DNA from: Terriglobia bacterium
GTDB lineage: Bacteria > Acidobacteriota > Terriglobia > Bryobacterales > Bryobacteraceae
Direction of reading: 5' to 3'
NCBI GenBank assembly: GCA_020073145.1
Contig: JAIQFS010000021.1
Span: 1 to 64,000, forward strand
Length of the DNA stretch: 64,000 nt
In this document: piece after piece, positions 1-64,000 of the stretch
How positions within the stretch are numbered: the first letter of the stretch is position 1
How the letters are laid out: each line of letters starts with the position of its first letter
Translations under genes and position numbers: made by a program
Notes under the pieces: model-generated
Database searches by the model: none
What the model saw: the letters and a program-made list of their open reading frames with translations, nothing else
What the model was told of the DNA's origin: nothing

Positions 1-135
1 TCGCCGGCCGCGCCAGAGTACAAGTTGGAATCCAAAACTCCTCCTGCTGCTCCCGCCGCGTGCCCATCGCCATACGAAGATTTTACGAGCAAACATTCTC
101 GATGGAAACTGTTTTCTGACTTTCACCCCGGGCTG

Positions 136-924
136 CTAGTGTGGCGTTGACCCCAGCGAAGTCTCCAGCAGCATCATCTTCGCGCCCGCCTCGAAGCCCA
201 TCGCCTGGTAAAGCGGCCGCCCCATCTCCGACGCGTGCAGCGTCATCCGCGTCCGCCCCATCGCTTGACGGCCTCGCGCAATGGCCTGCCGCATCACCGC
301 TTCCGCGTACCCTCTCCCGTGAGCGTCGGGTAGCGTCGCCACAAACGCGACATACAGGGTGCCCGCCACCGGGAACGTCGACGCCGCCGTGACCGCTCTC
401 TCCCCGGCATACCCGACATATCCGAAACTATCCGAGCGCCACAGATGCAGGTTGCAGAGGCACTCGAACACCGCCGGCGGCATCTGGTAAGCCTGCGCGT
501 TGATCATCGCCAGATCGCGGGCCGTGGTCTCATCCAAGACCCGGCGAAATTCGAGCTTCGGCAGGGCGCGGCGCGCCGGCAACAGCCGATCGGCCGCCAT
601 CCCCGTCATGTGCAACGCCAGAGCCAACCCTTCCTCGGCTGCCACGCGCTCCCAACCCTCGGGCGCCCAGGCCTCACAGAGTCCCACGAAGGACGGATAT
701 TTGCAGGCTTGGGCTCGTTCCTTTGCCACCGCCAGCGCTCGACGCCAGTCTTCCGCATCCTCCAGCGGGCGGTCGGGAATCGACAGGTTCAAAAATGACA
801 TGGGCACGTGCGCGAACATCGTCGCGACTCCTCCGGCCTGGGTGATCGTTCCCGTGGGCAGACGCCCGACCATCAACTTCCAGGCCTCAATCAGGACTCC
901 GACGTTCTCCTCACTCGATCGCAC
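136..924 (-). CDS. GNAT-family N-acetyltransferase
   Basis: Probable acetyl-CoA-dependent acetyltransferase of 262 residues; the substrate cannot be told. The C-terminal half carries the GNAT core: a beta strand followed by the acetyl-CoA loop in VATLPDAHGRGYAEAV (about residues 193-208), then the usual late motif RPLYQAMGFE near the end. The N-terminal 120 residues resemble the extra domain of two-part GNATs. The longest frame starts at a GTG (922-924); an ATG 17 codons further in is also possible, so the start is uncertain. It lies 23 bases downstream of the permease gene on the same strand and could be co-transcribed, but no functional link is evident. Confidence 0.75.
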   Translation of the reverse strand: MRSSEENVGVLIEAWKLMVGRLPTGTITQAGGVATMFAHVPMSFLNLSIPDRPLEDAEDWRRALAVAKERAQACKYPSFVGLCEAWAPEGWERVAAEEGLALALHMTGMAADRLLPARRALPKLEFRRVLDETTARDLAMINAQAYQMPPAVFECLCNLHLWRSDSFGYVGYAGERAVTAASTFPVAGTLYVAFVATLPDAHGRGYAEAVMRQAIARGRQAMGRTRMTLHASEMGRPLYQAMGFEAGAKMMLLETSLGSTPH

Positions 925-947
925 CCCGGGCTCTCCCTCTGTTCGTA

Positions 948-3452
948 CTACTCATACCGCAGTGCCACGGTGGGATTCACCGAGACAGCACGGCGCGTGG
1001 GAACCAGGCAAGCGAACAGTGCCACCAGGATCAGCAGCAGCGAGACGCCGAAATACGTGGCCGGGTCGGTGGCCGTGACCCCATACAGGGCGGACTTGAG
1101 ATATCGCGTGAGGGCGAAGGAGCACGATAGTCCCAGGGCCAGACCGATCGAAAGCAGGACCAGCGCGTGCAGGATCACCAATCGGAGCACGTCGCGCGCG
1201 CTCGCCCCCAGCGCCATGCGGATGCCGATTTCCCGCGTGCGTTCCGCCACGGAATACGCCATCACGCCATAGATTCCGATGGCGGCGAGCCCCGCCGCAA
1301 TTCCGCCGAAGATGCCCAGCAAGAGCACGTACAGGCGGACATACTGCACCTGTTGGTCCAAATACTGCTCGACCGTCCGGATGCTGGCCACCGGCTTATT
1401 GTGATCCACTTCCGCCACCGCTTGGCGGATGCTATTCGAGAGGCCCAAGGGTTTGCCGCTGGTTCGCAGGATGAAGTACATTCCCGCGCGCATGGAGTAG
1501 CCGGCGCCCATCCACCTCGGCGTTTGCTGGAGGTACGGCACATACACGGTGGGCCCAATCTGGCGCTGCTGGCGGTTCATGCGGATGTCGCCGGCCACGC
1601 CGACCACCTCGCGCAGCGGCTCATCCGGCACGTAATCGAGACGGATGTGTTTGCCGATCGCGCTCTCATTCGGCCAATAGCGCCGGGCCATGGTTTGATT
1701 GATGACCGCCACGAAGGGAGCCGCGGCCGTGTCGCGATCGTTGAATTCCCGGCCTTGCAAAACGGGGGCTCGCAAGGTCACGAAATAATTGGGCGTGACG
1801 GCGATGTAAGCGGCGTTCTGTCCGGGCTGGCCGTTTGGGCTTGGCGGCGGCGCCGGACGCCCTTCGATCAGGAACCCCATCCCCAGCGCTCCGGCCAGCG
1901 GCGGCGTGCCGGCTCCAGCGGCCGACTCCACACCGGGCAGCTTCTGAATTCGATCGAGGATCCGCTGAAAGGTCAGCGTGGTCACGGGGTTGATGTCCCA
2001 CAGGCCGGCGTTCCGGTACCGTCCATACGGCTTGATCGCTTCATCCCGCGAAAAGCGGAAATCGAACGTCAGCAGGCCCTTGGGATCGGCCCCCAGGGGG
2101 TTGTTCTGAATGCGGATGAAGCTATTGATCATCAATCCCGCGCCAATCAGCAGGATCAGTGCCATGGCGATCTGCAGCGTTACCAGAGCGCTGCGCAGAT
2201 GCTGCCGGGCCGCTCCCTCGGTACCGCTGCGGCCGGATTCCTTCAGCGAGCCCGCCAGATCGGGATTCGAGGCCTGAACCGCCGGCGCAATCCCGAACAA
2301 CACCGCTGTCACAATCGCCACCAACGCCGTGAACCCGAGGACCGGAAGATCGAGCGCAAGCTCGTTCAACCGCGGAAAGCCGGGCGGCGCGGCGGCCACA
2401 AATAGCCGCAGCCCGCCCCAGGCCAGAAAAACGCCGGCCACTCCGCCCAGCAGGGAAAGCGGGACACTTTCGGTGATCAACTGGCGGATGATCCGGCCCC
2501 GGCCGGCACCGATCGCGGTGCGAACGGCGATCTCCGTCCTGCGCGACGCAGCGCGGGCCAGCAACAGGCCGGCCACATTCGCGCAGCCAATCAACAGCAC
2601 AATCCCGACAGCCCCTTGAAGCAAAAGCAGCGGCGACCGCAAACCTCCATATAGGGCTTCCGTCAGCGTTTGCACCACCGCGCCCAGTTTTTTGTACCGG
2701 TCGGGATCGGCAGTCCTCAGTTGCGCCGCCAGAGTATCCGCCTCCGCCTGCGCCTGCTCGAGCGGGACGCCCGGCTTCAGACGCCCGACCACTCCCATGT
2801 TGTAGACCGTGCTCTGCACCTCGGTGTGAGTCCAGTTGAGGGGAGTCCAAAAATCGGCGTCGTCATCGTATAAATAGAAATTCGGCGGCATCACGCCAAT
2901 CACCGTCTTGACCACGCCGTCCACTCGCAGAGTCGTCCCGATCGCGCCCGGATCCGCATTGAAGCGGCGCTTCCAGAAGCGGGTACTGATCAGCAGCACC
3001 GGTGCTGGACTATCGATGGGGTTTTCGTCTTCCCGCAGAACCCGGCCCAATACCGGCTTGACCGCCAGCGCCTGAAACAGAGAAGGCGTAAAGTTTTCGC
3101 AATCGACTCGCTCCGGCGGCTGCCCATGCTCGTCCGCGCCCACATTACAGACGTTGGTGCGCACCCCGCCGACCGCATCGAAGGACCGGGCCTTTTCCCG
3201 AAACGCCATGTACATGCTCGCCATCATCCAGTTGAGCTGGTCCTTGCGATCCTGCGGAACGCTGAAGATCATCACCAGCCGGTTTGCGTCCGGATAGGGA
3301 AGCGGGCGAAGCAGGGTGGTGTTGATGAGGCTGAAGATGACGGTATTAGCGCCGATGCCCAGCGCCAGCGACAACGCGGCTACCGCTGTGAAGCCTGGCT
3401 TCTTCAGCAGCATCCGGAACCCGTACACGAGGTCCTGCCAGACGTTTTCCAC
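948..3452 (-). CDS. ADOP-type ABC transporter permease (MacB/FtsX-like)
   Basis: Inner-membrane permease of the acidobacterial duplicated orphan permease type: two MacB periplasmic-core plus FtsX membrane units in one chain, with no ATPase gene beside it. The first helix is in the GFTAVAALSLALGIGANTVIF segment, and a similar FtsX block closes the protein (GIYGVMAYSVAERTREIG and following helices, ending RRAVSVNPTVALRYE). The open frame extends upstream to 3542, but I place the start at the GTG at 3452: GGAGGT (3458-3463) sits five bases before it, and it gives the family-typical opening VENVWQDLVYGFRML, 834 residues. Role is probably envelope efflux or mechanotransmission; the substrate is unknown. 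Confidence 0.88.
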   Translation of the reverse strand: MENVWQDLVYGFRMLLKKPGFTAVAALSLALGIGANTVIFSLINTTLLRPLPYPDANRLVMIFSVPQDRKDQLNWMMASMYMAFREKARSFDAVGGVRTNVCNVGADEHGQPPERVDCENFTPSLFQALAVKPVLGRVLREDENPIDSPAPVLLISTRFWKRRFNADPGAIGTTLRVDGVVKTVIGVMPPNFYLYDDDADFWTPLNWTHTEVQSTVYNMGVVGRLKPGVPLEQAQAEADTLAAQLRTADPDRYKKLGAVVQTLTEALYGGLRSPLLLLQGAVGIVLLIGCANVAGLLLARAASRRTEIAVRTAIGAGRGRIIRQLITESVPLSLLGGVAGVFLAWGGLRLFVAAAPPGFPRLNELALDLPVLGFTALVAIVTAVLFGIAPAVQASNPDLAGSLKESGRSGTEGAARQHLRSALVTLQIAMALILLIGAGLMINSFIRIQNNPLGADPKGLLTFDFRFSRDEAIKPYGRYRNAGLWDINPVTTLTFQRILDRIQKLPGVESAAGAGTPPLAGALGMGFLIEGRPAPPPSPNGQPGQNAAYIAVTPNYFVTLRAPVLQGREFNDRDTAAAPFVAVINQTMARRYWPNESAIGKHIRLDYVPDEPLREVVGVAGDIRMNRQQRQIGPTVYVPYLQQTPRWMGAGYSMRAGMYFILRTSGKPLGLSNSIRQAVAEVDHNKPVASIRTVEQYLDQQVQYVRLYVLLLGIFGGIAAGLAAIGIYGVMAYSVAERTREIGIRMALGASARDVLRLVILHALVLLSIGLALGLSCSFALTRYLKSALYGVTATDPATYFGVSLLLILVALFACLVPTRRAVSVNPTVALRYE

Positions 3453-3577
3453 GGTCCACCTCCGGGGCGCGGCTTTCAGTCTTAGACGACGGACGCCCCG
3501 TTTAGTTCCCAATATTTTCCGGCGTTGATCCACGTCCAGCACCGGGCCTCTGCGCTCCGCGGAGCTAAAATCGAGCC

Positions 3578-4684
3578 ATGCATCGGACCGCCCGCAAAAT
3601 CCTGACCACCCACGTCGGCAGCTTACCCGCGACCGCGGGACTGACCGGAGAAGCCGCCGTGCGGTACGTGGTCGAACGCCAGCGCCAGATCGGTCTGGAC
3701 ATCATCAACGAGGGCGAGTACACCAAGGGCGGCGACTGGCTCTCCTTCACCGATGACCGCTTCGGCGGCTTTACGGAGAGTGCGCCCCAGGGGCCGCCCA
3801 TCGTGACCCAGGGCAAAGACCGCGAGGAGTTCGCGGATTTCTACCAGTGGGCGTCGGAACGCGGCACCCTGTTCTTCGAACCGGGCAATCAGCTTCAGAA
3901 AGTGCGGAAGCACTTGGTCTGCACCGGCCCGATCACCTATACCGGACAGGATGCCTTGCGGCGCGAGATCGGCCTGCTCCAATCCGCCGCCGGTTCCAGC
4001 GGCGAGCTGTTTTTGACCAGCACTGCGCCGGCCAGCCTCGAAGTCTACCGGTCCAACCAATACTACTCGAACGAAGAGGATTTCCTGGGCGCTCTGGCCG
4101 AGGCGCTGCGGGAGGAATACAAGGCCATCGTCGATTCTGGCGTCATCTTGCAGATCGATGACGCCTGGCTCCCCGCGCTCTGGGATCGCATCGGAATTGG
4201 CATGGGCCTGGAAGCGTTTCAGCGCCGCTGCCGGGCACGGGTGGAGGCGCTCAATCACGCCCTCCGCGGCATCCCCGAGGACCGAGTCCGCTATCACTTT
4301 TGCTGGGGCAGTTGGCACGGTCCCCATGCGTACGATTTGGAGTTGCAACACCTGATTGGCATTCTGCTCTCCGTGAAGGCGCAGGCCTACTTAATCGAGG
4401 GAGCCAACGCGCGGCACGAGCACGAATACGCCGTCTGGGAGACCGCCAAGCTGCCCGATGGAAAAATCCTGATCCCCGGCGTGATTACCCATTCCACCGA
4501 TGTCGTGGAGCATCCGGAACTGGTGTGCCAGCGCATTCTGCGGTTTGCCAAGCTGCTCGGGAAAGAGAATGTCATTGCCGGCGCGGATTGCGGGTTCGGC
4601 GGCAGAACGCATCCCCAGATTGCCTGGGCCAAGCTGCGCTCCTTGGTGGAAGGCGCGAAGTTGGCCTCGAAGGCGTTGTCGTAG
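3578..4684 (+). CDS. MetE C-terminal-like (cobalamin-independent methionine synthase family) protein
   Basis: 368-residue TIM-barrel protein of the UROD/MetE superfamily. It matches only the catalytic C-terminal half of MetE, which is about 750 residues when complete, so it is a stand-alone family member rather than a full methionine synthase. The opening TTHVGSLP is typical. Zinc-ligand candidates are present: H240 and C242 in YHFCWGSWHG and C338 in AGADCGFGGR, matching the His-x-Cys and late Cys of the family. Cytosolic, with no signal peptide. Relatives include methyltransferases and alkyl-CoM-type lyases acting on thiols, so the reaction cannot be fixed. It is divergent from the permease gene with about 125 bases between. 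Confidence 0.78.
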   Translation: MHRTARKILTTHVGSLPATAGLTGEAAVRYVVERQRQIGLDIINEGEYTKGGDWLSFTDDRFGGFTESAPQGPPIVTQGKDREEFADFYQWASERGTLFFEPGNQLQKVRKHLVCTGPITYTGQDALRREIGLLQSAAGSSGELFLTSTAPASLEVYRSNQYYSNEEDFLGALAEALREEYKAIVDSGVILQIDDAWLPALWDRIGIGMGLEAFQRRCRARVEALNHALRGIPEDRVRYHFCWGSWHGPHAYDLELQHLIGILLSVKAQAYLIEGANARHEHEYAVWETAKLPDGKILIPGVITHSTDVVEHPELVCQRILRFAKLLGKENVIAGADCGFGGRTHPQIAWAKLRSLVEGAKLASKALS

Positions 4685-4762
4685 AGCTTCAGGCCAGGGC
4701 CAGGCGGTCTTGCGACAGGTTAGATTCCAGGCGCGTAACCGAGCCGGTCCCGGGTTTCCTTC

Positions 4763-6106
4763 TCACGGCAGCGGCTTGGCCAGGTACTTCAGTTCGGCTT
4801 GCTGGCCGGGATTGACCGGCAGGCGGTCGACGTTCATGAGCATCGAGACCATCTGGTAGTAGCCCGCGGTGACCAGCAAATCGACCACGCCGCGTTCGCC
4901 AACCAGCGTCTTGACCGCCGCGAATGTTGCGTCGCTCGCCTGCCGCGTCCGGAACAGCTCCGTGATGAAGGTGTAGACCGTTTCTTCGTCCGCCGACATC
5001 CCCACGGGCCGCTTGCCCTCCGCGATAGCCTTGATCTGGTCCTCGCTCAGCCCCGCCTGGGCGCCGGCCCGGTGGTGGGCCTGCCATTCAAACTGAGCGC
5101 CCCAGTAGCGCGCCGTGAGCAGAATCGCCAGCTCCTTGAGTTTGTCCGGAACGGACATATGGAACCGCACGCGCTCTCCCATTCCAAAGAACAGCGTGCC
5201 GGCCTCCGGGCTGCGCAGCGAGATGTTGAAGCTGCCCCCGGTGCCGCGTCCGGCCACCGCCACGTCGGTGAACTTCTTCTGCGCGGGCGTCATCTGGTCG
5301 TAGCGGGGCGGCGGGAACCGGTCGCCGCGCATCGTGAACGTCTTGCCATTCACCGTGAACGTCGTAGTCGCCGGAGAGACAGCTCCCGGAATGGGGGTCG
5401 CGAACCCCATCCCCACCACTGGAAGAGGATTCTCGAGCGGCTTCAGTTCCGGCTGCGCGCCCGCGCCCAGCGGATAGCGGTCCAAGTTCAGCGCCATCGA
5501 AACCAGCCCGTACCACCCGCTCAGCCCCGCCATGTCGACCACGCCCTTCTCGCCGTACCGGTCTTTGGCGGCTTTGAACGTGGCGTCGGTCACCTGGTGG
5601 GTGGTGAGCAGTTCGTCGATGAAACGGTACGCCACTTCCATGTCGGGCGTCATCCCGGTGGGACGCTTTCCATTGGCGATGGCGTCCACGATTTCCGGCT
5701 TCACGCCGTTCCGCAGTGCCGCGGCCTTGTGGGAGTTCCATTCATACTGCGCCATCCAATAGCGGCCCGTCATGATGATGATGGTCTCGGAGACGTCCTT
5801 GGGAAGGTCGGTCCGGAAGCGCATGGCTCCGCCGAATTGCTGAGCGAAGTCGCCCACTTCGGGACTGCGCAGCAGAACATTGAACGGTCCGCGCGCACCG
5901 CCGCGTTCGCCCGCCAGCAGGTGGTCGATCATGACTTTTTGCTCGGCAGTCATGTCGTCATACTGGAGCGGCTGGAACCGGTCGCCGGCCAGAACCAGAC
6001 TGCGGGGATCGGGAGCCGGTTTGGAATTCGTCGATGGCGAAGGCGGTTGTGCGTTGGCACGGAACATGACGCAAACGGCGACTGCGCAGAAAAGCCGAAG
6101 ACGCAT
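4763..6106 (-). CDS. Secreted tandem carboxymuconolactone-decarboxylase-like protein
   Basis: 447 residues with a signal peptide (MRLRLFCAVAVCVMFRANA). The mature part is an internal duplication: residues about 30-225 and 250-447 align with each other (GDRFQPLQYDDMTAEQK against GDRFPPPRYDQMTPAQK; TGRYWMAQYEWNSH against TARYWGAQFEWQAH; NGKRPTGM against EGKRPVGM). Each half resembles the CMD/AhpD fold and keeps the conserved Glu and His of the helix (YEWNSH, FEWQAH). The CXXC of AhpD peroxidases is absent, so a peroxidase role is unlikely. A true protocatechuate-pathway decarboxylase would be cytosolic, so the function of this exported form is unknown. It lies downstream of the NHL propeller gene on the same strand. 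Confidence 0.75.
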   Translation of the reverse strand: MRLRLFCAVAVCVMFRANAQPPSPSTNSKPAPDPRSLVLAGDRFQPLQYDDMTAEQKVMIDHLLAGERGGARGPFNVLLRSPEVGDFAQQFGGAMRFRTDLPKDVSETIIIMTGRYWMAQYEWNSHKAAALRNGVKPEIVDAIANGKRPTGMTPDMEVAYRFIDELLTTHQVTDATFKAAKDRYGEKGVVDMAGLSGWYGLVSMALNLDRYPLGAGAQPELKPLENPLPVVGMGFATPIPGAVSPATTTFTVNGKTFTMRGDRFPPPRYDQMTPAQKKFTDVAVAGRGTGGSFNISLRSPEAGTLFFGMGERVRFHMSVPDKLKELAILLTARYWGAQFEWQAHHRAGAQAGLSEDQIKAIAEGKRPVGMSADEETVYTFITELFRTRQASDATFAAVKTLVGERGVVDLLVTAGYYQMVSMLMNVDRLPVNPGQQAELKYLAKPLP

Positions 6107-6130
6107 GGTGGTCCTCCTGGTCGGCCTATT

Positions 6131-7258
6131 CTATCGAACTCCGGCTTCCCCAACCTTGACGTACTTTCTCAGATTGTGTGCAGCCACGTCGGCCGCGTAG
6201 ATGCTGCCCGCGTCATCCGCGGCAATCCCCGACGCCGAGGTCCCCGCATCCAGTTGATCGGGGTCCGCCGGGTCAGGGATGAAGGCCCGGAGCGAGCCGT
6301 CTTTGGCGTTCCCCACCACGATGCCGCGGATCTCGCCTTTCTTGGCGGCCGGATCCGGGAAGGAAGCGCCCACATAAATGGTGTCGTCCTTACCCACGAA
6401 CACCGAACTCGGTTGGCCGAATTGTTTCCACGCGGCGATGAACCTGCCGTCCTGATCGAAGACCTGCACGCGGCTGTTCTTGCGATCGGCGACGTACACA
6501 TGGCCTTCGGTACCGCCGACGAAAATGTCGTGGGGCTCGTCGAAATCGCCCGGCGCCGCGCCTTTGTGTCCCCAGGCCTTGAGGAATCGGCCGTCCTTCG
6601 AGAATTTCACGACGCGCGCGGCGTTGTGCCGGTTGGGCGCGTGGCCGTCGGTCACAAACACATCGCCGTTCGGGGCAACCGTGACGCCGGTTGGCCGGTC
6701 GAAGGTATCCGGTCCGTTCCCCGCGACCCCCTCCTTGCCGATCGTCATCAGCACCTTGCCGGCCGGGCTCAATTTCAGGACTTCCTGGCCCAGAATCACT
6801 CCGTCCGCGTTCTTGGCTGGCATGCCGAGCACCGTCGCTTCATCGTTGACGTCGGTGGCCCAGACGTTGCCGTCCCCATCGACGGTGAATCCGTGAGGAT
6901 AGGCGAACAGGCCCGCGCCAAAACTCCGCAGCAGCTTTCCGGATGGATCGAATTCCAGAATCGGCGGATTGGAATCGCCCCGCCCGATACAGGTGGCGTG
7001 GCCTGGCGGCACTGTATTGAAGCACCGATGAAAGACCCAGATGTGGCCGTCGCTGTGCACATGCACCCGGATCACCTCTCCCCACCGGCCTCCGTTCATG
7101 GTTTTGGGAAGAGCCGGCCAGCCCTCCACGAGGCGGTACGGATTGGGGAGTTCGGTGGGTTTTGGGGATCGAGTGGGCTGAGCCGCTGCCGATCCCAGCA
7201 GCGCGATGGCCGCCGCGCCGATCTCGAGGACGAATCGGGATCCACCCGCCAATGACAT
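6131..7258 (-). CDS. Secreted NHL-repeat beta-propeller protein
   Basis: 375 residues with an N-terminal hydrophobic segment (LEIGAAAIALLGSAAA) that reads as a Sec signal peptide. The rest is a series of propeller blades of NHL/peptidylglycine-amidating-lyase type: LEFDPSGKLLRSFG, PHGFTVDGDGNVWATD, PTGVTVAPNGDVFVTDG, VVKFSKDGRFLKAWG, PHDIFVGGTEGHVYVADR and VQVFDQDGRFIAAW. Such propellers can be lyases, lactonases or pure binding scaffolds, and no residue set here settles the choice. It sits 24 bases upstream of the tandem CMD-like gene and 25 bases downstream of the multicopper oxidase, all on the minus strand, suggesting one transcription unit of three exported proteins. Confidence 0.78.
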   Translation of the reverse strand: MSLAGGSRFVLEIGAAAIALLGSAAAQPTRSPKPTELPNPYRLVEGWPALPKTMNGGRWGEVIRVHVHSDGHIWVFHRCFNTVPPGHATCIGRGDSNPPILEFDPSGKLLRSFGAGLFAYPHGFTVDGDGNVWATDVNDEATVLGMPAKNADGVILGQEVLKLSPAGKVLMTIGKEGVAGNGPDTFDRPTGVTVAPNGDVFVTDGHAPNRHNAARVVKFSKDGRFLKAWGHKGAAPGDFDEPHDIFVGGTEGHVYVADRKNSRVQVFDQDGRFIAAWKQFGQPSSVFVGKDDTIYVGASFPDPAAKKGEIRGIVVGNAKDGSLRAFIPDPADPDQLDAGTSASGIAADDAGSIYAADVAAHNLRKYVKVGEAGVR

Positions 7259-7283
7259 CGTCTACTCCGTGCCGATCCCCGCG

Positions 7284-8714
7284 TTACGTATAGCGCAGCA
7301 AGGCCTTGAATCCGTAATCCATGTGCTGTTGGATATGACAGTGGAACAGCGTCAGACCCGGCTGGTCGGCGGTGAAATCCACGCTGGCGCGCCCGTACGT
7401 AGGCACCACCACCGTATCCTTAATCACGCCCGAGGTGGCCTTGCCATAAATCTCGGTAATCTCGAGTTGGTGCCGATGCAGGTGCAGCGGGTGCGCATCG
7501 TCCGTGCGGTTATGAAAGGTCAGCCGGTACCGCGTGCCCTGCTTTAGCAGAAACTCCTGGTCGTGCGGATACGATTTGCCGTTGACCGTGAAGCTGTTAA
7601 ATTTGCCGGCGCCGCGCGGCACCTTTTCAAACGCCATGTCCAACCGCTCGGTGGGCGCCGGTTGCGACGGCGGCTTGCCGAAGATCGTATAGTCCCAAGC
7701 GGACTTCGGCGGCGCCGTCCACTGCGGCGTACGGTGCTGGTTGGCGTATTCGATAACAATGCCCAAGCCGCCTTCGCGAACCGGATCTTCAGGCGCTCCC
7801 AGGATCCACACCCCGGGCCGGTTCATCTCCACCCAGGCATCGATCCGCTCACCCGGCCCCAGCATCAACACGTCGACGGCCGCCGGCGTGGGCACGGGAT
7901 TTCCATCCAAGGCGATCACGTTGAATTTGTGGCCGGGCAGCGCCAGGTGGCGGTTCTCGATGGCGCTGGCGTTCAGGAAATGAAACAGTACGCGGTCGCC
8001 GGGCTTCACGCGAATCGGCTCGCCGGCGCCCAGCGCCTTGCCGTTGATGGAGTAAATATCCGATGCCACCTCCATCCCCACCGGCCGCGTATCCAGCACC
8101 GCCGGCTTTTCCGGCTGCGCTCCCGCGGGATCGAGATCGTCGTTGTCCATCGCCTGGTTGGTGAAATACGGCTCCCAGTCGCGCAATGCCAGAAACTGTT
8201 CTTGATCGTAGCGGCCCGGATTACTGGCGCCCTCGACGATCAGAAAGCCGAACATGCCGGTGTAGCTGCCGCGGTGCAGATCGTCCATCGACATGGTGTG
8301 TGTGTGATACCAGCGCGTCCCGGCCGGAGTGGGGGTGAAGCGGTAGCTGCGGCTTCCGTGGGGCGGCACCGCCGGGGTGCCTTCTTCCTCCGATCCGTCG
8401 ACGTCGGAAGGAATGAGCAATCCGTGAAAATGCACAAACTCCGGCACGTCGGTCTGGTTCGTCACGTTGACCGTGACCGGCACCCCCTCTTTCATGCGCA
8501 GCAGCGGCCCCGGCGAAGCGCCGTTGTATCCGACGGTGCTGATAATACGATTGGCCGCTAATTCCACCGTGACCGGCGCGATTTCCAGAGCGAATTCGGT
8601 TTTGGCGACATCGGGCGCGTTGGTGGGCGCAAGAAAGGAAGTCGGCGGCTGGCCCAGCAGCCGGGTGCCGGTGGCTGCCACCCCGGCCATTTTCAGAAAA
8701 TCGCGTCGTTGCAT
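7284..8714 (-). CDS. Tat-exported multicopper oxidase
   Basis: 476-residue three-domain multicopper oxidase, expected to oxidise a phenolic or metal substrate and reduce O2 in the periplasm. All four copper motifs are present: HFHG (H95, H97), YHTHT (H137, H139), HPLHLHRH near residue 420 and HCHIQQH (H458, C459, H460, H464). The residue ten after the blue-copper Cys is Phe469, so the type-1 site probably lacks a Met axial ligand, as in high-potential laccases. Start set at the ATG at 8714, because MQRRDFLKMAGVAATG is a twin-arginine signal; the open frame runs 34 codons further upstream without a leader-like sequence. Not met-rich, so less like CueO; laccase-like is my reading. Confidence 0.9.
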   Translation of the reverse strand: MQRRDFLKMAGVAATGTRLLGQPPTSFLAPTNAPDVAKTEFALEIAPVTVELAANRIISTVGYNGASPGPLLRMKEGVPVTVNVTNQTDVPEFVHFHGLLIPSDVDGSEEEGTPAVPPHGSRSYRFTPTPAGTRWYHTHTMSMDDLHRGSYTGMFGFLIVEGASNPGRYDQEQFLALRDWEPYFTNQAMDNDDLDPAGAQPEKPAVLDTRPVGMEVASDIYSINGKALGAGEPIRVKPGDRVLFHFLNASAIENRHLALPGHKFNVIALDGNPVPTPAAVDVLMLGPGERIDAWVEMNRPGVWILGAPEDPVREGGLGIVIEYANQHRTPQWTAPPKSAWDYTIFGKPPSQPAPTERLDMAFEKVPRGAGKFNSFTVNGKSYPHDQEFLLKQGTRYRLTFHNRTDDAHPLHLHRHQLEITEIYGKATSGVIKDTVVVPTYGRASVDFTADQPGLTLFHCHIQQHMDYGFKALLRYT

Positions 8715-8832
8715 GGGTCTTCGATCATCGTACCGCCGGCGCGCCGTCAGGCCAACCGGCACGAGAGACCAGCGCCCCCGCCGTCTCCGCGCTTCTGGTA
8801 CGCTTTCAAGAGGCACCCGAGGTAAAGATCGT

Positions 8833-9633
8833 ATGAAGCTGTCCCGGCCCCTCTACGCCCTGCCCGTCTTGTTTTCCCTGACTGTCGGCCTGTATGCGCT
8901 GCAGTTCGGAGGGCGGCGGTACACCCGCTACTCCTACTCGGATGGGCCGACCGTGCCCTCGGAATTTTATTGGAGCCGGCTCCAGTACAACTCAGGCTAT
9001 GCCAGCGGCGGCAGCTTCGGGTTTCGCGCCTACGGCGGCAGCTGGTCGCGCGATTTTCCCAAAGCCGATAACGATTGCCTGATCGCCCTGCGGCGTCTGA
9101 CGCGCATCCACTCTCCCTCAGCCCTGAACGTGGTCGATCTCGATAGCGATCATCTCTTCGATTTCCCCTGGATCTACGCCGTCGACGTCAACACCTGGAC
9201 CTTCACCGACGAGGAAGCCAAACGCCTGCACGATTATCTGCTGAAAGGCGGCTTTCTGATGGTGGACGACTTCCACGGCACCGACGATTGGCAGCATTTC
9301 ATGGCCGGGATGCGCCAGGTCTTGCCCGACCGGCCGGTGGAGGATCTCCGGGATCAGGACGAGATCTACCACGTCCTCTACGACATCAACGAAAAGTTTC
9401 AAATCCCCAGCGAAGTCTACGTCAACACCGGGCGCACCTATGAGAAGGACGGCTACGTGCCCAAATGGCGCGCCATCCGCAACGACCGCGGGCGCATCAT
9501 GGTGGCGATCTGCGCCAATATGCACCTCGGCGACGCCTGGGAATGGGCGGATAGCCCGGAGTATCCCGAGAAGTTTTCCGGGCTGGCCTTTCGCATCGTG
9601 CTGAATTACATCACGTACGCCATGACCCACTGA
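8833..9633 (+). CDS. DUF4159 domain protein
   Basis: 266 residues: a signal peptide or anchor (LYALPVLFSLTVGLYAL) followed by a DUF4159 domain. This Rossmann-like domain is usually found beside BatA and VWA proteins in Acidobacteria and Planctomycetes. Visible core: SALNVVDLDSDHLFDFPWIYA, then FTDEEAKRLHDYLLKGGFLMVDDFHG, typical of the family and reminiscent of inactive glutamine amidotransferase folds. Start at the ATG at 8833, preceded by GAGGT (8819-8823) with a nine-base gap; the open frame continues upstream to 8467 but that part is antisense to the oxidase. First gene of a plus-strand cluster with the two proteins downstream. No enzymatic role is established for the family. Confidence 0.85.
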   Translation: MKLSRPLYALPVLFSLTVGLYALQFGGRRYTRYSYSDGPTVPSEFYWSRLQYNSGYASGGSFGFRAYGGSWSRDFPKADNDCLIALRRLTRIHSPSALNVVDLDSDHLFDFPWIYAVDVNTWTFTDEEAKRLHDYLLKGGFLMVDDFHGTDDWQHFMAGMRQVLPDRPVEDLRDQDEIYHVLYDINEKFQIPSEVYVNTGRTYEKDGYVPKWRAIRNDRGRIMVAICANMHLGDAWEWADSPEYPEKFSGLAFRIVLNYITYAMTH

Positions 9634-9656
9634 GCCCCCGGGTAACCGGCGCCCCC

Positions 9657-11972
9657 ATGTTCGAGTTCTTTCTGAAATATCCACGTTCCGTTTACGAGCA
9701 GGGCCAGTTTGCCCTGTTAGGGGCATGGCCTAAGTGGGTGCTCGTGCTGCTGATCGTGACGGCGGCCGCCGCTCTGGCGGTGTTGATCCGCTCGCGCCAG
9801 GCGCAAGCCGCGCCGGTCATGCAAAGCTGCCGTTCCTGGGTGATCTGGGGTTTGCAGACCCTGCTGGCGGCCCTGCTGCTGGTGCTGCTCTGGCAGCCGG
9901 CCATCACAGTCGCGGAATTGAAGCCGCAACAGAACATCATCGCCGTGCTGGTGGACGATTCGCGCAGCATGGCCATCTCCGAGGGCGGTCTCACCCGGCA
10001 GGCCCAGGCCGTCCAGGCTCTGCAGAGCGGTGTCCTCGCCAGTTTGAATCGCTCGTTTCAGACGCGGCTCTACCGCGTCGATGCGGCCCCCGCCCGGATC
10101 GACAGCCTCCAGGACCTGCAACCGAAGGCGCCCTCGACGCGGCTCGGCGACAGCCTCAAGCAATTGACCGAGGAAACGTCGGATCTGCCGATCGGCGCCG
10201 TCGTGCTGCTAAGCGACGGCGGCGACAACGCGGGGGGGATTGACCCTGACGCCATCAGCGCGCTGCGCGCGCGTCACATTCCCGTGCACACGGTGGGCTT
10301 CGGGCGCGAACGAGCGGCACACGACGTGGAACTGGAGGAGACCGAGGTGGCGCCCCGCGCGCTGGCCGATTCGCGAATCGCCGCCCGCGTCACGCTGCAG
10401 CAACACGGTTACGCCGGAAGCGCGATCACGCTCACCGTCCGCGACGTCAGCAACGGTCAGGGCAAGATTCTGGCGTCTCGCATCGTCACCCTGGGGAAGG
10501 ACGGCAATCTCCAGACCGAGACCTTGCTGTTCAATATCGGCGGCGCCGGCGCCCGGACGCTGCAGATCGCCGCCGTGCCGCTTCCCGGCGAGGAAAACCT
10601 GGCGAACAATACCTTGACCCGCGTGGTGAACGTGGGGGCCGAAGCGCGCCGCATCCTTTATATAGAAGGCGAGCCGCGGTGGGAGTATAAGTTCATCCGG
10701 CAGGCCGAAGAGGACGATCGCATGGTGCAGATCGTGTCCATGGATCGCACCAGCCAAAACAAGATTTATCGCCAGGGAATCGCCGACGCCAAAGAGCTCG
10801 CCGACGGTTTCCCTTCCCGCCCGGAAGATCTCTTTGGATACCAGGGATTGATCATCGGTTCGGTGGAAGCGGGCTATTTCACTCCGGGGCAGCAGGAACT
10901 CATCCACGAGTTCGTGGATCGCCGCGGCGGCGGCCTGCTGCTACTGGGCGGCCAATTCGCGCTGGCCGATGGCGGCTGGAACACCTCCAGGCTGATCGAT
11001 CTGATGCCCACCACGCTCCCCACCGAGGCCGGCACCTTCCATCGCGAGGCCGATCCGAGAAACGGCACTACGCATACGACCGCCGAGCTGGCCCCCGCCG
11101 GCCTGGACAACATCATTACCCGCCTGGTGGACGACCCGGCGGCGAACGCCGCCAAGTGGAAGAAGCTGCCCTACCTGATGGACTACCAAGATCCCGGCGT
11201 CGCCAAACCGGGCGCGCAAGTGCTGGCCAACATGGTGACTCCCGAAGGCCGGAAACTGCCGCTGCTGATCACCGAGAGCTTTGGCCGCGGCCGCACCGCC
11301 ATCATGGCCACCGGCGGCAGCTGGCGCTGGCAGATGAGTTCACCGCTCGGCGATACGGCGCACGATTTGTTCTGGCAGCAACTGCTGCGCTGGGTCGTCT
11401 CGGATACTCCGGGCCACGTCACCGCCTCCATCCCGGCCCAAGTGCTCCTGGACAACGGCGCCGTGAAGCTGACCGCCGACGTGCGCGATCCGCAGTACAA
11501 CCCCGCTCCCGATACGCGCGTGGAAGCGCACATCCTGGGCCCGGGCGGCGTCAGCGCGCGGGTGGAGATGGCGCCCGTGCCGGATAATCCCGGCCGGTTC
11601 CAGGGGACGTGGACGGCTCCCAAGACCGGCGCGTACCTGACCGAAGTTACGGCGCAGCGCGCGGACCCCGCCACCGGCAAAGTCAGGGAATTGGGCCGCG
11701 ACGTTTTGACCTTCCTGCGGATGGACGGCGTGGCGGAGAGTTTTCATACCGAACAGAACCGCGAATTGCTCGCACGTCTGTCCGCGCAAACCGGCGGGCA
11801 GTATTGGAAGCCCGAGGATCTGGGCAAGCTGGCCGGCCGCATCCCCTTTTCGGAGGCCGGGGTGACGGTGCGCGAGACCCGCGATTTGTGGGATTTGCCG
11901 CTGGTCTTCCTGATTCTGGTGCTGCTGCGGTTTTCCGAGTGGTGGCTACGGCGCAAGTGGGGCATTGTATGA
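9657..11972 (+). CDS. Membrane protein with VWA-like and glutamine-amidotransferase-like domains
   Basis: 771 residues. Two N-terminal membrane helices (residues about 23-40 and 55-80) precede a VWA-type domain with the metal-site signature DDSRS (in VLVDDSRSMAI) and LLSDGGDN. A class-I glutamine-amidotransferase-like region follows (ILYIEGEPRWEYKFI, HEFVDRRGGGLLLLGG), which in this family lacks an obvious catalytic triad. A last helix (DLPLVFLILVLLRFSEWWL) ends the protein. Most of the chain should face the periplasm. It lies 23 bases after the DUF4159 gene and 14 bases before the BatA-like gene, so the three very probably form an operon. Role likely in assembling or guarding envelope proteins; inferred from context only. 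Confidence 0.82.
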   Translation: MFEFFLKYPRSVYEQGQFALLGAWPKWVLVLLIVTAAAALAVLIRSRQAQAAPVMQSCRSWVIWGLQTLLAALLLVLLWQPAITVAELKPQQNIIAVLVDDSRSMAISEGGLTRQAQAVQALQSGVLASLNRSFQTRLYRVDAAPARIDSLQDLQPKAPSTRLGDSLKQLTEETSDLPIGAVVLLSDGGDNAGGIDPDAISALRARHIPVHTVGFGRERAAHDVELEETEVAPRALADSRIAARVTLQQHGYAGSAITLTVRDVSNGQGKILASRIVTLGKDGNLQTETLLFNIGGAGARTLQIAAVPLPGEENLANNTLTRVVNVGAEARRILYIEGEPRWEYKFIRQAEEDDRMVQIVSMDRTSQNKIYRQGIADAKELADGFPSRPEDLFGYQGLIIGSVEAGYFTPGQQELIHEFVDRRGGGLLLLGGQFALADGGWNTSRLIDLMPTTLPTEAGTFHREADPRNGTTHTTAELAPAGLDNIITRLVDDPAANAAKWKKLPYLMDYQDPGVAKPGAQVLANMVTPEGRKLPLLITESFGRGRTAIMATGGSWRWQMSSPLGDTAHDLFWQQLLRWVVSDTPGHVTASIPAQVLLDNGAVKLTADVRDPQYNPAPDTRVEAHILGPGGVSARVEMAPVPDNPGRFQGTWTAPKTGAYLTEVTAQRADPATGKVRELGRDVLTFLRMDGVAESFHTEQNRELLARLSAQTGGQYWKPEDLGKLAGRIPFSEAGVTVRETRDLWDLPLVFLILVLLRFSEWWLRRKWGIV

Positions 11973-11986
11973 GAGGCCGCCCGTAA

Positions 11987-14005
11987 ATGGGACTCTTCTC
12001 TCCCTGGTTTCTCGCGGGTCTGGCGGGCCTCGCGCTGCCGCTCTATCTGCATTTGCTGAAGCGGCTCACCACCACGCCCAAGCCGTGGAGCTCGCTGATG
12101 TTCTTCGAGTCGCATGTGAAGAGCTCGACGCGCCATCACCGGCTTCGCTACCTGTTGCTGCTCTCGCTGCGCCTGCTGGTTCTGGCGCTGTTGGCCCTGG
12201 CCTTCGCCAATCCGTTCATCAACCGCAACGCGGCCGCCCTGGCCAGCAGCCGGCTGGTGCTGCTGGTAGTGGACAATTCGTTCAGCATGCGCGCCGGAAC
12301 GCGGCTGGCGGATGCGAAGGATGCGGCCATGCGGGTGCTGGCGGGAAAGGGCGCGGCGCGCGCGCAGGTGGCGGCGTTCGGCTCGCAACTGCGGCTCATG
12401 ACGCAGCCGATCGAAGATCAATCCGCGCTGCGGGCGGCGGTGCAGGCCATTCAGCCGGGCGACGGCCACGGGAATTTCGGCGAACTGGCGCGCGCCGTGC
12501 GCGCCATGGCCGAGACGGTCCACACGCCCATCGAACTGCACCTGTTCAGCGACATGCAGCGCGGCGAAGTGGCCGGTGCCTTCTCCGACATGACGCTGCC
12601 GGACAATGTCCGGCTGGTACCGCATGCGGCCGTCACCCAGGCCCAACCCAACTGGACGGTGGAATCGGTAGATGCTCCCGGACAGGTGTGGGGCAAGGAC
12701 GCCAAGCCGGTTCGCGTGCAGGCCGTGATTGCCGGCTACGGCACCCCTGCCGCCAAACGCGCCGTGTCTTTGGTGGTGAACGGCAAAACGGCCGCCACGA
12801 AATCGGTAACCGTGTCCGCCAATGGACGGGCCACGGTGGAATTCCCCGCCCTCGAAGTGCCCTACGGATTCAGCCGTTGCGAAGTGAAGATCGACCAGGC
12901 CGATGGCTTTCCGGACGACGACGTGCGCCGCTTTGCGGTGGAGCGTTCCGACCCGCAAAAAGCCCTACTGATCCATAATTACGGCGACGCCCGCTCCCCG
13001 CTCTATGTCGGCGCCGCGCTGTCAGCGGCCGCACAGTCGGCCTTCCTGCTGGAATCGATCAACGTCAATGAGGCCGCCGACCGTAAGCCGTCAAACTACG
13101 CATTCATCGTAGTAGCCGACCTCAATTCGCTGCCGCCTCTTCTGGAGAATTCGCTCAGCGGCTACGTGCGCTCGGGCGGCAGCCTGCTGATGGCGGCTGG
13201 CACTGCGGCGGGCGGCGGCTCGCGCATTCCGATCTTTGACGCCCACATCGTCGAGACCCGCGACTACAGCCGCGTTCCCGACCGGTACATGGCCATCGGT
13301 TCGAGCGACTCCTCTTTTCCCGGAGTGGGCAAGGCTGACGGCTGGGTGGGCGTGAAGTTCTTCTATGCGCTCGATATCGATCCCGGCGACGCCCGCGTCA
13401 TCGCGCGCTTAGGCGACCAGACGCCGCTGCTGCTGGAGAAACGGATCGGCGAAGGGCGCGTGGTGCTGTTCACCTCCGGGCTGGATAGTCTCACCAACGA
13501 TTTCCCTCTGCACCCGGCCTTCGTCCCTTTCATCGAACAGACCGCGCGCTATCTGGCGGGCAGTGAACGCCAGGGCGGCGCCCGCCCCGTGGATGCTTAC
13601 CTGGAGCTGCGCAATGCGAGAGAGCAAACGCAGGGTGTGGAAGTCACCGATCCCGAAGGAAAACGCCCGCTGACCTTGGGCCAGGCCGCCTCCGCGCAAT
13701 CGCTCCAACTCGCCAAGGCGGGATACTATCAGCTGCGGCTGGCCAATGGCCGGCAGAACGAAGTAGGGGTCAACGCCGATCCCAAGGAATCGAACCTCGA
13801 CGTGATTCCCGCCGATGTGCTGTCGTTGTGGCAGGGCAAAGGCGGCGTCTCTTCCCCGGAAACCGCGGCCGTGCCCGCCCCGGCGGCGCCCAACAAAACG
13901 CCCCAATCGCTGTGGTGGTACTGCATGCTGCTCCTGTTCCTGTTGGCGATTGCGGAATCGGCCGTGGCCAGCCGCTACCTGGGAACACAGCGCGAAGAGT
14001 CGTAA
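11987..14005 (+). CDS. BatA-domain VWA membrane protein
   Basis: 672 residues opening with the BatA N-terminal double-helix domain: MGLFSPWFLAGLAGLALPLY, a basic loop with LKRLTTTPKPWSSLMFF, and a second helix LLLLSLRLLVLALLALAFA. A VWA domain follows with the metal-site DNSFS (VLLVVDNSFSMRAG). The middle holds Ig-like and amidotransferase-like segments (SGYVRSGGSLLMAAG), and a C-terminal helix (YCMLLLFLLAIAESAVA) closes it. GAGG about ten bases upstream supports the start. Bat proteins normally work with a MoxR ATPase and a DUF58 protein; neither is in this window. Third gene of the DUF4159 operon. Confidence 0.85.
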   Translation: MGLFSPWFLAGLAGLALPLYLHLLKRLTTTPKPWSSLMFFESHVKSSTRHHRLRYLLLLSLRLLVLALLALAFANPFINRNAAALASSRLVLLVVDNSFSMRAGTRLADAKDAAMRVLAGKGAARAQVAAFGSQLRLMTQPIEDQSALRAAVQAIQPGDGHGNFGELARAVRAMAETVHTPIELHLFSDMQRGEVAGAFSDMTLPDNVRLVPHAAVTQAQPNWTVESVDAPGQVWGKDAKPVRVQAVIAGYGTPAAKRAVSLVVNGKTAATKSVTVSANGRATVEFPALEVPYGFSRCEVKIDQADGFPDDDVRRFAVERSDPQKALLIHNYGDARSPLYVGAALSAAAQSAFLLESINVNEAADRKPSNYAFIVVADLNSLPPLLENSLSGYVRSGGSLLMAAGTAAGGGSRIPIFDAHIVETRDYSRVPDRYMAIGSSDSSFPGVGKADGWVGVKFFYALDIDPGDARVIARLGDQTPLLLEKRIGEGRVVLFTSGLDSLTNDFPLHPAFVPFIEQTARYLAGSERQGGARPVDAYLELRNAREQTQGVEVTDPEGKRPLTLGQAASAQSLQLAKAGYYQLRLANGRQNEVGVNADPKESNLDVIPADVLSLWQGKGGVSSPETAAVPAPAAPNKTPQSLWWYCMLLLFLLAIAESAVASRYLGTQREES

Positions 14006-14057
14006 GCGCCGCCCGGATCGTAAGGCACCGCCACTTGTGAAAGATCGCGCGGCTCTT
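14006..14057. terminator. Possible weak terminator between convergent genes
   Basis: The 52-base gap between the BatA-like gene and the opposite-strand sugar dehydrogenase contains AAAGA...TCTTTT around a GC-rich centre, followed on the plus strand by TATTT. The stem is short and imperfect, so this is only a candidate. Confidence 0.25.
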
Positions 14058-15353
14058 TTATTTCGGCGTGAGGCGCAACAGCTCGTTGCCCGACAAGAGA
14101 TAAATGGCTCCGTCGGGAGCTTGCCGGATGTCGCGCACCCGCTGATGGCGTTCGGTGAGCAGGCGCTCCTCGGCGACCACTTTGTCGCCATTCAGCACCA
14201 GACGCACCAGCGCCTGCGGCTCCATCCCCCCAACGAATAGATTGCCCTTCCATTCCGGAAAGCGGTCGCCGGTGTAGAACATCATGCCGGACGGCGCGAT
14301 GTCCGGAAACCAGAAGTAGGCGGGCTCTTCGACGCCCGGCATCGAGGTCTTGCCGTTGCCCACGGGAACATTTTTTCGGCCATCGGTGCGCTGGAAGTCG
14401 TATTGGGTTCCGTAGGAGACATCCGGCCAGCCGTAGTTCTTCCCCGCGCGGATGATGTTGATCTCATCGCCGCCCTGCGGGCCGTGATCGGTCACCCAGA
14501 GTTCGCCGGTCGCGGGATTGATGGCCGCGCCTTCGGGATCGCGCAACCCATGCGCAAACGTTTCGGGGGCTACCGTGGCGCGGCTCAACCAGGGATTGTC
14601 CTTGGGAATCGATCCATCGCGGTTGATGCGCAGCACGCGGCCGGAGAAGTTCCGGCCGATGTCGGGATTGTCGGTGAAGTCGTGCTCGACCCCATCGTAT
14701 TTGGAATCGTAGAACCGGAAGCGGTCAGCGCCGGTGATATAAATTGTGCCGTCGGGCGCGAACACAATCCGGCGTTCCGCGCTTTCGGCCAGCGTCCGGA
14801 CGTCTTCGAGCTTGGTTTCGTCGTCGCTCAGGCGCGCCCGCGCCATGCGCTCCATCCCGATGTCGGTGAGGCGGCGCTCCGCGAGCGGCTTGGTCCAGAC
14901 TTTTTGATAGAAGAACTCCACCGGCCACAGGGCCGGCTGCTCCCCGCGCGGCGGCGCGAAATAGGTGAAGTACACCCAGCGATTGCGGGCGAAGTCCGGA
15001 TCGAGCACCACATCGTGCAGGCCCTGCGCCGCCACCACTTTGACGCCGGGCACTCCGGCCAGCGGCGCCGAAACCACGCCGTCGGGGCGCACGATGCGCA
15101 TCTGCCCCACGCTCTCGGTCACCAGAAAATTTCCATCCGGCAGCAAGGCCTCCGACCAGGGGCCTCGGAGCTGGTTGGTGATGCTTTCCACTTTCGGAGC
15201 CGCGGAGGGCTTCGACGGCTTCGGGGCATCGGTCTGCCCCGCGAAGGCCGGCTTCGGCTTGCGCGGCGCATCGCCGGAATAGCGGCCTTGGGCAAGGCCG
15301 TACGGCGCCATCCACAGCGCGAGTACCAGAGGAGCGGTGACAGCGAATCTCAT
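14058..15353 (-). CDS. PQQ-dependent sugar (aldose/sorbosone-type) dehydrogenase
   Basis: 431-residue secreted six-bladed propeller of the soluble glucose/sorbosone dehydrogenase family, expected to oxidise an aldose with pyrroloquinoline quinone in the periplasm. Family signatures are clear: GPWSEALLPDGNFLVTES, GLHDVVLDPDFARNRWVYFTY, FAHGLRDPEGAAINP and LWVTDHGPQGGDEINII, ending GNELLRLTPK. Start placed at the ATG at 15353 (MRFAVTAPLVLALWMAPYGLAQ is a good signal peptide) rather than 22 codons upstream. It is inserted on the opposite strand between the BatA operon and the DUF4175 gene, splitting a cluster that is usually continuous. No PQQ synthesis gene is present in the window. Confidence 0.87.
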   Translation of the reverse strand: MRFAVTAPLVLALWMAPYGLAQGRYSGDAPRKPKPAFAGQTDAPKPSKPSAAPKVESITNQLRGPWSEALLPDGNFLVTESVGQMRIVRPDGVVSAPLAGVPGVKVVAAQGLHDVVLDPDFARNRWVYFTYFAPPRGEQPALWPVEFFYQKVWTKPLAERRLTDIGMERMARARLSDDETKLEDVRTLAESAERRIVFAPDGTIYITGADRFRFYDSKYDGVEHDFTDNPDIGRNFSGRVLRINRDGSIPKDNPWLSRATVAPETFAHGLRDPEGAAINPATGELWVTDHGPQGGDEINIIRAGKNYGWPDVSYGTQYDFQRTDGRKNVPVGNGKTSMPGVEEPAYFWFPDIAPSGMMFYTGDRFPEWKGNLFVGGMEPQALVRLVLNGDKVVAEERLLTERHQRVRDIRQAPDGAIYLLSGNELLRLTPK

Positions 15354-15504
15354 GCGCGGCAGTATACCAGAATTCCCTGCGGAGGCCGCTGGTGTGGCTG
15401 ACACGATAGGGTTGGACACTGGCGCGTCGCCCGCCCAGCCCGCCGTCTTCGCTAGTGCGATATCCTTGAGAGACTAGCCTGGGCCGCGCCGGGGGGAGGT
15501 TCCG

Positions 15505-18500
15505 ATGAGTCTCCGCGAACAGCTTCACGCCTACATCGCGCAACTCGAACAGCGTCTGCGGTGGAGCACTTGGTTCCGCGGTCTGGCGATCTTCACCGGC
15601 AGCGCGCTGGTGGCGACGTTGGTGCTGGTCACGATCGCCAACGCACTGGCTTTTTCGCACGGTAGCGTCACCGCCGCCCGCTTCGCGCTGATCTTGATTT
15701 TGGCGGTAGCCGCGGCCGCCGGCCTGGCGCTGCCGTTGCGCCGCCTCACCCGCCGCCGCGCGGTGGGAGCCGCCGAAGCCGCCTTCCCGCAATTTCAACA
15801 AAGCCTCACCACCTTCGTCGAGCGCGACGGGCAGGATCCGTTTATCGAACTGCTGGCCGGAGAGACCCTCGGCGTCGCCCGGTCCGCCGAGCCCCAGCAA
15901 CTCGTCACCGATGGCCACCTGCGAAGTTCGCTCGCGGCGGCGGTCGGGGCCTGCGCCATTTTGATTTGGATGATCGCTTCCGGACCAGGATTTCTGGGGT
16001 ATGGCGCTTCGCTGCTATGGACCGGCCCGCACCGCGATCAGCCGGCGTTGTACGATCTGCGCGTGACGCCTGGCGATGCGGTAGTTCGGCGCCACGCCGA
16101 CCAGATGGTTTCAGCCCTGCCCATCGGCCTGCGCTCCCCCAGCGTGAAGTTGTATGCCAGGTTTCAGAGCTCGTCTCAGTGGGAAACCATTGCCATGCTG
16201 CCCAAGGCGGCCGGCAGTTTCGCCGGGGGTTATGAATTTCTGTTTGGCGGGCTGGCGGAGAACGTCGAATACTATGTCACTGCGGGTGCGATGACCTCGA
16301 AGCATTTTCACATTCGCGTCAGCGATCTGCCGGCGGTGAAGCAGATTCGCGTCACCTACCATTACCCGGCCTGGACCGGCTTGGCGGCCGAGACCGAGGA
16401 GCGCGGCGGCGACCTGCGCGCGGTGACCGGCACCGAGGCCGACCTTGATGTTTCGACCGACCGGCCGCTCGCGGGAGGGCAGATCCAGCTCGACAGCGGG
16501 CAGAAGATCCAGCTCAGCGGCGGCGCCAACAATGTCTATCACGGCCGCGTCACGATGGATCGCGACGGGGTCTACCATGTCGCCGGCGTGGAACAGGGAC
16601 AGCCTGTTCGCATTAGCGAAGATTTCTTCATTGAGGCGCGCAAAGCCAACCCTCCGCAGATTTCGCTGCTGCGTCCGCGCGGCGACTATCATGCCAACCC
16701 CATCGAAGAAGTCACGGTGGCCGCCAAGGCCACGGACGAATACGGGCTCACGGATGTGACCCTGCATTACTCGGTGAACGGCGGCCCGGAAACTGCGGTC
16801 GATCTACTCAAGCAGAAGCGCGACAAGCAAGCCGACGGCTCGACCACCATCTCGCTCGAGGCGTTCCATTTGGTTCCCGGCGACCTGATCAGCGTCTACG
16901 CCACGGCCAAGGATGCCAACGCGGAAGCCCACACCGATATGATCTTCATCGAAGCCGACCCGTTCGAGCGCGAGTTTTCGCAATCGCAGGCGAACGGGGG
17001 AGGCGGCGGGGGGGGCGGCGGCGGCAATCAGGCCCCGCAGATCTCGCAGCGCGAAAAAGAGATCATCTCCGCCACGTTCAAACAGCAGGGCGATAAGAAC
17101 TCCACCCAGCTGCAGGCCACCGACATTGCGAAACTGCTGTCGCAATCGCAGGCCACGTTGCGCGAACAGGCGGTCTCCCTGGCCGGACGGTTGCAGGCCC
17201 GCGAGCTGACGGACCAGGTGCAAGCCATCAGCGAGTTCCAGAAGGACATGCTGGCGGCGTCGAATGCCATGGAACCGGCCGCCCAACAACTCGGGCAGCA
17301 GAAGTGGAAAGACGCGATTCCGAACGAGCAGAAGTCTCTGCAATTCCTGCTCCGCGCCGAAGCCACCTTCCGCCAGATCCAGGTGGCGTTTGGCGGGGGC
17401 GGCGGCGGGGGCGGTGGAGGCGGGGCGGCGCGCGACCTGGCGGCCCTGTTCGATCTCGAGCTGGATACCGAGAAGAACCAGTACGAGACGCAGAGATCCG
17501 CGTCCACTTCCACCGAGCAACGGGAGCAGCAGATCGCGGATTCGTTGAAGAAGCTGGACGAACTGGCCAAGCGCGAAGCCGATCTGGCGCAGCAGCAGCG
17601 TAATGGCGCGCAGACCGCGGAGCAAAAGTGGCAGCAGCAGATGCTGCAGCGCGAGGCGGAGCAGTTGCAGCGGCAGATGGAGCAGCAGCTCGGCCAGCAG
17701 TCCCGGCAAGGTCAGTCCAGCGGCCAGAGCAGCGGCGCGCAAGGGCAAGCCGGCGGCAAGGCCGGAAGTTCTTCGGGCAATAGCGCCGGCAATCCCTCGG
17801 ACAGCCAGGATAGCGCGCAGTCCCCGGAGCAAGCCGCGGAAGGCCGCCAGCAGGCCGCGCAACAGGCGCTCGACCGGCTGCGGCAGGCCAATGAAGACAT
17901 GCGGCGCGCCGCCTCGCAAAACGCCAGCGCGGCGGATTCGCGGCGCGCGGCCGACCGGTTGCGCGAGGCCACGGACCTGCTCGGCCGCATGCAGCAGCAG
18001 GACGCCGCCGGCCAGCTCGGCTCGATGGCCCAGACCGCCGGCCAATTGGCGGCGCGCCAAAAGCAGCAAGCCGACCGCGTGCGCGAACTGGTGGCGCAGA
18101 TCAATGCCGATCGCGCGGCCAACCGGCCGCCGAAGTTCCCTTCGGCCGACGAGATCGACAAAATGGTGAACGATCGCCAGCAAGTCACGGACGATCTGTC
18201 GCACCTGACCCAGCAACTCCGCACCGCGGCCCGCGAGCTGGCCCCCACACAGCCGGCGGCTTCCGGCAAGCTGCGGAGCGCGCTCGAAGGCTTGGACGAA
18301 AATGATCTGGGCACGCGGCTCCAACGCAGTTCCGATTATTTGCGCACCGGCAATTTTTCCGATCCGCTCGAAACCGCCCTCACCAGCGACCTGCAAAAGT
18401 TGGGACAGCAGGTGACCGACGCGGCGCGCGCTCTGGGGAATGCGGAGCACAACTCCCAGGACGCCGCCATCAACCGCGCCATGGACGATCTTTCGCGGCT

Positions 18501-19191
18501 GCGCGACCAGCTGTCTGGCCTGGGCGGCCGCGGCAATCCGCAAGCCGGACAGGGTCAGGCCGGTCCCGCCGGCCAACAATTCCAGCCCGGGTCACTCGCG
18601 CGCAACGGGCAACCCGGTCCATCCGGTCAGTCCGGCCAGCCGGGCGGACGATCCGGCCAAGGGAATCCGGCAGGCAACGGGCAAGCGGGCGGACCCGGCG
18701 GGCAGGCCGCGGGTCCGGTCGGAAACCGCTTCGCCGGTCCAGTGGGCAATCCGGGCGGCGGCGCCGTCAACCGCGATGGCAGCGTGCGCGGCGGCATGGA
18801 CCTCGGCGATACGCGCATTTCCGGCCGGGCCGTAGCTCCGCAGACCGGTCCCAACCCGGCCGATACCCAGCAACAGATTGACCAGGGATTGAACCTGCTC
18901 AACCAGGTTCGCGCCGCCGTGCAGGAGAGCCCGGAGGCCCGCCAAGAGCTCCAGTCCCTGGTGGATCAAATGCGCAAGCTCGATCCCAAACGTTTCCGCG
19001 GCAATCCCGCGCTGGTCGAGCAGATGCGCCAACAACTGGTCAGCGGCGTCGACGCGCTCGAACTGCAACTGCGGCGGCAACTCGAGGAAAACCACGGCGG
19101 CACCATCCGCAACACCGACCCAGCCAAGGTTCCGGCAGGCTATCAGGACTCAGTCGCCGAGTACTATCGCAAGCTGTCCAGCGGCCACTAG
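15505..19191 (+). CDS. DUF4175 membrane protein with long coiled-coil, Gln/Gly-rich region
   Basis: 1228 residues, matching DUF4175 proteins that accompany BatA/DUF4159 clusters. Two membrane helices near residues 25-45 and 57-75, a third near 150-165, then a periplasmic Ig-like region to about residue 490. Two polyglycine tracts (about residues 498-507 and 631-643) bracket a helical block; after that come long Gln/Glu/Ala-rich coiled coils and a Gly/Pro/Gln low-complexity stretch (about 1010-1090). GGGGGAGG six bases before the ATG makes the start firm. It encodes an unbroken run of eight G at 17008-17015. Probably an envelope scaffold working with the upstream VWA proteins; no enzymatic motif seen. 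Confidence 0.85.
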   Translation: MSLREQLHAYIAQLEQRLRWSTWFRGLAIFTGSALVATLVLVTIANALAFSHGSVTAARFALILILAVAAAAGLALPLRRLTRRRAVGAAEAAFPQFQQSLTTFVERDGQDPFIELLAGETLGVARSAEPQQLVTDGHLRSSLAAAVGACAILIWMIASGPGFLGYGASLLWTGPHRDQPALYDLRVTPGDAVVRRHADQMVSALPIGLRSPSVKLYARFQSSSQWETIAMLPKAAGSFAGGYEFLFGGLAENVEYYVTAGAMTSKHFHIRVSDLPAVKQIRVTYHYPAWTGLAAETEERGGDLRAVTGTEADLDVSTDRPLAGGQIQLDSGQKIQLSGGANNVYHGRVTMDRDGVYHVAGVEQGQPVRISEDFFIEARKANPPQISLLRPRGDYHANPIEEVTVAAKATDEYGLTDVTLHYSVNGGPETAVDLLKQKRDKQADGSTTISLEAFHLVPGDLISVYATAKDANAEAHTDMIFIEADPFEREFSQSQANGGGGGGGGGGNQAPQISQREKEIISATFKQQGDKNSTQLQATDIAKLLSQSQATLREQAVSLAGRLQARELTDQVQAISEFQKDMLAASNAMEPAAQQLGQQKWKDAIPNEQKSLQFLLRAEATFRQIQVAFGGGGGGGGGGGAARDLAALFDLELDTEKNQYETQRSASTSTEQREQQIADSLKKLDELAKREADLAQQQRNGAQTAEQKWQQQMLQREAEQLQRQMEQQLGQQSRQGQSSGQSSGAQGQAGGKAGSSSGNSAGNPSDSQDSAQSPEQAAEGRQQAAQQALDRLRQANEDMRRAASQNASAADSRRAADRLREATDLLGRMQQQDAAGQLGSMAQTAGQLAARQKQQADRVRELVAQINADRAANRPPKFPSADEIDKMVNDRQQVTDDLSHLTQQLRTAARELAPTQPAASGKLRSALEGLDENDLGTRLQRSSDYLRTGNFSDPLETALTSDLQKLGQQVTDAARALGNAEHNSQDAAINRAMDDLSRLRDQLSGLGGRGNPQAGQGQAGPAGQQFQPGSLARNGQPGPSGQSGQPGGRSGQGNPAGNGQAGGPGGQAAGPVGNRFAGPVGNPGGGAVNRDGSVRGGMDLGDTRISGRAVAPQTGPNPADTQQQIDQGLNLLNQVRAAVQESPEARQELQSLVDQMRKLDPKRFRGNPALVEQMRQQLVSGVDALELQLRRQLEENHGGTIRNTDPAKVPAGYQDSVAEYYRKLSSGH

Positions 19192-19204
19192 TCCGAGCTC
19201 GAAG

Positions 19205-19224
19205 GCCGCGTTGCACACCGCGGC
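19205..19224 (+). terminator. GC-rich hairpin after the DUF4175 gene
   Basis: GCCGCG (19205-19210) and CGCGGC (19219-19224) form a perfect six-pair stem with an eight-base loop, 14 bases after the DUF4175 stop codon. No T run follows, so it could be a weak terminator or an RNA-stabilising hairpin. Confidence 0.3.
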
Positions 19225-19289
19225 GAACCTCACTCCGAATAACCGGCTGACCTCAGGGGTCTACCCAACGCGGCAAAACGGCGTACATC

Positions 19290-19329
19290 ACCCCTTTCTT
19301 TTCGGATGAATTCATCCTATATTAGGGGT
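19290..19329 (+). promoter_or_regulatory. Operator-like nested inverted repeat upstream of the VWA gene
   Basis: A perfect 14-base palindrome GGATGAATTCATCC (19304-19317) is flanked by a second inverted repeat, ACCCCT (19290-19295) and AGGGGT (19324-19329). TATATT (19318-19323) directly after the palindrome could be a -10 element, in which case the palindrome would lie between -35 and -10, a usual place for a repressor or activator. The VWA gene starts 40 bases downstream. The arrangement is seen; its function is inferred. Confidence 0.45.
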
Positions 19330-19369
19330 CGATTGGGCTTCAAGGTCCGGTCCGTTCGCGGGAGGTCTG

Positions 19370-20419
19370 ATGCGCTTGAATCTTCTCGTGCCGGCTCTCG
19401 GCGCGCTGTGTGTCCTTGTCCAACCGGCGGTCTGCCAGGACCAAGCCGCCAGGACCTTCGCGGCTCATGTCAGCATCGCCGTCGAGCCGCGCGGGAATCT
19501 GGGACTATCGGTCGCCCCGGCGCCCCCCAGCATCCGCGTCGACAGCATGCTTGTGCTCATTCCCGTGATGGTCACCGATCGTTTCAATCGGCTGGTGACC
19601 GGTCTCGGACGGGATAATTTCAAACTGTTCGATGAGAGCATCGAGCAGAACATCGTTTCCTTCAGCAGCGACGATGCACCCATGTCCATCGGGTTGGTGT
19701 TCGACTGCAGCGGCAGCATGGAAAATAAGATGGGAAGGTCCCGGGCCGCCGTGGCCCAGTTCCTCGCGATTGCCAACCCCGAGGATGAGTTCTTCCTGGT
19801 CCAGTTCAATAGCCAGGCCCGACTGGTGCAGCCCTTTACCGCGCATGCCGAAGACATTCAGGACCGCCTGGCGGCCACCCACGCCAAGGGCGCCACCGCG
19901 CTGTTCGATGCGGTTCACCTGGCCATTTCCGAGATGAAAAACGCGAAAAATCCGCGCCGGGCCCTGTTGATCGTCTCCGATGGCGGCGACAACAACAGCC
20001 GCTACACCCAAGCCGAAATTAAGAGCAGCGTCAAGGAGGCGGACCTCCAGATCTTCGCGATCGGGATCCACGAGCCGCGCGACCCGCGCTGGCCCGCAGC
20101 CGAGGAACTCGCGGGCCCCGGAATGCTGGCCGGACTCTCCGAGCAGACCGGCGGCCGCCTGTACCCAGTCAAGAAGATCGAGGAGTTACCGGAAGTTGCC
20201 GCAACGATTGGACAGGCTCTGCGGAGCCAGTACATCCTTGGCTTCGCGCCGCCCAGTCTGCCCCATTCTGGCAAATACCGGCGAGTCGAGGTGAAGGTGA
20301 TCTGGCCGAAAGGGCCGGAACGTCCCCGGGCCTTCTGGAGACACGGATACTACGCTCCGGCCGAACCGGGCGGCGCTGGCGGTGCGCTCCATCTGGACAC
20401 TGCACCGGCGACGGATTAG
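19370..20419 (+). CDS. Secreted VWA-domain protein (acidobacterial VWFA-related family)
   Basis: 349 residues with a signal peptide (LNLLVPALGALCVLVQPAVC) and a single VWA domain of the kind expanded in Acidobacteria. The metal-site motif is complete: DCSGS (LVFDCSGSMENKMG), the mid-domain Thr in HAKGATALFDAV, and VSDGGDNNSR. After the domain, SGKYRRVEVKVIWPKG precedes a short Gly/Ala-rich tail. GGGAGG just before the ATG supports the start. It is probably a periplasmic adhesion or complex-assembly protein. It has its own operator-like region, so it is likely transcribed apart from the DUF4175 gene. Its stop lies one base from the stop of the convergent gene. Confidence 0.85.
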   Translation: MRLNLLVPALGALCVLVQPAVCQDQAARTFAAHVSIAVEPRGNLGLSVAPAPPSIRVDSMLVLIPVMVTDRFNRLVTGLGRDNFKLFDESIEQNIVSFSSDDAPMSIGLVFDCSGSMENKMGRSRAAVAQFLAIANPEDEFFLVQFNSQARLVQPFTAHAEDIQDRLAATHAKGATALFDAVHLAISEMKNAKNPRRALLIVSDGGDNNSRYTQAEIKSSVKEADLQIFAIGIHEPRDPRWPAAEELAGPGMLAGLSEQTGGRLYPVKKIEELPEVAATIGQALRSQYILGFAPPSLPHSGKYRRVEVKVIWPKGPERPRAFWRHGYYAPAEPGGAGGALHLDTAPATD

Positions 20420-20420
20420 C

Positions 20421-21251
20421 TCAGTTCTTGACGGGATCCTTCTGCGCGGCGTCGATCAGAGACTTGACTTCTTCGCCCGAGCAATCCAATGTCAGGAGCT
20501 GATCGAAGGGGGCCAACACCAGAGTCTGTTTGGGAACGATCCAGGGCTTGGTTAGGACCTTGGGATCCTCGAGGGTCGCTTCGATCTCGAGCGTGTTCGC
20601 GTCCACGCGGTGATAGCGTTCCACGATATGCAGCGCGTCGGAATGGAACGAAACCCGGCCCTCCGCCGAGATCCAGCTGGTGTCGGTGAAGTTGGTCTTA
20701 TCGACCACCAGCGTATCGCCCTCCCAATGCCCCACCGCGTCTCCGCGATTGGCCGGAGGCTGGGTGTCCCGATGCGGCCTTCCATCGGTGGGGATGCTTT
20801 GGTAGCCGTGGTAGGTTTCGCTCAGCATAATGACGAACTTCGGCGTCTGCACAATTTGTCCGACCGCCCCCACGTCGAAGAGGCTCACATTCAACGTGCC
20901 GAAAGCCGTTGACGTGCAACTCAGCGCCGGGTCGTCTTTGTCGCGCAGCGTTTTGGCCTTAGCCTGCGCCCAGGGCTGATACAAGCCGGCAAAAGTGGGC
21001 GGAGGCTCCGTCCCCCGTCCCCCGCCGCGCGGGCCCGCGAGGGGGGCGCCCCCGCGTCCTCCGATATCGGCGCCCCGCCACCAGACTCCCGACAGATCGG
21101 GATGGCCATCGGGCATGCGCGGCGCGGGAGAAACCGTCTTTGCTGCGTTCGCCGTTTCGGTGCTTCTCGCCTGCGCCGCAAGACGCGGCGGGGACGCCGC
21201 CAACCAGACCACCGTACTGGCGATTACCGCCGTCACCATGGAGTGCTTCAT
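20421..21251 (-). CDS. Secreted protein of the 'PDGHPDLSGVW' family, function unknown
   Basis: 276 residues with a signal peptide (MVTAVIASTVVWLAASPPRLAAQA). The mature start contains PDGHPDLSGVWW, the hallmark of a secreted family common in Acidobacteria and usually left as hypothetical. Further family-like pieces are the HYE-type segment IVMLSETYHGYQSIPTDGRP, GHWEGDTLVVDKTNF, HIVERYHRVD and LEIEATLEDPKVLTKPW. The last two read as beta strands of a barrel-like domain. It has no catalytic motif that I recognise. It is the last of three minus-strand genes after two DUF6152 genes; such genes often sit together in this phylum, suggesting a shared unknown envelope role. Confidence 0.72.
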   Translation of the reverse strand: MKHSMVTAVIASTVVWLAASPPRLAAQARSTETANAAKTVSPAPRMPDGHPDLSGVWWRGADIGGRGGAPLAGPRGGGRGTEPPPTFAGLYQPWAQAKAKTLRDKDDPALSCTSTAFGTLNVSLFDVGAVGQIVQTPKFVIMLSETYHGYQSIPTDGRPHRDTQPPANRGDAVGHWEGDTLVVDKTNFTDTSWISAEGRVSFHSDALHIVERYHRVDANTLEIEATLEDPKVLTKPWIVPKQTLVLAPFDQLLTLDCSGEEVKSLIDAAQKDPVKN

Positions 21252-21292
21252 ATGAGTTTGAGATCCTCGCTCCGGCGTCCGCTACCCGGCGG

Positions 21293-21691
21293 TTACTTGT
21301 TTTCCTGGGGCCCGAACAGACCGTATACCTGCCCATCCGCGGTGACGAGCTCTCTCAACATTCCCCGTTTCTGCGAGGCGTCCTTGGCGCGGAATCCCTT
21401 GATGGTGACCTCGGTTCCCGCCTTGATGATGTTCGGCTTGTAGCCGTTGCGGATCATTCCGCTGGGCGTGCCGGCCTCGAAGGCCCACTCATCGACTTTG
21501 CCGCTCGCGTCTTTCACGTCGATCAGGAACCACGAATGCGGGTTTCGGAGCAGCACGTTGGCGATCACGCCGTGAACGGTGACCGGCTGCTGCATATCGT
21601 ACGCCGCGGCAAAGGAATGATGGGCCCATGCCGGCAGTGCGCCGAGCGCAACCAAACCACCCACCAAAACAGCGAAAACTCCTGATTTCAT
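21293..21691 (-). CDS. DUF6152 family secreted protein
   Basis: 132 residues: signal peptide MKSGVFAVLVGGLVALGALPAWA, then the HHSFAAAYD opening and the compact beta domain of DUF6152 (VTVHGVIANVLLRNPHSWFLIDV). The ATG at 21691 has GGAGAGGT just upstream, so I prefer it to the ATG seven codons earlier. The domain resembles an OB-like fold (bacterial OB-fold/hydrolase accessory type), but no activity is known. It is 41 bases upstream of the 'PDLSGVW' gene and 131 bases downstream of a second DUF6152 gene. Confidence 0.78.
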   Translation of the reverse strand: MKSGVFAVLVGGLVALGALPAWAHHSFAAAYDMQQPVTVHGVIANVLLRNPHSWFLIDVKDASGKVDEWAFEAGTPSGMIRNGYKPNIIKAGTEVTIKGFRAKDASQKRGMLRELVTADGQVYGLFGPQENK

Positions 21692-21822
21692 GACCTCTCC
21701 GATCTCATCCAAGATTCTATGCCGGAATTCTTATTAGAGATGAGTATACACCCGGGCGGCTCACGCCACACGCGCCGAATCCTGTCCCGGAGGCGGCTCC
21801 ATCGACTGGGCCGGTGGCCGCC

Positions 21823-22197
21823 CTACGGCGTAGTTGGATACCGAGGATCGGCCCAGTGCCATCCGTCCGCGGGCCGGCTCATCGAGCGCACCAAAGTGAG
21901 AATGTGCTTTTCGGGGTCCTTATTCACAGAGCCCGTCACGATCAAGTGGTCTCCTTGCTTGACGGGGGCCGCCTTGATCCCGGCTCTCGAGAGTTGGAAC
22001 ACCGAGCCCCACTCCACCGTGTACTCGCCTTTATTCTCGGTTCGCAGCGTGATCACAACATGGGGATTTCCCCACAAGATCTGCTGGACCGTGCCTTCCA
22101 GCGAAACGAGCGTGTCTCGATCGTAGGCGGCATAGTTATGGTGTCCCGATGCCAAACCGGCGGTCAGCAGCGCCACCAAGAGCAATCCTTTTCTCAT
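21823..22197 (-). CDS. DUF6152 family secreted protein (second copy)
   Basis: 124 residues with signal peptide MRKGLLLVALLTAGLASG, mature HHNYAAYDRDTLVSLEGTV, then QILWGNPHVVITLRTE, which lines up with the corresponding part of its neighbour (ANVLLRNPHSWFLIDV). The C-terminal half (KQGDHLIVTGSVNKDPEKHIL) completes the same fold. Low sequence identity to the neighbour suggests an old duplication. Likely the first gene of the three-gene minus-strand set. Function unknown. Confidence 0.76.
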   Translation of the reverse strand: MRKGLLLVALLTAGLASGHHNYAAYDRDTLVSLEGTVQQILWGNPHVVITLRTENKGEYTVEWGSVFQLSRAGIKAAPVKQGDHLIVTGSVNKDPEKHILTLVRSMSRPADGWHWADPRYPTTP

Positions 22198-22328
22198 AGA
22201 CGTCTCTCCCTGGGGAACGGCCCCACGATCCCGAAGAAATTCCAGACCGCCCGGTCCCTCGATGGTTTATCCTACGGCTTGCCCCACGCGTTGCCAATAA
22301 CCTAAAAGATACGTGCTCGCGGACCACT

Positions 22329-23246
22329 ATGTACTGGCGCCCGATTCGTGAAGCCGATCTGCTGACCTGTCTCGAGCTGCAACCGGCTTGCCTCGGAGAC
22401 CAAATCGTCGGCCGTGGCACGGCTCTCCGCGTTTGGAAAGCCTTTCTGGATGACCCGTCCTTTCAGGCCACGGTCATGGAATCCGAAGTCCCCGTCGCCG
22501 GACACCGGATCGTCGGGTGCGGCATGGGAGTCTTCGTCGCGAGAGCCTTCGCGGACCGGGAAGTCGCGGACCCGAGGCCGGGCCTCAACTCGCGCATCAT
22601 CGCCAGCGTCGCATCCGGAAACCCGTGCGTGCTAAGCCGCGCCGAAATCGGGGATGCCAATGCCGGCGCCGGTCTCGACTTCGTCAATCTGTACGGAACG
22701 TGGCGCGAACGGGGCCTCAATCCCGGCCAACTGGCGGAAATCCACGGGTTATTGGGGACCAGTTTCGTCGAGCATTTCGCGGGCTACCGCTTCCATCGTG
22801 TCCTGAAGGAAGCCATCGGCGCGTCCGGAATCGCCTTGGCGCGCGCCACGGGAACCTACCGGCTGCTCGCGGAATTTCCCGAGACGCAGAGCGCCTTCGC
22901 CGTGTTGACGCGAGAGAGCGCCCTCGCGGCCCCCTATTCCGCCGCGGCCGCGCTCTATCGGTATCAGCCGCCGGTGCTGCGCTTGCGCCCCGCGGAACAG
23001 GAACTCTTGAGCGTGGCGGTCAGCGGCAAGACGGATTCCGAGCTCAGCGCGGACCTCGGACTGAGCGTAGAGGCCACCAAGAAACGCTGGCTCTCGATTT
23101 TCGCCAGAGTCGATCAATTCAAGCCCGAGATCTTGAGCCAGACCAGCGTGGACAGCGAGGGCCGCGGTCCGCAAAAGCGGCACCGTGTCCTGGCGTATAT
23201 CCGGACGCATCCGGAAGAATTGCGGCCGTTCTCCTGGGATGCCTAG
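22329..23246 (+). CDS. LuxR-type helix-turn-helix regulator
   Basis: 305 residues. The N-terminal two thirds have no domain I recognise; they show no receiver-type phosphorylation site and look like an acetyltransferase-like or sensor region. The C-terminus holds a LuxR/NarL-type DNA-binding domain: LRPAEQELLSVAVSGKTDSE, then LSADLGLSVEATKKRWLSIF, with the Glu and helix spacing of the family. Cytosolic. It is followed after 120 bases by a well-formed promoter and the MDR oxidoreductase gene, which is a plausible target, though that is only position-based. Confidence 0.7.
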   Translation: MYWRPIREADLLTCLELQPACLGDQIVGRGTALRVWKAFLDDPSFQATVMESEVPVAGHRIVGCGMGVFVARAFADREVADPRPGLNSRIIASVASGNPCVLSRAEIGDANAGAGLDFVNLYGTWRERGLNPGQLAEIHGLLGTSFVEHFAGYRFHRVLKEAIGASGIALARATGTYRLLAEFPETQSAFAVLTRESALAAPYSAAAALYRYQPPVLRLRPAEQELLSVAVSGKTDSELSADLGLSVEATKKRWLSIFARVDQFKPEILSQTSVDSEGRGPQKRHRVLAYIRTHPEELRPFSWDA

Positions 23247-23252
23247 GGCCTC

Positions 23253-23285
23253 TTGACAATTTTCGGCCGTCTCAGCATAATTGTC
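23253..23285 (+). promoter_or_regulatory. Sigma-70-like promoter with overlapping inverted repeat
   Basis: TTGACA (23253-23258), a 17-base spacer and CATAAT (23276-23281) form a near-consensus housekeeping promoter pointing at the MDR gene at 23368. GACAATT (23255-23261) and AATTGTC (23279-23285) form a seven-base inverted repeat with 17 bases between arms. Its arms cover both promoter boxes, so a bound regulator would block polymerase. The leader would be about 80 bases. Confidence 0.6.
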
Positions 23286-23367
23286 GATATTCTAGGTCTT
23301 GTCGCTACGGAAAAGAGGTTTCCGCTCGATCAAACCTATCTCGGACAAGGCCCCGTGATCTGCGCTT

Positions 23368-24348
23368 ATGAAAGCCGCCGTCATTGACCGAGGCGTAATC
23401 CAAATCCAGGACGTCGAAAAGCCTGCCCCCAAGGACAACGAAGTCCTGGTTCGCATCCGGGCCACCACCATTTGCGCCGCGGACTACAGGCTCAGAAAGT
23501 TCGGATGGATCATCGGCCTGTGGAGACGCGGCAAGCCCCTCATTCTGGGAATGGAGCTGGCCGGAACCGTGGAATCGGTCGGCAAAACGGCGGCCCGGTT
23601 CCGCCCGGGAGACCAGGTATTCGGAGGCACCGGGTTCAAGTTCGGAGCGCATGCCGAGTATGCCTGCGCGCCGGAGAGCCGGGTGGAGTTGAAGCCGGCC
23701 AATATGACGCTGGAGGAAGCCGCCGCGGTCATGTTCGGCGGGCTTACGGCGTTGTGCTTCCTCCGGCAGGCCAACATCCGGGCCGGACAGGACGTGCTCG
23801 TCTACGGTGCGTCCGGAAGTGTCGGGGTCTTCGCGGTGCAACTGGCAAAGCACTTTGGGGCCCGCGTCACGGGCGTCTGTAGCACCGCCAATCTCGATCT
23901 GGTGAAGTCGCTCGGCGCTGACAACGTGATCGACTACACCAAGGAGGATTTCTCGAAGGCCGGCCGCATCTATGACATGATCTTCGACACCGTCGGCAAG
24001 GCCGGCTTCTCGCGCAGTCTGAAGTCCCTGAAGCGAGGCGGTCCCTACGTTGTGATCGCGCCTTCCGGAGGCCTGTTGTCGATCGTGGGAGACACGTTCC
24101 GACAGATGTGGATTTCCCTCCGTGGCGCCGCGAAAATGGTCGGTGGATTGCCGCGCCCTGTCCCTGGAGATCTCTCCTTCCTCAAAGGCTTGATCGAGGC
24201 CGGAGAGCTGCGGACGGTGATCGATCGACGCTATTCACTGGACCAGATCGGCGAAGCCTTCCGGTACGCGGAGGCCGGACACAAGAAGGGACACGTCGTC
24301 ATCCTCGTCGAACCGGCGGTGGCGGCATCCAGCGGGCCGCGCGCCTGA
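23368..24348 (+). CDS. Zinc-independent MDR-family NAD(P)-dependent oxidoreductase
   Basis: 326-residue medium-chain reductase of the quinone-oxidoreductase type. The GroES-like part spans residues about 1-120 (PLILGMELAGTVESVG, FRPGDQVFGG) and the Rossmann part begins at VLVYGASGSVGVFAVQLAKH. The nucleotide loop GASGSVG and the later LGADNVIDYTKEDF are typical. Structural and catalytic zinc Cys clusters are absent, so it is not a zinc alcohol dehydrogenase. Cytosolic. Substrate likely an alpha,beta-unsaturated carbonyl or quinone. It has its own strong promoter, overlapped by an inverted repeat. Confidence 0.85.
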   Translation: MKAAVIDRGVIQIQDVEKPAPKDNEVLVRIRATTICAADYRLRKFGWIIGLWRRGKPLILGMELAGTVESVGKTAARFRPGDQVFGGTGFKFGAHAEYACAPESRVELKPANMTLEEAAAVMFGGLTALCFLRQANIRAGQDVLVYGASGSVGVFAVQLAKHFGARVTGVCSTANLDLVKSLGADNVIDYTKEDFSKAGRIYDMIFDTVGKAGFSRSLKSLKRGGPYVVIAPSGGLLSIVGDTFRQMWISLRGAAKMVGGLPRPVPGDLSFLKGLIEAGELRTVIDRRYSLDQIGEAFRYAEAGHKKGHVVILVEPAVAASSGPRA

Positions 24349-24387
24349 CGGGCTCGCGCCGGTCTGGAGCGACTGCCTCCGGTTGCG

Positions 24388-24867
24388 CTATTTCTTTTCC
24401 TGCTTCGCCGCGTCGAGAATCGCGTTCAGCGCAGGGGCATCTTTCGCCTCGGCGGGCGCGGAGCTCTTGAAGGTCCGGATGTAGGCGTAGATATCCTTGG
24501 CCTGCTTATCGGTTACCGAGGCCTCGCTGAAATTCGGCATGGACGTGGATGGGGTCACCGGCGCGACATTCGCCCGGCCGCGGAGAAAGGTGAGGAAACT
24601 TTTTTCGGTGGCCAGGTTTCCCCAGCGGCCGACGAAAGGACGGGCTCCGGTCTCGCCGTTGTATCCATGGCACGCATAGCAGCCGAACGAATAGTACAAC
24701 CCCTTCCCCGCCGCCGCGTCCCCGGTTACCGGGCTGGTGGGCGGAGGAACATTGGCGGCCGGCGCTCCACCGCGCCTGCCCCCCTGCGCATTCAGCATCA
24801 CAACCGGCAGCGCCAGCCCCATAAATGCGGCGGCCACCGGCCAACCTCGTTTCAAATGGTTCTTCAT
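24388..24867 (-). CDS. Secreted monohaem c-type cytochrome
   Basis: 159 residues with a signal peptide or membrane anchor (GWPVAAAFMGLALPVVMLNA). One haem site, CYACHG (C63-H67 from this start), and a likely Met ligand in SMPNFS, with the usual class-I ending KQAKDIYAYIRTFK. ATG-GCC-ATG occurs at the start; AAGGA lies two bases before the first ATG and eight before the second, so I use the second (24867). It begins 12 bases after the stop of the exported ThDP enzyme, so the two are almost surely co-transcribed. That makes it the natural electron acceptor for that enzyme; inferred. Confidence 0.86.
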   Translation of the reverse strand: MKNHLKRGWPVAAAFMGLALPVVMLNAQGGRRGGAPAANVPPPTSPVTGDAAAGKGLYYSFGCYACHGYNGETGARPFVGRWGNLATEKSFLTFLRGRANVAPVTPSTSMPNFSEASVTDKQAKDIYAYIRTFKSSAPAEAKDAPALNAILDAAKQEKK

Positions 24868-24879
24868 GGCCATGGTCCT

Positions 24880-26796
24880 TTAGCGAGGCTGGGTGATCAC
24901 GTCGATCATGTACGGCTCGCCGCGCTTCGCCGAAGCCACGCCGCGCCGCAACGCGGCCGACAATTTTGTCGGATCGCTGATCGGGCCTTCGCCCGCCATG
25001 CCGTAGCCCGCGGCCATTTTGGCGTAGTCGATGAAGGGATCGCGGAGCACGCTGCCGATGTGCGCCCGGCTGGCGCCGCGCCCGCGAACCCCGGCCATGT
25101 ATTCCACGAACATGTATTCCTGGTGCCAGGCGCGGTTGTTGTGCATCACCGTCAGCATGGGGAGTTTGTGATGCGCCGCCGTCCACAGAACGCCCGGCGC
25201 ATAGTTGAGGTCTCCATCGGTCTGGATGTTGACGACGATCCGGTTGCGCGACTTGGCGGCGAGCGCCGCCCCCACCGACGCCGGCGCCCCGTACCCCATG
25301 CCGCCTGCGCCCTGACCACCGAGATAGCTATAGGGCTTGTTGTGATCCCACAGCTGGTTGTTGTGGCCGCCCGAAAAACCGCTGGGGGACGCGAAGCACC
25401 AGTCTTCATGCATGATCAGCGGCCAGAGTTCCGAGTAGACCCGGGCGGTGCTGATGGGGCTGGCATTCCAACCGGCCATCTTGCTGGCCACCGCCTGAGT
25501 GAGGGCCGTGACGTGGGCGTCGTGGTTGGCTTGCGCGTGCTTCGCCGAGCGGCCTTGAATCCGCGTTTTCTGATCGGAGGTGATCTGCTGCTTGACCTGA
25601 TCGATGATGAGCGGAAGACTGGCCTCGGCATCGGCCTCGATGCGAGTGCCCGCGGGCGCGCCGCCTCTGCCGCCGCGGCCTCCCCTCCCGCCGCCGCCGT
25701 TGATGCCGCCGAAACCGATGTCCACCGTGTCGCGGGCCGCCGCCACCTTCGCCAGATTCGGGCCCTGGATGAAAACCTGGGCGGCCGGAGCTTCCAGGCC
25801 GAATGCGTAGTCATAGCTGGTGTCCGCGCCCGGACCGCACAGCGGATGCCGCTGCGGAAAACTCATCGGCCCGTTGGTGGCCGTGGTGCTGGCGCATGCC
25901 CCCACCAGCTCCGCAAGTTCCACCGCGTGCTTCACGCCCTCGGGAGTTCGCAGCCGCCCCACCTCAATCCTCGGATTCTGCGCATCGAGCAGCGCCTTCG
26001 CGATTTCCCTCGCGTGCGTGGCGTCGATCGTGGTGTACTGCGGCGGCTGATACGCCGGCACCTTGAGGTTGGGCGAGTTCTCCTTCTGAATCTCCGAACT
26101 GATCACCACCAGAGTCGGGCCCATGGGCGGCGTGACCGCTTCGTTATAGGCCCGCTGCAGCGCCACTAACGCTTCCTCCACCGTCTTCGGCTCGTTGTCC
26201 CATTTGGTATAGCTGCGAACGAGTCCGGCCATATCGTGCGCGGTATGCGCGGCAATGAAGTCGGGATCGTTGCCGGCAATCATCACCACCGGGACGCGAT
26301 CGTAGTACGCCTGATAAATGGACATGGCGGCGTGCTGAACTCCGATGGTGCCGTGAAGCAGCGCCAGCATCGGCTTGCCTTCGGCCTTCGCGTAACCGTG
26401 CGCCATGGTCACAGCCGATTCTTCGTGAAGCGCCGTGATCCACTCGGGCATCCGATTCGGCGGATTGCCGTAATTGATGAATGATTCCTGCAGGCCTTCG
26501 AAGCTCGACCCCGGATTGGCGGCCGCGTATTCGATGCCCAGGTCGCGGACCGTTTGGACCATGAGATCGGAGCCGGGCCGTGTGATGCTGCGGGCAGTCG
26601 CCGGCGGCCGGACGTTCCCCGCTTCGCGAGCCAATTGCGCCTCAGTAGGAGCCGGCGCATCGGGCACCGCGCTGGTTCCATTTCGTTGGGCCTGCGCTTC
26701 CGCCAGCGGCGCGGTCGCAGCCAACGCCGCGGCACCCGTCGCCGCACTCTTCAGGAAGCCGCGACGACCAACGGAGGTTTTGGGTGATTTTGCCAT
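24880..26796 (-). CDS. Tat-exported thiamine-diphosphate-dependent enzyme
   Basis: 638 residues resembling acetolactate synthase/benzoylformate decarboxylase-type ThDP enzymes, but with a twin-arginine signal (SVGRRGFLKSAATGAAAL). Cofactor residues are present: the activating Glu in LHEESAVTMAHGYAKAEGKP (E125 or E126) and the ThDP/Mg motif running from D527-G528-D529 to N553-N554. A Gly/Arg-rich insert (about residues 360-385) interrupts the middle domain. It has no membrane anchor beyond the signal. Cytosolic relatives make or split 2-oxo acids; here the folded, cofactor-loaded enzyme would work in the periplasm and could pass electrons to the cytochrome encoded 12 bases downstream. Substrate unknown. 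Confidence 0.85.
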   Translation of the reverse strand: MAKSPKTSVGRRGFLKSAATGAAALAATAPLAEAQAQRNGTSAVPDAPAPTEAQLAREAGNVRPPATARSITRPGSDLMVQTVRDLGIEYAAANPGSSFEGLQESFINYGNPPNRMPEWITALHEESAVTMAHGYAKAEGKPMLALLHGTIGVQHAAMSIYQAYYDRVPVVMIAGNDPDFIAAHTAHDMAGLVRSYTKWDNEPKTVEEALVALQRAYNEAVTPPMGPTLVVISSEIQKENSPNLKVPAYQPPQYTTIDATHAREIAKALLDAQNPRIEVGRLRTPEGVKHAVELAELVGACASTTATNGPMSFPQRHPLCGPGADTSYDYAFGLEAPAAQVFIQGPNLAKVAAARDTVDIGFGGINGGGGRGGRGGRGGAPAGTRIEADAEASLPLIIDQVKQQITSDQKTRIQGRSAKHAQANHDAHVTALTQAVASKMAGWNASPISTARVYSELWPLIMHEDWCFASPSGFSGGHNNQLWDHNKPYSYLGGQGAGGMGYGAPASVGAALAAKSRNRIVVNIQTDGDLNYAPGVLWTAAHHKLPMLTVMHNNRAWHQEYMFVEYMAGVRGRGASRAHIGSVLRDPFIDYAKMAAGYGMAGEGPISDPTKLSAALRRGVASAKRGEPYMIDVITQPR

Positions 26797-27188
26797 GATG
26801 ATTTTCCTCGCTGCCCTTCTCTACGGTTGACTGGAGAATTTCGCAAATTGCAACTTCGGTCCATCATGATATCACTCCCGGGCGTGGGTCCGGTCGTGGG
26901 GTCTTGGGGCGGGGGTCTCGGCGCGGACCCGCAAGCGCCCCGCCCTGTCCGGCACGCGGATCGTCGCGCTCCACACGGCGCGTGGGCCCAAGCCTCCTTC
27001 CGCGGCCGTTTTTGTAGCAAATTTTACCGAGTACTATGGGGGCCGGACCCCTTATTTTGCGTAATCGCGATACGGCTCGTGCGATCCGTCGGTCGATTCG
27101 GCCCCGGGACTGACGAAAAGCAATTCGGTTGCCAGATTTGTGCAGTGTGGGGTACTGGGCCCTGGCGCCGGCGCCACAGCCCGCGCCC
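26797..27188. other. Intergenic region, no gene recognised
   Basis: About 390 bases between two minus-strand genes. Short open frames here have no family-like sequence. A perfect palindrome TGGCGCCGGCGCCA occupies 27163-27176, just beyond the metallohydrolase stop, and may be a transcription-ending hairpin without a T run. GGGG...CCCC (27038-27051) followed by TTATTTT looks like a terminator on the plus strand, but no plus-strand gene precedes it. Confidence 0.4.
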
Positions 27189-28109
27189 TCAAGCGCCCTT
27201 CTTCGTGAGTTCCCGATAGACCACCTCGGTGAAGCTGGCGAACGCCGGACCGCGGCCTCCGCCGGCTCCCCTGCCCGGCGCCGGTGGCGGGTCGACTGCT
27301 GCCTTGATCTCGTCGAGAGACTTGCCTTGCGCCACCAGGTCCTTGATCTTCGCCCGTTTGGCTTCCGTATCGGTGACTCGTTTCTGAATCGCGGCCTTGG
27401 CGAGCGTGTCTCCGTGCCCGGTTACGTAGGTTTCAGCATGGAGAGCCGCGATGCCCTTGGTGGTCGTGATCCATCCTTCCGAGGAGCCGTTCTTTTCCAG
27501 ATGAATCAGCGGGTCCCCCGGGTTTCCGCCGAGAATGTCGCCGGTGAACACGATCTGCTGATCGGGCAGGTACACCACCAGATCGCCGCTGGTGTGCGCC
27601 GGCGCCCAGTGGAGCGCTTGCAGCTTCACGCCGTCGATCTTCAGATTCTGCTTGTTCTTCGAGACCACCTGAGTCGGAAGACGATCGGCGGGAGGCGCGC
27701 CGCGGCCGCCGGCCGAGAGCGCCGCTTGCTGCTCCTTCTTGTTGTTCTCGTGGGCGATGATGGTGAGGCCCGCCGGGAATGACGCCAACCCGTTGACGTG
27801 GTCTCCGTCGCTGTGCGTGAGGATCACCGTGGTGACCGGCTTGGGCGTGATCTTGGCAATGTCCTCGAGCAGTTCCTTCCCGCCTGCCGGGGTGGTCTTG
27901 GCGTCGATGACGATCACGCCCTTGTCGCCAACAATCACGCCGCTGTTTCCGCCGCCTCCCTCCACCCAGTAAACGTTGGGCTTCAACTGGTGGACCATGA
28001 ACGGCGCCGGCGCGCCTCGTTGCGCGAGCGCCGCCGGACCAAGAACGCTCAGGCTCGCAACCACGGCCAACCCGAAGGATACGCGCTTTGGATCGTGCAT
28101 GTGCAGCAT
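27189..28109 (-). CDS. Secreted metallo-beta-lactamase-fold hydrolase
   Basis: 306 residues: signal peptide (VSFGLAVVASLSVLGPAALA) and an MBL domain. The metal motif reads H99-S-D101-G-D103-H104, so the second His of the usual HxHxDH is Asp; this variant is known in some MBL subfamilies and may favour a different metal. Other metal residues are likely the His in APAHTSGDLVVYLP and the Asp in FTGDILGG; VTGHGDTLAK gives the last His. Start at the ATG at 28109; a second ATG at 28100 is possible. It is divergent from another MBL gene with a roughly 100-base shared promoter region. Confidence 0.82.
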   Translation of the reverse strand: MLHMHDPKRVSFGLAVVASLSVLGPAALAQRGAPAPFMVHQLKPNVYWVEGGGGNSGVIVGDKGVIVIDAKTTPAGGKELLEDIAKITPKPVTTVILTHSDGDHVNGLASFPAGLTIIAHENNKKEQQAALSAGGRGAPPADRLPTQVVSKNKQNLKIDGVKLQALHWAPAHTSGDLVVYLPDQQIVFTGDILGGNPGDPLIHLEKNGSSEGWITTTKGIAALHAETYVTGHGDTLAKAAIQKRVTDTEAKRAKIKDLVAQGKSLDEIKAAVDPPPAPGRGAGGGRGPAFASFTEVVYRELTKKGA

Positions 28110-28207
28110 TGTCCTTTCTTTCTCCAGTGGAACTGTATCATGTCCGGCCTGCGGGTGGCAGCCCCGGCGCGCCGAGATCGCCCTGTGCCACGCGCGGCGG
28201 TGGTGAT

Positions 28208-29101
28208 ATGCTTGGCGCAATGCGAACTCCAACCATACGCCTTGCCTTTGTCTCGGCCGCGCTGGTGGCGCTGGCCGCCGCCCCTCTGGCGCCGGCCCAA
28301 CAGCGCCGCGCCCAGCCCCCGAAATCGCTGCGGCTTTACGTCCTCGACTGCGGCAAGATCACGGGGGTGAGTGCAACCGCGTTCGGCTTCAAGGACGGCG
28401 ACCTCGCCACTACCGACATGGTCACGCCCTGCTTCCTAATCGCGCACCCGCGCGGCACGCTGATGTGGGACACCGGCGAAATCTCCGACAGCGCCGTCAA
28501 AACCGATGGCTCGCCCACCAAGCAGGGAGCCTTCACGGTCACGCGTCCGCAGCTGCCGCAACTTGCCGCCATCGGATACACGCCCGCCGACATCACCTAC
28601 CTGGCGCTGTCGCACTATCACGGAGATCACGTGGCCAACGCCAACTTGTTCGCCGGGTCCACCTGGATCGTCCAGCAGGTGGAACGCGACGCCATGTTTG
28701 CGCCGAAAGCCGGCGACCAGAAAGGACCCGGCGCTCCCACCCCGGCCCTCTACAGCGCGCTCGAGAAGAGCAAAACTCTGGTGCTCCACAACGAGGATCA
28801 CGACGTGTTCGGCGATGGAACCGTGGTCATCAAGTTCACCCCGGGGCATACGCCGGGCCATCAATCGCTTTTTCTGAAACTCGCGAAGACGGGACCGGTG
28901 CTGCTCTCGGGCGATCTCTATCACTACCCCGAAGAGATGACCCTGAAGCGGGTACCCTCCTTCGATTTCGACAAGGATCAGACGGCGAAGAGCCGGGCGG
29001 CCATGGAAGCGTTCGTAAAGAAGGCGGGCGCGCAACTCTGGATCCAGCACGACGCCGTGGCAGGCGCCCAGCGCAAGCTCGCTCCAGCCTATTACGAATA
29101 A
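28208..29101 (+). CDS. Secreted MBL-fold lactonase-like hydrolase
   Basis: 297 residues from this start, with a signal peptide (IRLAFVSAALVALAAAPLAPA). It resembles N-acyl-homoserine-lactonase-type MBL enzymes: YVLDCGKI, TPCFLIAHPRGTLMWDTG, the full metal motif H136-Y-H138-G-D140-H141, then FTPGHTPGHQSLFLKL and LLSGDLYHYPEEM. Expected to open a lactone ring or hydrolyse another ester outside the cytoplasm. ATGs at 28208 and 28220 are both possible starts. It is 16 bases upstream of the amidohydrolase, so likely in one operon with it. If it is a lactonase, it could disrupt quorum signals; not proven. Confidence 0.84.
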   Translation: MLGAMRTPTIRLAFVSAALVALAAAPLAPAQQRRAQPPKSLRLYVLDCGKITGVSATAFGFKDGDLATTDMVTPCFLIAHPRGTLMWDTGEISDSAVKTDGSPTKQGAFTVTRPQLPQLAAIGYTPADITYLALSHYHGDHVANANLFAGSTWIVQQVERDAMFAPKAGDQKGPGAPTPALYSALEKSKTLVLHNEDHDVFGDGTVVIKFTPGHTPGHQSLFLKLAKTGPVLLSGDLYHYPEEMTLKRVPSFDFDKDQTAKSRAAMEAFVKKAGAQLWIQHDAVAGAQRKLAPAYYE

Positions 29102-29117
29102 CGATCGGAGAGACGAC

Positions 29118-30497
29118 GTGATGCGATGCCAAACTGCGCTGTCCGCGGCGTTCGGGATTCTGTTCGGCGCCGCCGCGCCTTGGGCTCAAGTGCAGCCGCC
29201 GCCCGCGCCGTGGCGCGGCGCCGGGCCGAATCCCTGCGTGGGTTCCGACGGCGGCGTCTACCGCTGCCCGCCGGCTCCGGGAACAGTCGCCATCCGCGCC
29301 GGCCGCTTGTTTGACAGCAAGACAGGCCGCATGCTGACCAAACAAGTGGTGCTGGTTTCGGGCGAGCGAATCGCGGAAGTCGGCGCGGAGGGCCAGGTCA
29401 AAATTCCAGCAGGCGCTTCGGTGATCGACCTCAGTCAGGCTACGGTGCTCCCCGGGTTGATCGACGCGCACACCCACATGTTCAACCAGCGGCGGCCGCA
29501 GGGGACCACCGAAGATTCCATGCTGATCGCCGTGCAGAACGTGCAGGCCGACCTCCGGGCGGGCTTCACGGCGGCGCGCGATATGAGCTCCCACGGCAAC
29601 GGATACGGCGACGTGGCGATCCGCAATGCCATCAACGAAGGCCGCATCGACGGCCCGCGGTATCAGGTATCGACGCTAGGCATCGTGTGGGGGGCGGCGC
29701 CGAAAGATCCGGCGCGCCCGGAAAATCCCCTGGCCAGCACCGTGGTCCGCTCGGTGGAAGAAGCGCGCGCCGCGGTGCGCGATCAGATCGCGCATGGCGC
29801 CGATTGGATTAAGCTGTTCCCGACCGGAGCCTATTCCTTCACGGCGGCGGGCCAGGCTCAATATCAATTGACCTATCCCATGCCCGTGCTCCAGGCGTTG
29901 ATCGACGAGACGCACCGTCTGGGCAAGAAGGCTGGCTGCCATGTTTATGGAGGCGAGGGGCAGAGGAACGCCATTCTCGCCGGATGCGACACCATCGAGC
30001 ACGCCTTCGGATTGGATCAGGAACAAGCCAATATGATGGTAGCCAAGGGGCTCTATTACGATCCCACGCTGCAGCGCTACATCGAGCCCTACATGGACGA
30101 CAACGATGCCCGGAGCACTGGCGGCAAGTATCGGATGATTCCGATCTTCGAGAAGGCCGTGGCGATGGCGGCCGCCATCAAGGGCATGAAGATCATGGTG
30201 GGCAGCGGCGCCGACGGCTCCACCTATGCGCACGGAACGCAAGCTCTCGATTTCGAAATGCTGGTGAAGTATGGCGGCCTGACGCCGGTGCGGGCGCTCC
30301 AGGGCGGCACCATGATCAACGCCGAAGCGCTGGGATGGCAGAATCAGATCGGATCCATCGACAAAGGCAAGTTCGCTGACCTGATTGCCGTCGCCGGCGA
30401 TCCGCTGGCCGATATCACGGAACTGCAGCGAGTCCAATTCGTGATGAAGGGCGGAAAAGTGATTCGCAACGACAAGACCTCCGGAGCTGGGAAGTAG
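29118..30497 (+). CDS. Exported amidohydrolase (imidazolonepropionase/prolidase-like)
   Basis: 459 residues with an N-terminal signal (LSAAFGILFGAAAPWAQ). It belongs to the metal-dependent amidohydrolase superfamily: GLIDAHTHMF gives the first HxH pair, GADWIKLF the usual mid-domain Lys, GCHVYGGEG and CDTIEHAF the later His, and VGSGADGSTYAHG the Asp. The N- and C-terminal beta sandwich pieces (FDSKTGRMLTKQVVLVSGER; GSIDKGKFADLIAVAGDPL) are typical. Relatives are secreted Xaa-Pro or carboxy-type peptidases and imidazolonepropionase-like enzymes, so the substrate may be a small peptide. It follows the lactonase-like gene by 16 bases. Confidence 0.86.
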   Translation: MMRCQTALSAAFGILFGAAAPWAQVQPPPAPWRGAGPNPCVGSDGGVYRCPPAPGTVAIRAGRLFDSKTGRMLTKQVVLVSGERIAEVGAEGQVKIPAGASVIDLSQATVLPGLIDAHTHMFNQRRPQGTTEDSMLIAVQNVQADLRAGFTAARDMSSHGNGYGDVAIRNAINEGRIDGPRYQVSTLGIVWGAAPKDPARPENPLASTVVRSVEEARAAVRDQIAHGADWIKLFPTGAYSFTAAGQAQYQLTYPMPVLQALIDETHRLGKKAGCHVYGGEGQRNAILAGCDTIEHAFGLDQEQANMMVAKGLYYDPTLQRYIEPYMDDNDARSTGGKYRMIPIFEKAVAMAAAIKGMKIMVGSGADGSTYAHGTQALDFEMLVKYGGLTPVRALQGGTMINAEALGWQNQIGSIDKGKFADLIAVAGDPLADITELQRVQFVMKGGKVIRNDKTSGAGK

Positions 30498-30549
30498 ATC
30501 TCCAGCGGCGGTCGAATCGTCAGCCTTCGCAACCGTCCCCGGGACCGAA

Positions 30550-32757
30550 TCAGTGCCGGGCGCTGGGATCGCCAGTCGGGGGCGGAGCGTGGTCTTCTTT
30601 TGCGGGCGGGCCTAACAGTTCGGTGAAGATGGGTTTCAACGCATCCGCCCACACCTGATACCCCTGGACGGTGGGATGAAGTTTGTCCCCCGCGTTCATC
30701 ATGCCGGCGAAGAGCGTGCCGTCGGGAGCCGCCAGCCGCTCATTGATGTTCAGGTACCGGATTTTCTTGCCGTCGGCCAGCTTCGACAAGTTCTCGTTGA
30801 TCCGATCGATCGCCGGCATCACGGCCGGATGGTCGTTGCGCGGGAAGATGCCGGTCAGAATGATGGTGGCGTCCGGCGCCTTCGTCTGCAGCGCGCGCAA
30901 GATCGCGGAAATACCCCGCGTAATCTCCGCGACTTTGTCCGCCTCGCCGCCGGCCGGAACGGCATTGCCGACGTTGTTGGTGCCGGCGAGCAGAACGATG
31001 ATTTTGGGATTCACGCCATCGAGTTCCCCATGCTCCAGACGCCACAGAATGTTCTGCGTCCGGTCGGCGCCCCATCCAAAATCAGCGGCGTTCCAGCCAT
31101 AGAAGTTCTGTCTCCAATTGGCTAGCAATTCCGGATAATCCGTCGCGCCCCAGCGGCGCGTGATCGAGTCTCCTTCAAAGTAGATATCGATCCGGCCTTG
31201 CTTGGCCTTCTCCAATAGCTGCGCGTGCGCCGCCTGAGAATTCGGGTCGGTTCGAGGAGCGGGCTGATCGGCTGCCGCCGGAGCGGCTGCCTCCGCGCGG
31301 CCGAAGAACTGGTCGGCCCAGGCGATAAAGTACTTCCAGTTCGGCCCGTCGGTGTGTCCGCCGTCGTGCTGACGCCAGGCGAGCTGGCCGTTGAGCAGGC
31401 CCACGTTGACCGGCGGCATTTTCTCAATGTGATAGTCGTCCGACGTTCCGAGATCCTTCGCTCCCAGGAGCCGAAATACCGGTCCGGCCGCCACGGCCGC
31501 CATGTAGCTGCCCTGATGATCCAGCCATTTCGCGTCGCCCTTCTCCGGCACGCCGTAGCTGATAAAGGTCAGGCGGGGCGCGCACAAAGCGATCAACTCA
31601 TGGGCATCCACGGGCAGGTCGCCCGCGTTCTTGCTGCCAAACACGGATTCCGCCGTTCCGTACTTCAGAAAGTTGCCGGCCATCCAATGGTACTCACCCG
31701 AGCCCGTGAGGTTCTCCACCGCCTCTCCCCAATTGCGGCGATGCAGTTTGGCGCCGCCCTCGCCGGAAGAGCCGACCAGCACCACGGCAAACCGCGTATC
31801 GTATGCCATCGTCACCAGCGCCGCCTTGCCGTAGCGGGACACGCCTTCAATCCCGACGTGCTTCGCGTCCACGGTTGTGTCGGTCTCCAGATAATCCAGC
31901 CCGCGAGACGCGCCCCAGGCCCACGCCCGCAAAGCACCCCAGTCATCCGGCTTGCGTGCCTGCCCGCGGTTGACCAGTCCGATCACTCCCCGCGTCAGCC
32001 CCGCACCGTTGTCCGCCTGGATACTGGTGGGATTGAGGGCCGCGTACCCCCAGCCGTCCGCGATCAGTTGTTGAGTAGCGGGCGGGTCGCCTCCCGGGGG
32101 TGGACCGGCGCCGCCACGCCCGGCAGGAGCCGGATCGCCTGGAAGTGCCGCGCGGCCGAACATCATCATCACCGGAACTGGACCGCGCGCATCGGCCGGC
32201 GTCACCACCGTCATCTGGATGTCCACATCGATCGCCGGATACGATCCGTTGTCCACGTGTCCGACCAGTTGCTTCCCGATCACCGCGCGGCCGCCGACTA
32301 TCGCGTTCTCGGTCCTCGCGACGGTCCAGGTGACCTTGGGCGCATTCCGGGGCACGCGGCCCAATACCTCTCGATCGAAATCCTCTACAATCTCCGGGCG
32401 CCTCTCGCTCCACCACGCCTTCGCCGTGGTGACCTTCTTTCCATTCTTCAACGTCAGGACATCCGGCAGGTTCGGAAACGGATTGGCCGTGGATTCGTCG
32501 TAGTTGGCGTGATTGGGAGCGCTTTCGTTGCCGCTGGGACCGGGGCGAAGGGCCTTGATGCGCAGTTGGTCCATCATGTTCTGATGGTCCTCGGCTGCGG
32601 TCCAGTTCTTTGGTTGAGGCAGGCCGCCAGTGCTCTCTGGTCCTGCACTGTTCGGCGATGGCTGGCCCGGCACGGGGCAGACCGTCAAAACCATCGCACA
32701 ACCAACCAGAAGCGTCTTCCAGCAGCAAGCCGCGAGCGGACGAGGTGGCAGTTTCAT
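30550..32757 (-). CDS. Two-domain esterase: CE15-like (glucuronoyl esterase) plus SGNH hydrolase
   Basis: 735 residues with a signal peptide. The N-terminal part (to about residue 490) is CE15-like alpha/beta hydrolase: nucleophile S307 in GVSRYGKAALV, SSGEGGAKLHRR after it, and a catalytic-His candidate in DGGHTDGPNWKYF. A Pro/Ala-rich linker (about 492-512) leads to an SGNH domain: block I FEGDSITRRWG (S531), block III AGTNNVG, and the closing Asp/His in DKLHPTVQGYQVWA. CE15 enzymes cut ester bonds between lignin and glucuronoxylan, and many SGNH enzymes deacetylate xylan, so the fusion could treat two linkages on the same polymer. That joint role is inferred. Secreted or periplasmic. Confidence 0.85.
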   Translation of the reverse strand: MKLPPRPLAACCWKTLLVGCAMVLTVCPVPGQPSPNSAGPESTGGLPQPKNWTAAEDHQNMMDQLRIKALRPGPSGNESAPNHANYDESTANPFPNLPDVLTLKNGKKVTTAKAWWSERRPEIVEDFDREVLGRVPRNAPKVTWTVARTENAIVGGRAVIGKQLVGHVDNGSYPAIDVDIQMTVVTPADARGPVPVMMMFGRAALPGDPAPAGRGGAGPPPGGDPPATQQLIADGWGYAALNPTSIQADNGAGLTRGVIGLVNRGQARKPDDWGALRAWAWGASRGLDYLETDTTVDAKHVGIEGVSRYGKAALVTMAYDTRFAVVLVGSSGEGGAKLHRRNWGEAVENLTGSGEYHWMAGNFLKYGTAESVFGSKNAGDLPVDAHELIALCAPRLTFISYGVPEKGDAKWLDHQGSYMAAVAAGPVFRLLGAKDLGTSDDYHIEKMPPVNVGLLNGQLAWRQHDGGHTDGPNWKYFIAWADQFFGRAEAAAPAAADQPAPRTDPNSQAAHAQLLEKAKQGRIDIYFEGDSITRRWGATDYPELLANWRQNFYGWNAADFGWGADRTQNILWRLEHGELDGVNPKIIVLLAGTNNVGNAVPAGGEADKVAEITRGISAILRALQTKAPDATIILTGIFPRNDHPAVMPAIDRINENLSKLADGKKIRYLNINERLAAPDGTLFAGMMNAGDKLHPTVQGYQVWADALKPIFTELLGPPAKEDHAPPPTGDPSARH

Positions 32758-32816
32758 ACTCTCCCTAGCCTAGTGGTATTCCGGAGCGGAGACAAGCAGC
32801 GCCACCGATGTTCCGC

Positions 32817-33215
32817 TCATCCGGCCTGGTATTGTTCGTCGCTCACCTTTTCCATCCAGTCGACCACCTTCCCGTCGCGTTTTTCCTGAATCGCGATGTG
32901 CGTCATGGCCGTGGTCGGCGTGGCGCCGTGCCAGTGCTTCTCTCCGGGCGCGAACCAGACCACATCCCCCGGCCCGATCGGCTCCACCGGCCCGCCTGCG
33001 CGCTGCGCCCAGCCGCACCCGGCCGTGACGATCAGGGTCTGACCGAGCGGATGCGTATGCCATGCCGTCCGCGCACCCGGCTCGAACGTGACGCTGGCCC
33101 CTTGCACCAGTGCCGGGTCGGGCGCCTGAAACAGCGGATCGATCCGCACCGTCCCCGTAAACCAATCGGACGGCCCTTTGACGGAAGGTTGCGAGCCTGC
33201 TCGTTTGATGTCCAT
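32817..33215 (-). CDS. Small cupin-domain protein
   Basis: 132-residue single-domain cupin. Motif 1 is [21 protein letters not shown], with the two metal His, and motif 2 lies around [16 protein letters not shown]. These match cupins often annotated near carboxymuconolactone-decarboxylase-type proteins and aldo/keto reductases. Cytosolic, no signal peptide. It begins 13 bases after the stop of the aldo/keto reductase on the same strand, so the two are likely co-transcribed. Activity unknown; it could bind a metal and act as a small dioxygenase or isomerase, or only as a binding protein. Confidence 0.85.
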
Positions 33216-33228
33216 GGCGGAAGTCCTT

Positions 33229-34338
<1,110 letters not shown>

Positions 34339-34491
34339 TTAGCCCCTTATTGGAACTCCATTTCACCCCGGCCGCGGCCCGAGGCGGGGCCGGTGCGGGT
34401 AGGCCATCGAATTCTCTGGAGCCGATCCCCGTGAAAACCGGCACTCCGGCGTGATACCTTTGGTCCAATCACCTTAAATCGGAGGCAGGGC

Positions 34492-36360
34492 ATGGGCACA
34501 TTCGAGTGGAAGCACTGGGCACTGGCGGTTGGAATTCTCGCGTTTTCCGGAGTCGCGTGGATGAAGGCGCAACCGGCCTCCAAGCCGGTGACCGTGGACG
34601 CGAAGGTGCTCCACAATGCGGGAAGCGGGGCCAATGACGCGCTGCCCGGCTCCTGGCTGAGCTACGGGCGCAACCAGAACGAGACGCGCTACAGCACGCT
34701 CAAACTGATCAACGACACCAACGCCAAGCGCCTCGGCCTGGCTTGGTCCTACGCGATCGGCGCCGGCGGCGGCAACCAGGAAGGCACGCCGCTGATGTGG
34801 AACAACACGCTCTACGGCATCACTACCTGGAGCGTCGTCTACGCCCTCGACGCCCGCACGGGCAAGGAACTCTGGCGCTGGGATCCCGAGGTCAACCAGC
34901 AAGCCGTCCGGCCGCGCATCTGCTGCGGCACCGTGAATCGCGGCATGGCCCTCTACAACGGCTTGCTCATCGCCCCGGTCATTGACGGCCGGCTCGAAGC
35001 CCTCGATGCCCTCACCGGCAAGCCCGTCTGGGAATCGCGTATGGCTTACCCGCAGGATCAGTACACCCTTACCATGGCGCCGCGCATCGCCGGCGATAAG
35101 GTCATCATGGGCGCTTCCGGCGGCGACAAACCCACGCGCGGCTTCTTCGCAGCGTTCGATGCCAAGACCGGGCGCCAGGCCTGGAAGTTTTATACCGTCC
35201 CCGGCAACCCCGAAAACCCGCCCGAAAACGAAGCCATGAAAGCGGCGCAAAAAACCTGGGGCGGCGATTTCTGGACCAAAGGTGGCGGCGGCGCCGTCTG
35301 GGATGGCATTGCCTACGATCCCGAAGCCAACCTGGTCTACGTCGGCACCGGCAACGCCGAGCCATGGGTGCAGAAATTCCGCGGCGCACAAAACGTCGAC
35401 AATCTGTATACGTGCTCGATTCTGGCGGTTGACCTCGCCTCCGGCCAGATGAAATGGTATTTCCAAACCACTCCCAACGACAACTGGGATTTCGACAGCG
35501 TCCAGCAGCTCATGCTGCTCGACCTCAACATCAAGGGAAAACAGCGAAAGGTCATCACCCAGGCGTCGAAGAACGGTTTCTTCTGGGTGCTCGACCGCAT
35601 CACCGGCGAATTCCTCTCCGGTGCGCCCTACGTAAAAACCACCTGGGCGCTCGGCCTCGACGCCAAAGGCCGCCCCATTGTGAATCCAGAGGCCTACTAC
35701 GATACCGACCCGATCTCCATCTTCCCCACCGGCGGCGGCGCTCACAACTGGTCGCCCATGTCGTTCAACCCCAACACCGGCTTCGTCTACATTCCGGTGT
35801 CGCTCACGCCGTTCACCTACGCTGCAACGAAAGAACTCGCGCCCGGCTCCACTGGCTACGCGTTTGGCCGCGGCGGCGCAGCGCCTAAGCTGATCGATAA
35901 GCCGGCCATCGGCCCCCCCACGGATGAGAACATGCGCGGCGCTCTCGAAGCCTGGGATCCGGTCAATCAGAAACTCGGATGGCGCGTCGATGGCGGCGGC
36001 GGCATCGGCGGCGGCACCGCCACCACTGCCGGCAACCTCGTCTTCCAGGTCATCAACGACGGCCGCTTCCGCGCCGTCACCGCCGACAAGGGCGAGGTCC
36101 TCTACGAAGTCAAGACCGGTCGTACCGGAATGGCCCCGCCGATTACCTATGAAGCCGACGGCAAGCAATATGTCGCGTTCCAGGGAGGCCTCGGCCGCGC
36201 CGCCAATATCAACGGCGCGAACAGCGACAAGATCGACGCCCCGCCCATGCTCTTCGTCTTCGCTCTCGATGGCGCCGCCGAAATGCCCAAGGCCGCCCCA
36301 CCGCCGCCCGGCCGCGGCGGCCCACCGCCCGCCGGCCCGGCCCCCGAACAACAGCGCTGA
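34492..36360 (+). CDS. PQQ-dependent alcohol dehydrogenase, lanthanide-type signature
   Basis: 622-residue periplasmic eight-bladed PQQ dehydrogenase with an N-terminal signal (HWALAVGILAFSGVAWMKAQ). The adjacent-Cys motif next to PQQ is present (C144-C145, RICCGTVNRG), as are the metal-binding Asn in VGTGNAEPW (N288) and catalytic Asp D333. D335, two residues on (NDNWDFDS), is where lanthanide-dependent XoxF-type enzymes carry an extra Asp, while calcium enzymes do not. The usual metal-binding Glu appears as Asp (D212 in SGGDKPTRG), which is unusual. There is no fused cytochrome. Strong GGAGG before the ATG. It lies just upstream of the MBL/DUF1592 operon, whose haem protein could accept its electrons; inferred. 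Confidence 0.87.
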   Translation: MGTFEWKHWALAVGILAFSGVAWMKAQPASKPVTVDAKVLHNAGSGANDALPGSWLSYGRNQNETRYSTLKLINDTNAKRLGLAWSYAIGAGGGNQEGTPLMWNNTLYGITTWSVVYALDARTGKELWRWDPEVNQQAVRPRICCGTVNRGMALYNGLLIAPVIDGRLEALDALTGKPVWESRMAYPQDQYTLTMAPRIAGDKVIMGASGGDKPTRGFFAAFDAKTGRQAWKFYTVPGNPENPPENEAMKAAQKTWGGDFWTKGGGGAVWDGIAYDPEANLVYVGTGNAEPWVQKFRGAQNVDNLYTCSILAVDLASGQMKWYFQTTPNDNWDFDSVQQLMLLDLNIKGKQRKVITQASKNGFFWVLDRITGEFLSGAPYVKTTWALGLDAKGRPIVNPEAYYDTDPISIFPTGGGAHNWSPMSFNPNTGFVYIPVSLTPFTYAATKELAPGSTGYAFGRGGAAPKLIDKPAIGPPTDENMRGALEAWDPVNQKLGWRVDGGGGIGGGTATTAGNLVFQVINDGRFRAVTADKGEVLYEVKTGRTGMAPPITYEADGKQYVAFQGGLGRAANINGANSDKIDAPPMLFVFALDGAAEMPKAAPPPPGRGGPPPAGPAPEQQR

Positions 36361-36549
36361 AGGCGTTGCCGAGCCGCGACGGAAGGGAGCGGTGCCTTTT
36401 TCGCATCGTTCCCCACTCCCCCCGTAACCCACCCACTCCCCCCCACGCCTTCTCCCACAACCTCAAGCATTTATGTGCACCACAACCCCAACGTGGCAAT
36501 TGGTACCCAGGAGGTCCGAATGGGGGGTGCACTCGGGGTTTTCCAGGAG

Positions 36550-36555
36550 TATACT
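36550..36555 (+). promoter_or_regulatory. Candidate -10 element of the MBL/DUF1592 operon
   Basis: TATACT 15 bases before the ATG at 36571. If used, the transcript would start only about nine bases before the start codon and lack a ribosome-binding site, i.e. be nearly leaderless. No clear -35 is seen, so an activator may be needed. Confidence 0.3.
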
Positions 36556-36570
36556 AGATCAGTCCTAACT

Positions 36571-37467
36571 ATGTTCTTTTCAACGCGTAGGACGTTTCTG
36601 AGGACCGCCGCTGCGGGTGCGGTCGCCTCGCGCGCTTTCGCGCAGGCTGCAAAAATCGATACCACGCCACTTGGCGACAATCTCCACATGTTGACCGGCG
36701 CGGGCGCCAATATCCTCGCGTTCACCGGCGCCGATGGCGTCACTCTCGTCGATGGCGGCCTCGCGCAGAACGCTGCTGCGCTCGCCCAAGCCGTTACCGC
36801 GCTCCCCAAGAGCGGCCCGGTCCGCACGCTCTTTAACACGCACTGGCATCCCGAGCAGACCGGCTCCAATGCCACTCTGGGCGCCGCCGGCGTCGCGATC
36901 ATTGCCCACGAGAATACGCGCCTCTGGCTGCAGCAGAACATCACTTGGCCCTGGAATCATCAGACGTTCAAGAAGTTCCCCAAGGCCGCTCAGCCCAACA
37001 AAACGTTCTACGATAAGGGCGCACTCGATAGCGGCATCCGTTACGGCTACATCTCCGACGCCGCCCACACCGATGGCGACCTCTACGTCTACTTCCCGCA
37101 GCAGAACATCCTTGCTGTCGGTGACGCCGCCTACGGACAAGGCTGGCCGGTGGTCGATTGGTGGACCGGCGGATGGATCGGCGGCATTGTCGGCGGATTG
37201 CAGCGCATCCAGAGCGTCGCCAACAAGGACACCAAAATCGTTCCCGCGCAGGGCCCCCTGCTCACCTACGCCGACCTCGCCCTGCAGCTCGACATGTACG
37301 GCACCATCTACGATCGTCTGAACCAGATGATGAACAAAGGCCGCGGCCCCACCGAGGGCGTCGCCGCCAAGCCTGCCAAGGAATACGAAGCTAAGATGGG
37401 TAACGCCGACGAGTTCATCCGTCGTTCTTTCGAAAGTCTCTGGGCATATCTTTCACCGGACGCATAA
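36571..37467 (+). CDS. Tat-exported MBL-fold protein with altered metal site
   Basis: 298 residues. MFFSTRRTFLRTAAAGAVAS is a twin-arginine signal and fixes the start at 36571, although the frame is open to 36475. The MBL core is clear (NILAFTGADGVTLVDGGL, VRTLFNTHWH, DAAHTDGDLYVYFPQQNILAVGD), but the metal motif reads H91-W-H93-P-E95-Q96 where most members have HxHxDH. Loss of the Asp/His pair suggests one metal or a changed role. It is six bases before the DUF1592 gene, so it is the first gene of the plus-strand cassette and likely acts with it in the periplasm. The mirrored minus-strand cassette has no counterpart of this gene. Confidence 0.85.
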   Translation: MFFSTRRTFLRTAAAGAVASRAFAQAAKIDTTPLGDNLHMLTGAGANILAFTGADGVTLVDGGLAQNAAALAQAVTALPKSGPVRTLFNTHWHPEQTGSNATLGAAGVAIIAHENTRLWLQQNITWPWNHQTFKKFPKAAQPNKTFYDKGALDSGIRYGYISDAAHTDGDLYVYFPQQNILAVGDAAYGQGWPVVDWWTGGWIGGIVGGLQRIQSVANKDTKIVPAQGPLLTYADLALQLDMYGTIYDRLNQMMNKGRGPTEGVAAKPAKEYEAKMGNADEFIRRSFESLWAYLSPDA

Positions 37468-37473
37468 ACACTC

Positions 37474-39891
37474 ATGAAGACTATGCGGCACTTGAAGAAC
37501 ACGATTCCCCTGATCGCCGTACTCGGCCTGGTAGGCATCTTCACTGCCTCGCGCATTGGTCAGGCCCAGGACGCCGCGGCCCCGCAGCTCGCCACCGTCA
37601 AGCAATACTGCCAGGGCTGCCACAACGACCGGGCCAAAACCGGCGGCGCCAGCTTCGAAGGCATCACCGCAGCCAGCCTTGCTAAGGATCCGGAGCTCTT
37701 CGAGAAAGCCGTGAGAAAACTGCGCGGCCGCGTCATGCCGCCTCCCGGCGCCAAACAGCCGGACGGCAAAGCCGTCGACTCCCTGGTCGGCTGGCTCGAA
37801 GATTCGCTCGACAAGCTTCCCGAGCCCGGCCGCATCTCCGATCAACTGGTCCTCCACCGCCTGAATCGCGAAGAATATCAGAACGCCATTCACGATCTGC
37901 TGCTGGTCGACATCGACGCCGCCCAGATGCTGCCGCCCGACGATACCGCCCAGGGCTACGACAACATCGCTTCCGCCCTTCAGGTTTCGCCGTCGTTCGT
38001 GGAACAGTACGTCATCGCCGCGCGCAACGTGGCGCTGCTCGCTCTCGGCAGACGCGATTCCCGCCCGCAGGGCTGGACCTTCAAAGCCGGCTCCGGCAAT
38101 CAGCTCACCCACGTCCCCGGCCTGCCTCTCGGCACCCGCGGCGGCATCCTCGCCAACGTCGATCTCCCCGCCGACGGCGAATACCGCATCAACATCGCCG
38201 ACATGGCCACCCACATCTGGGGCAACGGCATGGAGTACGAAAATCCGCTGGTGGTCACGGTCGATAACAAGATCGTCTATAACACCGTCATCGGCGGCGA
38301 AGAGGACAACAAGCTCTACGATCAGGTGCAGAGCGGCGCCATGGATAAGGTCAACGCCCGCCTGAAGAATATTAAGTTCCAGACCTCCGCCGGCCCGCAT
38401 AAAATCGGCGTTGCCTTCCGCCGCCAGAGCTTCGCCGAGTCCGACGACCAGCTCCAGCAGTTCGCCCCCGGCGGCGGCCAGGATCGCCTCTACCGCGTCA
38501 ACCAGTTCCAGCTCCTTGGCCCCTTCGACGTCTCCGGCCTCAGCTCCACCCCCAGCCGCCAGCGCATCTTCGTCTGTGATCCGTCGAAGGACAAGAACAA
38601 AACTCCCGAGGCCTGCGCCCAGGAAATCTTCTCTTCCCTCGCCCGCCGCGCCTATCGCCGACCCGTCACCAAGGAAGATACCGCTGAGCTCATGAAGTAT
38701 TACGCCGATGGCGCCAAACGCGGCGGCTTTGAAGGCGGCGTTCGCGCCGGCATCACCGGCCTGCTCGCCAGCCCCATGTTCCTCTATCGCGGCGAGCGCG
38801 TCCCGGCCAACTTGAAGCCTGGCGACACCTACACCCTCACCGATCTCGAACTCGCGTCCAAGCTTTCCTTCTTCCTCTGGAACTCGCTCCCCGACGACGA
38901 GTTGCTCGATCTCGCCGGCAAAAACAAACTAAGCGAGCCCGCCGTGCTTTCGGCGCAGGTCCGCCGCATGCTGGCCGACCCGCGCTCCAAAACCCTGGCC
39001 GCCAACTTCGTTTTTCAGTGGCTCGATATGAAACGGCTCGACGACGTCATCCCCGATAACGACGTCTTCCCCTACGCCTCCGGCCGCATGGATCCGCGCC
39101 GCGATTTCCGCACCGAGCTCACTCTCTTCGCCGACAGCATCTTCCGCGAAGACCGCAACATCGTCGACTTGCTCCGCGCCAATCACACCTACTTGAATGA
39201 GCGCGTTGCCCTGCAGTACGGCATCACCGACGTCAAAGGCGATGAGTTCCGCCGCGTCGAGCTCAAGAACTCGGTCCGTTGGGGCCTGCTTGGCAAAGGC
39301 GCCATCCTCATGGCTGCCGCCTATCCCAACCGTACCTCCCCGGTGCTCCGCGGCAAGTTCATCTTGAACAATATCGTGGGCGTCCCTCCAGCCAACCCAC
39401 CACCCAACGTCCCCACTCTCAACGACAAGGATATCGGCACCCAGAAGGCCCTCACCGTCCGCGAGTTGATGGCCAAGCACCGTGCCAGCCCGGCCTGTTC
39501 CTCCTGCCACGCCGTCATGGACCCCCTGGGCTTCGCCCTGGAGAACTTCGATGCCACCGGAATGTGGCGTGACAAAGACCGCTTCGCCAATAGCGCGATC
39601 GATTCCGCGGGTGAACTGCCCGATGGCACCAAGCTCAAAGGGCCCGACGACCTCCGCAATGCCCTGCTCCGCCGCCCCGACCAGTTCGTTCAGACCTTCG
39701 TCGAAGGCCTGCTCACCTACTCCATGGGCCGCACCGAAGCCTATTACGATATGCCTACCGTCCGCAAAATCGTCCGCGAGACGGCCAACAAAGATTACAA
39801 GTTTTCGGCGATCGTCTTGGCCGTCGTGAATAGCGATCAATTTAAAATGCGCCGCGCGCCTCAGGCAACCCTGAGTGCCAGTAATCAATAA
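37474..39891 (+). CDS. DUF1592/DUF1588/DUF1587 dihaem cytochrome-like protein (copy A)
   Basis: 805 residues with a signal peptide (PLIAVLGLVGIFTASRIGQA). Domain order is that of the large planctomycete/acidobacterial family: N-terminal cytochrome-like region with CQGCHND, DUF1587 (RLNREEYQNAIHDLLLVD), a central carbohydrate-binding-like beta domain, DUF1595 (RRAYRRPVTKEDTAEL), DUF1592 (FFLWNSLPDDELLDLA), DUF1588 (YPNRTSPVLRGKFILNNI) with the second haem motif CSSCHAVMDPLGFALENFD, and DUF1585. Probable periplasmic electron-transfer or oxidoreductase protein; reaction unknown. It is ten bases before the DUF1552 gene. Same architecture as the minus-strand gene at 46902-49274. Confidence 0.9.
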   Translation: MKTMRHLKNTIPLIAVLGLVGIFTASRIGQAQDAAAPQLATVKQYCQGCHNDRAKTGGASFEGITAASLAKDPELFEKAVRKLRGRVMPPPGAKQPDGKAVDSLVGWLEDSLDKLPEPGRISDQLVLHRLNREEYQNAIHDLLLVDIDAAQMLPPDDTAQGYDNIASALQVSPSFVEQYVIAARNVALLALGRRDSRPQGWTFKAGSGNQLTHVPGLPLGTRGGILANVDLPADGEYRINIADMATHIWGNGMEYENPLVVTVDNKIVYNTVIGGEEDNKLYDQVQSGAMDKVNARLKNIKFQTSAGPHKIGVAFRRQSFAESDDQLQQFAPGGGQDRLYRVNQFQLLGPFDVSGLSSTPSRQRIFVCDPSKDKNKTPEACAQEIFSSLARRAYRRPVTKEDTAELMKYYADGAKRGGFEGGVRAGITGLLASPMFLYRGERVPANLKPGDTYTLTDLELASKLSFFLWNSLPDDELLDLAGKNKLSEPAVLSAQVRRMLADPRSKTLAANFVFQWLDMKRLDDVIPDNDVFPYASGRMDPRRDFRTELTLFADSIFREDRNIVDLLRANHTYLNERVALQYGITDVKGDEFRRVELKNSVRWGLLGKGAILMAAAYPNRTSPVLRGKFILNNIVGVPPANPPPNVPTLNDKDIGTQKALTVRELMAKHRASPACSSCHAVMDPLGFALENFDATGMWRDKDRFANSAIDSAGELPDGTKLKGPDDLRNALLRRPDQFVQTFVEGLLTYSMGRTEAYYDMPTVRKIVRETANKDYKFSAIVLAVVNSDQFKMRRAPQATLSASNQ

Positions 39892-39901
39892 GGAGACGAC
39901 C

Positions 39902-41188
39902 ATGTTCCTGTCTAAAAAACACGTTGACCGCCGCACGGTTTTGAAGGGTGTCGGCGCCGCCGTTGCGCTTCCGCTGCTCGATGCCATGCTTCCGGCCGGC
40001 ACGGCCTGGGCCGACACTGCCGCCGGAAAGACCGTGAAGCGTTTTGCCTTCGTCGGCTTCCCGCACGGCGCCATCATGGACCGCTGGTCCCCCAAGGAGA
40101 CCGGCACGAACTACACCATGTCGCCGATCCTGAAGCCCCTCGAGCCGTTCCGCAAGCACCTCACCATCGTCTCCGGCCTGCGCAACAAACCTGCCGAAAC
40201 GCCTGAGCCCCACGCCTACATCGAACAGGGCTGGCTGACCTGCCTGAAGCCATGGGACTTCGGCAAGACCGGACCCGATTCCGGCGTCAGCGCCGATCAG
40301 ATCGCCGCCCGCTACGTCGGCCAGGAAACCCGTCTCCCCTCTCTCGAGCTCACCTGCGGACAGGGCAGCGCGAGAATCGCATGGCGCACCCCCACCCAGC
40401 CGCTGCCCCAGGAAGGCAACCCGCGCGCCGTCTTCCAGAAATTATTCGGACAGGGCGACACCGATGAAGAGCGCGCCCAGATCCTCGCCGAGACCGGCAG
40501 CATCCTCGACCGCGTTCAGGGCGAAGCCCAGACTCTCCAGGCCAGCCTCGGCGTCCACGACCGCCACATCGTCGCCGACTATCTCGATTCCGTCCGCGAA
40601 ATCGAGCGCCGCGTCCAGATGGCCGAGAAAGCCAGCAACACCGAGCTCGTCATCCCGGATGCCCCCATCGGCACCCCCAACGAAATCACCGAATATCTGA
40701 AGTTGATGTTCGACCTCATGGCCCTCGCTTTCCAGGCCGACGTCACCCGCGTCATCACCTTCTCCATGGACCGCGAAGCCAGCATGCGCACCTACACCAA
40801 CCTCGGCATCGCCGAAGGCTTCCATCCGCTCTCCCACCACGGCAACAACCCGGAGAAGATGGATAAGCTCGTCAAGATTCAGAACTATCACGCCGAAGTC
40901 TTCTCTGGCTTCATCAAGAAAATCGAAGCCTCCAAAGAAGGCGACGGCACCGTGCTCGATCACAGCACCATCCTGTTCGGCAGCGACATGAGCAATAGCG
41001 ATCGCCACAACAACGATCCGCTGCCCTCCGCGGTTCTCGGCCACGCCAACGGCAAGATCAAAGGTGGCCAGCACCTGAAGTACCCCCAGGATTCGCGTCA
41101 TGGCGACCTGATCTTCACGCTCCTGGAGCGCAACGACATCCCGGTCAAATCCATCGGCGACAGCACCCAAGGCCTCTCGGAGGTTTAA
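39902..41188 (+). CDS. DUF1552 protein, Tat-exported (copy A)
   Basis: 428 residues. The DUF1552 family almost always accompanies DUF1592 proteins. Tat signal MFLSKKHVDRRTVLKGVGAA, ATG at 39902 with AAGGAG upstream. Family landmarks: FPHGAIMDRWSPKETG, LEPFRKHLTIVSGL, DVTRVITFSMDREAS, FHPLSHHGNNPEKMDKLVKI and STILFGSDMSNSDRHNNDPL. The sulfatase/alkaline-phosphatase-like fold and conserved His/Asp residues suggest a metal-binding hydrolase-like core, but no substrate is known. Two bases separate it from the ankyrin gene. Confidence 0.9.
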   Translation: MFLSKKHVDRRTVLKGVGAAVALPLLDAMLPAGTAWADTAAGKTVKRFAFVGFPHGAIMDRWSPKETGTNYTMSPILKPLEPFRKHLTIVSGLRNKPAETPEPHAYIEQGWLTCLKPWDFGKTGPDSGVSADQIAARYVGQETRLPSLELTCGQGSARIAWRTPTQPLPQEGNPRAVFQKLFGQGDTDEERAQILAETGSILDRVQGEAQTLQASLGVHDRHIVADYLDSVREIERRVQMAEKASNTELVIPDAPIGTPNEITEYLKLMFDLMALAFQADVTRVITFSMDREASMRTYTNLGIAEGFHPLSHHGNNPEKMDKLVKIQNYHAEVFSGFIKKIEASKEGDGTVLDHSTILFGSDMSNSDRHNNDPLPSAVLGHANGKIKGGQHLKYPQDSRHGDLIFTLLERNDIPVKSIGDSTQGLSEV

Positions 41189-41190
41189 TC

Positions 41191-42894
41191 ATGCGCAAGC
41201 TCGCGGCTGCGATCGCAGTCTTCACCATGGGGGTGTCGCTCCTCGCCGCCCCCGCCGCTCTCCCCACCGACCCCAGCCGCGCTCTCCTCGACGCCGCCGA
41301 ATCCGGTGACGGCGCCACCGCCATCGGTCTGCTAGCCGTCAAGGGCGTGAATGTCAACGCCGCCCAGCCCGATGGCACCACGCCGCTCATGTACGCCTCG
41401 GCCAACGGCGATCTCGGACTCGTCCGCGCCCTCATCAAGGCCGGCGCCAATGTGAAACTGGCGAACCAGCTGGGCACTTCCGCTATTACCGAAGCCGCCA
41501 TCATCGGCAACGCCCCCGTTCTCCAGGCGCTCTTGAAAGCCGGCGCCGACCCCAATTTCCGCACCACCAACGGCGAAACCCCGATCCTCGCCGCCGGACG
41601 TAGCGGCAAAATTGAGGCCGCCAAAGTCCTGCTCGACGCCGGCGCCGACATCAACGCCAAGGAAGGCTGGGGCGAACAATCCGCGCTCATGTGGGCCGCC
41701 GCGCAAAGCCAGCCCGACATGGTCAAGTTCCTCGCCTCCAAAGGCGCCAACCTGAACGACCACGGCAAGGTCAACCAGTGGGAACGCAAAATCATCCAGG
41801 AACCGCGCCCCAAAGACATGAATAAGGGTGGCTTCACCGCGCTCCACTACGCTGCGCGCGAAGGCTGCGCCGCCTGCGTTGACAATCTGTTGAAGGCCGG
41901 CGCCGATCCCGATTCCGAAGATCCCGACCGCGAGACGCCGCTGCTGCTGGCGCTCGAGAACCTGCATTTCGACACCGCCGCCGTGCTCATCCAGGGCGGC
42001 GCAGATCTCGATAAGTGGGACCTGTTCGGACGCTCGCCGGTCTACATGGCGGCTGACGTCAGCACCCTGCCGATGAAAGGCAACGGCGCCATGGCCGTCA
42101 TCCCCAGCATGGATAAACTCAGTGCCGTCGATGTGGCGCGCATGATGCTCGACCGCGGCGCGAACCCCAACATTCAGCTGAAGCGGCGTCCGCCGTATCG
42201 CGACGTCCCGCAGGATCGCGGCGGCGACGGCATGCTCGCCCAGGGCGCGACGCCCTTATTACGCGCTGCCCGTGGCGGCGATGCGCCGTTCGTCGCGCTT
42301 CTGTTGGAACATAAGGCGCTGGTCGATTTGCCGAGCAAGGAAGACATCACTCCGTTGATGGCAGCCGCCGGCGTTGACTATGGGACCCGCGCCACCCGCG
42401 GACGGAACCGGACCGAGGAAGGCGTCCTGGCCACCATGGATCTGTTGCTGAAAGCCGGCGCGAACATCAACGCCCGCTCGGTGGTCGACCGGTTCGCCGG
42501 AGGCCGCGGCGGCCGTGGCGGACCTCGAGGTGGAGGCCCTCCTGTCGCCGCACCGAGAGGCAGCGGCGGGCCTGACGACAGCGCCTCCGCGCGCATCGCC
42601 CAGACCTTCCGCCGCGGCAGTCAAATGCCGAGCGCCAACGCCGTCCCCAACCAAACCGCTCTGCACGGCGCGGCCGAACACGGCTTCGATAAGTTCATCG
42701 AATTCCTGGTGGCCCACGGCGCTGACCTGACCGCCAAAGACGCCAACGGCCGCACCCCCCTCGACGCCGCCCGGGGCGCTGGTGGTCAGCGCGGCGGCGC
42801 CGATGCATTCCCGAAGACCGTGGAACTGCTGGAATCCTTGATGAAAGCCACGGGCCTTCCGGCTGAGGCAGCGGCGGCACCTCCAGCGCGGTAA
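41191..42894 (+). CDS. Secreted ankyrin-repeat protein (copy A)
   Basis: 567 residues: signal peptide (AAAIAVFTMGVSLLAAPA), then ankyrin repeats of about 33 residues through most of the chain, e.g. DGTTPLMYASANGDLGLVRA, NGETPILAAGRSGKIEAAKV, GGFTALHYAAREGCAACVDN and NQTALHGAAEHGFDKFIEFL. A Gly/Arg/Pro-rich insert lies at about residues 435-465. Ankyrin arrays bind other proteins, so it probably docks onto the DUF1592/DUF1552 pair encoded just upstream (two-base gap). The mirrored operon ends in an ankyrin protein of the same length. Confidence 0.9.
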   Translation: MRKLAAAIAVFTMGVSLLAAPAALPTDPSRALLDAAESGDGATAIGLLAVKGVNVNAAQPDGTTPLMYASANGDLGLVRALIKAGANVKLANQLGTSAITEAAIIGNAPVLQALLKAGADPNFRTTNGETPILAAGRSGKIEAAKVLLDAGADINAKEGWGEQSALMWAAAQSQPDMVKFLASKGANLNDHGKVNQWERKIIQEPRPKDMNKGGFTALHYAAREGCAACVDNLLKAGADPDSEDPDRETPLLLALENLHFDTAAVLIQGGADLDKWDLFGRSPVYMAADVSTLPMKGNGAMAVIPSMDKLSAVDVARMMLDRGANPNIQLKRRPPYRDVPQDRGGDGMLAQGATPLLRAARGGDAPFVALLLEHKALVDLPSKEDITPLMAAAGVDYGTRATRGRNRTEEGVLATMDLLLKAGANINARSVVDRFAGGRGGRGGPRGGGPPVAAPRGSGGPDDSASARIAQTFRRGSQMPSANAVPNQTALHGAAEHGFDKFIEFLVAHGADLTAKDANGRTPLDAARGAGGQRGGADAFPKTVELLESLMKATGLPAEAAAAPPAR

Positions 42895-43264
42895 CCCCTG
42901 CAACCGGTCAAGCAGCCCGAAATTCCGGCCCTCGGAAACGGAGCTCGGCTCCGCGTCTGCCTGGCAACTCCGTCAGCGGAATGGTGAGGGTGCCGATTTT
43001 TCCCGACCTCAGGTTCCCCACCAGCAGTTTCAGTTCGACCGGCGCGGTCGCCTGCTGTCCGGGGGCGAACGGCGCAGTCGCCCAGAGAAGCTTGCCCCAT
43101 GCTCGCCCCCTGGCGCTCATGATACGGACCCTTCCACGGTTACGACCTCGCTCCCATCTTGGTCATCATACTTCCCGTCAGGGGAAGAGGGCTCAAGCGG
43201 AGCAATCGCCTGGGCCTGGCTGCTTTTGCGCGCCAGCTTGTCCGGCGGCCGGCCCGAGCGTTTC
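42895..43264. other. Gap between convergent ankyrin genes, possible gene relic
   Basis: About 370 bases between the two ankyrin genes. On the minus strand, an open frame without a start codon ends in a TGA that overlaps the ATG of the small open frame at 42908-43120, as in coupled genes; this may be a decayed gene. CTTCCC (43171-43176) and GGGAAG (43182-43187) form a small hairpin. No family recognised. Confidence 0.4.
42908..43120 (-). CDS. Small open frame, function unknown, possibly a remnant
   Basis: 70 residues beginning MSARGRAWGKLLWATAPFAP. AAGGG lies about nine bases before the ATG, and the frame contains a plausible beta-rich stretch (APVELKLLVGNLRSGKIG). It follows the minus-strand ankyrin gene by about 145 bases in the same direction. 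An equally long frame exists on the opposite strand, so this may not be a real gene. No function is proposed. Confidence 0.25.
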   Translation of the reverse strand: MSARGRAWGKLLWATAPFAPGQQATAPVELKLLVGNLRSGKIGTLTIPLTELPGRRGAELRFRGPEFRAA

Positions 43265-44968
43265 TTACTTCGGGCTCTTGCCTTGTTCTTTCACTGCCAG
43301 GCCGCCCGTGACGCCGTCCACCTGGTATCCCGTCTGAATCTTCCGCGCCTTGGCGATTTCCGCCGGTGTGGCGGTCTTGGGATCAACGTTCGCTAACGCG
43401 CAGGTGAAGCCGCGCAGGGTGCATTCGGAAGTCGTGTGCCGGATTCCCCGCTGTTTCATGGCGTCACTGATGAGCTTGACCACGTCCTCATGCAGGATCA
43501 CGGCGTTGTTCGGCACGAACGTGCCAACGCCGATCGCGTAATCCAATGGCATGAGCGGCTCAATGCTGGACCCGAATTGGCCGTCGTTCTTTTTGCCGAG
43601 GTCGTGGGCTCCCAGATCCGCGCCTTTCTCGATCAAATAGCGCACCACCCCGATGTCGCCCAAATTGGCGGCCACCATCAGCGGAGTAATCCCATAGCTG
43701 TCGGCGGCGTTTACATCCCCGCCGAGATCGATCAGCAGTTTGACCACCTCCAGGCGTTCGGCAGGCGGTTTCTGCCGGTGATAGCCATTGATGAATCCAG
43801 TGCCGCAAGCGGCCATGAGCGCGGTCTCCCGGTCGGACGAAACGATCTGCGGGTCCGCGCCATGAGCGAGCAGCAGCTTCACCAGTTGCAGGTCGCCGGC
43901 AAACGCGGCGCGCATCAGTGCCGTGGCGAACACGATTCGCGGCGAACCCTCCCGCATCCGCGCCCGGGGCGTCGAGTTCACCACCGCATTCGGATTCGCG
44001 CCGGCGTCCAGAAGCTTCTGGATGAGGGGAAACGGATCGGTGGTCACCATCCAGGGGAAATTCGGCGCCGTCTCCATGTTGCGGCGATCGACCGCCCAAA
44101 ATAGCGGCGTGAAGCGCTGGGCGTCCGCCTGGTTGACGTTGGCGTGGCGGGCGACCAAAAACGACGCGACCTCATAGCTGCCATTGAAGATCGCCAGGCT
44201 CAGGGCGTCCTTGCCGTCACCGCCGCGGGCGTTGAGGTTCGCCCCGGCGTCGGCCAGGAGATGCGCCGATTCCAGATCGTTCTCCCGCGCCGCGAACATC
44301 AGTGGAGTCAGCCAGCCGCTGGCGAATTCTTCGATGTCCTGGTTCGGTTTGGCGGTCACCGGGGACGTTCCCTCGAACCCCCGGCCCGATGCGGAGGGCA
44401 CGAAGTTCGATTTGACGTTGACGTCCGCCCCGTGCTCGATCAGCATCTTGACAATGTCCGGATGCCGCTCGGCAACCGCCCACATCAGCGCCGTCGTGCC
44501 GCCCCAGGTCTCTTTGGCGTTCACTTGCGCTCCGTGGTCGAGCAGAACCTTCACGGCGCTGATCCTGCCGGTGCGCGAGGCCATCATCAGCGCCGTGTCT
44601 CCGGAGCTCGTCAGATTCGAATTCGGATCCGCGCCGGCCGCGATCAACCGCTCCAGGATGGCCGCGTTTCCGTTGACGGAGGCAAGTTGCAGAGGCGTGG
44701 CGCCGGCCTGGGTGGCCGTTGCAACGCGGGCGCCGGCCCGGATCAGCAGATCGGTTAATTCCAGATCGTCTGCTTGCACCGCCCAGTGCAAGGCCGTGGC
44801 CCCGTCCACTTGAGCGGCGTTGACATCCGCCTTCTCCGAGAGGAGCTTTCGGACTGCCGCTTTGTCGCCGCGCATGGCGGCGTCGGCCATGTCGCTTCTG
44901 CTGGCGGCAGCGAGGGCCGCCGTCGAGAGCCACGCCATCACACAACACCGTGCAAAACGCCTCATCAT
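43265..44968 (-). CDS. Secreted ankyrin-repeat protein (copy B)
   Basis: 567 residues with a signal peptide (ARCCVMAWLSTAALAAASRS) and ankyrin repeats throughout: DGATALHWAVQADDLELTDL, AGATPLQLASVNGNAAILER, GDTALMMASRTGRISAVKV and YGITPLMVAANLGDIGVVRY. The C-terminal 90 residues differ (GFTCALANVDPKTATPAEIA) and include a pair of Cys (CTLRGFTC). It starts one base after the cytochrome gene's stop, as last member of a tightly packed four-gene operon. Same length and role as copy A, but sequence has diverged widely. Confidence 0.9.
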   Translation of the reverse strand: MMRRFARCCVMAWLSTAALAAASRSDMADAAMRGDKAAVRKLLSEKADVNAAQVDGATALHWAVQADDLELTDLLIRAGARVATATQAGATPLQLASVNGNAAILERLIAAGADPNSNLTSSGDTALMMASRTGRISAVKVLLDHGAQVNAKETWGGTTALMWAVAERHPDIVKMLIEHGADVNVKSNFVPSASGRGFEGTSPVTAKPNQDIEEFASGWLTPLMFAARENDLESAHLLADAGANLNARGGDGKDALSLAIFNGSYEVASFLVARHANVNQADAQRFTPLFWAVDRRNMETAPNFPWMVTTDPFPLIQKLLDAGANPNAVVNSTPRARMREGSPRIVFATALMRAAFAGDLQLVKLLLAHGADPQIVSSDRETALMAACGTGFINGYHRQKPPAERLEVVKLLIDLGGDVNAADSYGITPLMVAANLGDIGVVRYLIEKGADLGAHDLGKKNDGQFGSSIEPLMPLDYAIGVGTFVPNNAVILHEDVVKLISDAMKQRGIRHTTSECTLRGFTCALANVDPKTATPAEIAKARKIQTGYQVDGVTGGLAVKEQGKSPK

Positions 44969-44969
44969 T

Positions 44970-45515
44970 TCATTTGTCCTGATTCGTTCCCCAGACGCGG
45001 CCCAGCCACTCGACTAGGCGCTCCAATTCCTCATCCGATAACGTCGCGCCGCGCTCTCTCATATCCACCAAGGTGACCCGCCAGCCATCGGCCGAGTTGC
45101 GGACGCCCTGCACGCGCTCCAGTCCGTGACAGCGCGTGCAGGCTCGGTCCATCAGCCGCTTGGCCTCGGGATCCGAGAAGAACGCCGTGATCTCGGGCGG
45201 AATATACGTCCGCGGGAACGGTTTCGTGCTGGGCCCGAAGCGAGATGCCAGCCAGTCCAGCAGAACAGCCCGATCGGCCTCCGAGAGATCTGCCTCTCCC
45301 GCTTTGTGTTTCCCTGCGATTAGCTGCTGCCATCCCGCCCGGTCCAGCGCGAAGAACGCATAGTCGTCGATGCCATGGCAGGCGATGCAGTTCTTGCGGA
45401 TGACCTCCCACACCGGCCCATCCGGGCGCTGCACCTTCGGACGCGTGGCCCGCCCCCCGATTTGCGCGGCGAGCGGTGCTACCAGAAGCGGCAATAGAAC
45501 CAACGGCCACTTCAT
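44970..45515 (-). CDS. Secreted c-type cytochrome with two CXXCH motifs
   Basis: 181 residues with signal peptide MKWPLVLLPLLVAPLAAQ. Two haem-binding motifs, CIACHG (in RKNCIACHGIDDYAFF) and CTRCHG (in DRACTRCHGLERVQG), suggest a dihaem protein or a cytochrome plus haem-binding tail like those of planctomycete-type domains. The end (LSDEELERLVEWLGRVWG) is the helix typical of class-I cytochromes. It lies between DUF1552 (three-base gap) and ankyrin (one-base gap) genes and has no counterpart in the plus-strand cassette. Probably carries electrons from the DUF1592 protein. Confidence 0.85.
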   Translation of the reverse strand: MKWPLVLLPLLVAPLAAQIGGRATRPKVQRPDGPVWEVIRKNCIACHGIDDYAFFALDRAGWQQLIAGKHKAGEADLSEADRAVLLDWLASRFGPSTKPFPRTYIPPEITAFFSDPEAKRLMDRACTRCHGLERVQGVRNSADGWRVTLVDMRERGATLSDEELERLVEWLGRVWGTNQDK

Positions 45516-45518
45516 AAG

Positions 45519-46892
45519 CTAGAGCGTGAGCGGCGTGGTGCTGGAACCGAACGATTCCTCCAGCCCTATCGGTGCGCCCGCGGTATTATATTTGGGCGTT
45601 TGTTCGATGCCGTACTTGTGCAGCAGGCTCAGCAGCATGTTCGAGGTGCGCTCGGTATTGTCCGGGAACACGATGTGGCGGTTTCCCTGGAAGGTTCCGT
45701 CCAGGCCGCCAAGCAGGATGACGGGTACCTTGACATGCGCATGACGGTGGGAATTACCCATGTTGCTGCCCTTGTAAATCAGAACGTGATCCAAAATGCT
45801 GCCGTCGCCATCCGGGATCTTGCTCAACTTGTCCGCGAAGTACGCCAGGTTCTGGACGTGGTAGCGGTTCATCTTGGCGTAGTTGGCCACGTTTTCGGGC
45901 TTGTCCCCGTGGTGGGACGAGCCGTGCCACCCGCCGTTGAACCCGGAATCCGGAAAACTCGACCCGGAGAGATCCTTGCCCAGCATATAGGTCGCGGAGC
46001 GAGTCAGATCCCCCTCGAATGCGAGCGCTAGAATGTCGTACATCAGGCGGTAATGGACGGTCTTGTTTTGCGGAAGCCCGAACGGAATCTCTTCCTTGGG
46101 CTCTTTCACGTTCTTCTCCATCGCCAGATGGATGCGGCGCTCCAGTTCGCGGATATTCTCGAGATACCCGTCCAGGCGCGCCCGGTCTCCGGGCCCCAGA
46201 GGCCGTTTGAACAGCGAGATCTCCTGGGCCACCGAATCCAGAATGCTCGCGCTCTGCTTTCGACCGAGGCGCCGTTCTTCCGGTGTTGCTCCGTCGCCGA
46301 ACAAACGCTCGAAGGCTACGCGGGGGTTGACCTCAGTGGGAAGCGGCGTGACGGGCGAACTCCAGGAGACGCAGTTGGTGTATGCGCAGCTATAGCCCCA
46401 GTTGCAGTTGCCGAAATTCCCGTCTTCTTCGACTCCGAGCTGGATGGACTCGAGGATGGTATCCCGGCCGTGCTTCTTGGCGATCAACTGATCGAGAGTG
46501 ATTCCGAGATAGGGACTGACCGCGTTCCGGCGCGGGCGCGAGGCGGAGAGAAACACCGCCCCGCGAGCGTGGTCACCGCCCGGTTCCTCGGTGGTGGCCA
46601 TGGCCTCGGGCATATCCAGGCCGGTGATCATGGTCACGTAGCGTCGAAATGGCTCGAGCGGCTTCGCGATGAAGGAGAACTCGAAGTCGGCGCCTTCCTG
46701 AAGCGGGCTCCAGTAGCCGGGCGCCGCGCCGTGCGGGTGCCAGATCCCTACAAAGCGTCTCGCCGGGACGGCCGCCGTCTTGGCCAGCGGCGTCTGCGCC
46801 GGCACCATCGAATCGAGCAGCGGCAACCCCACCACAACTCCCGCCCCGCGAAGGAATGTCCGGCGCGGAATGAATTTCTTCGAGAGAAACAT
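45519..46892 (-). CDS. DUF1552 protein, Tat-exported (copy B)
   Basis: 457 residues. Tat signal MFLSKKFIPRRTFLRGAGVV, with AGGAGG five bases before the ATG. Landmarks parallel copy A: IWHPHGAAPGYWSPLQEG, LEPFRRYVTMITGLDMPE, DLTRSATYMLGKDLSGSSFP, WHGSSHHGDKPENVANYAKM and HVLIYKGSNMGNSHRHAHV. The His pair in SSHHGD and the Asn/His run near the end are shared by both copies and may bind metal. Nine bases after the DUF1592 gene. Periplasmic; function unknown. Confidence 0.9.
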   Translation of the reverse strand: MFLSKKFIPRRTFLRGAGVVVGLPLLDSMVPAQTPLAKTAAVPARRFVGIWHPHGAAPGYWSPLQEGADFEFSFIAKPLEPFRRYVTMITGLDMPEAMATTEEPGGDHARGAVFLSASRPRRNAVSPYLGITLDQLIAKKHGRDTILESIQLGVEEDGNFGNCNWGYSCAYTNCVSWSSPVTPLPTEVNPRVAFERLFGDGATPEERRLGRKQSASILDSVAQEISLFKRPLGPGDRARLDGYLENIRELERRIHLAMEKNVKEPKEEIPFGLPQNKTVHYRLMYDILALAFEGDLTRSATYMLGKDLSGSSFPDSGFNGGWHGSSHHGDKPENVANYAKMNRYHVQNLAYFADKLSKIPDGDGSILDHVLIYKGSNMGNSHRHAHVKVPVILLGGLDGTFQGNRHIVFPDNTERTSNMLLSLLHKYGIEQTPKYNTAGAPIGLEESFGSSTTPLTL

Positions 46893-46901
46893 CGATCCCT
46901 C

Positions 46902-49274
46902 CTATCTGCTCGCTCTTTGTACGGACTCTTTCGTTCTCATCTGGAACGGCGCACTCTTGATAATGCCCATCAGGATCGCCACAAACCGGTCATTGTCTTG
47001 ATCGGCATCCCGCACAATCGACCGGATTACCGGCATGTCTTCGTATTCTACGCCGCGCCCCAGCGCGAACGTCATCAATTTCTCGGTGACCATGCGCACG
47101 AACTGTGGGGAATAGTGCAGCAACGCCTGCCGCAACTCCACCGGACCATTCACTTTGGTGCCGTCCCACAAGACCGCCGACGTATCCAGCGGGACGCCGC
47201 CCTCGCCGCCCTGCTTGGTGCGCCACGATCCGTCGGCGTCGAAATTCTCCAATGCGAATCCGATCGGGTCCATGAGCTTGTGGCAACCGGCACACGGCTC
47301 GGCTTTCCGGTGCAGGGTCATCTGCTCTCGCAAGGTCATGATCTTCTTCCCGACATTCGTGTCCTCCAACGGCGGCACGTTCGGTGGAGGCTCCGGGGGC
47401 GGAGTGCCTAAAATATTCTCGAGAACCCAGACGCCACGCTTCACCGGGGACGTGCGGAAGTTTTGGACCCACGTGAGGGAAAGAACACTCCCTTGTCCCA
47501 GCAATCCCCGGCGATAGTTCAGATCCGGGCCGAGATGCACCCGCCGGAACTGCGACCCATAGATGTTCGGAATGCCGTAATGCTTAGCGAGCCGCTCGTT
47601 CAGAAACGTGTAATCGGCGGTCAGAAGGTCGACTACGTTGCGGTTCTCTTTAATGATGCTTTCGAACAGCAATTCGGTCTCGCGGCGGAGACTCTTGCGC
47701 AGTTCGTCGTCCCAGTTGGGGTAGAACACGCCATCGGGCGACGTTGCCGGCAGATTCCGCAAGTACAGCAACTGATCTCCAAAGTTCGTCACCAGGGCGG
47801 CGGCCTTGGGATCGTCGAGCATCCGCCGCACCTGCTTTTCCAGCACGGCCGGAGTATGGAGCTGATTGCGGCTGGCCACGCCGATCAACTCGTCGTCGGG
47901 AATGCTGCTCCACAGCAGGAACGACAGGCGGGAAGCCAGTTCCAGATCGGTAATCCGGTACGGCCGGCCCGGCGCCGTATTCTCCGGCTCCCGCTCGGCC
48001 CGTACCAGAAACTGGGGGCTGGTGAGGATGCGGCGAAGCCCCAATTCGATTCCGTCCTGAAACGTCCCGTCCCGCCGCCCTTCCTGGTAAGCGCCCAGCA
48101 CCCAGTCCATGTCCACCGGCGTCACCGGCCGGCGATAGGCGTGCCGCGCCAGCGTGCTCAGAATCTGCCGCGCGCACGGACTTTCCTGCGCGGCGCTGTC
48201 CGCCCGGCACGTGTACACCTTGCGCACGCTGGGCGAGTCTTCCGGCCGATTCGCCTGGAAGGGCCCGCGAATCCTCAGAGTGCCGACCGCCGGGTAATAC
48301 TCGATCTGCGGGATCGGATTGTCCTCGAGCGACTTCCGTTCAAACTGGCGAATCAAGTCGAGGGAAGGCCGGTAGTTGTCAGCCAGGAACGTGACGCCCA
48401 CCAGGTGAGAGCCCGCTTTCACGGGAACGCTGATATCAATCGAGCCATCGTGATCCGCGGCATTGGCCGCGGTCAGCCCCACGCCCTTATAATCGCGGAG
48501 CGCCACTCTCTCGCTGTCGATCAAAAACTCCAGTTTCTCTCCCGGTATGAATTTGCCGAGACCGAAGTTCTGCACGGAGAACCGGTACTCTCCATCCGCG
48601 GGGAACATGTGGCGAACCGCCATCCCGCCGCGCGTTCCCAGCGGCAATCCGCCGATGTGCTGGTTCTGTGAAGTGTCGGCGGGCGCAATATAGGCGGCCT
48701 CCGTGGGCGATTTCCAGAAACCCACCGCCATCCGGGCGATGCGGGCGGCGGCCCCGCTGTAGGCCTCCAGCAACGTCGGCGAGATGGTCAACGAACCGGC
48801 GACGTTGTCGAAGCCGCGCGCGGAGTCGTCTGGCGGCAGCAGCGTCGTCACGTCCACCTGGAGATCCAGCAGGTCGCGGATGGCGTTCGCGTACTCGGTT
48901 CGGTTGAGACGATGGAGCACCACCGAACCGGGACTCGCACGCCCTGCCGCCTTCTGGTCGATCTGCGCCTCGAGCCAATCGCGGATCTGTTCGTATTGCG
49001 CCAGCGGCGGCCGCGGCATTCCGGGAGGCGGCATCATCCCGGCGCGCAATTTGCGGATCACCCGCTCCCAAACCTCGGGGTGATCGCCCGCCGTGTTGAG
49101 GTCTTCTTTTTGCAGCGAGAAATTCGCGGTCTTGGTTTTGTCGTTATGGCAGGTGACGCAGTAACGGTCTATTAAGGAACGCGCGGAGGCCGCGGATTGA
49201 GCGCGGGCCTGCCCAGCCACGGTGACCAGCCCAAGGACCGCCAAACCGTAAACGAGAGTCGTCCTCTTTCCCAT
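46902..49274 (-). CDS. DUF1592/DUF1588/DUF1587 dihaem cytochrome-like protein (copy B)
   Basis: 790 residues from the ATG at 49274 (GAGGG six bases upstream; frame is open to 49319). Signal peptide TLVYGLAVLGLVTVAGQARA. First haem site CVTCHND, DUF1587 (RLNRTEYANAIRDLLDLQ), central beta domain, DUF1595 (RHAYRRPVTPVDMDWVL), DUF1592 (FLLWSSIPDDELIGVA), DUF1588 with second haem site CAGCHKLMDPIGFALENFD, and DUF1585. First gene of the minus-strand operon with DUF1552, cytochrome and ankyrin genes, all gaps under ten bases. Reaction unknown; the two haems point to electron transfer. Confidence 0.9.
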   Translation of the reverse strand: MGKRTTLVYGLAVLGLVTVAGQARAQSAASARSLIDRYCVTCHNDKTKTANFSLQKEDLNTAGDHPEVWERVIRKLRAGMMPPPGMPRPPLAQYEQIRDWLEAQIDQKAAGRASPGSVVLHRLNRTEYANAIRDLLDLQVDVTTLLPPDDSARGFDNVAGSLTISPTLLEAYSGAAARIARMAVGFWKSPTEAAYIAPADTSQNQHIGGLPLGTRGGMAVRHMFPADGEYRFSVQNFGLGKFIPGEKLEFLIDSERVALRDYKGVGLTAANAADHDGSIDISVPVKAGSHLVGVTFLADNYRPSLDLIRQFERKSLEDNPIPQIEYYPAVGTLRIRGPFQANRPEDSPSVRKVYTCRADSAAQESPCARQILSTLARHAYRRPVTPVDMDWVLGAYQEGRRDGTFQDGIELGLRRILTSPQFLVRAEREPENTAPGRPYRITDLELASRLSFLLWSSIPDDELIGVASRNQLHTPAVLEKQVRRMLDDPKAAALVTNFGDQLLYLRNLPATSPDGVFYPNWDDELRKSLRRETELLFESIIKENRNVVDLLTADYTFLNERLAKHYGIPNIYGSQFRRVHLGPDLNYRRGLLGQGSVLSLTWVQNFRTSPVKRGVWVLENILGTPPPEPPPNVPPLEDTNVGKKIMTLREQMTLHRKAEPCAGCHKLMDPIGFALENFDADGSWRTKQGGEGGVPLDTSAVLWDGTKVNGPVELRQALLHYSPQFVRMVTEKLMTFALGRGVEYEDMPVIRSIVRDADQDNDRFVAILMGIIKSAPFQMRTKESVQRASR

Positions 49275-49394
49275 CGGCATCCCTCGTGAACGCACCGTTT
49301 CCCCCGGATTGCCTGTCACGTTTACTTCCCCCAGATCATGACACCACCCGGCCCCCTAAGCAACCGTCGGCCCCCCGGGAGGCGCCAGACTTGC

Positions 49395-50261
49395 CTACTG
49401 CTTCGTGTGCGCCGCGAAGAACGCAAAGATATCCGGCATGCTCTTGGCGATGATGGTGCCGTGATCTTCGCCGGGCATTTCGACGTACTTGTAGTTCATC
49501 CCCAGTTGCTTCATGGCGTCAACCCAGCGCCGCGCATATTGCGGGGGAACCACGGTGTCGGCATCGCCCTGGGCGATGACGACGGGCATGGTATCCTTGA
49601 TCGGCGTCAGGAGGGAGCCGGCGTTCGGCAGCATGGCGAATGCGGCCGGTGCGATGGCGCCGATGGCCGCCCAATTCGATGCGTACTTGGCGCCCAGGTA
49701 GAGGGTTCCGGCGCCGCCCATCGAGTGGCCCATCAGATACGTGCGACGCTCATCGACATTGAATTCCTTGCGGATGATATCCAGGACGTTCATCACGTCT
49801 TTTGCACTCAGCTCGGTCAGATTCGGGGGATCGGCGTCGGGCTGGGTGTTGCCTTGACCGCCGCGGGGCGGTCCCTTGATCACGGGTGAACCATACCAGC
49901 CTTGGGAGTTGTAGCCCATCGGTCCAACCAGAATGTAGCCGCCCTCTTCCGCAAGATCCACCGCATTCCCGCGCATCAAGGAGTTCTGGTTCCCTCCGAG
50001 CCCGTGCAGCGCGACGATCAGCGGATTCTTCTTGTCCTTCGATACCTTGGACGAAACGAAGACCGCATACGGGAGGTCTTCATTCGTGTCCGCGAAGTGA
50101 TACTTCCGTTGCTGCACGCGCGGGTCGGGAGCCCGGTTGATGGGGCCACGGGCCGGCGGAGCGGCCGCCGGCCTCGCCGGCTGAGCGGCGTTTTGAGCAA
50201 TCCCGATCTGCACGCACAACACCGCCCCGGCAAGTGCGAACTTGAAGCTCCTGGCTCTCAT
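49395..50261 (-). CDS. Secreted alpha/beta hydrolase (PHB-depolymerase/feruloyl-esterase-like)
   Basis: 288 residues with a signal peptide (FKFALAGAVLCVQIGIAQ). Triad candidates: S180 in LMGHSMGGAGTLYLG, Asp in VIAQGDADTVVPP and His in EMPGEDHGTII. The oxyanion region is PLIVALHGLGGNQNS. Such secreted esterases hydrolyse aryl or polyester bonds. ATG 50261 is preferred over the frame's upstream limit because GAGGAG lies about ten bases before it. It begins 16 bases after the stop of the tannase-family gene, so the two esterases are likely one operon. Confidence 0.86.
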   Translation of the reverse strand: MRARSFKFALAGAVLCVQIGIAQNAAQPARPAAAPPARGPINRAPDPRVQQRKYHFADTNEDLPYAVFVSSKVSKDKKNPLIVALHGLGGNQNSLMRGNAVDLAEEGGYILVGPMGYNSQGWYGSPVIKGPPRGGQGNTQPDADPPNLTELSAKDVMNVLDIIRKEFNVDERRTYLMGHSMGGAGTLYLGAKYASNWAAIGAIAPAAFAMLPNAGSLLTPIKDTMPVVIAQGDADTVVPPQYARRWVDAMKQLGMNYKYVEMPGEDHGTIIAKSMPDIFAFFAAHTKQ

Positions 50262-50277
50262 CGATCGTTCTCCTCTT

Positions 50278-51885
50278 CTAGAATCCTGTGCTGCACACAA
50301 AATTCGCCGCCTCATCCGTGCTTCCCGTCCCCTTGTACTTGGCGACCAGCGGATACTGGCACAGCGGCCTCGACCGGGTGATGGCCCCGGCCTGATCGCG
50401 CCGTGCGGCGGTCAACGCCGTGGGCGCCGCGCCGTCCTCTACCCAGGACAACAGCGTGTCCAGTTGGCCATAGGGATTGGGTCCGGCGCCGCCGGCGCAG
50501 TGCGCGACGCCGGGCGCCAAAAACAACCTCGCGAACTGCGACGTCTTTTCCGCGCCGCCCATCTGCTGCTGGACGCGCTTGTAGTAGTCCATCGTGCCCT
50601 CGGCGGAGATCAACTGGTCGGCCCAGCCGTGCCAGATGATGGCTTTGCCGCCGCGATCGCGGAACGCCGTGAGGTCCGGGTTGTCAGTCCCAATCACGAT
50701 TCCGTACTGCTCCACCGATTGATCCCAGAAATGCTCATAGATGGCGGGTGTGACCGTGGTCCAGTCAAATTGCGCGTTCAGCGTCAGCCAGTACTTAAGC
50801 CAGTCCACGGCGAACGGGAACCCCTGAGGCTTCAAGGGCGTGCCTCGGCTGGCAGCCACCCCATTCAGGTCCGCTCCTCGGGTCTGGCCATACCAAAGGA
50901 AACTTCCGTCTTCGCGCCGCGGACCGTCCCACAACTGGCGGATAATTTTGGCATCGGCTTCGGTAAAGACGCCGCACTCCCCGGCCGACGTGCCAATCAG
51001 CTCTTTGGGATCGTACGCGCACCGCTTCGGGTCTTCGATAACCCCATCTTTCACGCCATCGATCGCGTCGCAGGCCGCAACCGCCGCCGCCGCGGCGGCT
51101 GCCAGCTTACAACTCGGTATGGGATCTCCCGCCACATTCATCTGCACGGAGCCCCAGAGCGATTGCATAATGAGCTTCGGCCAGTTGATCGCCGGCGCGC
51201 CTGCCACGATGCCGTTATAATCCTGCGGATACCGCTGTGCTTCCATCAACCCCTGGCGCCCGCCCGTCGAGCAGCCGTTGAAATAGGAATATCGCGGCGC
51301 CGCTCCGTACAGGGCCTGCGTCAGTGCTTTGCCCGTCACCGTCATCTCGTGAATGCCCACGTGCGCGTTGTCCCGGATGGCCTGCCAGTTCAGGTGTCCA
51401 GTCGCATCCATGGCAAAACTCCCGCTGCCGCCCGCGTGACCGGTATCGGTCGCTCCCGAGGCGTAGCCCAGCGCCAGCGCCGGATTGATCCCGCCGGCGC
51501 TGCCGCCCACGAAGCCGCCGCCGCCGGTCCCCAGAAACCGGCCATTCCAGTTCGAGGTCGGGATACCGATCCAGATCGTCACCTTGTCGCCTTCGGGCGG
51601 GTGCGTGGTGATGGCCGTCACCCGGCAGATGCCGAGATTGTTGGGATCCACCGCCGCCGACTCAATGGTCGTGTTCGGCAGCGCTACCATCGCCAGGCTT
51701 TCGCACGACCGGAGCGGCATGGCATTGGCGATGGCCGCCTTCGGAGTGGTTCCCAGCGGAGGCCCGAACCCGCCTGCCGCAGGTCCGCCTCCGCGGGCGC
51801 CCCGTTGGCCTTGGGAAACGGGCGCCAATGCAGCGATCAACAGGGCCATCCCCAGTATTCGGCTCATGATCCCATTGGTTCGCAT
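50278..51885 (-). CDS. Tannase/feruloyl-esterase family protein
   Basis: 535 residues with a signal peptide (GMALLIAALAPVSQGQ). The family nucleophile motif is clear: S206 in NGCSTGGRQGLMEAQRYP, with the Cys before the Ser that pairs with a late Cys in this family. GVAHCAGGAGPNPYG holds the catalytic His with its Cys, and IIWHGWADQLIS the Asp. Such enzymes release gallate, ferulate or MHET-like acids from plant esters. Start at ATG 51885 with GGAGGG five bases upstream. A 183-base region separates it from the divergent pobA, whose pathway would use the aromatic acids released; inferred. Confidence 0.9.
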   Translation of the reverse strand: MRTNGIMSRILGMALLIAALAPVSQGQRGARGGGPAAGGFGPPLGTTPKAAIANAMPLRSCESLAMVALPNTTIESAAVDPNNLGICRVTAITTHPPEGDKVTIWIGIPTSNWNGRFLGTGGGGFVGGSAGGINPALALGYASGATDTGHAGGSGSFAMDATGHLNWQAIRDNAHVGIHEMTVTGKALTQALYGAAPRYSYFNGCSTGGRQGLMEAQRYPQDYNGIVAGAPAINWPKLIMQSLWGSVQMNVAGDPIPSCKLAAAAAAAVAACDAIDGVKDGVIEDPKRCAYDPKELIGTSAGECGVFTEADAKIIRQLWDGPRREDGSFLWYGQTRGADLNGVAASRGTPLKPQGFPFAVDWLKYWLTLNAQFDWTTVTPAIYEHFWDQSVEQYGIVIGTDNPDLTAFRDRGGKAIIWHGWADQLISAEGTMDYYKRVQQQMGGAEKTSQFARLFLAPGVAHCAGGAGPNPYGQLDTLLSWVEDGAAPTALTAARRDQAGAITRSRPLCQYPLVAKYKGTGSTDEAANFVCSTGF

Positions 51886-52068
51886 TCGGCCCTCCGCGAC
51901 TCTGCTGTTATCCCCATCTCAACCGGCAGTCAGCCCACATTCCGGAAATTGTACTGAAGATCCCCCGCCGAACTCCAATAACGAATCCGTATCGTTCCAG
52001 AAGAATTAGATCTTGTTCGCACGGCCTCACTTCCGGTACACCTGAATCTAGACGGGGAAGAACGCCGG

Positions 52069-53250
52069 ATGCATACGCAGGTAGGAATTGTCGGAGCGGG
52101 TCCCGCGGGCCTGTTGCTGGGCCACTTGCTGCACCGGATGGGGGTCGATTCCGTCATTCTCGAAGCTCGCGATCGCGAGCACGTGATGAACCGGGTCCGG
52201 GCCGGCGTCCTGGAACAATTCACCGCCGATCTGATGACGCACCTGGGAGTCGGCGCGCGCCTGCACCGCGAGGGCCTGCGCCACGAGAGCGTGTACCTGA
52301 GTTTCGCCGGCCGGCGCCATCTGGTTCCGTTGGCGGAACTGACCGGCGGTAAAGCCATCTACGTCTACGGACAGAACGAAGTGGTGAAGGACCTCATGGA
52401 GGCGCGGATCTCCACCGGCCGCCCTCTGCATTACGAAGTTCAGAATGCTTCAGTGCACCACATCGACTCCCCCAGGCCCGTGATTCGGTACACGGCCAAC
52501 GGCAGGCAGCAGGAACTGACCTGCGACTTCATCGCCGGCTGCGACGGTTTCCATGGCATCTGCCGCCCGGCGCTCGGCGATGCCGTGCGGTTCTACGACA
52601 GGACGTATCCGTTCGGCTGGCTGGGCATTCTGGCGGAAGCTCCACCGTCGTCCGAAGCGCTCGTTTACACCTATCACGACCGCGGCTTCGCTTTATTCAG
52701 CATGCGCTCGCCCAACATCACCCGCCTCTATTTTCAAGTGCCTCCCGATGAGGACATCGATCGGTGGTCCGACGACGCCATCTGGCAGGAGATGCTGCGA
52801 CGCATGACCACCTGCGATGGCTGGAAGCCGAACGTGGGACCCATTCTGAACAAGAATGTCACCGCCATGCGCAGCTTCGTTACCGAGCCCATGTGCGCCG
52901 GCCGGCTCTACCTGGCTGGAGATGCCGCTCACATCGTTCCGCCCACCGGCGCCAAAGGCCTCAATTTGGCGGCGTTCGATGTGCTTCACCTCGGACGGGC
53001 GATCGCCGCGTTCTACCGCACCGGCAAGACCGATCTGCTCAGACAATACTCCGACACAGCGCTCGAACGGGCCTGGAAAACGCAGCGGTTCTCGTGGTGG
53101 ATGACCCAGACCCTGCACCGGTTTCCGGACGAGAATCCGTTCGACTCCAAACGGCAATTGTCGGACTTGGGCTACCTGACCAGTTCCAAGGCCGCGATGA
53201 CCAGCCTCGCCGAGAATTACGTCGGGCTTCCCGTGGACATCGAGCTCTAA
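52069..53250 (+). CDS. pobA: 4-hydroxybenzoate 3-monooxygenase
   Basis: 393 residues, the normal length for p-hydroxybenzoate hydroxylase, a flavoprotein that uses NADPH and O2 to turn 4-hydroxybenzoate into protocatechuate. FAD motif GAGPAGL at residues 8-14, RVRAGVLEQ after it, the DG motif in GCDGFHG, and the second FAD motif AGDAAHIVPPTGAKGLN. Cytosolic. Its TAA stop overlaps the stop of the convergent LysR gene. Protocatechuate-ring-cleavage genes are not in the window. GGGGAAG lies about ten bases before the ATG. Confidence 0.93.
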   Translation: MHTQVGIVGAGPAGLLLGHLLHRMGVDSVILEARDREHVMNRVRAGVLEQFTADLMTHLGVGARLHREGLRHESVYLSFAGRRHLVPLAELTGGKAIYVYGQNEVVKDLMEARISTGRPLHYEVQNASVHHIDSPRPVIRYTANGRQQELTCDFIAGCDGFHGICRPALGDAVRFYDRTYPFGWLGILAEAPPSSEALVYTYHDRGFALFSMRSPNITRLYFQVPPDEDIDRWSDDAIWQEMLRRMTTCDGWKPNVGPILNKNVTAMRSFVTEPMCAGRLYLAGDAAHIVPPTGAKGLNLAAFDVLHLGRAIAAFYRTGKTDLLRQYSDTALERAWKTQRFSWWMTQTLHRFPDENPFDSKRQLSDLGYLTSSKAAMTSLAENYVGLPVDIEL

Positions 53251-54155
53251 GTGCCCCGGGCCTGTCCCGCCGTCCTCTGCATTCGCTTAAGCGTCTGGAT
53301 AAACCGCCGGAGGACTGGCGGCACGTTGCTCCGCCGCCACAACCCGATGAGATCGGCATGGGCCGCCGCTCCGACGATATCGCGATACACGCAGCCGCGG
53401 ATCCGCAGGTGTTGGCGGAACGATTCCGGCACCAGGGCTACGCCCAAACGCCCGGCTACCAGGAAGACCGCGGTTTGCAGGAGCCGGGTCGGCTGCAGAC
53501 GGGGTGTGGGAATCCCACCCGATCGAAGTGTTTCGAGAACCACTTCGTGAAAGCCCGGAACGGGCTGCCGGCGGGGGATGAGAAATGTTTCTCCCTCGAG
53601 GTCGCTGAGACGGGCCTTGGCCGCGCTTCCCGCTGGATGTCCCGTGGGGAGGGCTACGATTAGGCGTTCCCGGGAAACCAACAGGGCGTCGAACGCCGGG
53701 TCTTGAATCGCGAGAAACAGCAGGCCGATATCGATCGTCTCCCGCCGCAGCGCTTCTACCTGTTCGCCCGGCTCCATCTCACGAATATCGATGGAAATGT
53801 CGGGAGCGTCTCTCCGCAAGGTTCGCAGAAGTTCCGGCAAAACGCTGCAGACCGCGGTGCTGACAACTCCGATCACAAGGGCCCCGGCTTCGCCTTGTCC
53901 GGCGCGCGCGGTTTCCCTTCCGGCCTGATCTAACTGCTCGAGGATGCGCGCCACCCGGTCTAAGAAGACCTCACCCGCGGCAGTCAGGCGGACCCGCCGG
54001 TTGGTCCGTTCTACGAGTTGGACGCCCAGTTCCGCTTCCAGTTGCCTGATTTGGTGACTGAGCGCCGGTTGCGCCACGTTTAATAGCAGGGCGGCCTTGG
54101 TGAAGTGGAGTTGCTCTGCGAGCACGCAAAAGGAGCGCAGGTGCCGGATCTCCAT
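53247..54155 (-). CDS. LysR-family transcriptional regulator
   Basis: 302 residues, standard LysR length. The N-terminal winged helix-turn-helix is clear (MEIRHLRSFCVLAEQLHFTK, LLNVAQPALSHQIRQLEAEL), followed by a substrate-binding domain beginning near residue 90 (GALVIGVVSTAVCSVLPELL). Its 3' end overlaps pobA's stop codon, with the genes facing each other. LysR regulators normally control a divergent neighbour; here the gene upstream is on the same strand, so the target is unclear, and a role in pobA control rests on proximity only. Confidence 0.9.
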   Translation of the reverse strand: MEIRHLRSFCVLAEQLHFTKAALLLNVAQPALSHQIRQLEAELGVQLVERTNRRVRLTAAGEVFLDRVARILEQLDQAGRETARAGQGEAGALVIGVVSTAVCSVLPELLRTLRRDAPDISIDIREMEPGEQVEALRRETIDIGLLFLAIQDPAFDALLVSRERLIVALPTGHPAGSAAKARLSDLEGETFLIPRRQPVPGFHEVVLETLRSGGIPTPRLQPTRLLQTAVFLVAGRLGVALVPESFRQHLRIRGCVYRDIVGAAAHADLIGLWRRSNVPPVLRRFIQTLKRMQRTAGQARGT

Positions 54156-54220
54156 GCCGGTTCATCATAGCAGGTCGTTTCCGCTCCGGCGGTCCAACGA
54201 GAGTGGCTGCGCCGGCTGTT

Positions 54221-55441
54221 TTACCAGACGTGCGAAGCCATGACTGCCAGAGAGCCCGCGGAATTTCCATGGATGGTGTTGCGGAGCACCACCTGAAAAT
54301 TCTTGGTCTCCCATCCGCGCGGCGCCGATTTGGCGAAGAGATCGAACGAGCTGTCTCGCGAAAGAAACTCCACCGCGGCCTGCGTGTTGCGAGCGTCCAT
54401 GCCCGCCACGATCAACACCGCATGCCCGGATTCAGACCGTAGTAACCGGGTCACCAGGGAATAGCCTTCGGAGAGTTCCGGGGTTTGGCGCAGCGGAATG
54501 ACCCAGTCTCGATCGGCCTGTTGCGCGTCAACCATCTTCACCTGGTTGCCGACAATCTGGATGTGAAAACGGAGGGATCTGGTCAGTTCTTGCGTCCAGC
54601 GCGTGGTTCCAATCAAAATCGCCGGGGATTGTTTCAAATCCGCGAAGGACATATCGCTTCCGAATTTCAGCGAGAACCGCTGGCCGCGCGTGGCCAGCTG
54701 TTCGGCGAAAAGCGCGGCTCCCAGCGCTCCGCCGGACCCCACGTAGGTGGCCGTCAGCACGTGCAACTCGGCGGTTGGAATCATGCCGCCCGGCTGAAAC
54801 GGCGTCCACTTCTCAAAGTTCGGCATGTACAGCAAATTGGAAGACGTAGCCAACGTGATGAGGACCGGCCGGTCCGGGCTCAAAAACGGGCGCCAGAAAA
54901 GATCGATCGAACTGGTCGGGTGGGCCCAGCGAAGCGCCAGCGGCGCGGAGATCGCGATCGTTGCAAAAACCGCGATCGCTGCAATCCGCCAGCGCGCGCG
55001 GCGCCGGTTTGGCACGATTCCGGTGGGGGCTGGCGTTTCCGGGAGAGGCCTTGCGGCCGGCGCATGCCCGTCTTCTCGGGTGGGTAGGAAATGAAACGCC
55101 GGCTGATACCCGCCGAGCGGCAGTTCAATCCGGACTTCCCTTCCGAGGCCGGCGTCATAGGCCTGCGCTAATCGCTTGCGCACCTCGGCCGCGGTGACTC
55201 GCACGATGGACGCGGTCTGGGCGTCGAAGTCATTGCTTCGCCCGAACACATCGACGGCAATGTTGGTTTCCTTAATCGTGGCGCCGCGCCCCGCCAGGGT
55301 CTCCTGAACCACGTACCGCAGAAAATCCTGCCGCCGACGGCTCCCCGCGAAGGCCGGACTCTCCAACACAGACTCCAGATGGGCAAGAAGGAGGACTCGT
55401 TCTTTGTCACCGATCGGGACAACGGTGTGAAGCGCAGACAT
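54221..55441 (-). CDS. Membrane-anchored winged-helix regulator of an acidobacterial family
   Basis: 406 residues. The N-terminal 115 residues match a domain widespread in Acidobacteria: RRRQDFLRYVVQETLAGRG, then IAVDVFGRSNDFDAQTASIV and RVTAAEVRKRLAQAY, ending VRIELPLGGYQPAF, which reads as a winged-helix DNA-binding or related domain. One membrane helix follows (WRIAAIAVFATIAISAPLAL), then a roughly 230-residue C-terminal domain that may sense a periplasmic signal. The layout is like ToxR/CadC-type one-component regulators. It is divergent from the TonB-receptor gene (386-base gap), which could be its target. Confidence 0.72.
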   Translation of the reverse strand: MSALHTVVPIGDKERVLLLAHLESVLESPAFAGSRRRQDFLRYVVQETLAGRGATIKETNIAVDVFGRSNDFDAQTASIVRVTAAEVRKRLAQAYDAGLGREVRIELPLGGYQPAFHFLPTREDGHAPAARPLPETPAPTGIVPNRRRARWRIAAIAVFATIAISAPLALRWAHPTSSIDLFWRPFLSPDRPVLITLATSSNLLYMPNFEKWTPFQPGGMIPTAELHVLTATYVGSGGALGAALFAEQLATRGQRFSLKFGSDMSFADLKQSPAILIGTTRWTQELTRSLRFHIQIVGNQVKMVDAQQADRDWVIPLRQTPELSEGYSLVTRLLRSESGHAVLIVAGMDARNTQAAVEFLSRDSSFDLFAKSAPRGWETKNFQVVLRNTIHGNSAGSLAVMASHVW

Positions 55442-55827
55442 GCCGGTACTCTTGTTCGACGCAGTATATCATTTCTCGAAATTTAACGTGCGATTGACGT
55501 ACCGGCTATGCCGCTGATTCTACAACCGCATGCGGCATCCTTTGCAATTGATTCCAATCCATCCCTGGTTTCTAACTGCGCTTTAACGTCGCGGATAACG
55601 TCCCGTACGTAGACGCCGCGCTCCACCAGCCATAGAATCCCCCAATCCGGTGTGTTCTGTGACCATCGCCCTGAATGCACCGGGCGGCTAGGGGTTTTCG
55701 TGACACGACATTCTGGCGCGCTGGTCTTCTGCCCACTTTGCCGGCGCGGCTTTTCCCAGCTTCGTTGGGGTCAGACAGAGGTCGTTCGCATTGTTGGGAA
55801 GCCACATGGAGAGGATTCACAAGTAAA
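55442..55827. other. Divergent intergenic region, no gene recognised
   Basis: 386 bases between the membrane-anchored regulator and the TonB-receptor gene. On the minus strand, a TATACT-like -10 lies about 20 bases before the regulator's ATG. Short open frames crossing this region, including an upstream extension of the receptor frame to 55675, have no family-like sequence. Confidence 0.4.
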
Positions 55828-58800
55828 ATGCTAAAAGTTCGTACCATCGCGCTGTTTCTGGCCGCGACGGCCTCGGCCGCCCTGGCCCAAACCGGTTTGG
55901 CCACCTTGACCGGCATCGTGACTGACCCGGCGGGAGCCGTGGTGCCGGGCGTTACGATCCGGGCGACGCACCGCGAAACGGGAACCGTCTTGTCGGCGGT
56001 CGCCTCCAGCACCGGCAATTACATCCTCACCCAGATGCCCATCGGCGGCTACACCCTGACCGTAGAGGCGGCTGGCTTTAAGACCTATCGTCGCGAGGGG
56101 TTGACCCTGGCCGCCGCCCAGGTTCTGGGCTTGGACGTGGCGCTCGAAATCGGCGCCACCACGGACTCGGTGACCGTGAACGCGGAAGCGTCCTTGCTGA
56201 CCACGGAAGAGGCCTCGATCGCCCACAATGTCACCGTGTCCCAGATGCAGAACCTGCCGCTGCTGCCCTTGAACGGCGGGGTGGGCTCCATCGCGGCGTT
56301 CGGCTTCCGCGATCCTTATGGCCTGGCCCAACTGATTCCAGGGGTGCAGTATTCCGTGAACAGCGTGATGGTGATCGATGGCAAGTCGACCAACAGCGTG
56401 CAGTACCGGATTGAAGGCCAGAACAGCGGGCTGACCGGTAACCTGGGGATCTTTACTCAATTTACGCAACCGAGCACGGACGCCGTGGAAGAGGTGGCAG
56501 TGCAGACCAGCAATTTTGCGCCGGAGTTCGGCTCGGTCGGCGGCGGCATCTTCAACGTGACCATGAAGTCGGGCACCAACGGGTTGCACGGCAGCGCGTA
56601 CGACTACGCGGTGAACGAAGTCCTCAACGCCCATCAATCGTTCACCCACCTGCGCGATGCCGACCACCGCCATGACTTCGGGATGACGATCGGCGGACCC
56701 GTCACCCTGCCCAAGATCTACAACGGAAAGAACAAGACTTTCTTCTTCTTCAGCTTCGAGCAGTTCCGCACCCAACCCCTGGTGACCACCGTGTCGGCTA
56801 CGGTTCCCACGCAGGCCTATCGCAACGGCGATTTCTCGGCTCTCATCCCCGCCAGCGGCGTGAATGGGGTGGGCCGCCCTCTCCTGGTGGGCTCGGGGGC
56901 CTCCCAGCACGCCTACGTGGACCCGCTGGGAGCCACCGTTCTGGCCGGCACGATTTTCGATCCGTACAGCACCAAATCGGTCACCTGCGGGGCCGGTAAC
57001 CCCGACTGTCCCGCCGGCAGCGTTTTGCAGTACCGCAGTCCGTTTCCGAACAACGCGATTCCCCAGGTAGCCCCGTACGTGGATCCGGTGTTTGCCAAGG
57101 TCCAGGGTCTGATTCCACTCCCTGTGGGTCCCAACGCGAGTGCCGGCGCCCTGGGGAACAATTTCCAGAGCCCGTTCCATTCCCAGCGCGTCTCCACTCT
57201 GCCATCGGTGAAGATGGATCACAACTTGACCGCAAGGTCCCGTCTTTCGTTTTATTGGAGCTATGACGAGACCAATGCCCAGTACACGCCGGGCAACGGC
57301 GCGTTTGAAGGCTTCCCCCCCACCATCACAGCGGCGCGCGGCACCTTCCACAACTCAACCCAAACCCGCCTGAACTACGACAACACCCTGTCACCGACGC
57401 GCGTGCTCCATGTGGGATTCGGCTTCGTGCGGTTCGATTTCAAGGACTTCTCACCGACCTTGGACTACAACGCGCAGCAGAGCCTTGGATTGACGGGCGC
57501 GACCTTGAACCGCCTGTTCCCGAACTTCGTGTCGGGGTCCTCGGCGACCGTGGGCGGTTTCAGCACAACCGGCGCAGCGGCGCAAACCACCCTCGGCAGC
57601 GAGCGGCGTCCCTCCGCCACCGTCAGCATGACCGAAGTGCGCGGGAACCACGCCGTGAAGTATGGGGCGGAGTGGGGAGAGCCCCGCTACCCGGCGAGCG
57701 TCTTCACCAACACAGCCGGCAACTACGCATTCACCAGCGTCGTTGCAGGCATCGCGGCGCCCACGGGCAGCGGCGTCACGGCGCAACCCGCGCTCCAGCC
57801 CGTGACTCTCTCCCAGGGAAACACCGGCTTCGGCTACGCGAACTTCATGCTGGGCGGCGTGCAGGCCGTCGACGTCGCCGTACCGGCCGTGTACCGCACC
57901 CATCGATATGAGTTTGCGCTATATGTCCAGGACACCTGGAAGGTCAGCCGCAAGCTGACCTTGGACTACGGCCTCCGCTGGGACTACGGCACGTATAACA
58001 AAGAGGATTACGGCCGGCTGGGCGACTTGAGCTTGATCACGCCGAACCCGTCGGCGGCCGGACTACCGGGCGGTCTGGTCTATGAGGCGAATTGCAACTG
58101 CAGCTTCGCTCACAATTATCCGTTTGCGTTCGGCCCGCGCCTCGGCGCCGCCTACCAGGTGAATTCCAAGACCGTGCTGCGCGGCGGCGTGGGCGTCGTG
58201 TACGACCACCCCCAGTGGTTTGGCGCAGGGATCACCAACGACGCTACCGGCGGCGCGCCCGGATTCGGCCAGCAGATCTTCCAGCTCAGTTCCGGGATTC
58301 CCTTCAGCATCAGCCCGCAGTGGCCGGTTTACAATGCCGCGATCGGACAATCTCCCAATACGGTCATCGGCGCCCCCGCGCTCATCGATCCGAATGCGGG
58401 CCGCCCGGCGCGGCAGCTCCAATGGCAGCTCAGCTTGCAGCGAGAAATCAGCAGGAACCTGGTTGTCGAAGCTTCGTACGTGGGGAACCGCACCACCTGG
58501 GCGCCGGCCGCCGCGCTTTCGAGCTTCAATGACATTAGCCCAGCCTTGCTGGCCAAATACGGTTTCAATGTCGGTGATCCGAACGACCGCGCCTTGCTCC
58601 TCTCGCAGGTCGGCAATCTCACTACCGCCCAGAAAAACACCCTGGCGGGGAAGGGGTTCATCCTGCCGTGGGCCAGCTTCCCGGGGAGTCAAACCGTGCG
58701 CCAGGCCATCCGGCCCTTCCCGCAGTACAACACTTCGATCAACCCGACCGCAGCCCCCTTAGGCAAGACCTGGTACGATGCGCTCCAGGTCACGCTGACC

Positions 58801-59598
58801 AAACGCTACTCGCACGGGCTGACCTTAAACGGCAACTACACGTTCTCCAAGGCGCTCGACCTGTTGAGCTCCCCCGACGTGTTCAATCCCGGCCTGGGCA
58901 AGAATCTTTCCGCCAACGACCTTCCGCACCAGTTCCGCTTCTCGGCGGAGTATCAGACCCCGCGGGCCCGGAAGGGGCTGCCTGTGATCGGCAACCCGGT
59001 GGTATCCTACGCGCTCGGCGGTTGGGGCCTCGGCGTTTATGCGCAGTACCAGAGCGCGCCGATCCTGGGGCGCCCGGCCGCCGGCTCCGCTCAACCGATT
59101 AGCGACTGGCTGGGACGCGGTCCGGGCGGCGCTCAATTGATCGCAGGCATGAGCCCATACGCCGTGAATTGGACCGACTTGAGCGGCAAAGTTCACCCCG
59201 AGCCGCTCGACATCAACTGCCACTGCTACGATCCAACCAAGACGGACGTGTTGAATCCACTCGCTTGGGCGCCGGTGCCGAACGGCCAGTGGGCCGCCGA
59301 TCAGTCGAGCATCCGCTATTACCGCGGCATCCGGCAACCGAACGAGAGCGCCAACTTGAGCCGCAACTTCCGGTTCAAAGAGCGGTATAGCCTCCAAATC
59401 CGGCTGGAGGTCAACAACGTATTCAATCGGCTGCGATTGCCGCAACCGTCCAGTGGCGGCGCGAATTTCAGCGCCGTTCCCACCTCGGCAGGCGGGCTCT
59501 ATACGGGTGGCTTCGGAACCTTCGGCAACCTGCAAACGGGCGCCGCCGCTCCCGCCCCGGCGCGCAGCGGTCTGCTCGTCGCGCGGTTTCAGTTCTAG
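55828..59598 (+). CDS. TonB-dependent receptor with N-terminal carboxypeptidase-like domain (Oar type)
   Basis: 1256 residues. Signal peptide MLKVRTIALFLAATASAALA sets the start at 55828; the longer frame to 55675 has no leader. Residues about 22-110 are a carboxypeptidase regulatory-like beta sandwich (GIVTDPAGAVVPGVTIRATH, YILTQMPIGGYTLTVEAAGF). A plug domain follows, then an outer-membrane barrel with many paired strands, ending in the aromatic residue of ARSGLLVARFQF. Receptors of this type are greatly expanded in Bryobacterales and take up or bind large substrates, perhaps oligosaccharides. No TonB/ExbBD genes are nearby. Substrate unknown. Confidence 0.9.
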   Translation: MLKVRTIALFLAATASAALAQTGLATLTGIVTDPAGAVVPGVTIRATHRETGTVLSAVASSTGNYILTQMPIGGYTLTVEAAGFKTYRREGLTLAAAQVLGLDVALEIGATTDSVTVNAEASLLTTEEASIAHNVTVSQMQNLPLLPLNGGVGSIAAFGFRDPYGLAQLIPGVQYSVNSVMVIDGKSTNSVQYRIEGQNSGLTGNLGIFTQFTQPSTDAVEEVAVQTSNFAPEFGSVGGGIFNVTMKSGTNGLHGSAYDYAVNEVLNAHQSFTHLRDADHRHDFGMTIGGPVTLPKIYNGKNKTFFFFSFEQFRTQPLVTTVSATVPTQAYRNGDFSALIPASGVNGVGRPLLVGSGASQHAYVDPLGATVLAGTIFDPYSTKSVTCGAGNPDCPAGSVLQYRSPFPNNAIPQVAPYVDPVFAKVQGLIPLPVGPNASAGALGNNFQSPFHSQRVSTLPSVKMDHNLTARSRLSFYWSYDETNAQYTPGNGAFEGFPPTITAARGTFHNSTQTRLNYDNTLSPTRVLHVGFGFVRFDFKDFSPTLDYNAQQSLGLTGATLNRLFPNFVSGSSATVGGFSTTGAAAQTTLGSERRPSATVSMTEVRGNHAVKYGAEWGEPRYPASVFTNTAGNYAFTSVVAGIAAPTGSGVTAQPALQPVTLSQGNTGFGYANFMLGGVQAVDVAVPAVYRTHRYEFALYVQDTWKVSRKLTLDYGLRWDYGTYNKEDYGRLGDLSLITPNPSAAGLPGGLVYEANCNCSFAHNYPFAFGPRLGAAYQVNSKTVLRGGVGVVYDHPQWFGAGITNDATGGAPGFGQQIFQLSSGIPFSISPQWPVYNAAIGQSPNTVIGAPALIDPNAGRPARQLQWQLSLQREISRNLVVEASYVGNRTTWAPAAALSSFNDISPALLAKYGFNVGDPNDRALLLSQVGNLTTAQKNTLAGKGFILPWASFPGSQTVRQAIRPFPQYNTSINPTAAPLGKTWYDALQVTLTKRYSHGLTLNGNYTFSKALDLLSSPDVFNPGLGKNLSANDLPHQFRFSAEYQTPRARKGLPVIGNPVVSYALGGWGLGVYAQYQSAPILGRPAAGSAQPISDWLGRGPGGAQLIAGMSPYAVNWTDLSGKVHPEPLDINCHCYDPTKTDVLNPLAWAPVPNGQWAADQSSIRYYRGIRQPNESANLSRNFRFKERYSLQIRLEVNNVFNRLRLPQPSSGGANFSAVPTSAGGLYTGGFGTFGNLQTGAAAPAPARSGLLVARFQF

Positions 59599-59725
59599 CA
59601 CCCCACTGACGCTAGAAACGGGCCGCTGCCTGCACCCCCAGGCGCGGTCCGATCCCCACGATGGCGTAGACTGGATCGAAGGCCGCGCGCCCGGGCGGGG
59701 CCAGCTTGGCGGAATGGGAACTCTG

Positions 59726-61096
59726 ATGACGCAGTGGAATAGAGCGATTGCGTGTGTGGCGCCGGCCCTGGTATCGGCGATCGTGTTGGCGGCGCCGTCC
59801 GTCTACCCGACGGGAACGACGATCTATGATCCGAGCCGCGCCTGGAGCGGCTATACCGTTCTCTCGCCCCTGGGCACTCAGGCCGCGGTGGTCATCGATA
59901 TGAACGGCGCCATCGTCAAGCAGTGGGATGGCTATGTCAATTCCGCCGGCGGCCCGGCGCGTATATTTCCCGGTGGTGTCATCGAAGGGGCGGCTGGCGC
60001 CAATCCCCCGCACCAGGAATCGCTCGAGCTGGTCGAGCGCGATTTCAGCGGTAACGTGCTCTGGCGTTTCGACCATAACGAGCAAATCGAAACCCGCGAG
60101 GGAAAGAAGATCTGGGCCACCCGGCAGCACCATGACTGGCAGCGCGAGGATTTTCCCGCCGGTTACTATTCGCCCGGCGTGACGCCCCGCATCGAGGGCG
60201 GCAACACCTTGATCTTGACCCATACCAATCGGGTGCAGCCCAAGGTGAACGCCAGCAGGATGCTCGAAGACGACCGCCTGCTCGAGGTCTCCTGGGATGG
60301 AAAGATTGTCTGGGAGTGGGTGGCGAGCGATCACATCGACGAATTCCATTTCGACCAGGACGCCCGCGCCGCCATTGCCTCGGTCCCAGCCTCCAATGCC
60401 GCGCCCGCGCGCGCCTCCTTCGATTGGTTGCACATCAACTCGGCCACCTATGTGGGGCCGAACCACTGGTACGACGACGGCGACCAGCGCTTTGCGCCGA
60501 ACAACGTGATCGTCAGCAGCCGCGAATCGTCGTTTCTGGCGATCGTGGCCCGCGATGGCTCCATCGTTTGGCAACTGGGACCCGATTTCAGCGCCTCGCC
60601 GGAACTGCGCGCGATTCGCCAGATCATCGGCCAGCATAACGCCCATTTCATTCCGAAAGGACTGCGGGGCGCGGGCAACATCCTGGTGTTCGATAACGGC
60701 GGTCCGAGCGGCTACGGAAAGCCGAGTTCCATGGCCTTAAATGGACAGGGGATTTATGCGAGGCCCACTTCGCGCGTATTGGAGATCGATCCGGTCGCGC
60801 GCAAGCTCGTCTGGTCCTACACCGCGCCTACTTTCTTCGCGACCAATATCAGCGGCGCGCAGAGGCTGCCCAATGGCAACACCCTCATCACGGAGGGTCC
60901 CGGCGGCCGCGTGTTCGAGGTAACTACCGAGGGCACGATCGTGTGGGAATACATTTATCCCGTATTCAGCGGCGCCCGATCGACCAACTCGGTTTATCGA
61001 GCCTACCGACTGCCGTACGACTGGATCCCCCAACTCACGCGTCCCCAGGAGAAAGCGGTCACGCCGCCGGAAAAAGGGCAATTTCGAGTGCCTTGA
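59726..61096 (+). CDS. Secreted arylsulfotransferase-like propeller
   Basis: 456 residues with a signal peptide (AIACVAPALVSAIVLAAPSV). It matches the arylsulfotransferase (ASST) family: AVVIDMNGAIVKQWDGY, the His-rich ATRQHHDWQRE, HINSATYVGPNHWYDD, IIGQHNAHFIPKGLRGAGN, and propeller strands ending with GRVFEVTTEGTIVWEYI. True ASST enzymes move sulfate between phenols through a His in the propeller. Several His are conserved here, but which is catalytic cannot be fixed. ATG 59726 is used; 59714 is also possible. Downstream of the TonB receptor by about 130 bases; perhaps part of the same substrate-handling locus. Confidence 0.75.
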   Translation: MTQWNRAIACVAPALVSAIVLAAPSVYPTGTTIYDPSRAWSGYTVLSPLGTQAAVVIDMNGAIVKQWDGYVNSAGGPARIFPGGVIEGAAGANPPHQESLELVERDFSGNVLWRFDHNEQIETREGKKIWATRQHHDWQREDFPAGYYSPGVTPRIEGGNTLILTHTNRVQPKVNASRMLEDDRLLEVSWDGKIVWEWVASDHIDEFHFDQDARAAIASVPASNAAPARASFDWLHINSATYVGPNHWYDDGDQRFAPNNVIVSSRESSFLAIVARDGSIVWQLGPDFSASPELRAIRQIIGQHNAHFIPKGLRGAGNILVFDNGGPSGYGKPSSMALNGQGIYARPTSRVLEIDPVARKLVWSYTAPTFFATNISGAQRLPNGNTLITEGPGGRVFEVTTEGTIVWEYIYPVFSGARSTNSVYRAYRLPYDWIPQLTRPQEKAVTPPEKGQFRVP

Positions 61097-61253
61097 GGCG
61101 AATCTCCTGGCCACTCTTCTAATTCCGCGGACCGACCACCGTTCCATCGATCCACCGGTAAGCCAGCCCATTATATTTCCGGCAATGGGTTCCACTGCTT
61201 TGAATTGGGTGCGACTATAACATTAGGGAGAGCCCTCCAGGATTCCGTCTCGC

Positions 61254-61991
61254 ATGACGCAGGCGTTGGAGCTTCGCCAGAAGGTAAATGCCGCTTATTC
61301 GGATGCGGCGGCCCATCCGGAGGGCCGCCACCCGTTTCCGGTAGGCCGCACTTTTGCGGAAGGGGTGGGCTACTCAGCGGAGATCCTCAACCGCGTCCCA
61401 TCCATTTCAGTCGAGGCATTTACGGGTGTGTCCAATGTGTCGGTTTTTGCAGAGATCGCCCGCGGCGAGAGGGTATTGGACCTCGGATGCGGCGCGGGCC
61501 TGGATTCGTTCATTGCTGCGGAGCGGACTGGTGACGGGGGACAGGTTCTGGGGATAGATTTCAGTTTCAGCATGCTGGAACGCGCGCGCCATGCTCAGTT
61601 TGAAGCCGGAGCGGAACGAGTCTCATTCGGTCAGGCTGATGCGGAAAGACTCCCTCTACCGGATGGCTCGATTGACGTCGTGCTGGTCAATGGAATCTTC
61701 AACCTCAATCCCAACCGAGCGGCCATTTTCCGCGAACTTGGCCGCGTGGTGAAGCGGGGCGGAACAGTTTTTTCCGCCGAGTTGACCGTGCGGGAGCCGT
61801 TATCGCCGGACCAGCGGGGCCGCGAATCGAATTGGTTCGCCTGAATCGCTGGGGCCAAGGAAGCGGGCGGCTTCCTCCAGGAGTTTCAAACCGCCGGATT
61901 TCCCCATCCCATTCTGCTGCGCACCTATCGCAACGCCCGAACTGTGAATCCCCTGGTTCTGGTGGCCGAAGTACGTGCCCGGCGAGAATAA
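61254..61991 (+). CDS. SAM-dependent methyltransferase with in-frame TGA, candidate selenoprotein
   Basis: Reading to the first stop gives 196 residues. The frame stays open after that TGA (61842-61844) for 48 codons to TAA at 61989-61991, and the continuation looks like the family's natural C-terminus (FLQEFQTAGF, LLRTYRNARTVNPLVLV). Full length is 245 with the TGA at residue 197, context NWFA-TGA-IAGAK; relatives are expected to have Cys there. Class-I methyltransferase motifs: VLDLGCGAGLDSFIAA, VLGIDFSFSML, LPLPDGSIDVVLVNGI, and VVKRGGTVFSAEL. The arsenite-methyltransferase/UbiE-like opening HPFPVGRTFAEGVGY fits. Either TGA is read as selenocysteine, or the gene carries a recent nonsense mutation. 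Substrate unknown. Confidence 0.72.
61858..61876 (+). promoter_or_regulatory. Possible bacterial SECIS hairpin
   Basis: AGGAAGC (61858-61864) and GCTTCCT (61870-61876) form a perfect seven-pair stem with loop GGGCG, starting 13 bases after the in-frame TGA; the loop begins 20 bases after it. G at the first loop positions and this spacing fit the known pattern of bacterial selenocysteine-insertion elements. CTGG (61849-61852) and CCAG (61877-61880) could add a lower stem. Hairpins arise by chance in GC-rich DNA, so this is supporting evidence only. Confidence 0.5.
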
Positions 61992-62270
61992 ACAAACATG
62001 GCGATGCCGTCAGCCGGTGAATGGCCCAGCGATTCGGCTCTCTTCGAATCAGATGATCCGTCGGAACATCCGCCTCTCTAGCCGTGTCGAATCACCGGTT
62101 TGAGCGATCAAATACTGAAGAAACAGTCGGGCATCTTCGTCAAGACATTGAAGCCAAAGAAGGTGTTTGGGCGAGGGCCCGGACGAGGAAACATTTGTGC
62201 AAGGCTGTCACAAAACTCGCGTGGGCGGTGATATAGCAACGTGGACGCACTGGGTCAAGCGGCTGCGCAG
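61992..62270. other. Intergenic region upstream of the sigma-factor gene
   Basis: About 280 bases. TGTCACAAAAC (62206-62216) resembles the -35 box of some extracytoplasmic sigma factors and lies 35 to 65 bases before the possible starts of the sigma gene, so it may be its autoregulated promoter. No matching -10 was identified. Nothing else recognised. Confidence 0.35.
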
Positions 62271-62795
62271 ATGAAGCCAAATGAAGAGTGGCTGGATATT
62301 GAGCGGATCTTCCGCTTACACTACACCCGCCTGGCCCAGGTGATCGCCCGGGTGGTTCGGGATCCAGCGCGCGCTGAAGAACTCGCCGTCGAGGTTTGCT
62401 TAAAGTGGTCCGCACGGCGCATCACAGACGCCGAGAATTCCGAACGCTGGTTGTACCGCGCTGCCGTGCGCAGCGGCTTAAACGAATTGCGTCACCAAGT
62501 ACGCAGGAGCCGCTATGAACGAGTGGTTTCTTTCGTACGGGGATCACCAACGCCGGAGGAACTCTTAGCAGCGCGACAGGAGCAGGAACGAGTCCGGCTG
62601 CTGTTGGCCACGATCAAACCGCGCGAGGCCGAACTCTTAGTTCTACGAAGCCAGGGATTCACCTATGAGGAATTGGCAGCGATCCTCCACTTGAATCCTG
62701 CATCGATTGGAACGCTGCTCAGCCGCGCGCAACAGACCTTTCGAAAGGAGTACACGAGGCGTTATGGAACCCCGCGACTTGGATCCAAAACGTGA
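62271..62795 (+). CDS. ECF-type sigma factor
   Basis: 174 residues from the ATG at 62271; a GTG at 62241 would add ten. Region 2 runs from IFRLHYTRLAQVIARVVRDP through AEELAVEVCLKWSAR, and region 4 contains LLLATIKPREAELLVLRSQG then FTYEELAAILHLNPASIGTL, the helix-turn-helix that contacts the -35 element. It overlaps the next gene by 32 bases, so the two are translationally coupled. Expected to direct polymerase to a small regulon in response to the state of the membrane protein encoded next to it. Confidence 0.88.
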   Translation: MKPNEEWLDIERIFRLHYTRLAQVIARVVRDPARAEELAVEVCLKWSARRITDAENSERWLYRAAVRSGLNELRHQVRRSRYERVVSFVRGSPTPEELLAARQEQERVRLLLATIKPREAELLVLRSQGFTYEELAAILHLNPASIGTLLSRAQQTFRKEYTRRYGTPRLGSKT

Positions 62796-63531
62796 ACTCA
62801 ACGTCGCCGAGTGGGTGGACCATGAGATGGCCTCACTTGGTCACGAGGAGTGGCAGCCGGACCTGCACAGGGGCCTGGCGCTGCTTCGCGCGCCGAGCGG
62901 AACAACCGGGAGCCGCCGGCGGTGGACCTGGGCCGCCGCAGCTGTCCTGGCGACTTGTTTTTCTCTGATGGCCATGCCGGGCCCACGCGCCTTCGCCGAA
63001 CGATGCGTCTCCGCCTGTGTGAGCGGAACCGGATGGATCCGGGAACTTCTCGCGGGTGGCGCGTCGGGCCCGACTCCGAGTAACGTCTATGTCAAACCCG
63101 GAAACCGGACCATGGCCCCCGATTTCGCGCTCGAGGATGCGAGCGGTCAGCCCGTGCGGTTATCGCAGCTTCGGGGAAATGTTGTGCTGGTGAACTTCTG
63201 GGCTACCTGGTGTGCTCCGTGCCGGGTTGAAATTCCGATGCTCCTCGGGTTCGAGAAGACCTATCGAGATCGCAACTTTAAAATTCTCGGAATTGCTCTC
63301 GATGACGGCGGCTGGAGCTTGGTTCGGCCCTACGCAGACGCCAGAAACATCAGCTATCCGATCCTGCTTGGCAACCAAGGGATTGCCGATCTCTTCGGGC
63401 TCAAAGCCGTACCCACGACGTTCGTTATCGATAGGCAGGGGCGGATTGCCGCAACGCACATCGGCCTTTGCCAGAAGAGCGAGTACGAAGGCGATATCAA
63501 AGCTGTACTGAATGAAAGAATCACACCATGA
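62764..63531 (+). CDS. Membrane-anchored TlpA-like thioredoxin with anti-sigma-like cytoplasmic tail
   Basis: 255 residues. ATG 62764 has GAGG six bases upstream and overlaps the sigma gene. The first 65 residues are hydrophilic and would face the cytoplasm (NVAEWVDHEMASLGHEEWQP); one helix follows (TWAAAAVLATCFSLMAM), then a periplasmic thioredoxin domain: APDFALEDASGQPVRLSQLR, NFWATWCAPCRVEIPML (C150, C153) and AVPTTFVIDRQGRIAA with the cis-Pro. The position and topology match an anti-sigma factor, so the redox state of CAPC might control the sigma factor. The thioredoxin part is certain, the anti-sigma role is inferred. Confidence 0.85.
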   Translation: MEPRDLDPKRELNVAEWVDHEMASLGHEEWQPDLHRGLALLRAPSGTTGSRRRWTWAAAAVLATCFSLMAMPGPRAFAERCVSACVSGTGWIRELLAGGASGPTPSNVYVKPGNRTMAPDFALEDASGQPVRLSQLRGNVVLVNFWATWCAPCRVEIPMLLGFEKTYRDRNFKILGIALDDGGWSLVRPYADARNISYPILLGNQGIADLFGLKAVPTTFVIDRQGRIAATHIGLCQKSEYEGDIKAVLNERITP

Positions 63532-63989
63532 AGAACTTACTTCGAGCCGGGTCCCTCGTGGCGGGTCTTGCCATCGCTGTTTTCAGTTCCGGAAAGAGTG
63601 GGCCATCTCCGGCCATCGACGTGGACCAAGCCTCCGCGAGTCCTCACCTGTCCGGATGGATGGCAAGAATCACGATGCGCGACGGGACGACGCGCACGGT
63701 CAAGTTGGAGGGCGTCGGGTGCACCCGAAGCATTTGTTCCAGGACGGCGATCAAGGCCAGATCTGAATCCGATTCGGTGGTGAGGACCTGGTTCGACGTT
63801 CTGGCCGCAATCCAGGACACGACGTCTCGCGACGCTCTGTTTGTCATGAAAGATGGCACGAAGAAGCGAATGTCGCTGCTCACCGATTTTCGAGTACTGT
63901 ACCTTGCCAATCGTTTCGGCGGGCCGGAGAGGCTGGACCTAGGAGCCGTACAGTCGGTTGAGTTTGTTACGCTGGCGGGCCTGAGGTGA
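63528..63989 (+). CDS. Small secreted protein with a CX4C pair, function unknown
   Basis: 153 residues; its ATG overlaps the TlpA gene's stop (ATGA), so it is coupled to it. Signal peptide MKNLLRAGSLVAGLAIAVFS. The mature part is beta-rich, with two related segments, MRDGTTRTVKLEGVGC and MKDGTKKRMSLLTDFRVLYL. It has only two Cys, C65 and C70 (GCTRSIC), which could form a disulfide. Being encoded directly after a periplasmic thioredoxin, it is a natural candidate for that protein's partner. No family recognised. Confidence 0.75.
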   Translation: MKNLLRAGSLVAGLAIAVFSSGKSGPSPAIDVDQASASPHLSGWMARITMRDGTTRTVKLEGVGCTRSICSRTAIKARSESDSVVRTWFDVLAAIQDTTSRDALFVMKDGTKKRMSLLTDFRVLYLANRFGGPERLDLGAVQSVEFVTLAGLR

Positions 63990-64000
63990 CAAGCGGCCCG

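Follow-up and report, generated by a model that had tools for sequence, protein, structure and literature searches.

The window analysed here, a stretch of 64,000 nucleotides from a Terriglobia bacterium (contig JAIQFS010000021.1), contains two operons that face each other. Operon A (36571-42894, plus strand) consists of genes for a metallo-beta-lactamase-fold (MBL) protein, a DUF1592 protein, a DUF1552 protein and an ankyrin protein, and operon B (43265-49274, minus strand) of genes for DUF1592, DUF1552, a dihaem cytochrome and an ankyrin protein. The open reading frames were found at the positions given in a preliminary description of this DNA, every family name used there is backed by Pfam, and the coordinates bear out intergenic gaps of ten bases or fewer (6, 10 and 2 in A; 1, 3 and 9 in B, in order of coordinates). 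Scans for promoters and terminators gave results at chance level.

The DUF1592 genes (A, 37474..39891, plus strand, 805 aa; B, 46902..49274, minus strand, 790 aa) encode dihaem cytochromes in which a c-type cytochrome domain (Pfam cytochrome_CBB3 in A) is followed by PSD3, PSD5, PSD4, PSCyt3 and PSD2 in this order. In B an alternative in-frame GTG start lies at 49319. The DUF1552 (HXXSHH) genes (A, 39902..41188, plus strand, PF07586 7.2e-91; B, 45519..46892, minus strand, PF07586 1.2e-77) both give a full-length match with the HxxSHH motif, and the Tat signals reported for them are present as an RRx[F/V]L twin-arginine motif. Both ankyrin genes (A, 41191..42894, plus strand, putatively secreted, Ank_2 3.7e-54; B, 43265..44968, minus strand, Ank_2 1e-66) do encode 567 residues, as had been stated.

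Each operon has one accessory gene. In A this is the gene for a Tat-type MBL-fold protein of 298 aa (36571..37467, plus strand, PF00753 6.5e-13), whose match to the SoxH-related TIGR04559 is weak (56 bits against a cut-off of 280); its reading frame is open from 36475. In B it is the gene for a c-type cytochrome of 181 aa with two CxxCH motifs (44970..45515, minus strand), which matches PF09098, the quinohaemoprotein amine dehydrogenase haem domain (3.2e-9).

Copy number, linkage and descent of the cassette

The preliminary description spoke of two paralogous operons. Both are real, but they give a partial view, A and B being two of 17 loci in the genome; the observation is right yet understates the case. 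The 6.3-Mb genome has 17 DUF1552 genes, and PSCyt3 in 18 places, one of them broken. An ankyrin gene adjoins 15 of the 17 DUF1552 loci, in 12 of these 15 cassettes downstream of DUF1552 on the same strand, and only four of the 19 ankyrin reading frames of the genome (counted from 83 matches) lie outside cassettes.

The neighbourhood comparison was extended to 156 DUF1552 genes, taken from this genome, from 80 named contigs and from 40 regions of the phylum, with gene calls from a codon model trained on the genome itself. The named contigs contribute the top 80 of 572 confirmed hits, which favours close relatives, the 40 regions were hand-picked, not at random, from places in 34 genomes to span families, and some contig titles in the sample seem misassigned (Acidimicrobiia, Klebsiella). 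Of the loci in this sample that could be decided, 148 of 151 have DUF1592 beside DUF1552 and 129 of 141 have an ankyrin gene of the cassette type there, the undecidable loci (5 for the pair, 15 for ankyrin) being those cut at contig or region ends. The linkage described for the window thus extends far outside it; a comparison showing these families usually unlinked had been named as the result that would speak against it, and they were found linked. The ankyrin gene is missing from the other 12 decidable loci, a whole clade among them. At L027, a locus of the B type, the sequence covered contains no ankyrin gene. Among 199 genomes DUF1552 occurs in 34 and PSCyt3 in 35, all 34 being within the 35.

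The three genes of the cassette diverge in step among the paralogues: for the 15 own-genome cassettes the Mantel r values are 0.73, 0.77 and 0.76 (p 0.0005 each). On the tree of 156 rows the presence of ankyrin requires only four changes. It is well supported that DUF1592, DUF1552 and a dedicated ankyrin family have been passed down together as one unit, diverged into many copies per genome and present in several phyla; this three-part set, exported as judged from sequence, is ancient, with about 17 copies in the present genome.

The idea that A and B arose from one another by a recent duplication on the spot was considered and rejected, each operon having closer orthologues elsewhere. The two fall in distant clades of the tree, and few pairs of the own-genome set resemble each other less; in similarity to A, B ranks 13th of 14 for DUF1592 and for DUF1552 and 7th for ankyrin. 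The proposal to date their duplication makes little sense, since A and B belong to old separate lineages. The claim that they differ by one accessory gene each was borne out by their relatives, those of A keeping the MBL gene and those of B the dihaem cytochrome, which each of the 8 B-type relatives retains and which is found in all nine members of the B clade. The A orthologue at L145 has the MBL gene in the same operon place (77%), next to copies of DUF1592 (77%) and DUF1552 (82%), and the whole A operon is conserved at 77-82% between genera.

Around the cassettes the window encodes a glucuronoyl-esterase/GDSL protein, a PQQ dehydrogenase, a CE1-like esterase, a tannase and an FAD monooxygenase, the last presumably hydroxybenzoate-hydroxylase-like. 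An operon for lignin or feruloyl esters was considered on this account and is kept merely as a lead, such neighbour families being rare over 137 loci: no more than 12 of these have a PQQ dehydrogenase gene inside 6 kb, and three have a tannase-like one. In the L145 region, too, there is a PQQ dehydrogenase, at 55%, together with a tannase-like protein at 33%; both are too diverged and too distant to count as conserved neighbours. The neighbours do not point to a constant substrate: each Pfam family is present in at most five of the 95 proteins encoded beside the own-genome loci.

Features of the three proteins

The redox character proposed for the cassette agrees with the haem motifs: of 138 long DUF1592 proteins 134 have two CxxCH, both window copies included. 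In B DUF1592 (AF2 model, pLDDT 89.2, pTM 0.90) haem motif 1 (residues 46-50; 49146..49160, minus strand) is conserved in 99% of 69 sequences and haem motif 2, within PSCyt3 (residues 668-672; 47280..47294, minus strand), is invariant across them. Between the two, residues 197-349 (48249..48707, minus strand) have no match in a Pfam search and are modelled as a beta-sandwich. Foldseek gave this region a probability of 1.0 with a best E of 4.7e-3, and no match at E 0.001, while VIA aligned 107 residues with Z 9.8 and rmsd 3.2. CBM35, CBM6 and CBM36 lead the fold matches, C1q and other jelly rolls reaching Z 8.2-8.8 against 9.8. The match is modest, and the model suggests that DUF1592 may hold an inserted CBM35/CBM6-like sandwich, a putative substrate-binding module. 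Sequence searches for relatives of solved structure found none that was convincing, and a search of PDB sequences with the cytochrome domain did not find X183.

Within the CBM-like region, GTRGG is present at 102 of 113 ankyrin-bearing loci against 2 of 10 ankyrin-less ones (Fisher p 2.8e-6). As evidence for an ankyrin docking site this motif was rejected, because only four independent pairs exist on the tree, where the sign test is empty. The 10 DUF1592 proteins from loci where no ankyrin gene was seen (nine decided as ankyrin-less, L118 undecidable) contain no extra Pfam domain that could replace it.

That DUF1592 and DUF1552 have no assigned reaction, as the preliminary description put it, still stands, but the fold of DUF1552 can now be named from a model. 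The B protein (AF2, pLDDT 85.3, pTM 0.89) is predicted to have an alkaline phosphatase/sulfatase-type fold: Foldseek gave E 1.1e-4 to 3lxq at a TM of only 0.3-0.4 (0.35-0.39), and VIA aligned it with a sulfatase over 271 residues (Z 16.2, rmsd 4.3). The HxxS/THH motif occurs in 148 of 155 DUF1552 proteins. In the motif of the B protein (45909..45926, minus strand) H323 and H327 are found in 100% and H328 in 98-99% of 73 sequences; together with H108, H384 and H406 they are conserved in 97-100%, and H280 and H345 are further conserved histidines. Of the twin-arginine motif, R10 and R11 are invariant in the 17 own-genome copies and in all 73 aligned sequences. After strand 370-375 the B protein reads GSNMG, where in this superfamily an Asp-His or Asp-Asn that binds metal would be expected, and the usual metal site may therefore be altered. 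Kinship of DUF1552 with DUF1501 was not retained, the profile comparison being weak (hhalign probability 3, E 0.014); the C-terminal motifs of the two families do line up.

The cassette ankyrins form a family of their own. Against a model built only from cassettes of other genomes those of this genome (468-617 aa) score 383-652 bits, with 456.6 for A and 591 for B, versus 84-207 for the four ankyrins that this genome has outside cassettes. A simple hydropathy criterion puts the hydrophobic N-terminal segment of 86 out of the 93 cassette ankyrins above the threshold, the B protein being just below it (1.75 vs 1.8). The periplasmic placing proposed earlier is consistent with the export signals that the parts bear, as read from their sequences. 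Three of the four non-cassette ankyrins contain CxxCH segments in the same chain, and one of these three also has a PSCyt1 domain (1.8e-12). In the ankyrin alignment mainly repeat-consensus positions are conserved and no haem-ligand pattern stood out. A role in anti-phage defence was discarded: PADLOC hits came only from repeat-type models, for the two ankyrin proteins, and for none of the other six proteins of the operons.

Possible function and alternative explanations

The chemistry of the cassette, its substrate and the role of the ankyrin protein we infer as follows. Tentatively, and with somewhat less than even confidence, we propose a periplasmic cytochrome-c oxidoreductase that acts on saccharide-type material and has the ankyrin protein as dedicated assembly factor, haem chaperone or scaffold. 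For redox this reading rests on the CxxCH counts and the cytochrome of the B clade; for carbohydrate it draws on the modelled sandwich and on the cellulose phenotype of Cbp2D described below, and for the ankyrin role on AnkB-KatB, Cj1386-KatA and the CxxCH-bearing non-cassette ankyrins of this genome. Each operon encodes a single copy of this conserved, presumably periplasmic module, in which DUF1592 and DUF1552 probably form the working core, because this pair persists without ankyrin. The DUF1592 sandwich would grip a saccharide-type substrate, and electrons would travel through both haems of DUF1592 and then by way of a soluble cytochrome to the respiratory chain, B-type operons presumably encoding that acceptor themselves. 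Proteins with cofactors are often exported by Tat, and DUF1552 would fold in the cytoplasm, leave by this route and provide the active or substrate-presenting site, probably through its conserved histidines. The ankyrin protein may be a dedicated periplasmic helper that brings haem to the cytochrome, folds it or holds it; some haem enzymes are served by ankyrin proteins in this way. The most speculative step concerns the MBL-fold protein of A: it could process the product, a lactonase activity being one example. The divergent copies of the cassette may serve different substrates.

The preliminary description saw the ankyrin protein as the scaffold of a periplasmic redox complex. That it is a permanent scaffold, a stoichiometric subunit joining DUF1592 and DUF1552 in the periplasm, is possible but rather doubtful. 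Ankyrin divergence does track DUF1552 (r 0.757) as closely as DUF1592 (r 0.765), and the usual place of the gene and the separateness of its family would suit such a subunit; however, the pair does without it in a whole clade and elsewhere, no ankyrin fusion to DUF1592 or DUF1552 was found in the set searched, and the ankyrin fusions of this genome join CxxCH segments instead. We consider unlikely a hydrolytic complex, in which DUF1552 would be a phosphatase, sulfatase or phosphodiesterase-like hydrolase that DUF1592 merely recruits to a polymer, the haems having a sensing or minor part. Against it speak the two haem motifs retained almost without exception, the further cytochrome of B-type operons, the presumed alteration of the metal site and the hhalign probability of only 3 with DUF1501, whereas the modelled folds of DUF1552 and of the hidden CBM-like domain and the conserved histidines would agree with hydrolysis.

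There is very little chance, in our view, that the cassette passes electrons outwards to the copper monooxygenases (LPMOs), as proposed for Cbp2D. The X132-type core (DUF1587 and CxxCH) is common to Cbp2D and the cassette, and Cbp2D has a cytochrome domain that reduces LPMOs (PMC8981238), but this genome with its 17 loci gave no match to the LPMO_10 family at E 0.001, and the window proteins are without a fused CBM2 or YceI domain. That the cassettes are selfish or regulatory expansions with no catabolic role, serving for example stress or envelope maintenance, we hold to be very unlikely. The many diverged paralogues with unrelated neighbours would fit, as would the secreted DUF1552 protein of Rhodopirellula baltica that is listed among stress-regulated genes in the part of that report available (PMC2754498); the strong conservation of all parts, as in operon A between genera, and the orthologous lineages with fixed accessory genes argue against it.

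The oxidoreductase reading may be carried further, to a suggestion that we think possible but would not call probable: the cassette could represent a type of periplasmic oxidoreductase that has gone unrecognised, modular in build and comparable, on the redox side, to polysaccharide-utilisation loci. Its DUF1552, with the phosphatase fold, and its dihaem DUF1592, which grips sugar, would together oxidise saccharides or aromatic esters of these; every diverged copy would be tuned to one substrate, and its private ankyrin would load or guard the haems.

Comparison with known systems

The DUF1592-DUF1552 pair has already been published; no description of ankyrin as its regular third member was found in the literature searched. 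In the available text of He et al. 2017 (PMC5615132) PSCyt3 genes of Verrucomicrobia and Planctomycetes usually have as neighbour a gene of an unknown family, to be equated with DUF1552 on the present data, and from the fusion of some to CBMs a role in carbohydrate metabolism was suggested. Their proteins have the same domains as the cassette (PSCyt1-3, PSD1-5), and ankyrin is mentioned nowhere in that text (0 occurrences). Added here are the third gene, the putative hidden CBM-like sandwich in proteins without a named CBM, and the modelled DUF1552 fold. With these, families that co-occur, and of which some bacteria of soil and water have numerous diverged copies, become a testable three-protein module. 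An analogous pair is formed by DUF1549/DUF1553 and DUF1501 (the PSCyt2/PSD1 system), PSD1 lying directly before DUF1501 at L147 and L148 in the present genome.

Cbp2D of Cellvibrio japonicus contains DUF1587 as well as an X132 part with CxxCH, and its knock-out grows more slowly on cellulose (PMC8981238, PMC12542752); a protein needed for good growth on insoluble cellulose thus has the same cytochrome core. As far as the available parts of these reports go, Cbp2D and the X183-X132 proteins TERTU_2913 and TERTU_3803 of Teredinibacter are secreted and have, like DUF1592, a c-type cytochrome domain, DUF1587 and a second CxxCH (PMC8981238, PMC10916295, PMC12542752). Both window DUF1592 proteins share the X132-type core feature, with PSD3 (= DUF1587) and PSCyt3. 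The Cellvibrio and Teredinibacter proteins differ in being fused to CBM2/CBM10, YceI-like or other domains, whereas Pfam finds neither CBM2 nor YceI in the window proteins, and a DUF1552 or ankyrin partner is not described for them in those parts.

For the ankyrin protein, AnkB-KatB and Cj1386-KatA are precedents of ankyrin proteins serving haem enzymes, and in the accessible portions of the reports these pairs and ank-katE of Leptospira have, like the cassettes, an ankyrin gene in an operon with that of a haem enzyme (PMC7567364, PMC9426514). AnkB is periplasmic, as the cassette ankyrins may be. The partner of AnkB and Cj1386 is a catalase, whereas that of the cassette ankyrin is a c-type dihaem cytochrome, DUF1592, and the cassette offers a small system for testing whether bacterial ankyrin proteins serve haem proteins generally.

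The DUF1592-DUF1552-ankyrin cassette and its copies

The preliminary description of operon A (plus strand, 36571-42894: MBL, DUF1592, DUF1552, ankyrin) and operon B (minus strand, 49274-43265: DUF1592, DUF1552, dihaem cytochrome, ankyrin) was borne out by ORF and Pfam checks in its ORFs, gaps, lengths, Tat motifs and family names. Both operons are real, and the view of two paralogous operons was partial, as they are two of the 17 DUF1552 loci of this genome (6,321,548 bases in 88 contigs, completeness rated 100%). Their DUF1592 proteins are full PSCyt3-type proteins led by a c-type cytochrome domain (Pfam), followed by DUF1587, DUF1595, DUF1592, DUF1588, in which the second CxxCH sits, and DUF1585. 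The DUF1552 proteins cover PF07586 over its whole length, and NCBIfam gave no name for either type of protein in A and B.

The genome has 18 PSCyt3 places, one of them a broken two-piece DUF1592 remnant on a small contig (L024:7179-8558), which has neither DUF1552 nor ankyrin. DUF1592 lies directly beside DUF1552 in 16 of the 17 loci; in the remaining one (L020) three genes and about 4.4 kb separate the two. An ankyrin gene adjoins 15 of the 17, one locus (L019) having none and one (L012) being cut by the contig end; it is on the same strand and 3' of DUF1552 in 12 of these 15 and ahead of DUF1592 in three. By rough arithmetic, if the 19 ankyrin ORFs of the genome (ORFs counted under 83 matches) were scattered at random, less than one would be expected next to these 17 loci.

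Around the cassettes (30550-54155) the window encodes a glucuronoyl-esterase/GDSL protein, an aldo-keto reductase, a PQQ alcohol dehydrogenase, a CE1-like esterase, a tannase/feruloyl esterase and, with a LysR regulator, an FAD monooxygenase which we take to be hydroxybenzoate-hydroxylase-like. This is possibly a lignin-carbohydrate or phenolic-ester region. Further on, an arylsulfotransferase (ASST)-type protein (59453-61096) has as its neighbour a large outer membrane protein resembling TonB-dependent receptors (55675-59598). No dominant family was shared by 95 neighbour proteins of the loci of this genome, so the substrate is not readable from the cassette neighbours.

Linkage and descent in other genomes

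The linkage of the families held when neighbourhoods were examined for 156 DUF1552 genes, from this genome, named contigs and regions of the phylum (relatives being the best 80 of 572 confirmed in GTDB contigs, plus 40 phylum regions). DUF1592 adjoins DUF1552 in 148, does not in three, and five are undecidable; for cassette-type ankyrin the counts are 129, 12 and 15 (15/1/1 in this genome, 84/1/5 in named contigs, 30/10/9 in the phylum). The titles of the best 80 of 572 include Acidobacteriota, Gammaproteobacteria, Gemmatimonadota, Verrucomicrobia, Planctomycetota and others. When 199 genomes of the phylum were compared, 34 had DUF1552, all of them within the 35 that have PSCyt3. The cassette is a real, widespread, multi-copy module, of more interest than the preliminary description had it, and its sequences mark it as a conserved module carrying export signals and haem motifs.

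Three head-to-tail cassettes stand in tandem in two genomes of one genus (L129, L135), and tandem pairs occur in L067, L068, L069, L072, L074 and L095, among others (titles Gemmatimonadota or relatives). A secreted-looking neighbour family with a 'PRTxDGKPxL' stretch lies near cassettes in 22 loci (e.g. L042:6439-7227, L011:1422-2177); it has no Pfam name and clusters with DUF6152-like proteins.

When the 156 DUF1552 proteins are placed on a FastTree tree, ankyrin presence calls for four changes. It is missing from one deep outer group and one inner clade, so the DUF1592-DUF1552 core pair stands without it; inside the large clade its loss has been very rare. Hardly any two cassettes of this genome lie further apart than A and B. 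The DUF1552 of operon A groups with that of L145, from another genus of the same family (82% identity), which preserves the order MBL, DUF1592, DUF1552, ankyrin, with the genes at 77-82%. That of operon B belongs to a nine-member clade whose loci all carry the dihaem cytochrome; the contig titles are Acidobacteria and Gammaproteobacteria, some of which look misassigned. Two B-type cassettes (L029, L030) are on contigs titled Klebsiella or Gammaproteobacteria, the Klebsiella title looking wrong; the gene that follows them presumably encodes a protein with a tryptophan-halogenase-type flavoprotein N-terminus. For the 15 complete cassettes of this genome the distance matrices of the three genes agree (Mantel r 0.732, 0.765 and 0.757, p 0.0005 each), an agreement that shared species history does not explain because all 15 lie in one genome.

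The ankyrin proteins

Against a model based solely on cassette ankyrins from other genomes, the 15 cassette ankyrins of this genome scored 383-652 bits and the only four found elsewhere in it 84-207 bits; by these scores the cassette ankyrin proteins form one family. In three of the four non-cassette proteins the ankyrin chain also contains CxxCH segments and squalene-hopene-cyclase-like repeats (L156:670-2958; L157:540-2768, minus strand, with a PSCyt1 domain at E 1.8e-12; L159:1507-3501, minus strand). Pfam reported no cytochrome domain in two of these three fusions, and the L157 protein had no relatives at E 1e-60 in the other 98 genomes searched. With 15 in cassettes and three fused to CxxCH segments, 18 of the 19 ankyrin ORFs are, as read from their sequences, linked to cytochrome-like genes through an operon or to cytochrome-like segments through fusion.

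Predicted structures and putative function

The AF2 model of DUF1592 (69 sequences; pLDDT 89, pTM 0.90) has a beta-sandwich in the interval separating DUF1587 from DUF1595, to which Pfam assigns nothing. CBM35, CBM6 and CBM36 head its fold matches, with Z up to 9.8 and, from Foldseek, E 4.7e-3 at probability 1.0. Since unrelated jelly rolls score Z up to 8.8 against it, the predicted carbohydrate-binding-like character is a good lead and not proof. The DUF1552 model (73 sequences; pLDDT 85, pTM 0.89) had its best Foldseek matches in the alkaline phosphatase superfamily (E 1.1e-4, with low TM-scores). VIA aligned it with a sulfatase (Z 16.2, rmsd 4.3, 271 residues), tied with phosphodiesterases and other members of that superfamily. 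The near-invariant histidines of DUF1552 include H108, H323, H327, H328, H384 and H406.

The DUF1592-DUF1552 pair is already known, and PSCyt3 genes usually adjoin a family of unknown genes, according to the portions consulted of He et al. 2017 (PMC5615132). The ankyrin as third member was named in no paper found among open-licence PMC articles; a subscription paper could hold it. We suggest that the pair would form a periplasmic oxidoreductase core acting on saccharide-type substrates, because of the sandwich domain, the link of Cbp2D to cellulose, the role in carbohydrate metabolism that He et al. 2017 suggested, and the additional cytochrome of B-type operons, which would serve as the electron exit. 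By analogy with AnkB-KatB and Cj1386-KatA, ankyrin partners of haem enzymes in the sections seen of PMC7567364 and PMC9426514, the ankyrin protein most likely helps with assembly or haem, or acts as a scaffold.

A further comparison is Cbp2D, the Cellvibrio japonicus redox protein, whose DUF1587 and CxxCH core, common with DUF1592, is tied to cellulose use in the part consulted of PMC8981238. No LPMO_10 was found in this genome. Cbp2D-type proteins and the cassette have this core in common, but the Cbp2D type is described without the cassette partners.

Follow-up and report, generated by a model that had tools for sequence, protein, structure and literature searches.

The window, that is, the whole 64,000-nucleotide stretch of DNA analysed here, carries on its forward strand a putative selenoprotein methyltransferase gene (61254..61991). 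The frame begins at the ATG at 61254 and runs through 196 codons to an in-frame TGA (61842..61844, forward strand), past which it stays open for 48 more codons until the TAA at 61989-61991. If this TGA, the codon of residue 197, is read as selenocysteine (Sec), the product is a protein of 245 residues, an assignment based on the readthrough translation, on Pfam and on 52 homologues. The codon lies in the context NWFA-TGA-IAGAK, in which U-I-A-G represents a UxxG motif, and it aligns with Cys224 of CmArsM and Cys206 of AS3MT. Two other segments of the same strand are of interest: the SAM-binding motif I (ERVLDLGCGAGLD, 61467..61505), which contains the invariant Cys79, and the sequence VNGIFNLN (61686..61709), in which Gly147 replaces the ArsM arsenic ligand Cys174/Cys156. 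A weak putative Shine-Dalgarno-like AGGA can be read from the sequence 11 bases 5' of the ATG (61239..61242, forward strand).

Upstream of the methyltransferase lies a gene of the arylsulfotransferase family (ASST, 59453-61096, also delimited as 59576-61096), whose own stop codon is TGA. Downstream are encoded a sigma-70 region 4 protein (62241-62795), an AhpC/TSA-type thioredoxin-like protein with an additional N-terminal part (62764-63531), and a small protein with no Pfam match (63528-63989). No arsenic genes were found among these neighbours.

The in-frame TGA and the selenocysteine machinery

Codon patterns run against 84,980 species genomes yielded 55 relatives, 52 of which cover the TGA site (51 including the frame-shifted L056 and L058, plus the frame-shifted L057, which was checked separately). 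All 52 loci have TGA at the codon of residue 197, and their hosts belong to at least seven phyla, including Acidobacteriota, Chloroflexota, Methylomirabilota, Myxococcota, Planctomycetota and Nitrospirota. None of the 52 has Cys at this site, even though the sole search pattern spanning it was built on Cys codons. When 396 genomes of the phylum were searched with a profile that ignores this codon, six genes were retrieved from five genomes, every one of them with a single internal TGA. Furthermore, the genome from which the window derives holds a paralogue (L072, G000 C21:371444-372178) that is 82% identical and keeps the TGA; it adjoins a serine/threonine-kinase-like gene. Comparison of the paralogue with the window gene gives a dN/dS of 0.35 for the codons preceding the TGA and of 0.10 for those following it, which indicates that the downstream part is translated and subject to selection. 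The earlier note had described the frame that continues for 48 codons past 61842-61844, and its coordinates proved exact.

According to these data, it is very improbable that the TGA represents a premature stop, whether in a pseudogene, through a sequencing or assembly error, or as the natural end of a 196-residue methyltransferase. Under the standard code there is indeed a 196-residue open reading frame that retains the SAM-binding core, but the TGA occupies the identical codon in 52 independent loci and in the paralogue, purifying selection is stronger after it than before, and truncation would delete the last strands of a fold predicted with high confidence. Both a sequencing error and a genuinely truncated gene, which the earlier note regarded as fatal to its proposal, are excluded by the 82%-identical paralogue and the 52 homologues. 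Least credible of all is a reassignment of TGA, or its reading by a suppressor, that would make residue 197 Trp, Cys or Gly, because, although the methyltransferase frame stays open under reassigned codes, TGA ends 9 of 48 family genes as well as the neighbouring ASST gene and thus still functions as a stop, the host genomes possess Sec machinery, and a constrained hairpin lies 3' of the codon. Truncation, pseudogene, sequencing error and code reassignment have consequently all been rejected.

The window genome (6.32 Mb in 88 contigs, 100% complete) encodes SelA and SelB, each scoring over its cutoff, and a tRNA-Sec above the gathering score with anticodon UCA (ARAGORN). SelD is also over its cutoff, and its gene has an in-frame TGA of its own (VKAAG-TGA-ASKL) followed by a predicted stem-loop. 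The presence of SelA, SelB, tRNA-Sec and SelD identifies the organism as a Sec user independently of the methyltransferase gene. The earlier note had named selA, selB, selC and selD as the genes to be sought, and all of them are present. SelA was detected in 48 of the 53 genomes hosting the family versus 248 of 392 in the phylum (Fisher p 3.6e-5), a difference that is indicative only, as the two sets are of unequal taxonomic composition and count two or three genomes twice. The five host genomes in which SelA was not found include incomplete MAGs. In the Planctomycetota genome that hosts L039, the SelA match itself has one internal TGA (G426 C353:463-1812), which may be an assembly fault.

The hairpin downstream of the TGA

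Starting 13 bases 3' of the TGA, the forward strand contains a predicted hairpin of the bacterial SECIS type (61858..61876; AGGAAGC, loop GGGCG, GCTTCCT), characterized by folding, covariation and synonymous recoding. Its stem consists of seven pairs (61858-61864 with 61870-61876) enclosing the loop at 61865-61869, which confirms the seven-pair stem and G-first loop that the earlier note had pointed out. This hairpin has an MFE of -11.1 kcal/mol and a z of -1.2, and 24 of 200 shuffled sequences fold equally well, so that by itself it is only mildly unusual; chance is ruled out by comparison rather than by the single sequence.

In the first of two alignment registers, with 43 sequences, 94.8% of pair cells are standard and four of the eight pairs have changed on both sides; none of 500 shuffles matched the observed pairing percentage or covariation score, and slid controls are 48-65% paired. 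The second register, shifted by one base (8 sequences), is 87.5% paired, with pair 21-30 appearing as GC, UA and AU. As the hairpin region also encodes the conserved peptide KEGGAFL, it was compared with synonymous recodings that keep the protein fixed and follow the codon use of each gene. The natural hairpins are more stable than their recodings (mean z -1.71 in 47 genes, 20 of them at or below 5%; -1.44 for the window gene by itself), while seven other positions in the same genes give z from -0.33 to +0.28. This excess stability reveals that the RNA structure is under a constraint additional to that on the protein.

In the proposed decoding, the hairpin would recruit SelB with Sec-tRNA, and UGA codon 197 would be decoded as selenocysteine to give the 245-residue selenoprotein. 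The original suggestion that residue 197 is Sec is now supported by the TGA in 52 of 52 loci, the paralogue, the Sec machinery and the constrained hairpin, and on this comparative evidence Sec incorporation at the codon is judged practically certain. As a whole, the gene is read as encoding a full-length SAM methyltransferase whose residue 197 is Sec, with a probability of roughly 0.94.

Protein family, active site and relatives

Pfam places class I SAM methyltransferase domains on the window protein, and its identity as a SAM methyltransferase is very highly probable. In NCBIfam, its top hits are PRK11873 and three fusions of the double-selenoprotein type, all well under cutoff, and none of the models in release 20 gives this protein a score over the cutoff. 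The score on PRK11873 (NF008823) is 152.9 bits versus a curated cutoff of 263, and the protein fails the UbiE/MenG equivalog test (60 bits versus cutoffs of 158-216). AlphaFold2 on 43 family members gave a mean pLDDT of 92.3; the solved structures that best match the predicted model are those of CrArsM and CmArsM (Z 25.1, 24.6 and 23.8), with AtmM, RebM and phosphoethanolamine methyltransferases ranking under them at Z of about 20-21. The earlier grouping with arsenite methyltransferases was therefore right, as judged by the NCBIfam and structural matches, and can be refined by the absence of two arsenic ligands.

In CmArsM, arsenic is bound by Cys72, Cys174 and Cys224, and in human AS3MT by Cys61, Cys156 and Cys206 (PMC4211708). 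The profile alignment to CmArsM, in which residue numbers were counted by hand, equates Cys224 with Sec197, Cys174 with Gly147 and Cys72 with Val59. Val59, Cys79, Gly147 and Sec197 are invariant in 43 of 43 subfamily members, Cys79 and Sec197 being the sole invariant chalcogen residues. One published criterion for ArsM demands three or more of the four conserved Cys residues (CmArsM 44, 72, 174 and 224; PMC5552862), of which the subfamily retains only 224, as Sec. Having lost two of the three arsenic ligands, these proteins are not standard ArsM by published criteria, even though they are built like ArsM, and arsenite is for the same reason an unsafe substrate assignment.

Canonical ArsM genes, with Cys at the equivalents of both 147 and 197, occur in the same genomes as the family, and the window genome carries two such ordinary Cys-type ArsM genes. 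One of them, on C18, adjoins two frames identified by eye, one ACR3-like (a transporter) and one arsC-like; this arsenic cluster (G000 C18, about 128000-132417; L074, L001) has selB within about 2 kb. A second group, clade B (HFHxG...SNG...LWTxUIxGAL), shows Gly at the equivalent of residue 147 and TGA at the equivalent of residue 197. In two Chloroflexota, a gene of clade A, the window family, is followed in tandem by a clade B gene (L086 and L085, in the hosts of L031 and L043). Clade B members L085-L089 score 227-251 bits on the NCBIfam fusion models, nearer than the window family, and still miss the cutoffs. When homologues were aligned at residue 197, as the earlier note had suggested, TGA was found across the subfamily; Cys appeared in all 14 canonical ArsM rows and in one clade B relative, L090 (in the host of L055), which has a natural Cys (LWTGCIAGG) where its clade B relatives have TGA. 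L090 and those relatives constitute a useful natural Sec/Cys pair for experiments. In a quick maximum-likelihood tree rooted at the midpoint, a branch with SH-aLRT 99 separates the stand-alone family from the other sequences, and another, with 93, sets ArsM apart; the row labelled B that falls within clade A belongs to the frame-shifted L056.

A search for a conserved operon that might point to the function gave weak signals only, with none of the partners located beside the window gene. In 6 of the 37 neighbours scanned, a gene of the nucleosidase type (PNP_UDP_1, PF01048) is immediately adjacent, which would be in keeping with the turnover of SAM products, albeit unspecifically. Other neighbours in the family are a phosphonate-binding-type ABC transporter and radical SAM proteins (three loci each) and, in a few cases, cation-efflux genes.

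Possible substrates and known selenoprotein methyltransferases

Sec197 would sit where ArsM has its active-site Cys and holds arsenic beside the methyl group of SAM. Its selenolate may act as ligand or nucleophile, holding a soft electrophilic metalloid or organometalloid by a single Se bond, so that the bound atom could accept the methyl group of SAM. Candidate substrates would be an already methylated trivalent arsenical or a species of Se, Te, Sb or Hg. According to PMC3877260, arsenite binds three Cys residues, methylarsenite two and dimethylarsenite one, and a single-ligand site would accordingly be expected to suit an organometalloid better than arsenite. That the substrate is a metalloid or organometalloid can be given slightly less than an even chance; against it count the absence of arsenic genes next to the window gene, the loss of two arsenic ligands out of three, and the two ordinary Cys-type ArsM genes in the genome. 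It is tentatively postulated that the Sec-only subfamily diverged from the ArsM superfamily by losing the three-thiolate arsenite site and keeping one selenolate, which would serve a non-arsenite substrate. Such a substrate might be an organometalloid held by one ligand, or else a species of selenium or tellurium, and its methylation may proceed via a transiently methylated Sec.

Two other functions have been considered. Sec197 could instead be a nucleophile or redox switch, perhaps together with Cys79, in an enzyme methylating a small organic or thiol/selenol substrate. The invariance of these two chalcogens (43/43) and the presence of AtmM, RebM and phosphoethanolamine methyltransferases in the structural list (Z about 20-21) speak for this possibility, which is nonetheless unlikely, given that ArsM outranks the small-molecule methyltransferases structurally; besides, Cys79 belongs to SAM motif I, and since a Cys is found there in CmArsM too, it calls for no special role. 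It is rather improbable, too, that the protein methylates As(III) as ArsM does, with Sec just substituting for one Cys of an otherwise ordinary arsenite methyltransferase. This would agree with the ArsM fold and best structural matches, with the alignment of Sec197 to a key arsenic-binding Cys, and with the UxxG arsenite methyltransferase selenoproteins already known (PMC13188914). Against it, the ligands Cys72 and Cys174 are invariantly replaced by Val59 and Gly147, so that the three-of-four-Cys rule (PMC5552862) does not hold, PRK11873 scores 152.9 versus 263, two Cys-type ArsM genes already exist in the genome, and ars genes are absent beside the window gene.

With Sec as its only remaining ligand, the subfamily provides a lead toward an unknown metalloid or selenium methylation step. 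With no Cys version found among its loci, it also offers a direct test of the role of selenium in SAM chemistry. Methyltransferases with selenocysteine are uncommon. Fomenko 2007 is the reference cited for the verified arsenite methyltransferase selenoprotein, and the NCBIfam fusion models go back to Haft and Tolstoy 2025. Routine gene calling stops at TGA, and a methyltransferase from at least seven phyla can therefore be filed as a truncated protein.

The GOS survey contained 8 sequences of arsenite S-adenosylmethyltransferase selenoproteins (PMC2398784), another count arrived at 41 in 39 organisms (PMC5029168), and a 2026 review gives the UxxG arsenite methyltransferase as experimentally verified, along with the fusion families (PMC13188914, Table 1). 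Sec at such a position is thus already known. In the literature compared, no description of a stand-alone Sec-only subfamily was found, and the deep-Sep paper does not mention methyltransferases. The subfamily, with its single conserved arsenic-site ligand, appears to be new, although members may already figure in Fomenko 2007, in Haft and Tolstoy 2025 or among the arsenite methyltransferase selenoproteins counted in the works cited above.

The arsenite methyltransferase selenoproteins (ArsM/PRK11873, UxxG) are likewise SAM methyltransferases with one Sec at a C-terminal active-site position; in contrast, the window subfamily reaches 152.9 bits of the 263 required and is without two of the arsenic-binding Cys residues. 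The N-terminal methyltransferase domains of ArsM_AhpD_UU (NF041537), ArsM_DUF2284_UU (NF041536) and MTase_UXPK_star (NF047649) are collinear with the window protein, which scores 185.9, 158.3 and 170.3 bits on them versus cutoffs of 510, 575 and 460; the match is confined to the methyltransferase portion, and the protein differs in having only one Sec and no second domain (AhpD, DUF2284 or UXPK-star) with further Sec. CmArsM, CrArsM and human AS3MT share its predicted fold (Z from 25.1 down to 19.2 across some 200 residues), with Cys224/Cys206 matching Sec197. Compared with these enzymes, the window protein has lost two of three arsenic ligands, would carry Sec in place of Cys, and has a shorter C terminus (245 versus 377-387 residues).

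Follow-up and report, generated by a model that had tools for sequence, protein, structure and literature searches.

An ECF sigma factor operon of Bryobacteraceae encoding a membrane thioredoxin protein with a putative non-zinc anti-sigma tail

The window analysed here was a stretch of 64,000 nt (positions 1 to 64,000, forward strand) of contig JAIQFS010000021.1 (C77) from the 6.3 Mb Terriglobia genome GCA_020073145.1 (G000; Bryobacteraceae). Near its end, three ORFs on the same strand encoded a sigma factor (P0001), a membrane protein (P0002) and a CX4C protein (P0003) (Table 1). As described in the original prediction, the three genes overlapped, by 32 nt between the end of the sigma gene (62795) and the start of P0002 (62764) and by 4 nt between P0002 and P0003. 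Its description of the proteins also held: P0002 combined a tail, one transmembrane (TM) segment and an AhpC-TSA/redoxin domain with a CAPC motif (residues 117-230), and P0003 was secreted-looking with exactly two cysteines. This cassette layout recurred across genera and, more rarely, in other families of the phylum.

The operon may extend further, as a DinB_2 gene running from window positions 63986-64000 on to contig position 64591 (L004) would, with a GTG start, overlap the CX4C stop codon by 4 nt. A DinB_2-like fragment also adjoined a TlpA gene on another contig of the genome (G000:C21; L012 1950-2225, minus strand). Downstream on contig C77 (64738-66375; L004), an ORF appeared, by eye, to join cyclic-nucleotide-binding-like and thioredoxin-reductase-like parts. 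A SAM-dependent methyltransferase gene (window 61254-61991) contained an in-frame TGA (61842-61844), after which the reading continued to 61991; as the genome had a tRNA-Sec match over the cut-off (74.2 bits), this TGA may encode selenocysteine or mark a broken gene. The RNA just 3' of this TGA folded no better than shuffled sequences (z = 1.18).

Table 1. Features of the sigma factor operon and their positions in the window.
Feature	Position	Strand	Details
Predicted autoregulatory ECF promoter	62206..62232	+	TGTCACAA (62206-62213)-N15-TGAT (62229-62232); relatives' consensus TGTCACAA-N15-CGTT
ECF sigma factor P0001	62241..62795	+	184 aa from GTG 62241 (174 aa from ATG 62271); Pfam, TIGR02937, promoter geometry
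Membrane protein P0002	62764..63531	+	255 aa; predicted two-helix cytoplasmic tail, TM helix, juxtamembrane Cys pair, TlpA/ResA-type thioredoxin domain
Putative anti-sigma tail	62764..62919	+	residues ~1-52; predicted helices 14-24 and 28-42; W-x-P motif
Juxtamembrane segment	62989..63021	+	A-x-A motif, C81-x3-C85
TlpA/ResA-type thioredoxin domain	63112..63531	+	CAPC (Cys150, Cys153), extra Cys236
Secreted-looking CX4C protein P0003	63528..63989	+	153 aa; Cys65, Cys70

P0001 was an ECF sigma factor (group IV sigma-70, with regions 2 and 4), matching Sigma70_r2 (25.5 bits; cut-off 24) and Sigma70_r4_2 (30.6 bits; cut-off 25.7) in Pfam and the sigma70-ECF family TIGR02937 (48.6 bits; cut-off 42.9). 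In the window, the predicted promoter was followed after 8 nt by GTG 62241, and in the relatives the consensus was followed 8-9 nt on by the start codon of the sigma gene, mostly GTG. As the window spacing matched that of the relatives, GTG 62241 was considered a likelier start than the ATG 30 nt further on that had originally been chosen. The sigma mRNA is probably leaderless. A promoter with the 15-nt spacing was recognisable, by reaching the score cut, at 43 of the 51 tail-sigma loci described below, and 7-mers of the motif were strongly over-represented, GTCACAA occurring in 28 of 47 upstream regions against 0.4 expected from shuffles. A similar element was found at most sigma relatives of the zinc-type class I (ZAS) kind. 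An ECF-type promoter before its own sigma gene is the usual mark of autoregulation. Beyond the sigma operons, a promoter scan of the genome returned no convincing targets, with seven one-mismatch matches compared to two in the reversed control, five of the seven lacking a gene start at the expected place. One candidate group for P0001 is ECF270, listed with an Acidobacteria example in part of PMC8999054.

The outer domain of P0002 belonged to the TlpA/ResA thioredoxin family (fold with WCxxC): it matched AhpC-TSA with 83.8 bits, ResA and TlpA structures were among its matches, and its closest named relative was in an Acidobacteria MAG. The protein possessed six cysteines (65, 81, 85, 150, 153 and 236), which comprised the CAPC pair as originally described and a juxtamembrane pair, C81/C85, that had been overlooked. 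In a structural model based on a 19-sequence alignment, in which none of the sequences had a homologous tail, the two tail helices were predicted with pLDDT of ~68-74, followed by helices at 52-68 (TM) and 75-86 (weak, carrying the Cys pair) and by the thioredoxin domain, mostly with pLDDT >90. Non-zinc class I anti-sigma domains comprise several helices over at least 50 residues, and class II domains two helices; the model placed two helices in the tail ahead of the TM segment. Residues 1-82 matched no Pfam family at E≤10, and the tail had no sequence match among solved anti-sigma structures. Regarding the ZAS class, the tail had no HxxxCxxC motif, and residues 1-64 were devoid of cysteine. 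The P0002 ATG was preceded by AAAGGAGTA, a Shine-Dalgarno sequence inside the KEY codons of the sigma gene.

Relatives of the tail were collected by profile searches. The first seven members, which seeded the profile, were all drawn from sigma neighbours in 61 genomes. This seven-member profile recovered further cassettes among 399 genomes of the class. A 23-row profile (A5) then gave at least 50 matches in at least 43 of 237 family genomes (E≤1e-4), and the resulting set comprised 52 tails (50 profile matches, G231 and G355); as a limited number of candidates was scored per genome, the tail counts are lower bounds. A sigma gene lay directly upstream on the same strand at 51 of these 52 tails, overlapping the tail gene in 50 (most commonly by 14 or 17 nt), and the sole exception started 17 nt from a contig end. 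Inside the sigma gene before the tail start, AAAGGAGTA or a near match was present for most of the 23 tails checked. A simple [WF]-x-P pattern matched 40 of 51 tails. The W-x-P motif does not arise from the coding of the sigma factor, since the gene overlap reaches only 5-10 residues into the tail.

Searched phylum-wide, the profile gave matches in 6 of 396 genomes, including G611, G654 and G698, which represent three families from outside the class and in which a sigma gene lay upstream of the tail by eye; G698 also possessed RCVEAC after the TM segment (by eye). A fourth match outside the class (G671) was not a sigma-tail cassette. No match to the tail was found in plasmids. A relatives search with full-length P0002 returned at least 80 loci; the profile detected no tail at the 80 listed, the search having picked up the thioredoxin domain alone. 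A mirror-tree test on the TlpA-type cassettes (22 sequences) was uninformative (sigma-tail partial correlation given the thioredoxin domain = 0.12; permutation p = 0.21).

The domains carried outside the membrane by the 52 tails were of TlpA type (25), DsbA/Thioredoxin_4 type (10) or a Cys-poor third type (15), or were broken (2), five of these labels having been assigned by eye (two DsbA, one TlpA and two broken). Three third-type domains scanned against Pfam matched no family over the cut-off. An active-site CXXC was found in 25/25 TlpA-type and 10/10 DsbA-type proteins (by pattern match or by eye), and the tails themselves were nearly Cys-free, with no cysteine in 24/25 TlpA-type, 9/10 DsbA-type and 13/15 third-type proteins. 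A script found at least two cysteines in the juxtamembrane segment of 22/25 TlpA-type, 8/10 DsbA-type and 0/15 third-type proteins; in the DsbA-type G348 protein, a CALGVC motif lay partly outside the segment cut, and by eye 9/10 DsbA-type proteins had a Cys pair. This pair provides the strongest indication of thiol chemistry at the membrane face, but three TlpA-type proteins lacked it. It was also missing from the 15 third-type proteins, so redox sensing does not belong to the tail as such. Within the genome of the window, a paralogous cassette (G000:C11) had the same layout with a DsbA-type outer domain. As a control, a tail-less TlpA protein (G000:C57; L009) stood beside a sigma gene accompanied by a separate putative zinc-type membrane anti-sigma factor, all on the same strand by eye.

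Another 45 sigma loci, none of them a strong match to the tail profile, were also inspected. Directly downstream of the sigma gene, 35 encoded an HxxxCxxC protein and four a weak tail (E between 1.2e-6 and 1.2e-3) with a third-type domain, while four reached a contig end and the two distant loci G424c and G424d had neither. When three of the ZAS-slot proteins were scanned, zf-HC2 exceeded its cut-off in two. On a sigma tree of 93 sequences, from which three incomplete rows were left out (G468b, G488b and G426b), the tail and ZAS labels needed two changes, and the TlpA, DsbA, third-type and ZAS labels five. The ZAS group of 33 formed one starred cluster. The five deepest third-type rows separated from one another on weakly supported branches, and the tail may accordingly have had one origin or several. 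Five zinc-type sister cassettes (L110, L111, L112, L114 and L116) had in common a third gene whose product looked secreted and carried a GAVMGxxVKxAPYSAxEV-like motif; this gene may be the counterpart of the CX4C gene there.

P0003 had no Pfam or NCBIfam match. In a four-member family alignment, the other members were 43-49% identical to it and both cysteines were invariant; the family gave one weak, unrelated match among solved structures (E = 1.3), and a single-sequence structure prediction was unusable (mean pLDDT = 37.9). Strong CX4C matches numbered four among the 399 class genomes (that of the window included), with a fifth at G510:C281, and all five lay behind a TlpA-type cassette and nowhere else. 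All five CX4C-bearing cassettes had a cysteine at the position of Cys236 in P0002. An equivalent of Cys236 was also present in G510:C26, where the contig ends 101 nt past the gene, and the remaining 19 TlpA-type proteins had no cysteine there by eye, two of their C-termini being divergent and some downstream sequence short. As the carriers are related, the pairing of CX4C and Cys236 represents one or a few events and not independent proof. The CX4C gene is an optional addition to the cassette, and its product may serve the thioredoxin domain as a thiol partner via Cys236. In three cassettes (G002, G390 and G365), a second TlpA-like gene took the place of the CX4C gene. A weak CX4C match in G019, spanning four stop codons, was rejected, as was one in G003:C244, which looked like a decayed 3' remnant; another weak match, in G264, contained a stop. 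The G003:C244 remnant (L171 ~1516-1608) lay just before a secreted-MsrA-like gene in a congeneric genome.

CnrY, a known anti-sigma factor, is membrane-bound. In Cupriavidus metallidurans, helix 1 of its class II anti-sigma domain binds sigma-4 and helix 2 binds sigma-2, according to part of PMC7406223. The P0002 tail resembles the short, non-zinc, two-helix cytoplasmic domain of CnrY described there, as far as its structural model goes, but had no sequence match to it, and the P0002 outer domain has a thioredoxin fold. The ZAS proteins of the sister sigma clade (e.g. G000:C26) share with P0002 the gene position, the overlap, a related sigma factor and the kind of promoter, but differ from it in their HxxxCxxC motif and their outer domain. 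Anti-sigma factors activated by regulated proteolysis are cut at two places, site 1 and site 2. In RsiV and RsiP, signal peptidase makes the site-1 cut just outside the membrane, as described in a section of PMC8844934. P0002 likewise has one TM segment and, outside the membrane, a small-residue segment that is a candidate signal peptidase site of the kind reported in that section, although its outer domain and activator differ and its cleavage is a suggestion from sequence. The fold and CXXC of the outer domain are those of TlpA and ResA. To our knowledge, these proteins have a short membrane anchor, with neither a 50-residue cytoplasmic tail nor a juxtamembrane Cys pair.

As the tail tracks the sigma factor, the outer domains swap and a zinc anti-sigma factor fills the slot in relatives, the P0002 tail was interpreted as a short non-zinc anti-sigma domain, a reading well supported by comparison. 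The operon as a whole probably encodes a self-regulating ECF sigma system, with P0002 as a membrane anti-sigma factor bearing a redox-sensing outer part. The original prediction had made the thioredoxin a combined anti-sigma factor and redox sensor; the anti-sigma part gained support from these comparisons, which place the tail protein in the anti-sigma position, while the sensor part is a proposal, as a Cys-poor third domain uses the same kind of tail. The role of partner or signal carrier originally proposed for the CX4C protein is likewise tentative, its gene occurring beside cassettes alone and in few of them. Redox sensing by the cassette is likely, though the data do not require it. The case that would have contradicted the combined role, a tail-less thioredoxin with the sigma gene conserved, was not seen at the 52 tail loci and 45 further sigma loci.

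P0002 could be an anti-sigma factor whose thioredoxin fold is a binding platform or a carried-along enzyme, the signal being other than its own redox state. This is rather unlikely: it would suit the use of the same kind of tail by the third domain (15/52) and the swapping of outer domains on the sigma tree, but not the CXXC retained in all 25 TlpA-type and 10 DsbA-type proteins or the confinement of the extra juxtamembrane Cys pair to the redox types. We consider it very unlikely that the tail is a long signal-peptide n-region, cut from the thioredoxin by signal peptidase after A-x-A so that the latter is secreted as an effector of the sigma factor. Basic residues did precede the TM segment and an A-x-A pattern followed it in 31 of 51 proteins, but the tail has a conserved motif that occurs behind a single type of sigma factor, the tail-less TlpA paralogues of the genome carry short leaders, and zinc anti-sigma factors fill the same slot in sigma relatives. 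Position and comparative data are silent on the sign of the effect, and the tail might assist the sigma factor as a membrane co-activator (positive partner) and not inhibit it. Such a role is highly improbable given that the same-slot proteins of relatives carry HxxxCxxC (35 loci), a type that binds and inhibits ECF sigma factors according to part of PMC7406223.

With P0002 as a membrane anti-sigma factor, the two tail helices would bind the sigma factor in the manner of CnrY and keep it off RNA polymerase, while the outer TlpA-type domain and the juxtamembrane Cys pair would sense the thiol-redox state or a redox client. Sensing would loosen or destroy the tail, perhaps through cleavage at A-x-A by the membrane in the manner of RsiV and RsiP, and the released sigma factor would act at the TGTCACAA-N15-CGTT promoter to transcribe the operon that encodes it, yielding more redox protein. 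The CX4C protein would act as an add-on, possibly using Cys236. More tentatively, the sequence-distinct two-helix domain could be a swappable module joining one ECF clade to sensor enzymes, in which TlpA and DsbA folds exchange disulfides with the outer-face Cys pair, the state of this pair decides whether the anti-sigma factor is kept or cut, and in a few lineages the CX4C protein feeds the relay via Cys236; this full scheme is possible but doubtful.

No printed description of such a system was recognised in the literature searched, the main 2021 ECF re-classification being outside that search. Membrane-bound anti-sigma factors that pair with ECF sigma factors are a known kind; what appears to be new is an unrecognised short anti-sigma domain with exchangeable outer domains, two of which are thioredoxin folds. 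Within a given class I anti-sigma group, fused domains are as a rule conserved according to part of PMC7406223, in contrast to the same kind of tail joined here to differing outer domains in one sigma clade, and the related cassettes look like a modular signalling system. In the portion of the literature consulted, redox-responsive anti-sigma factors act mainly through cytoplasmic zinc-thiol domains, whereas the apparent extracytoplasmic sensor of the present system is a thioredoxin-type enzyme. The cassette offers a testable system for the signalling of envelope thiol state to transcription, and the tail motif can be used to annotate other unlabelled 'TlpA family' genes.
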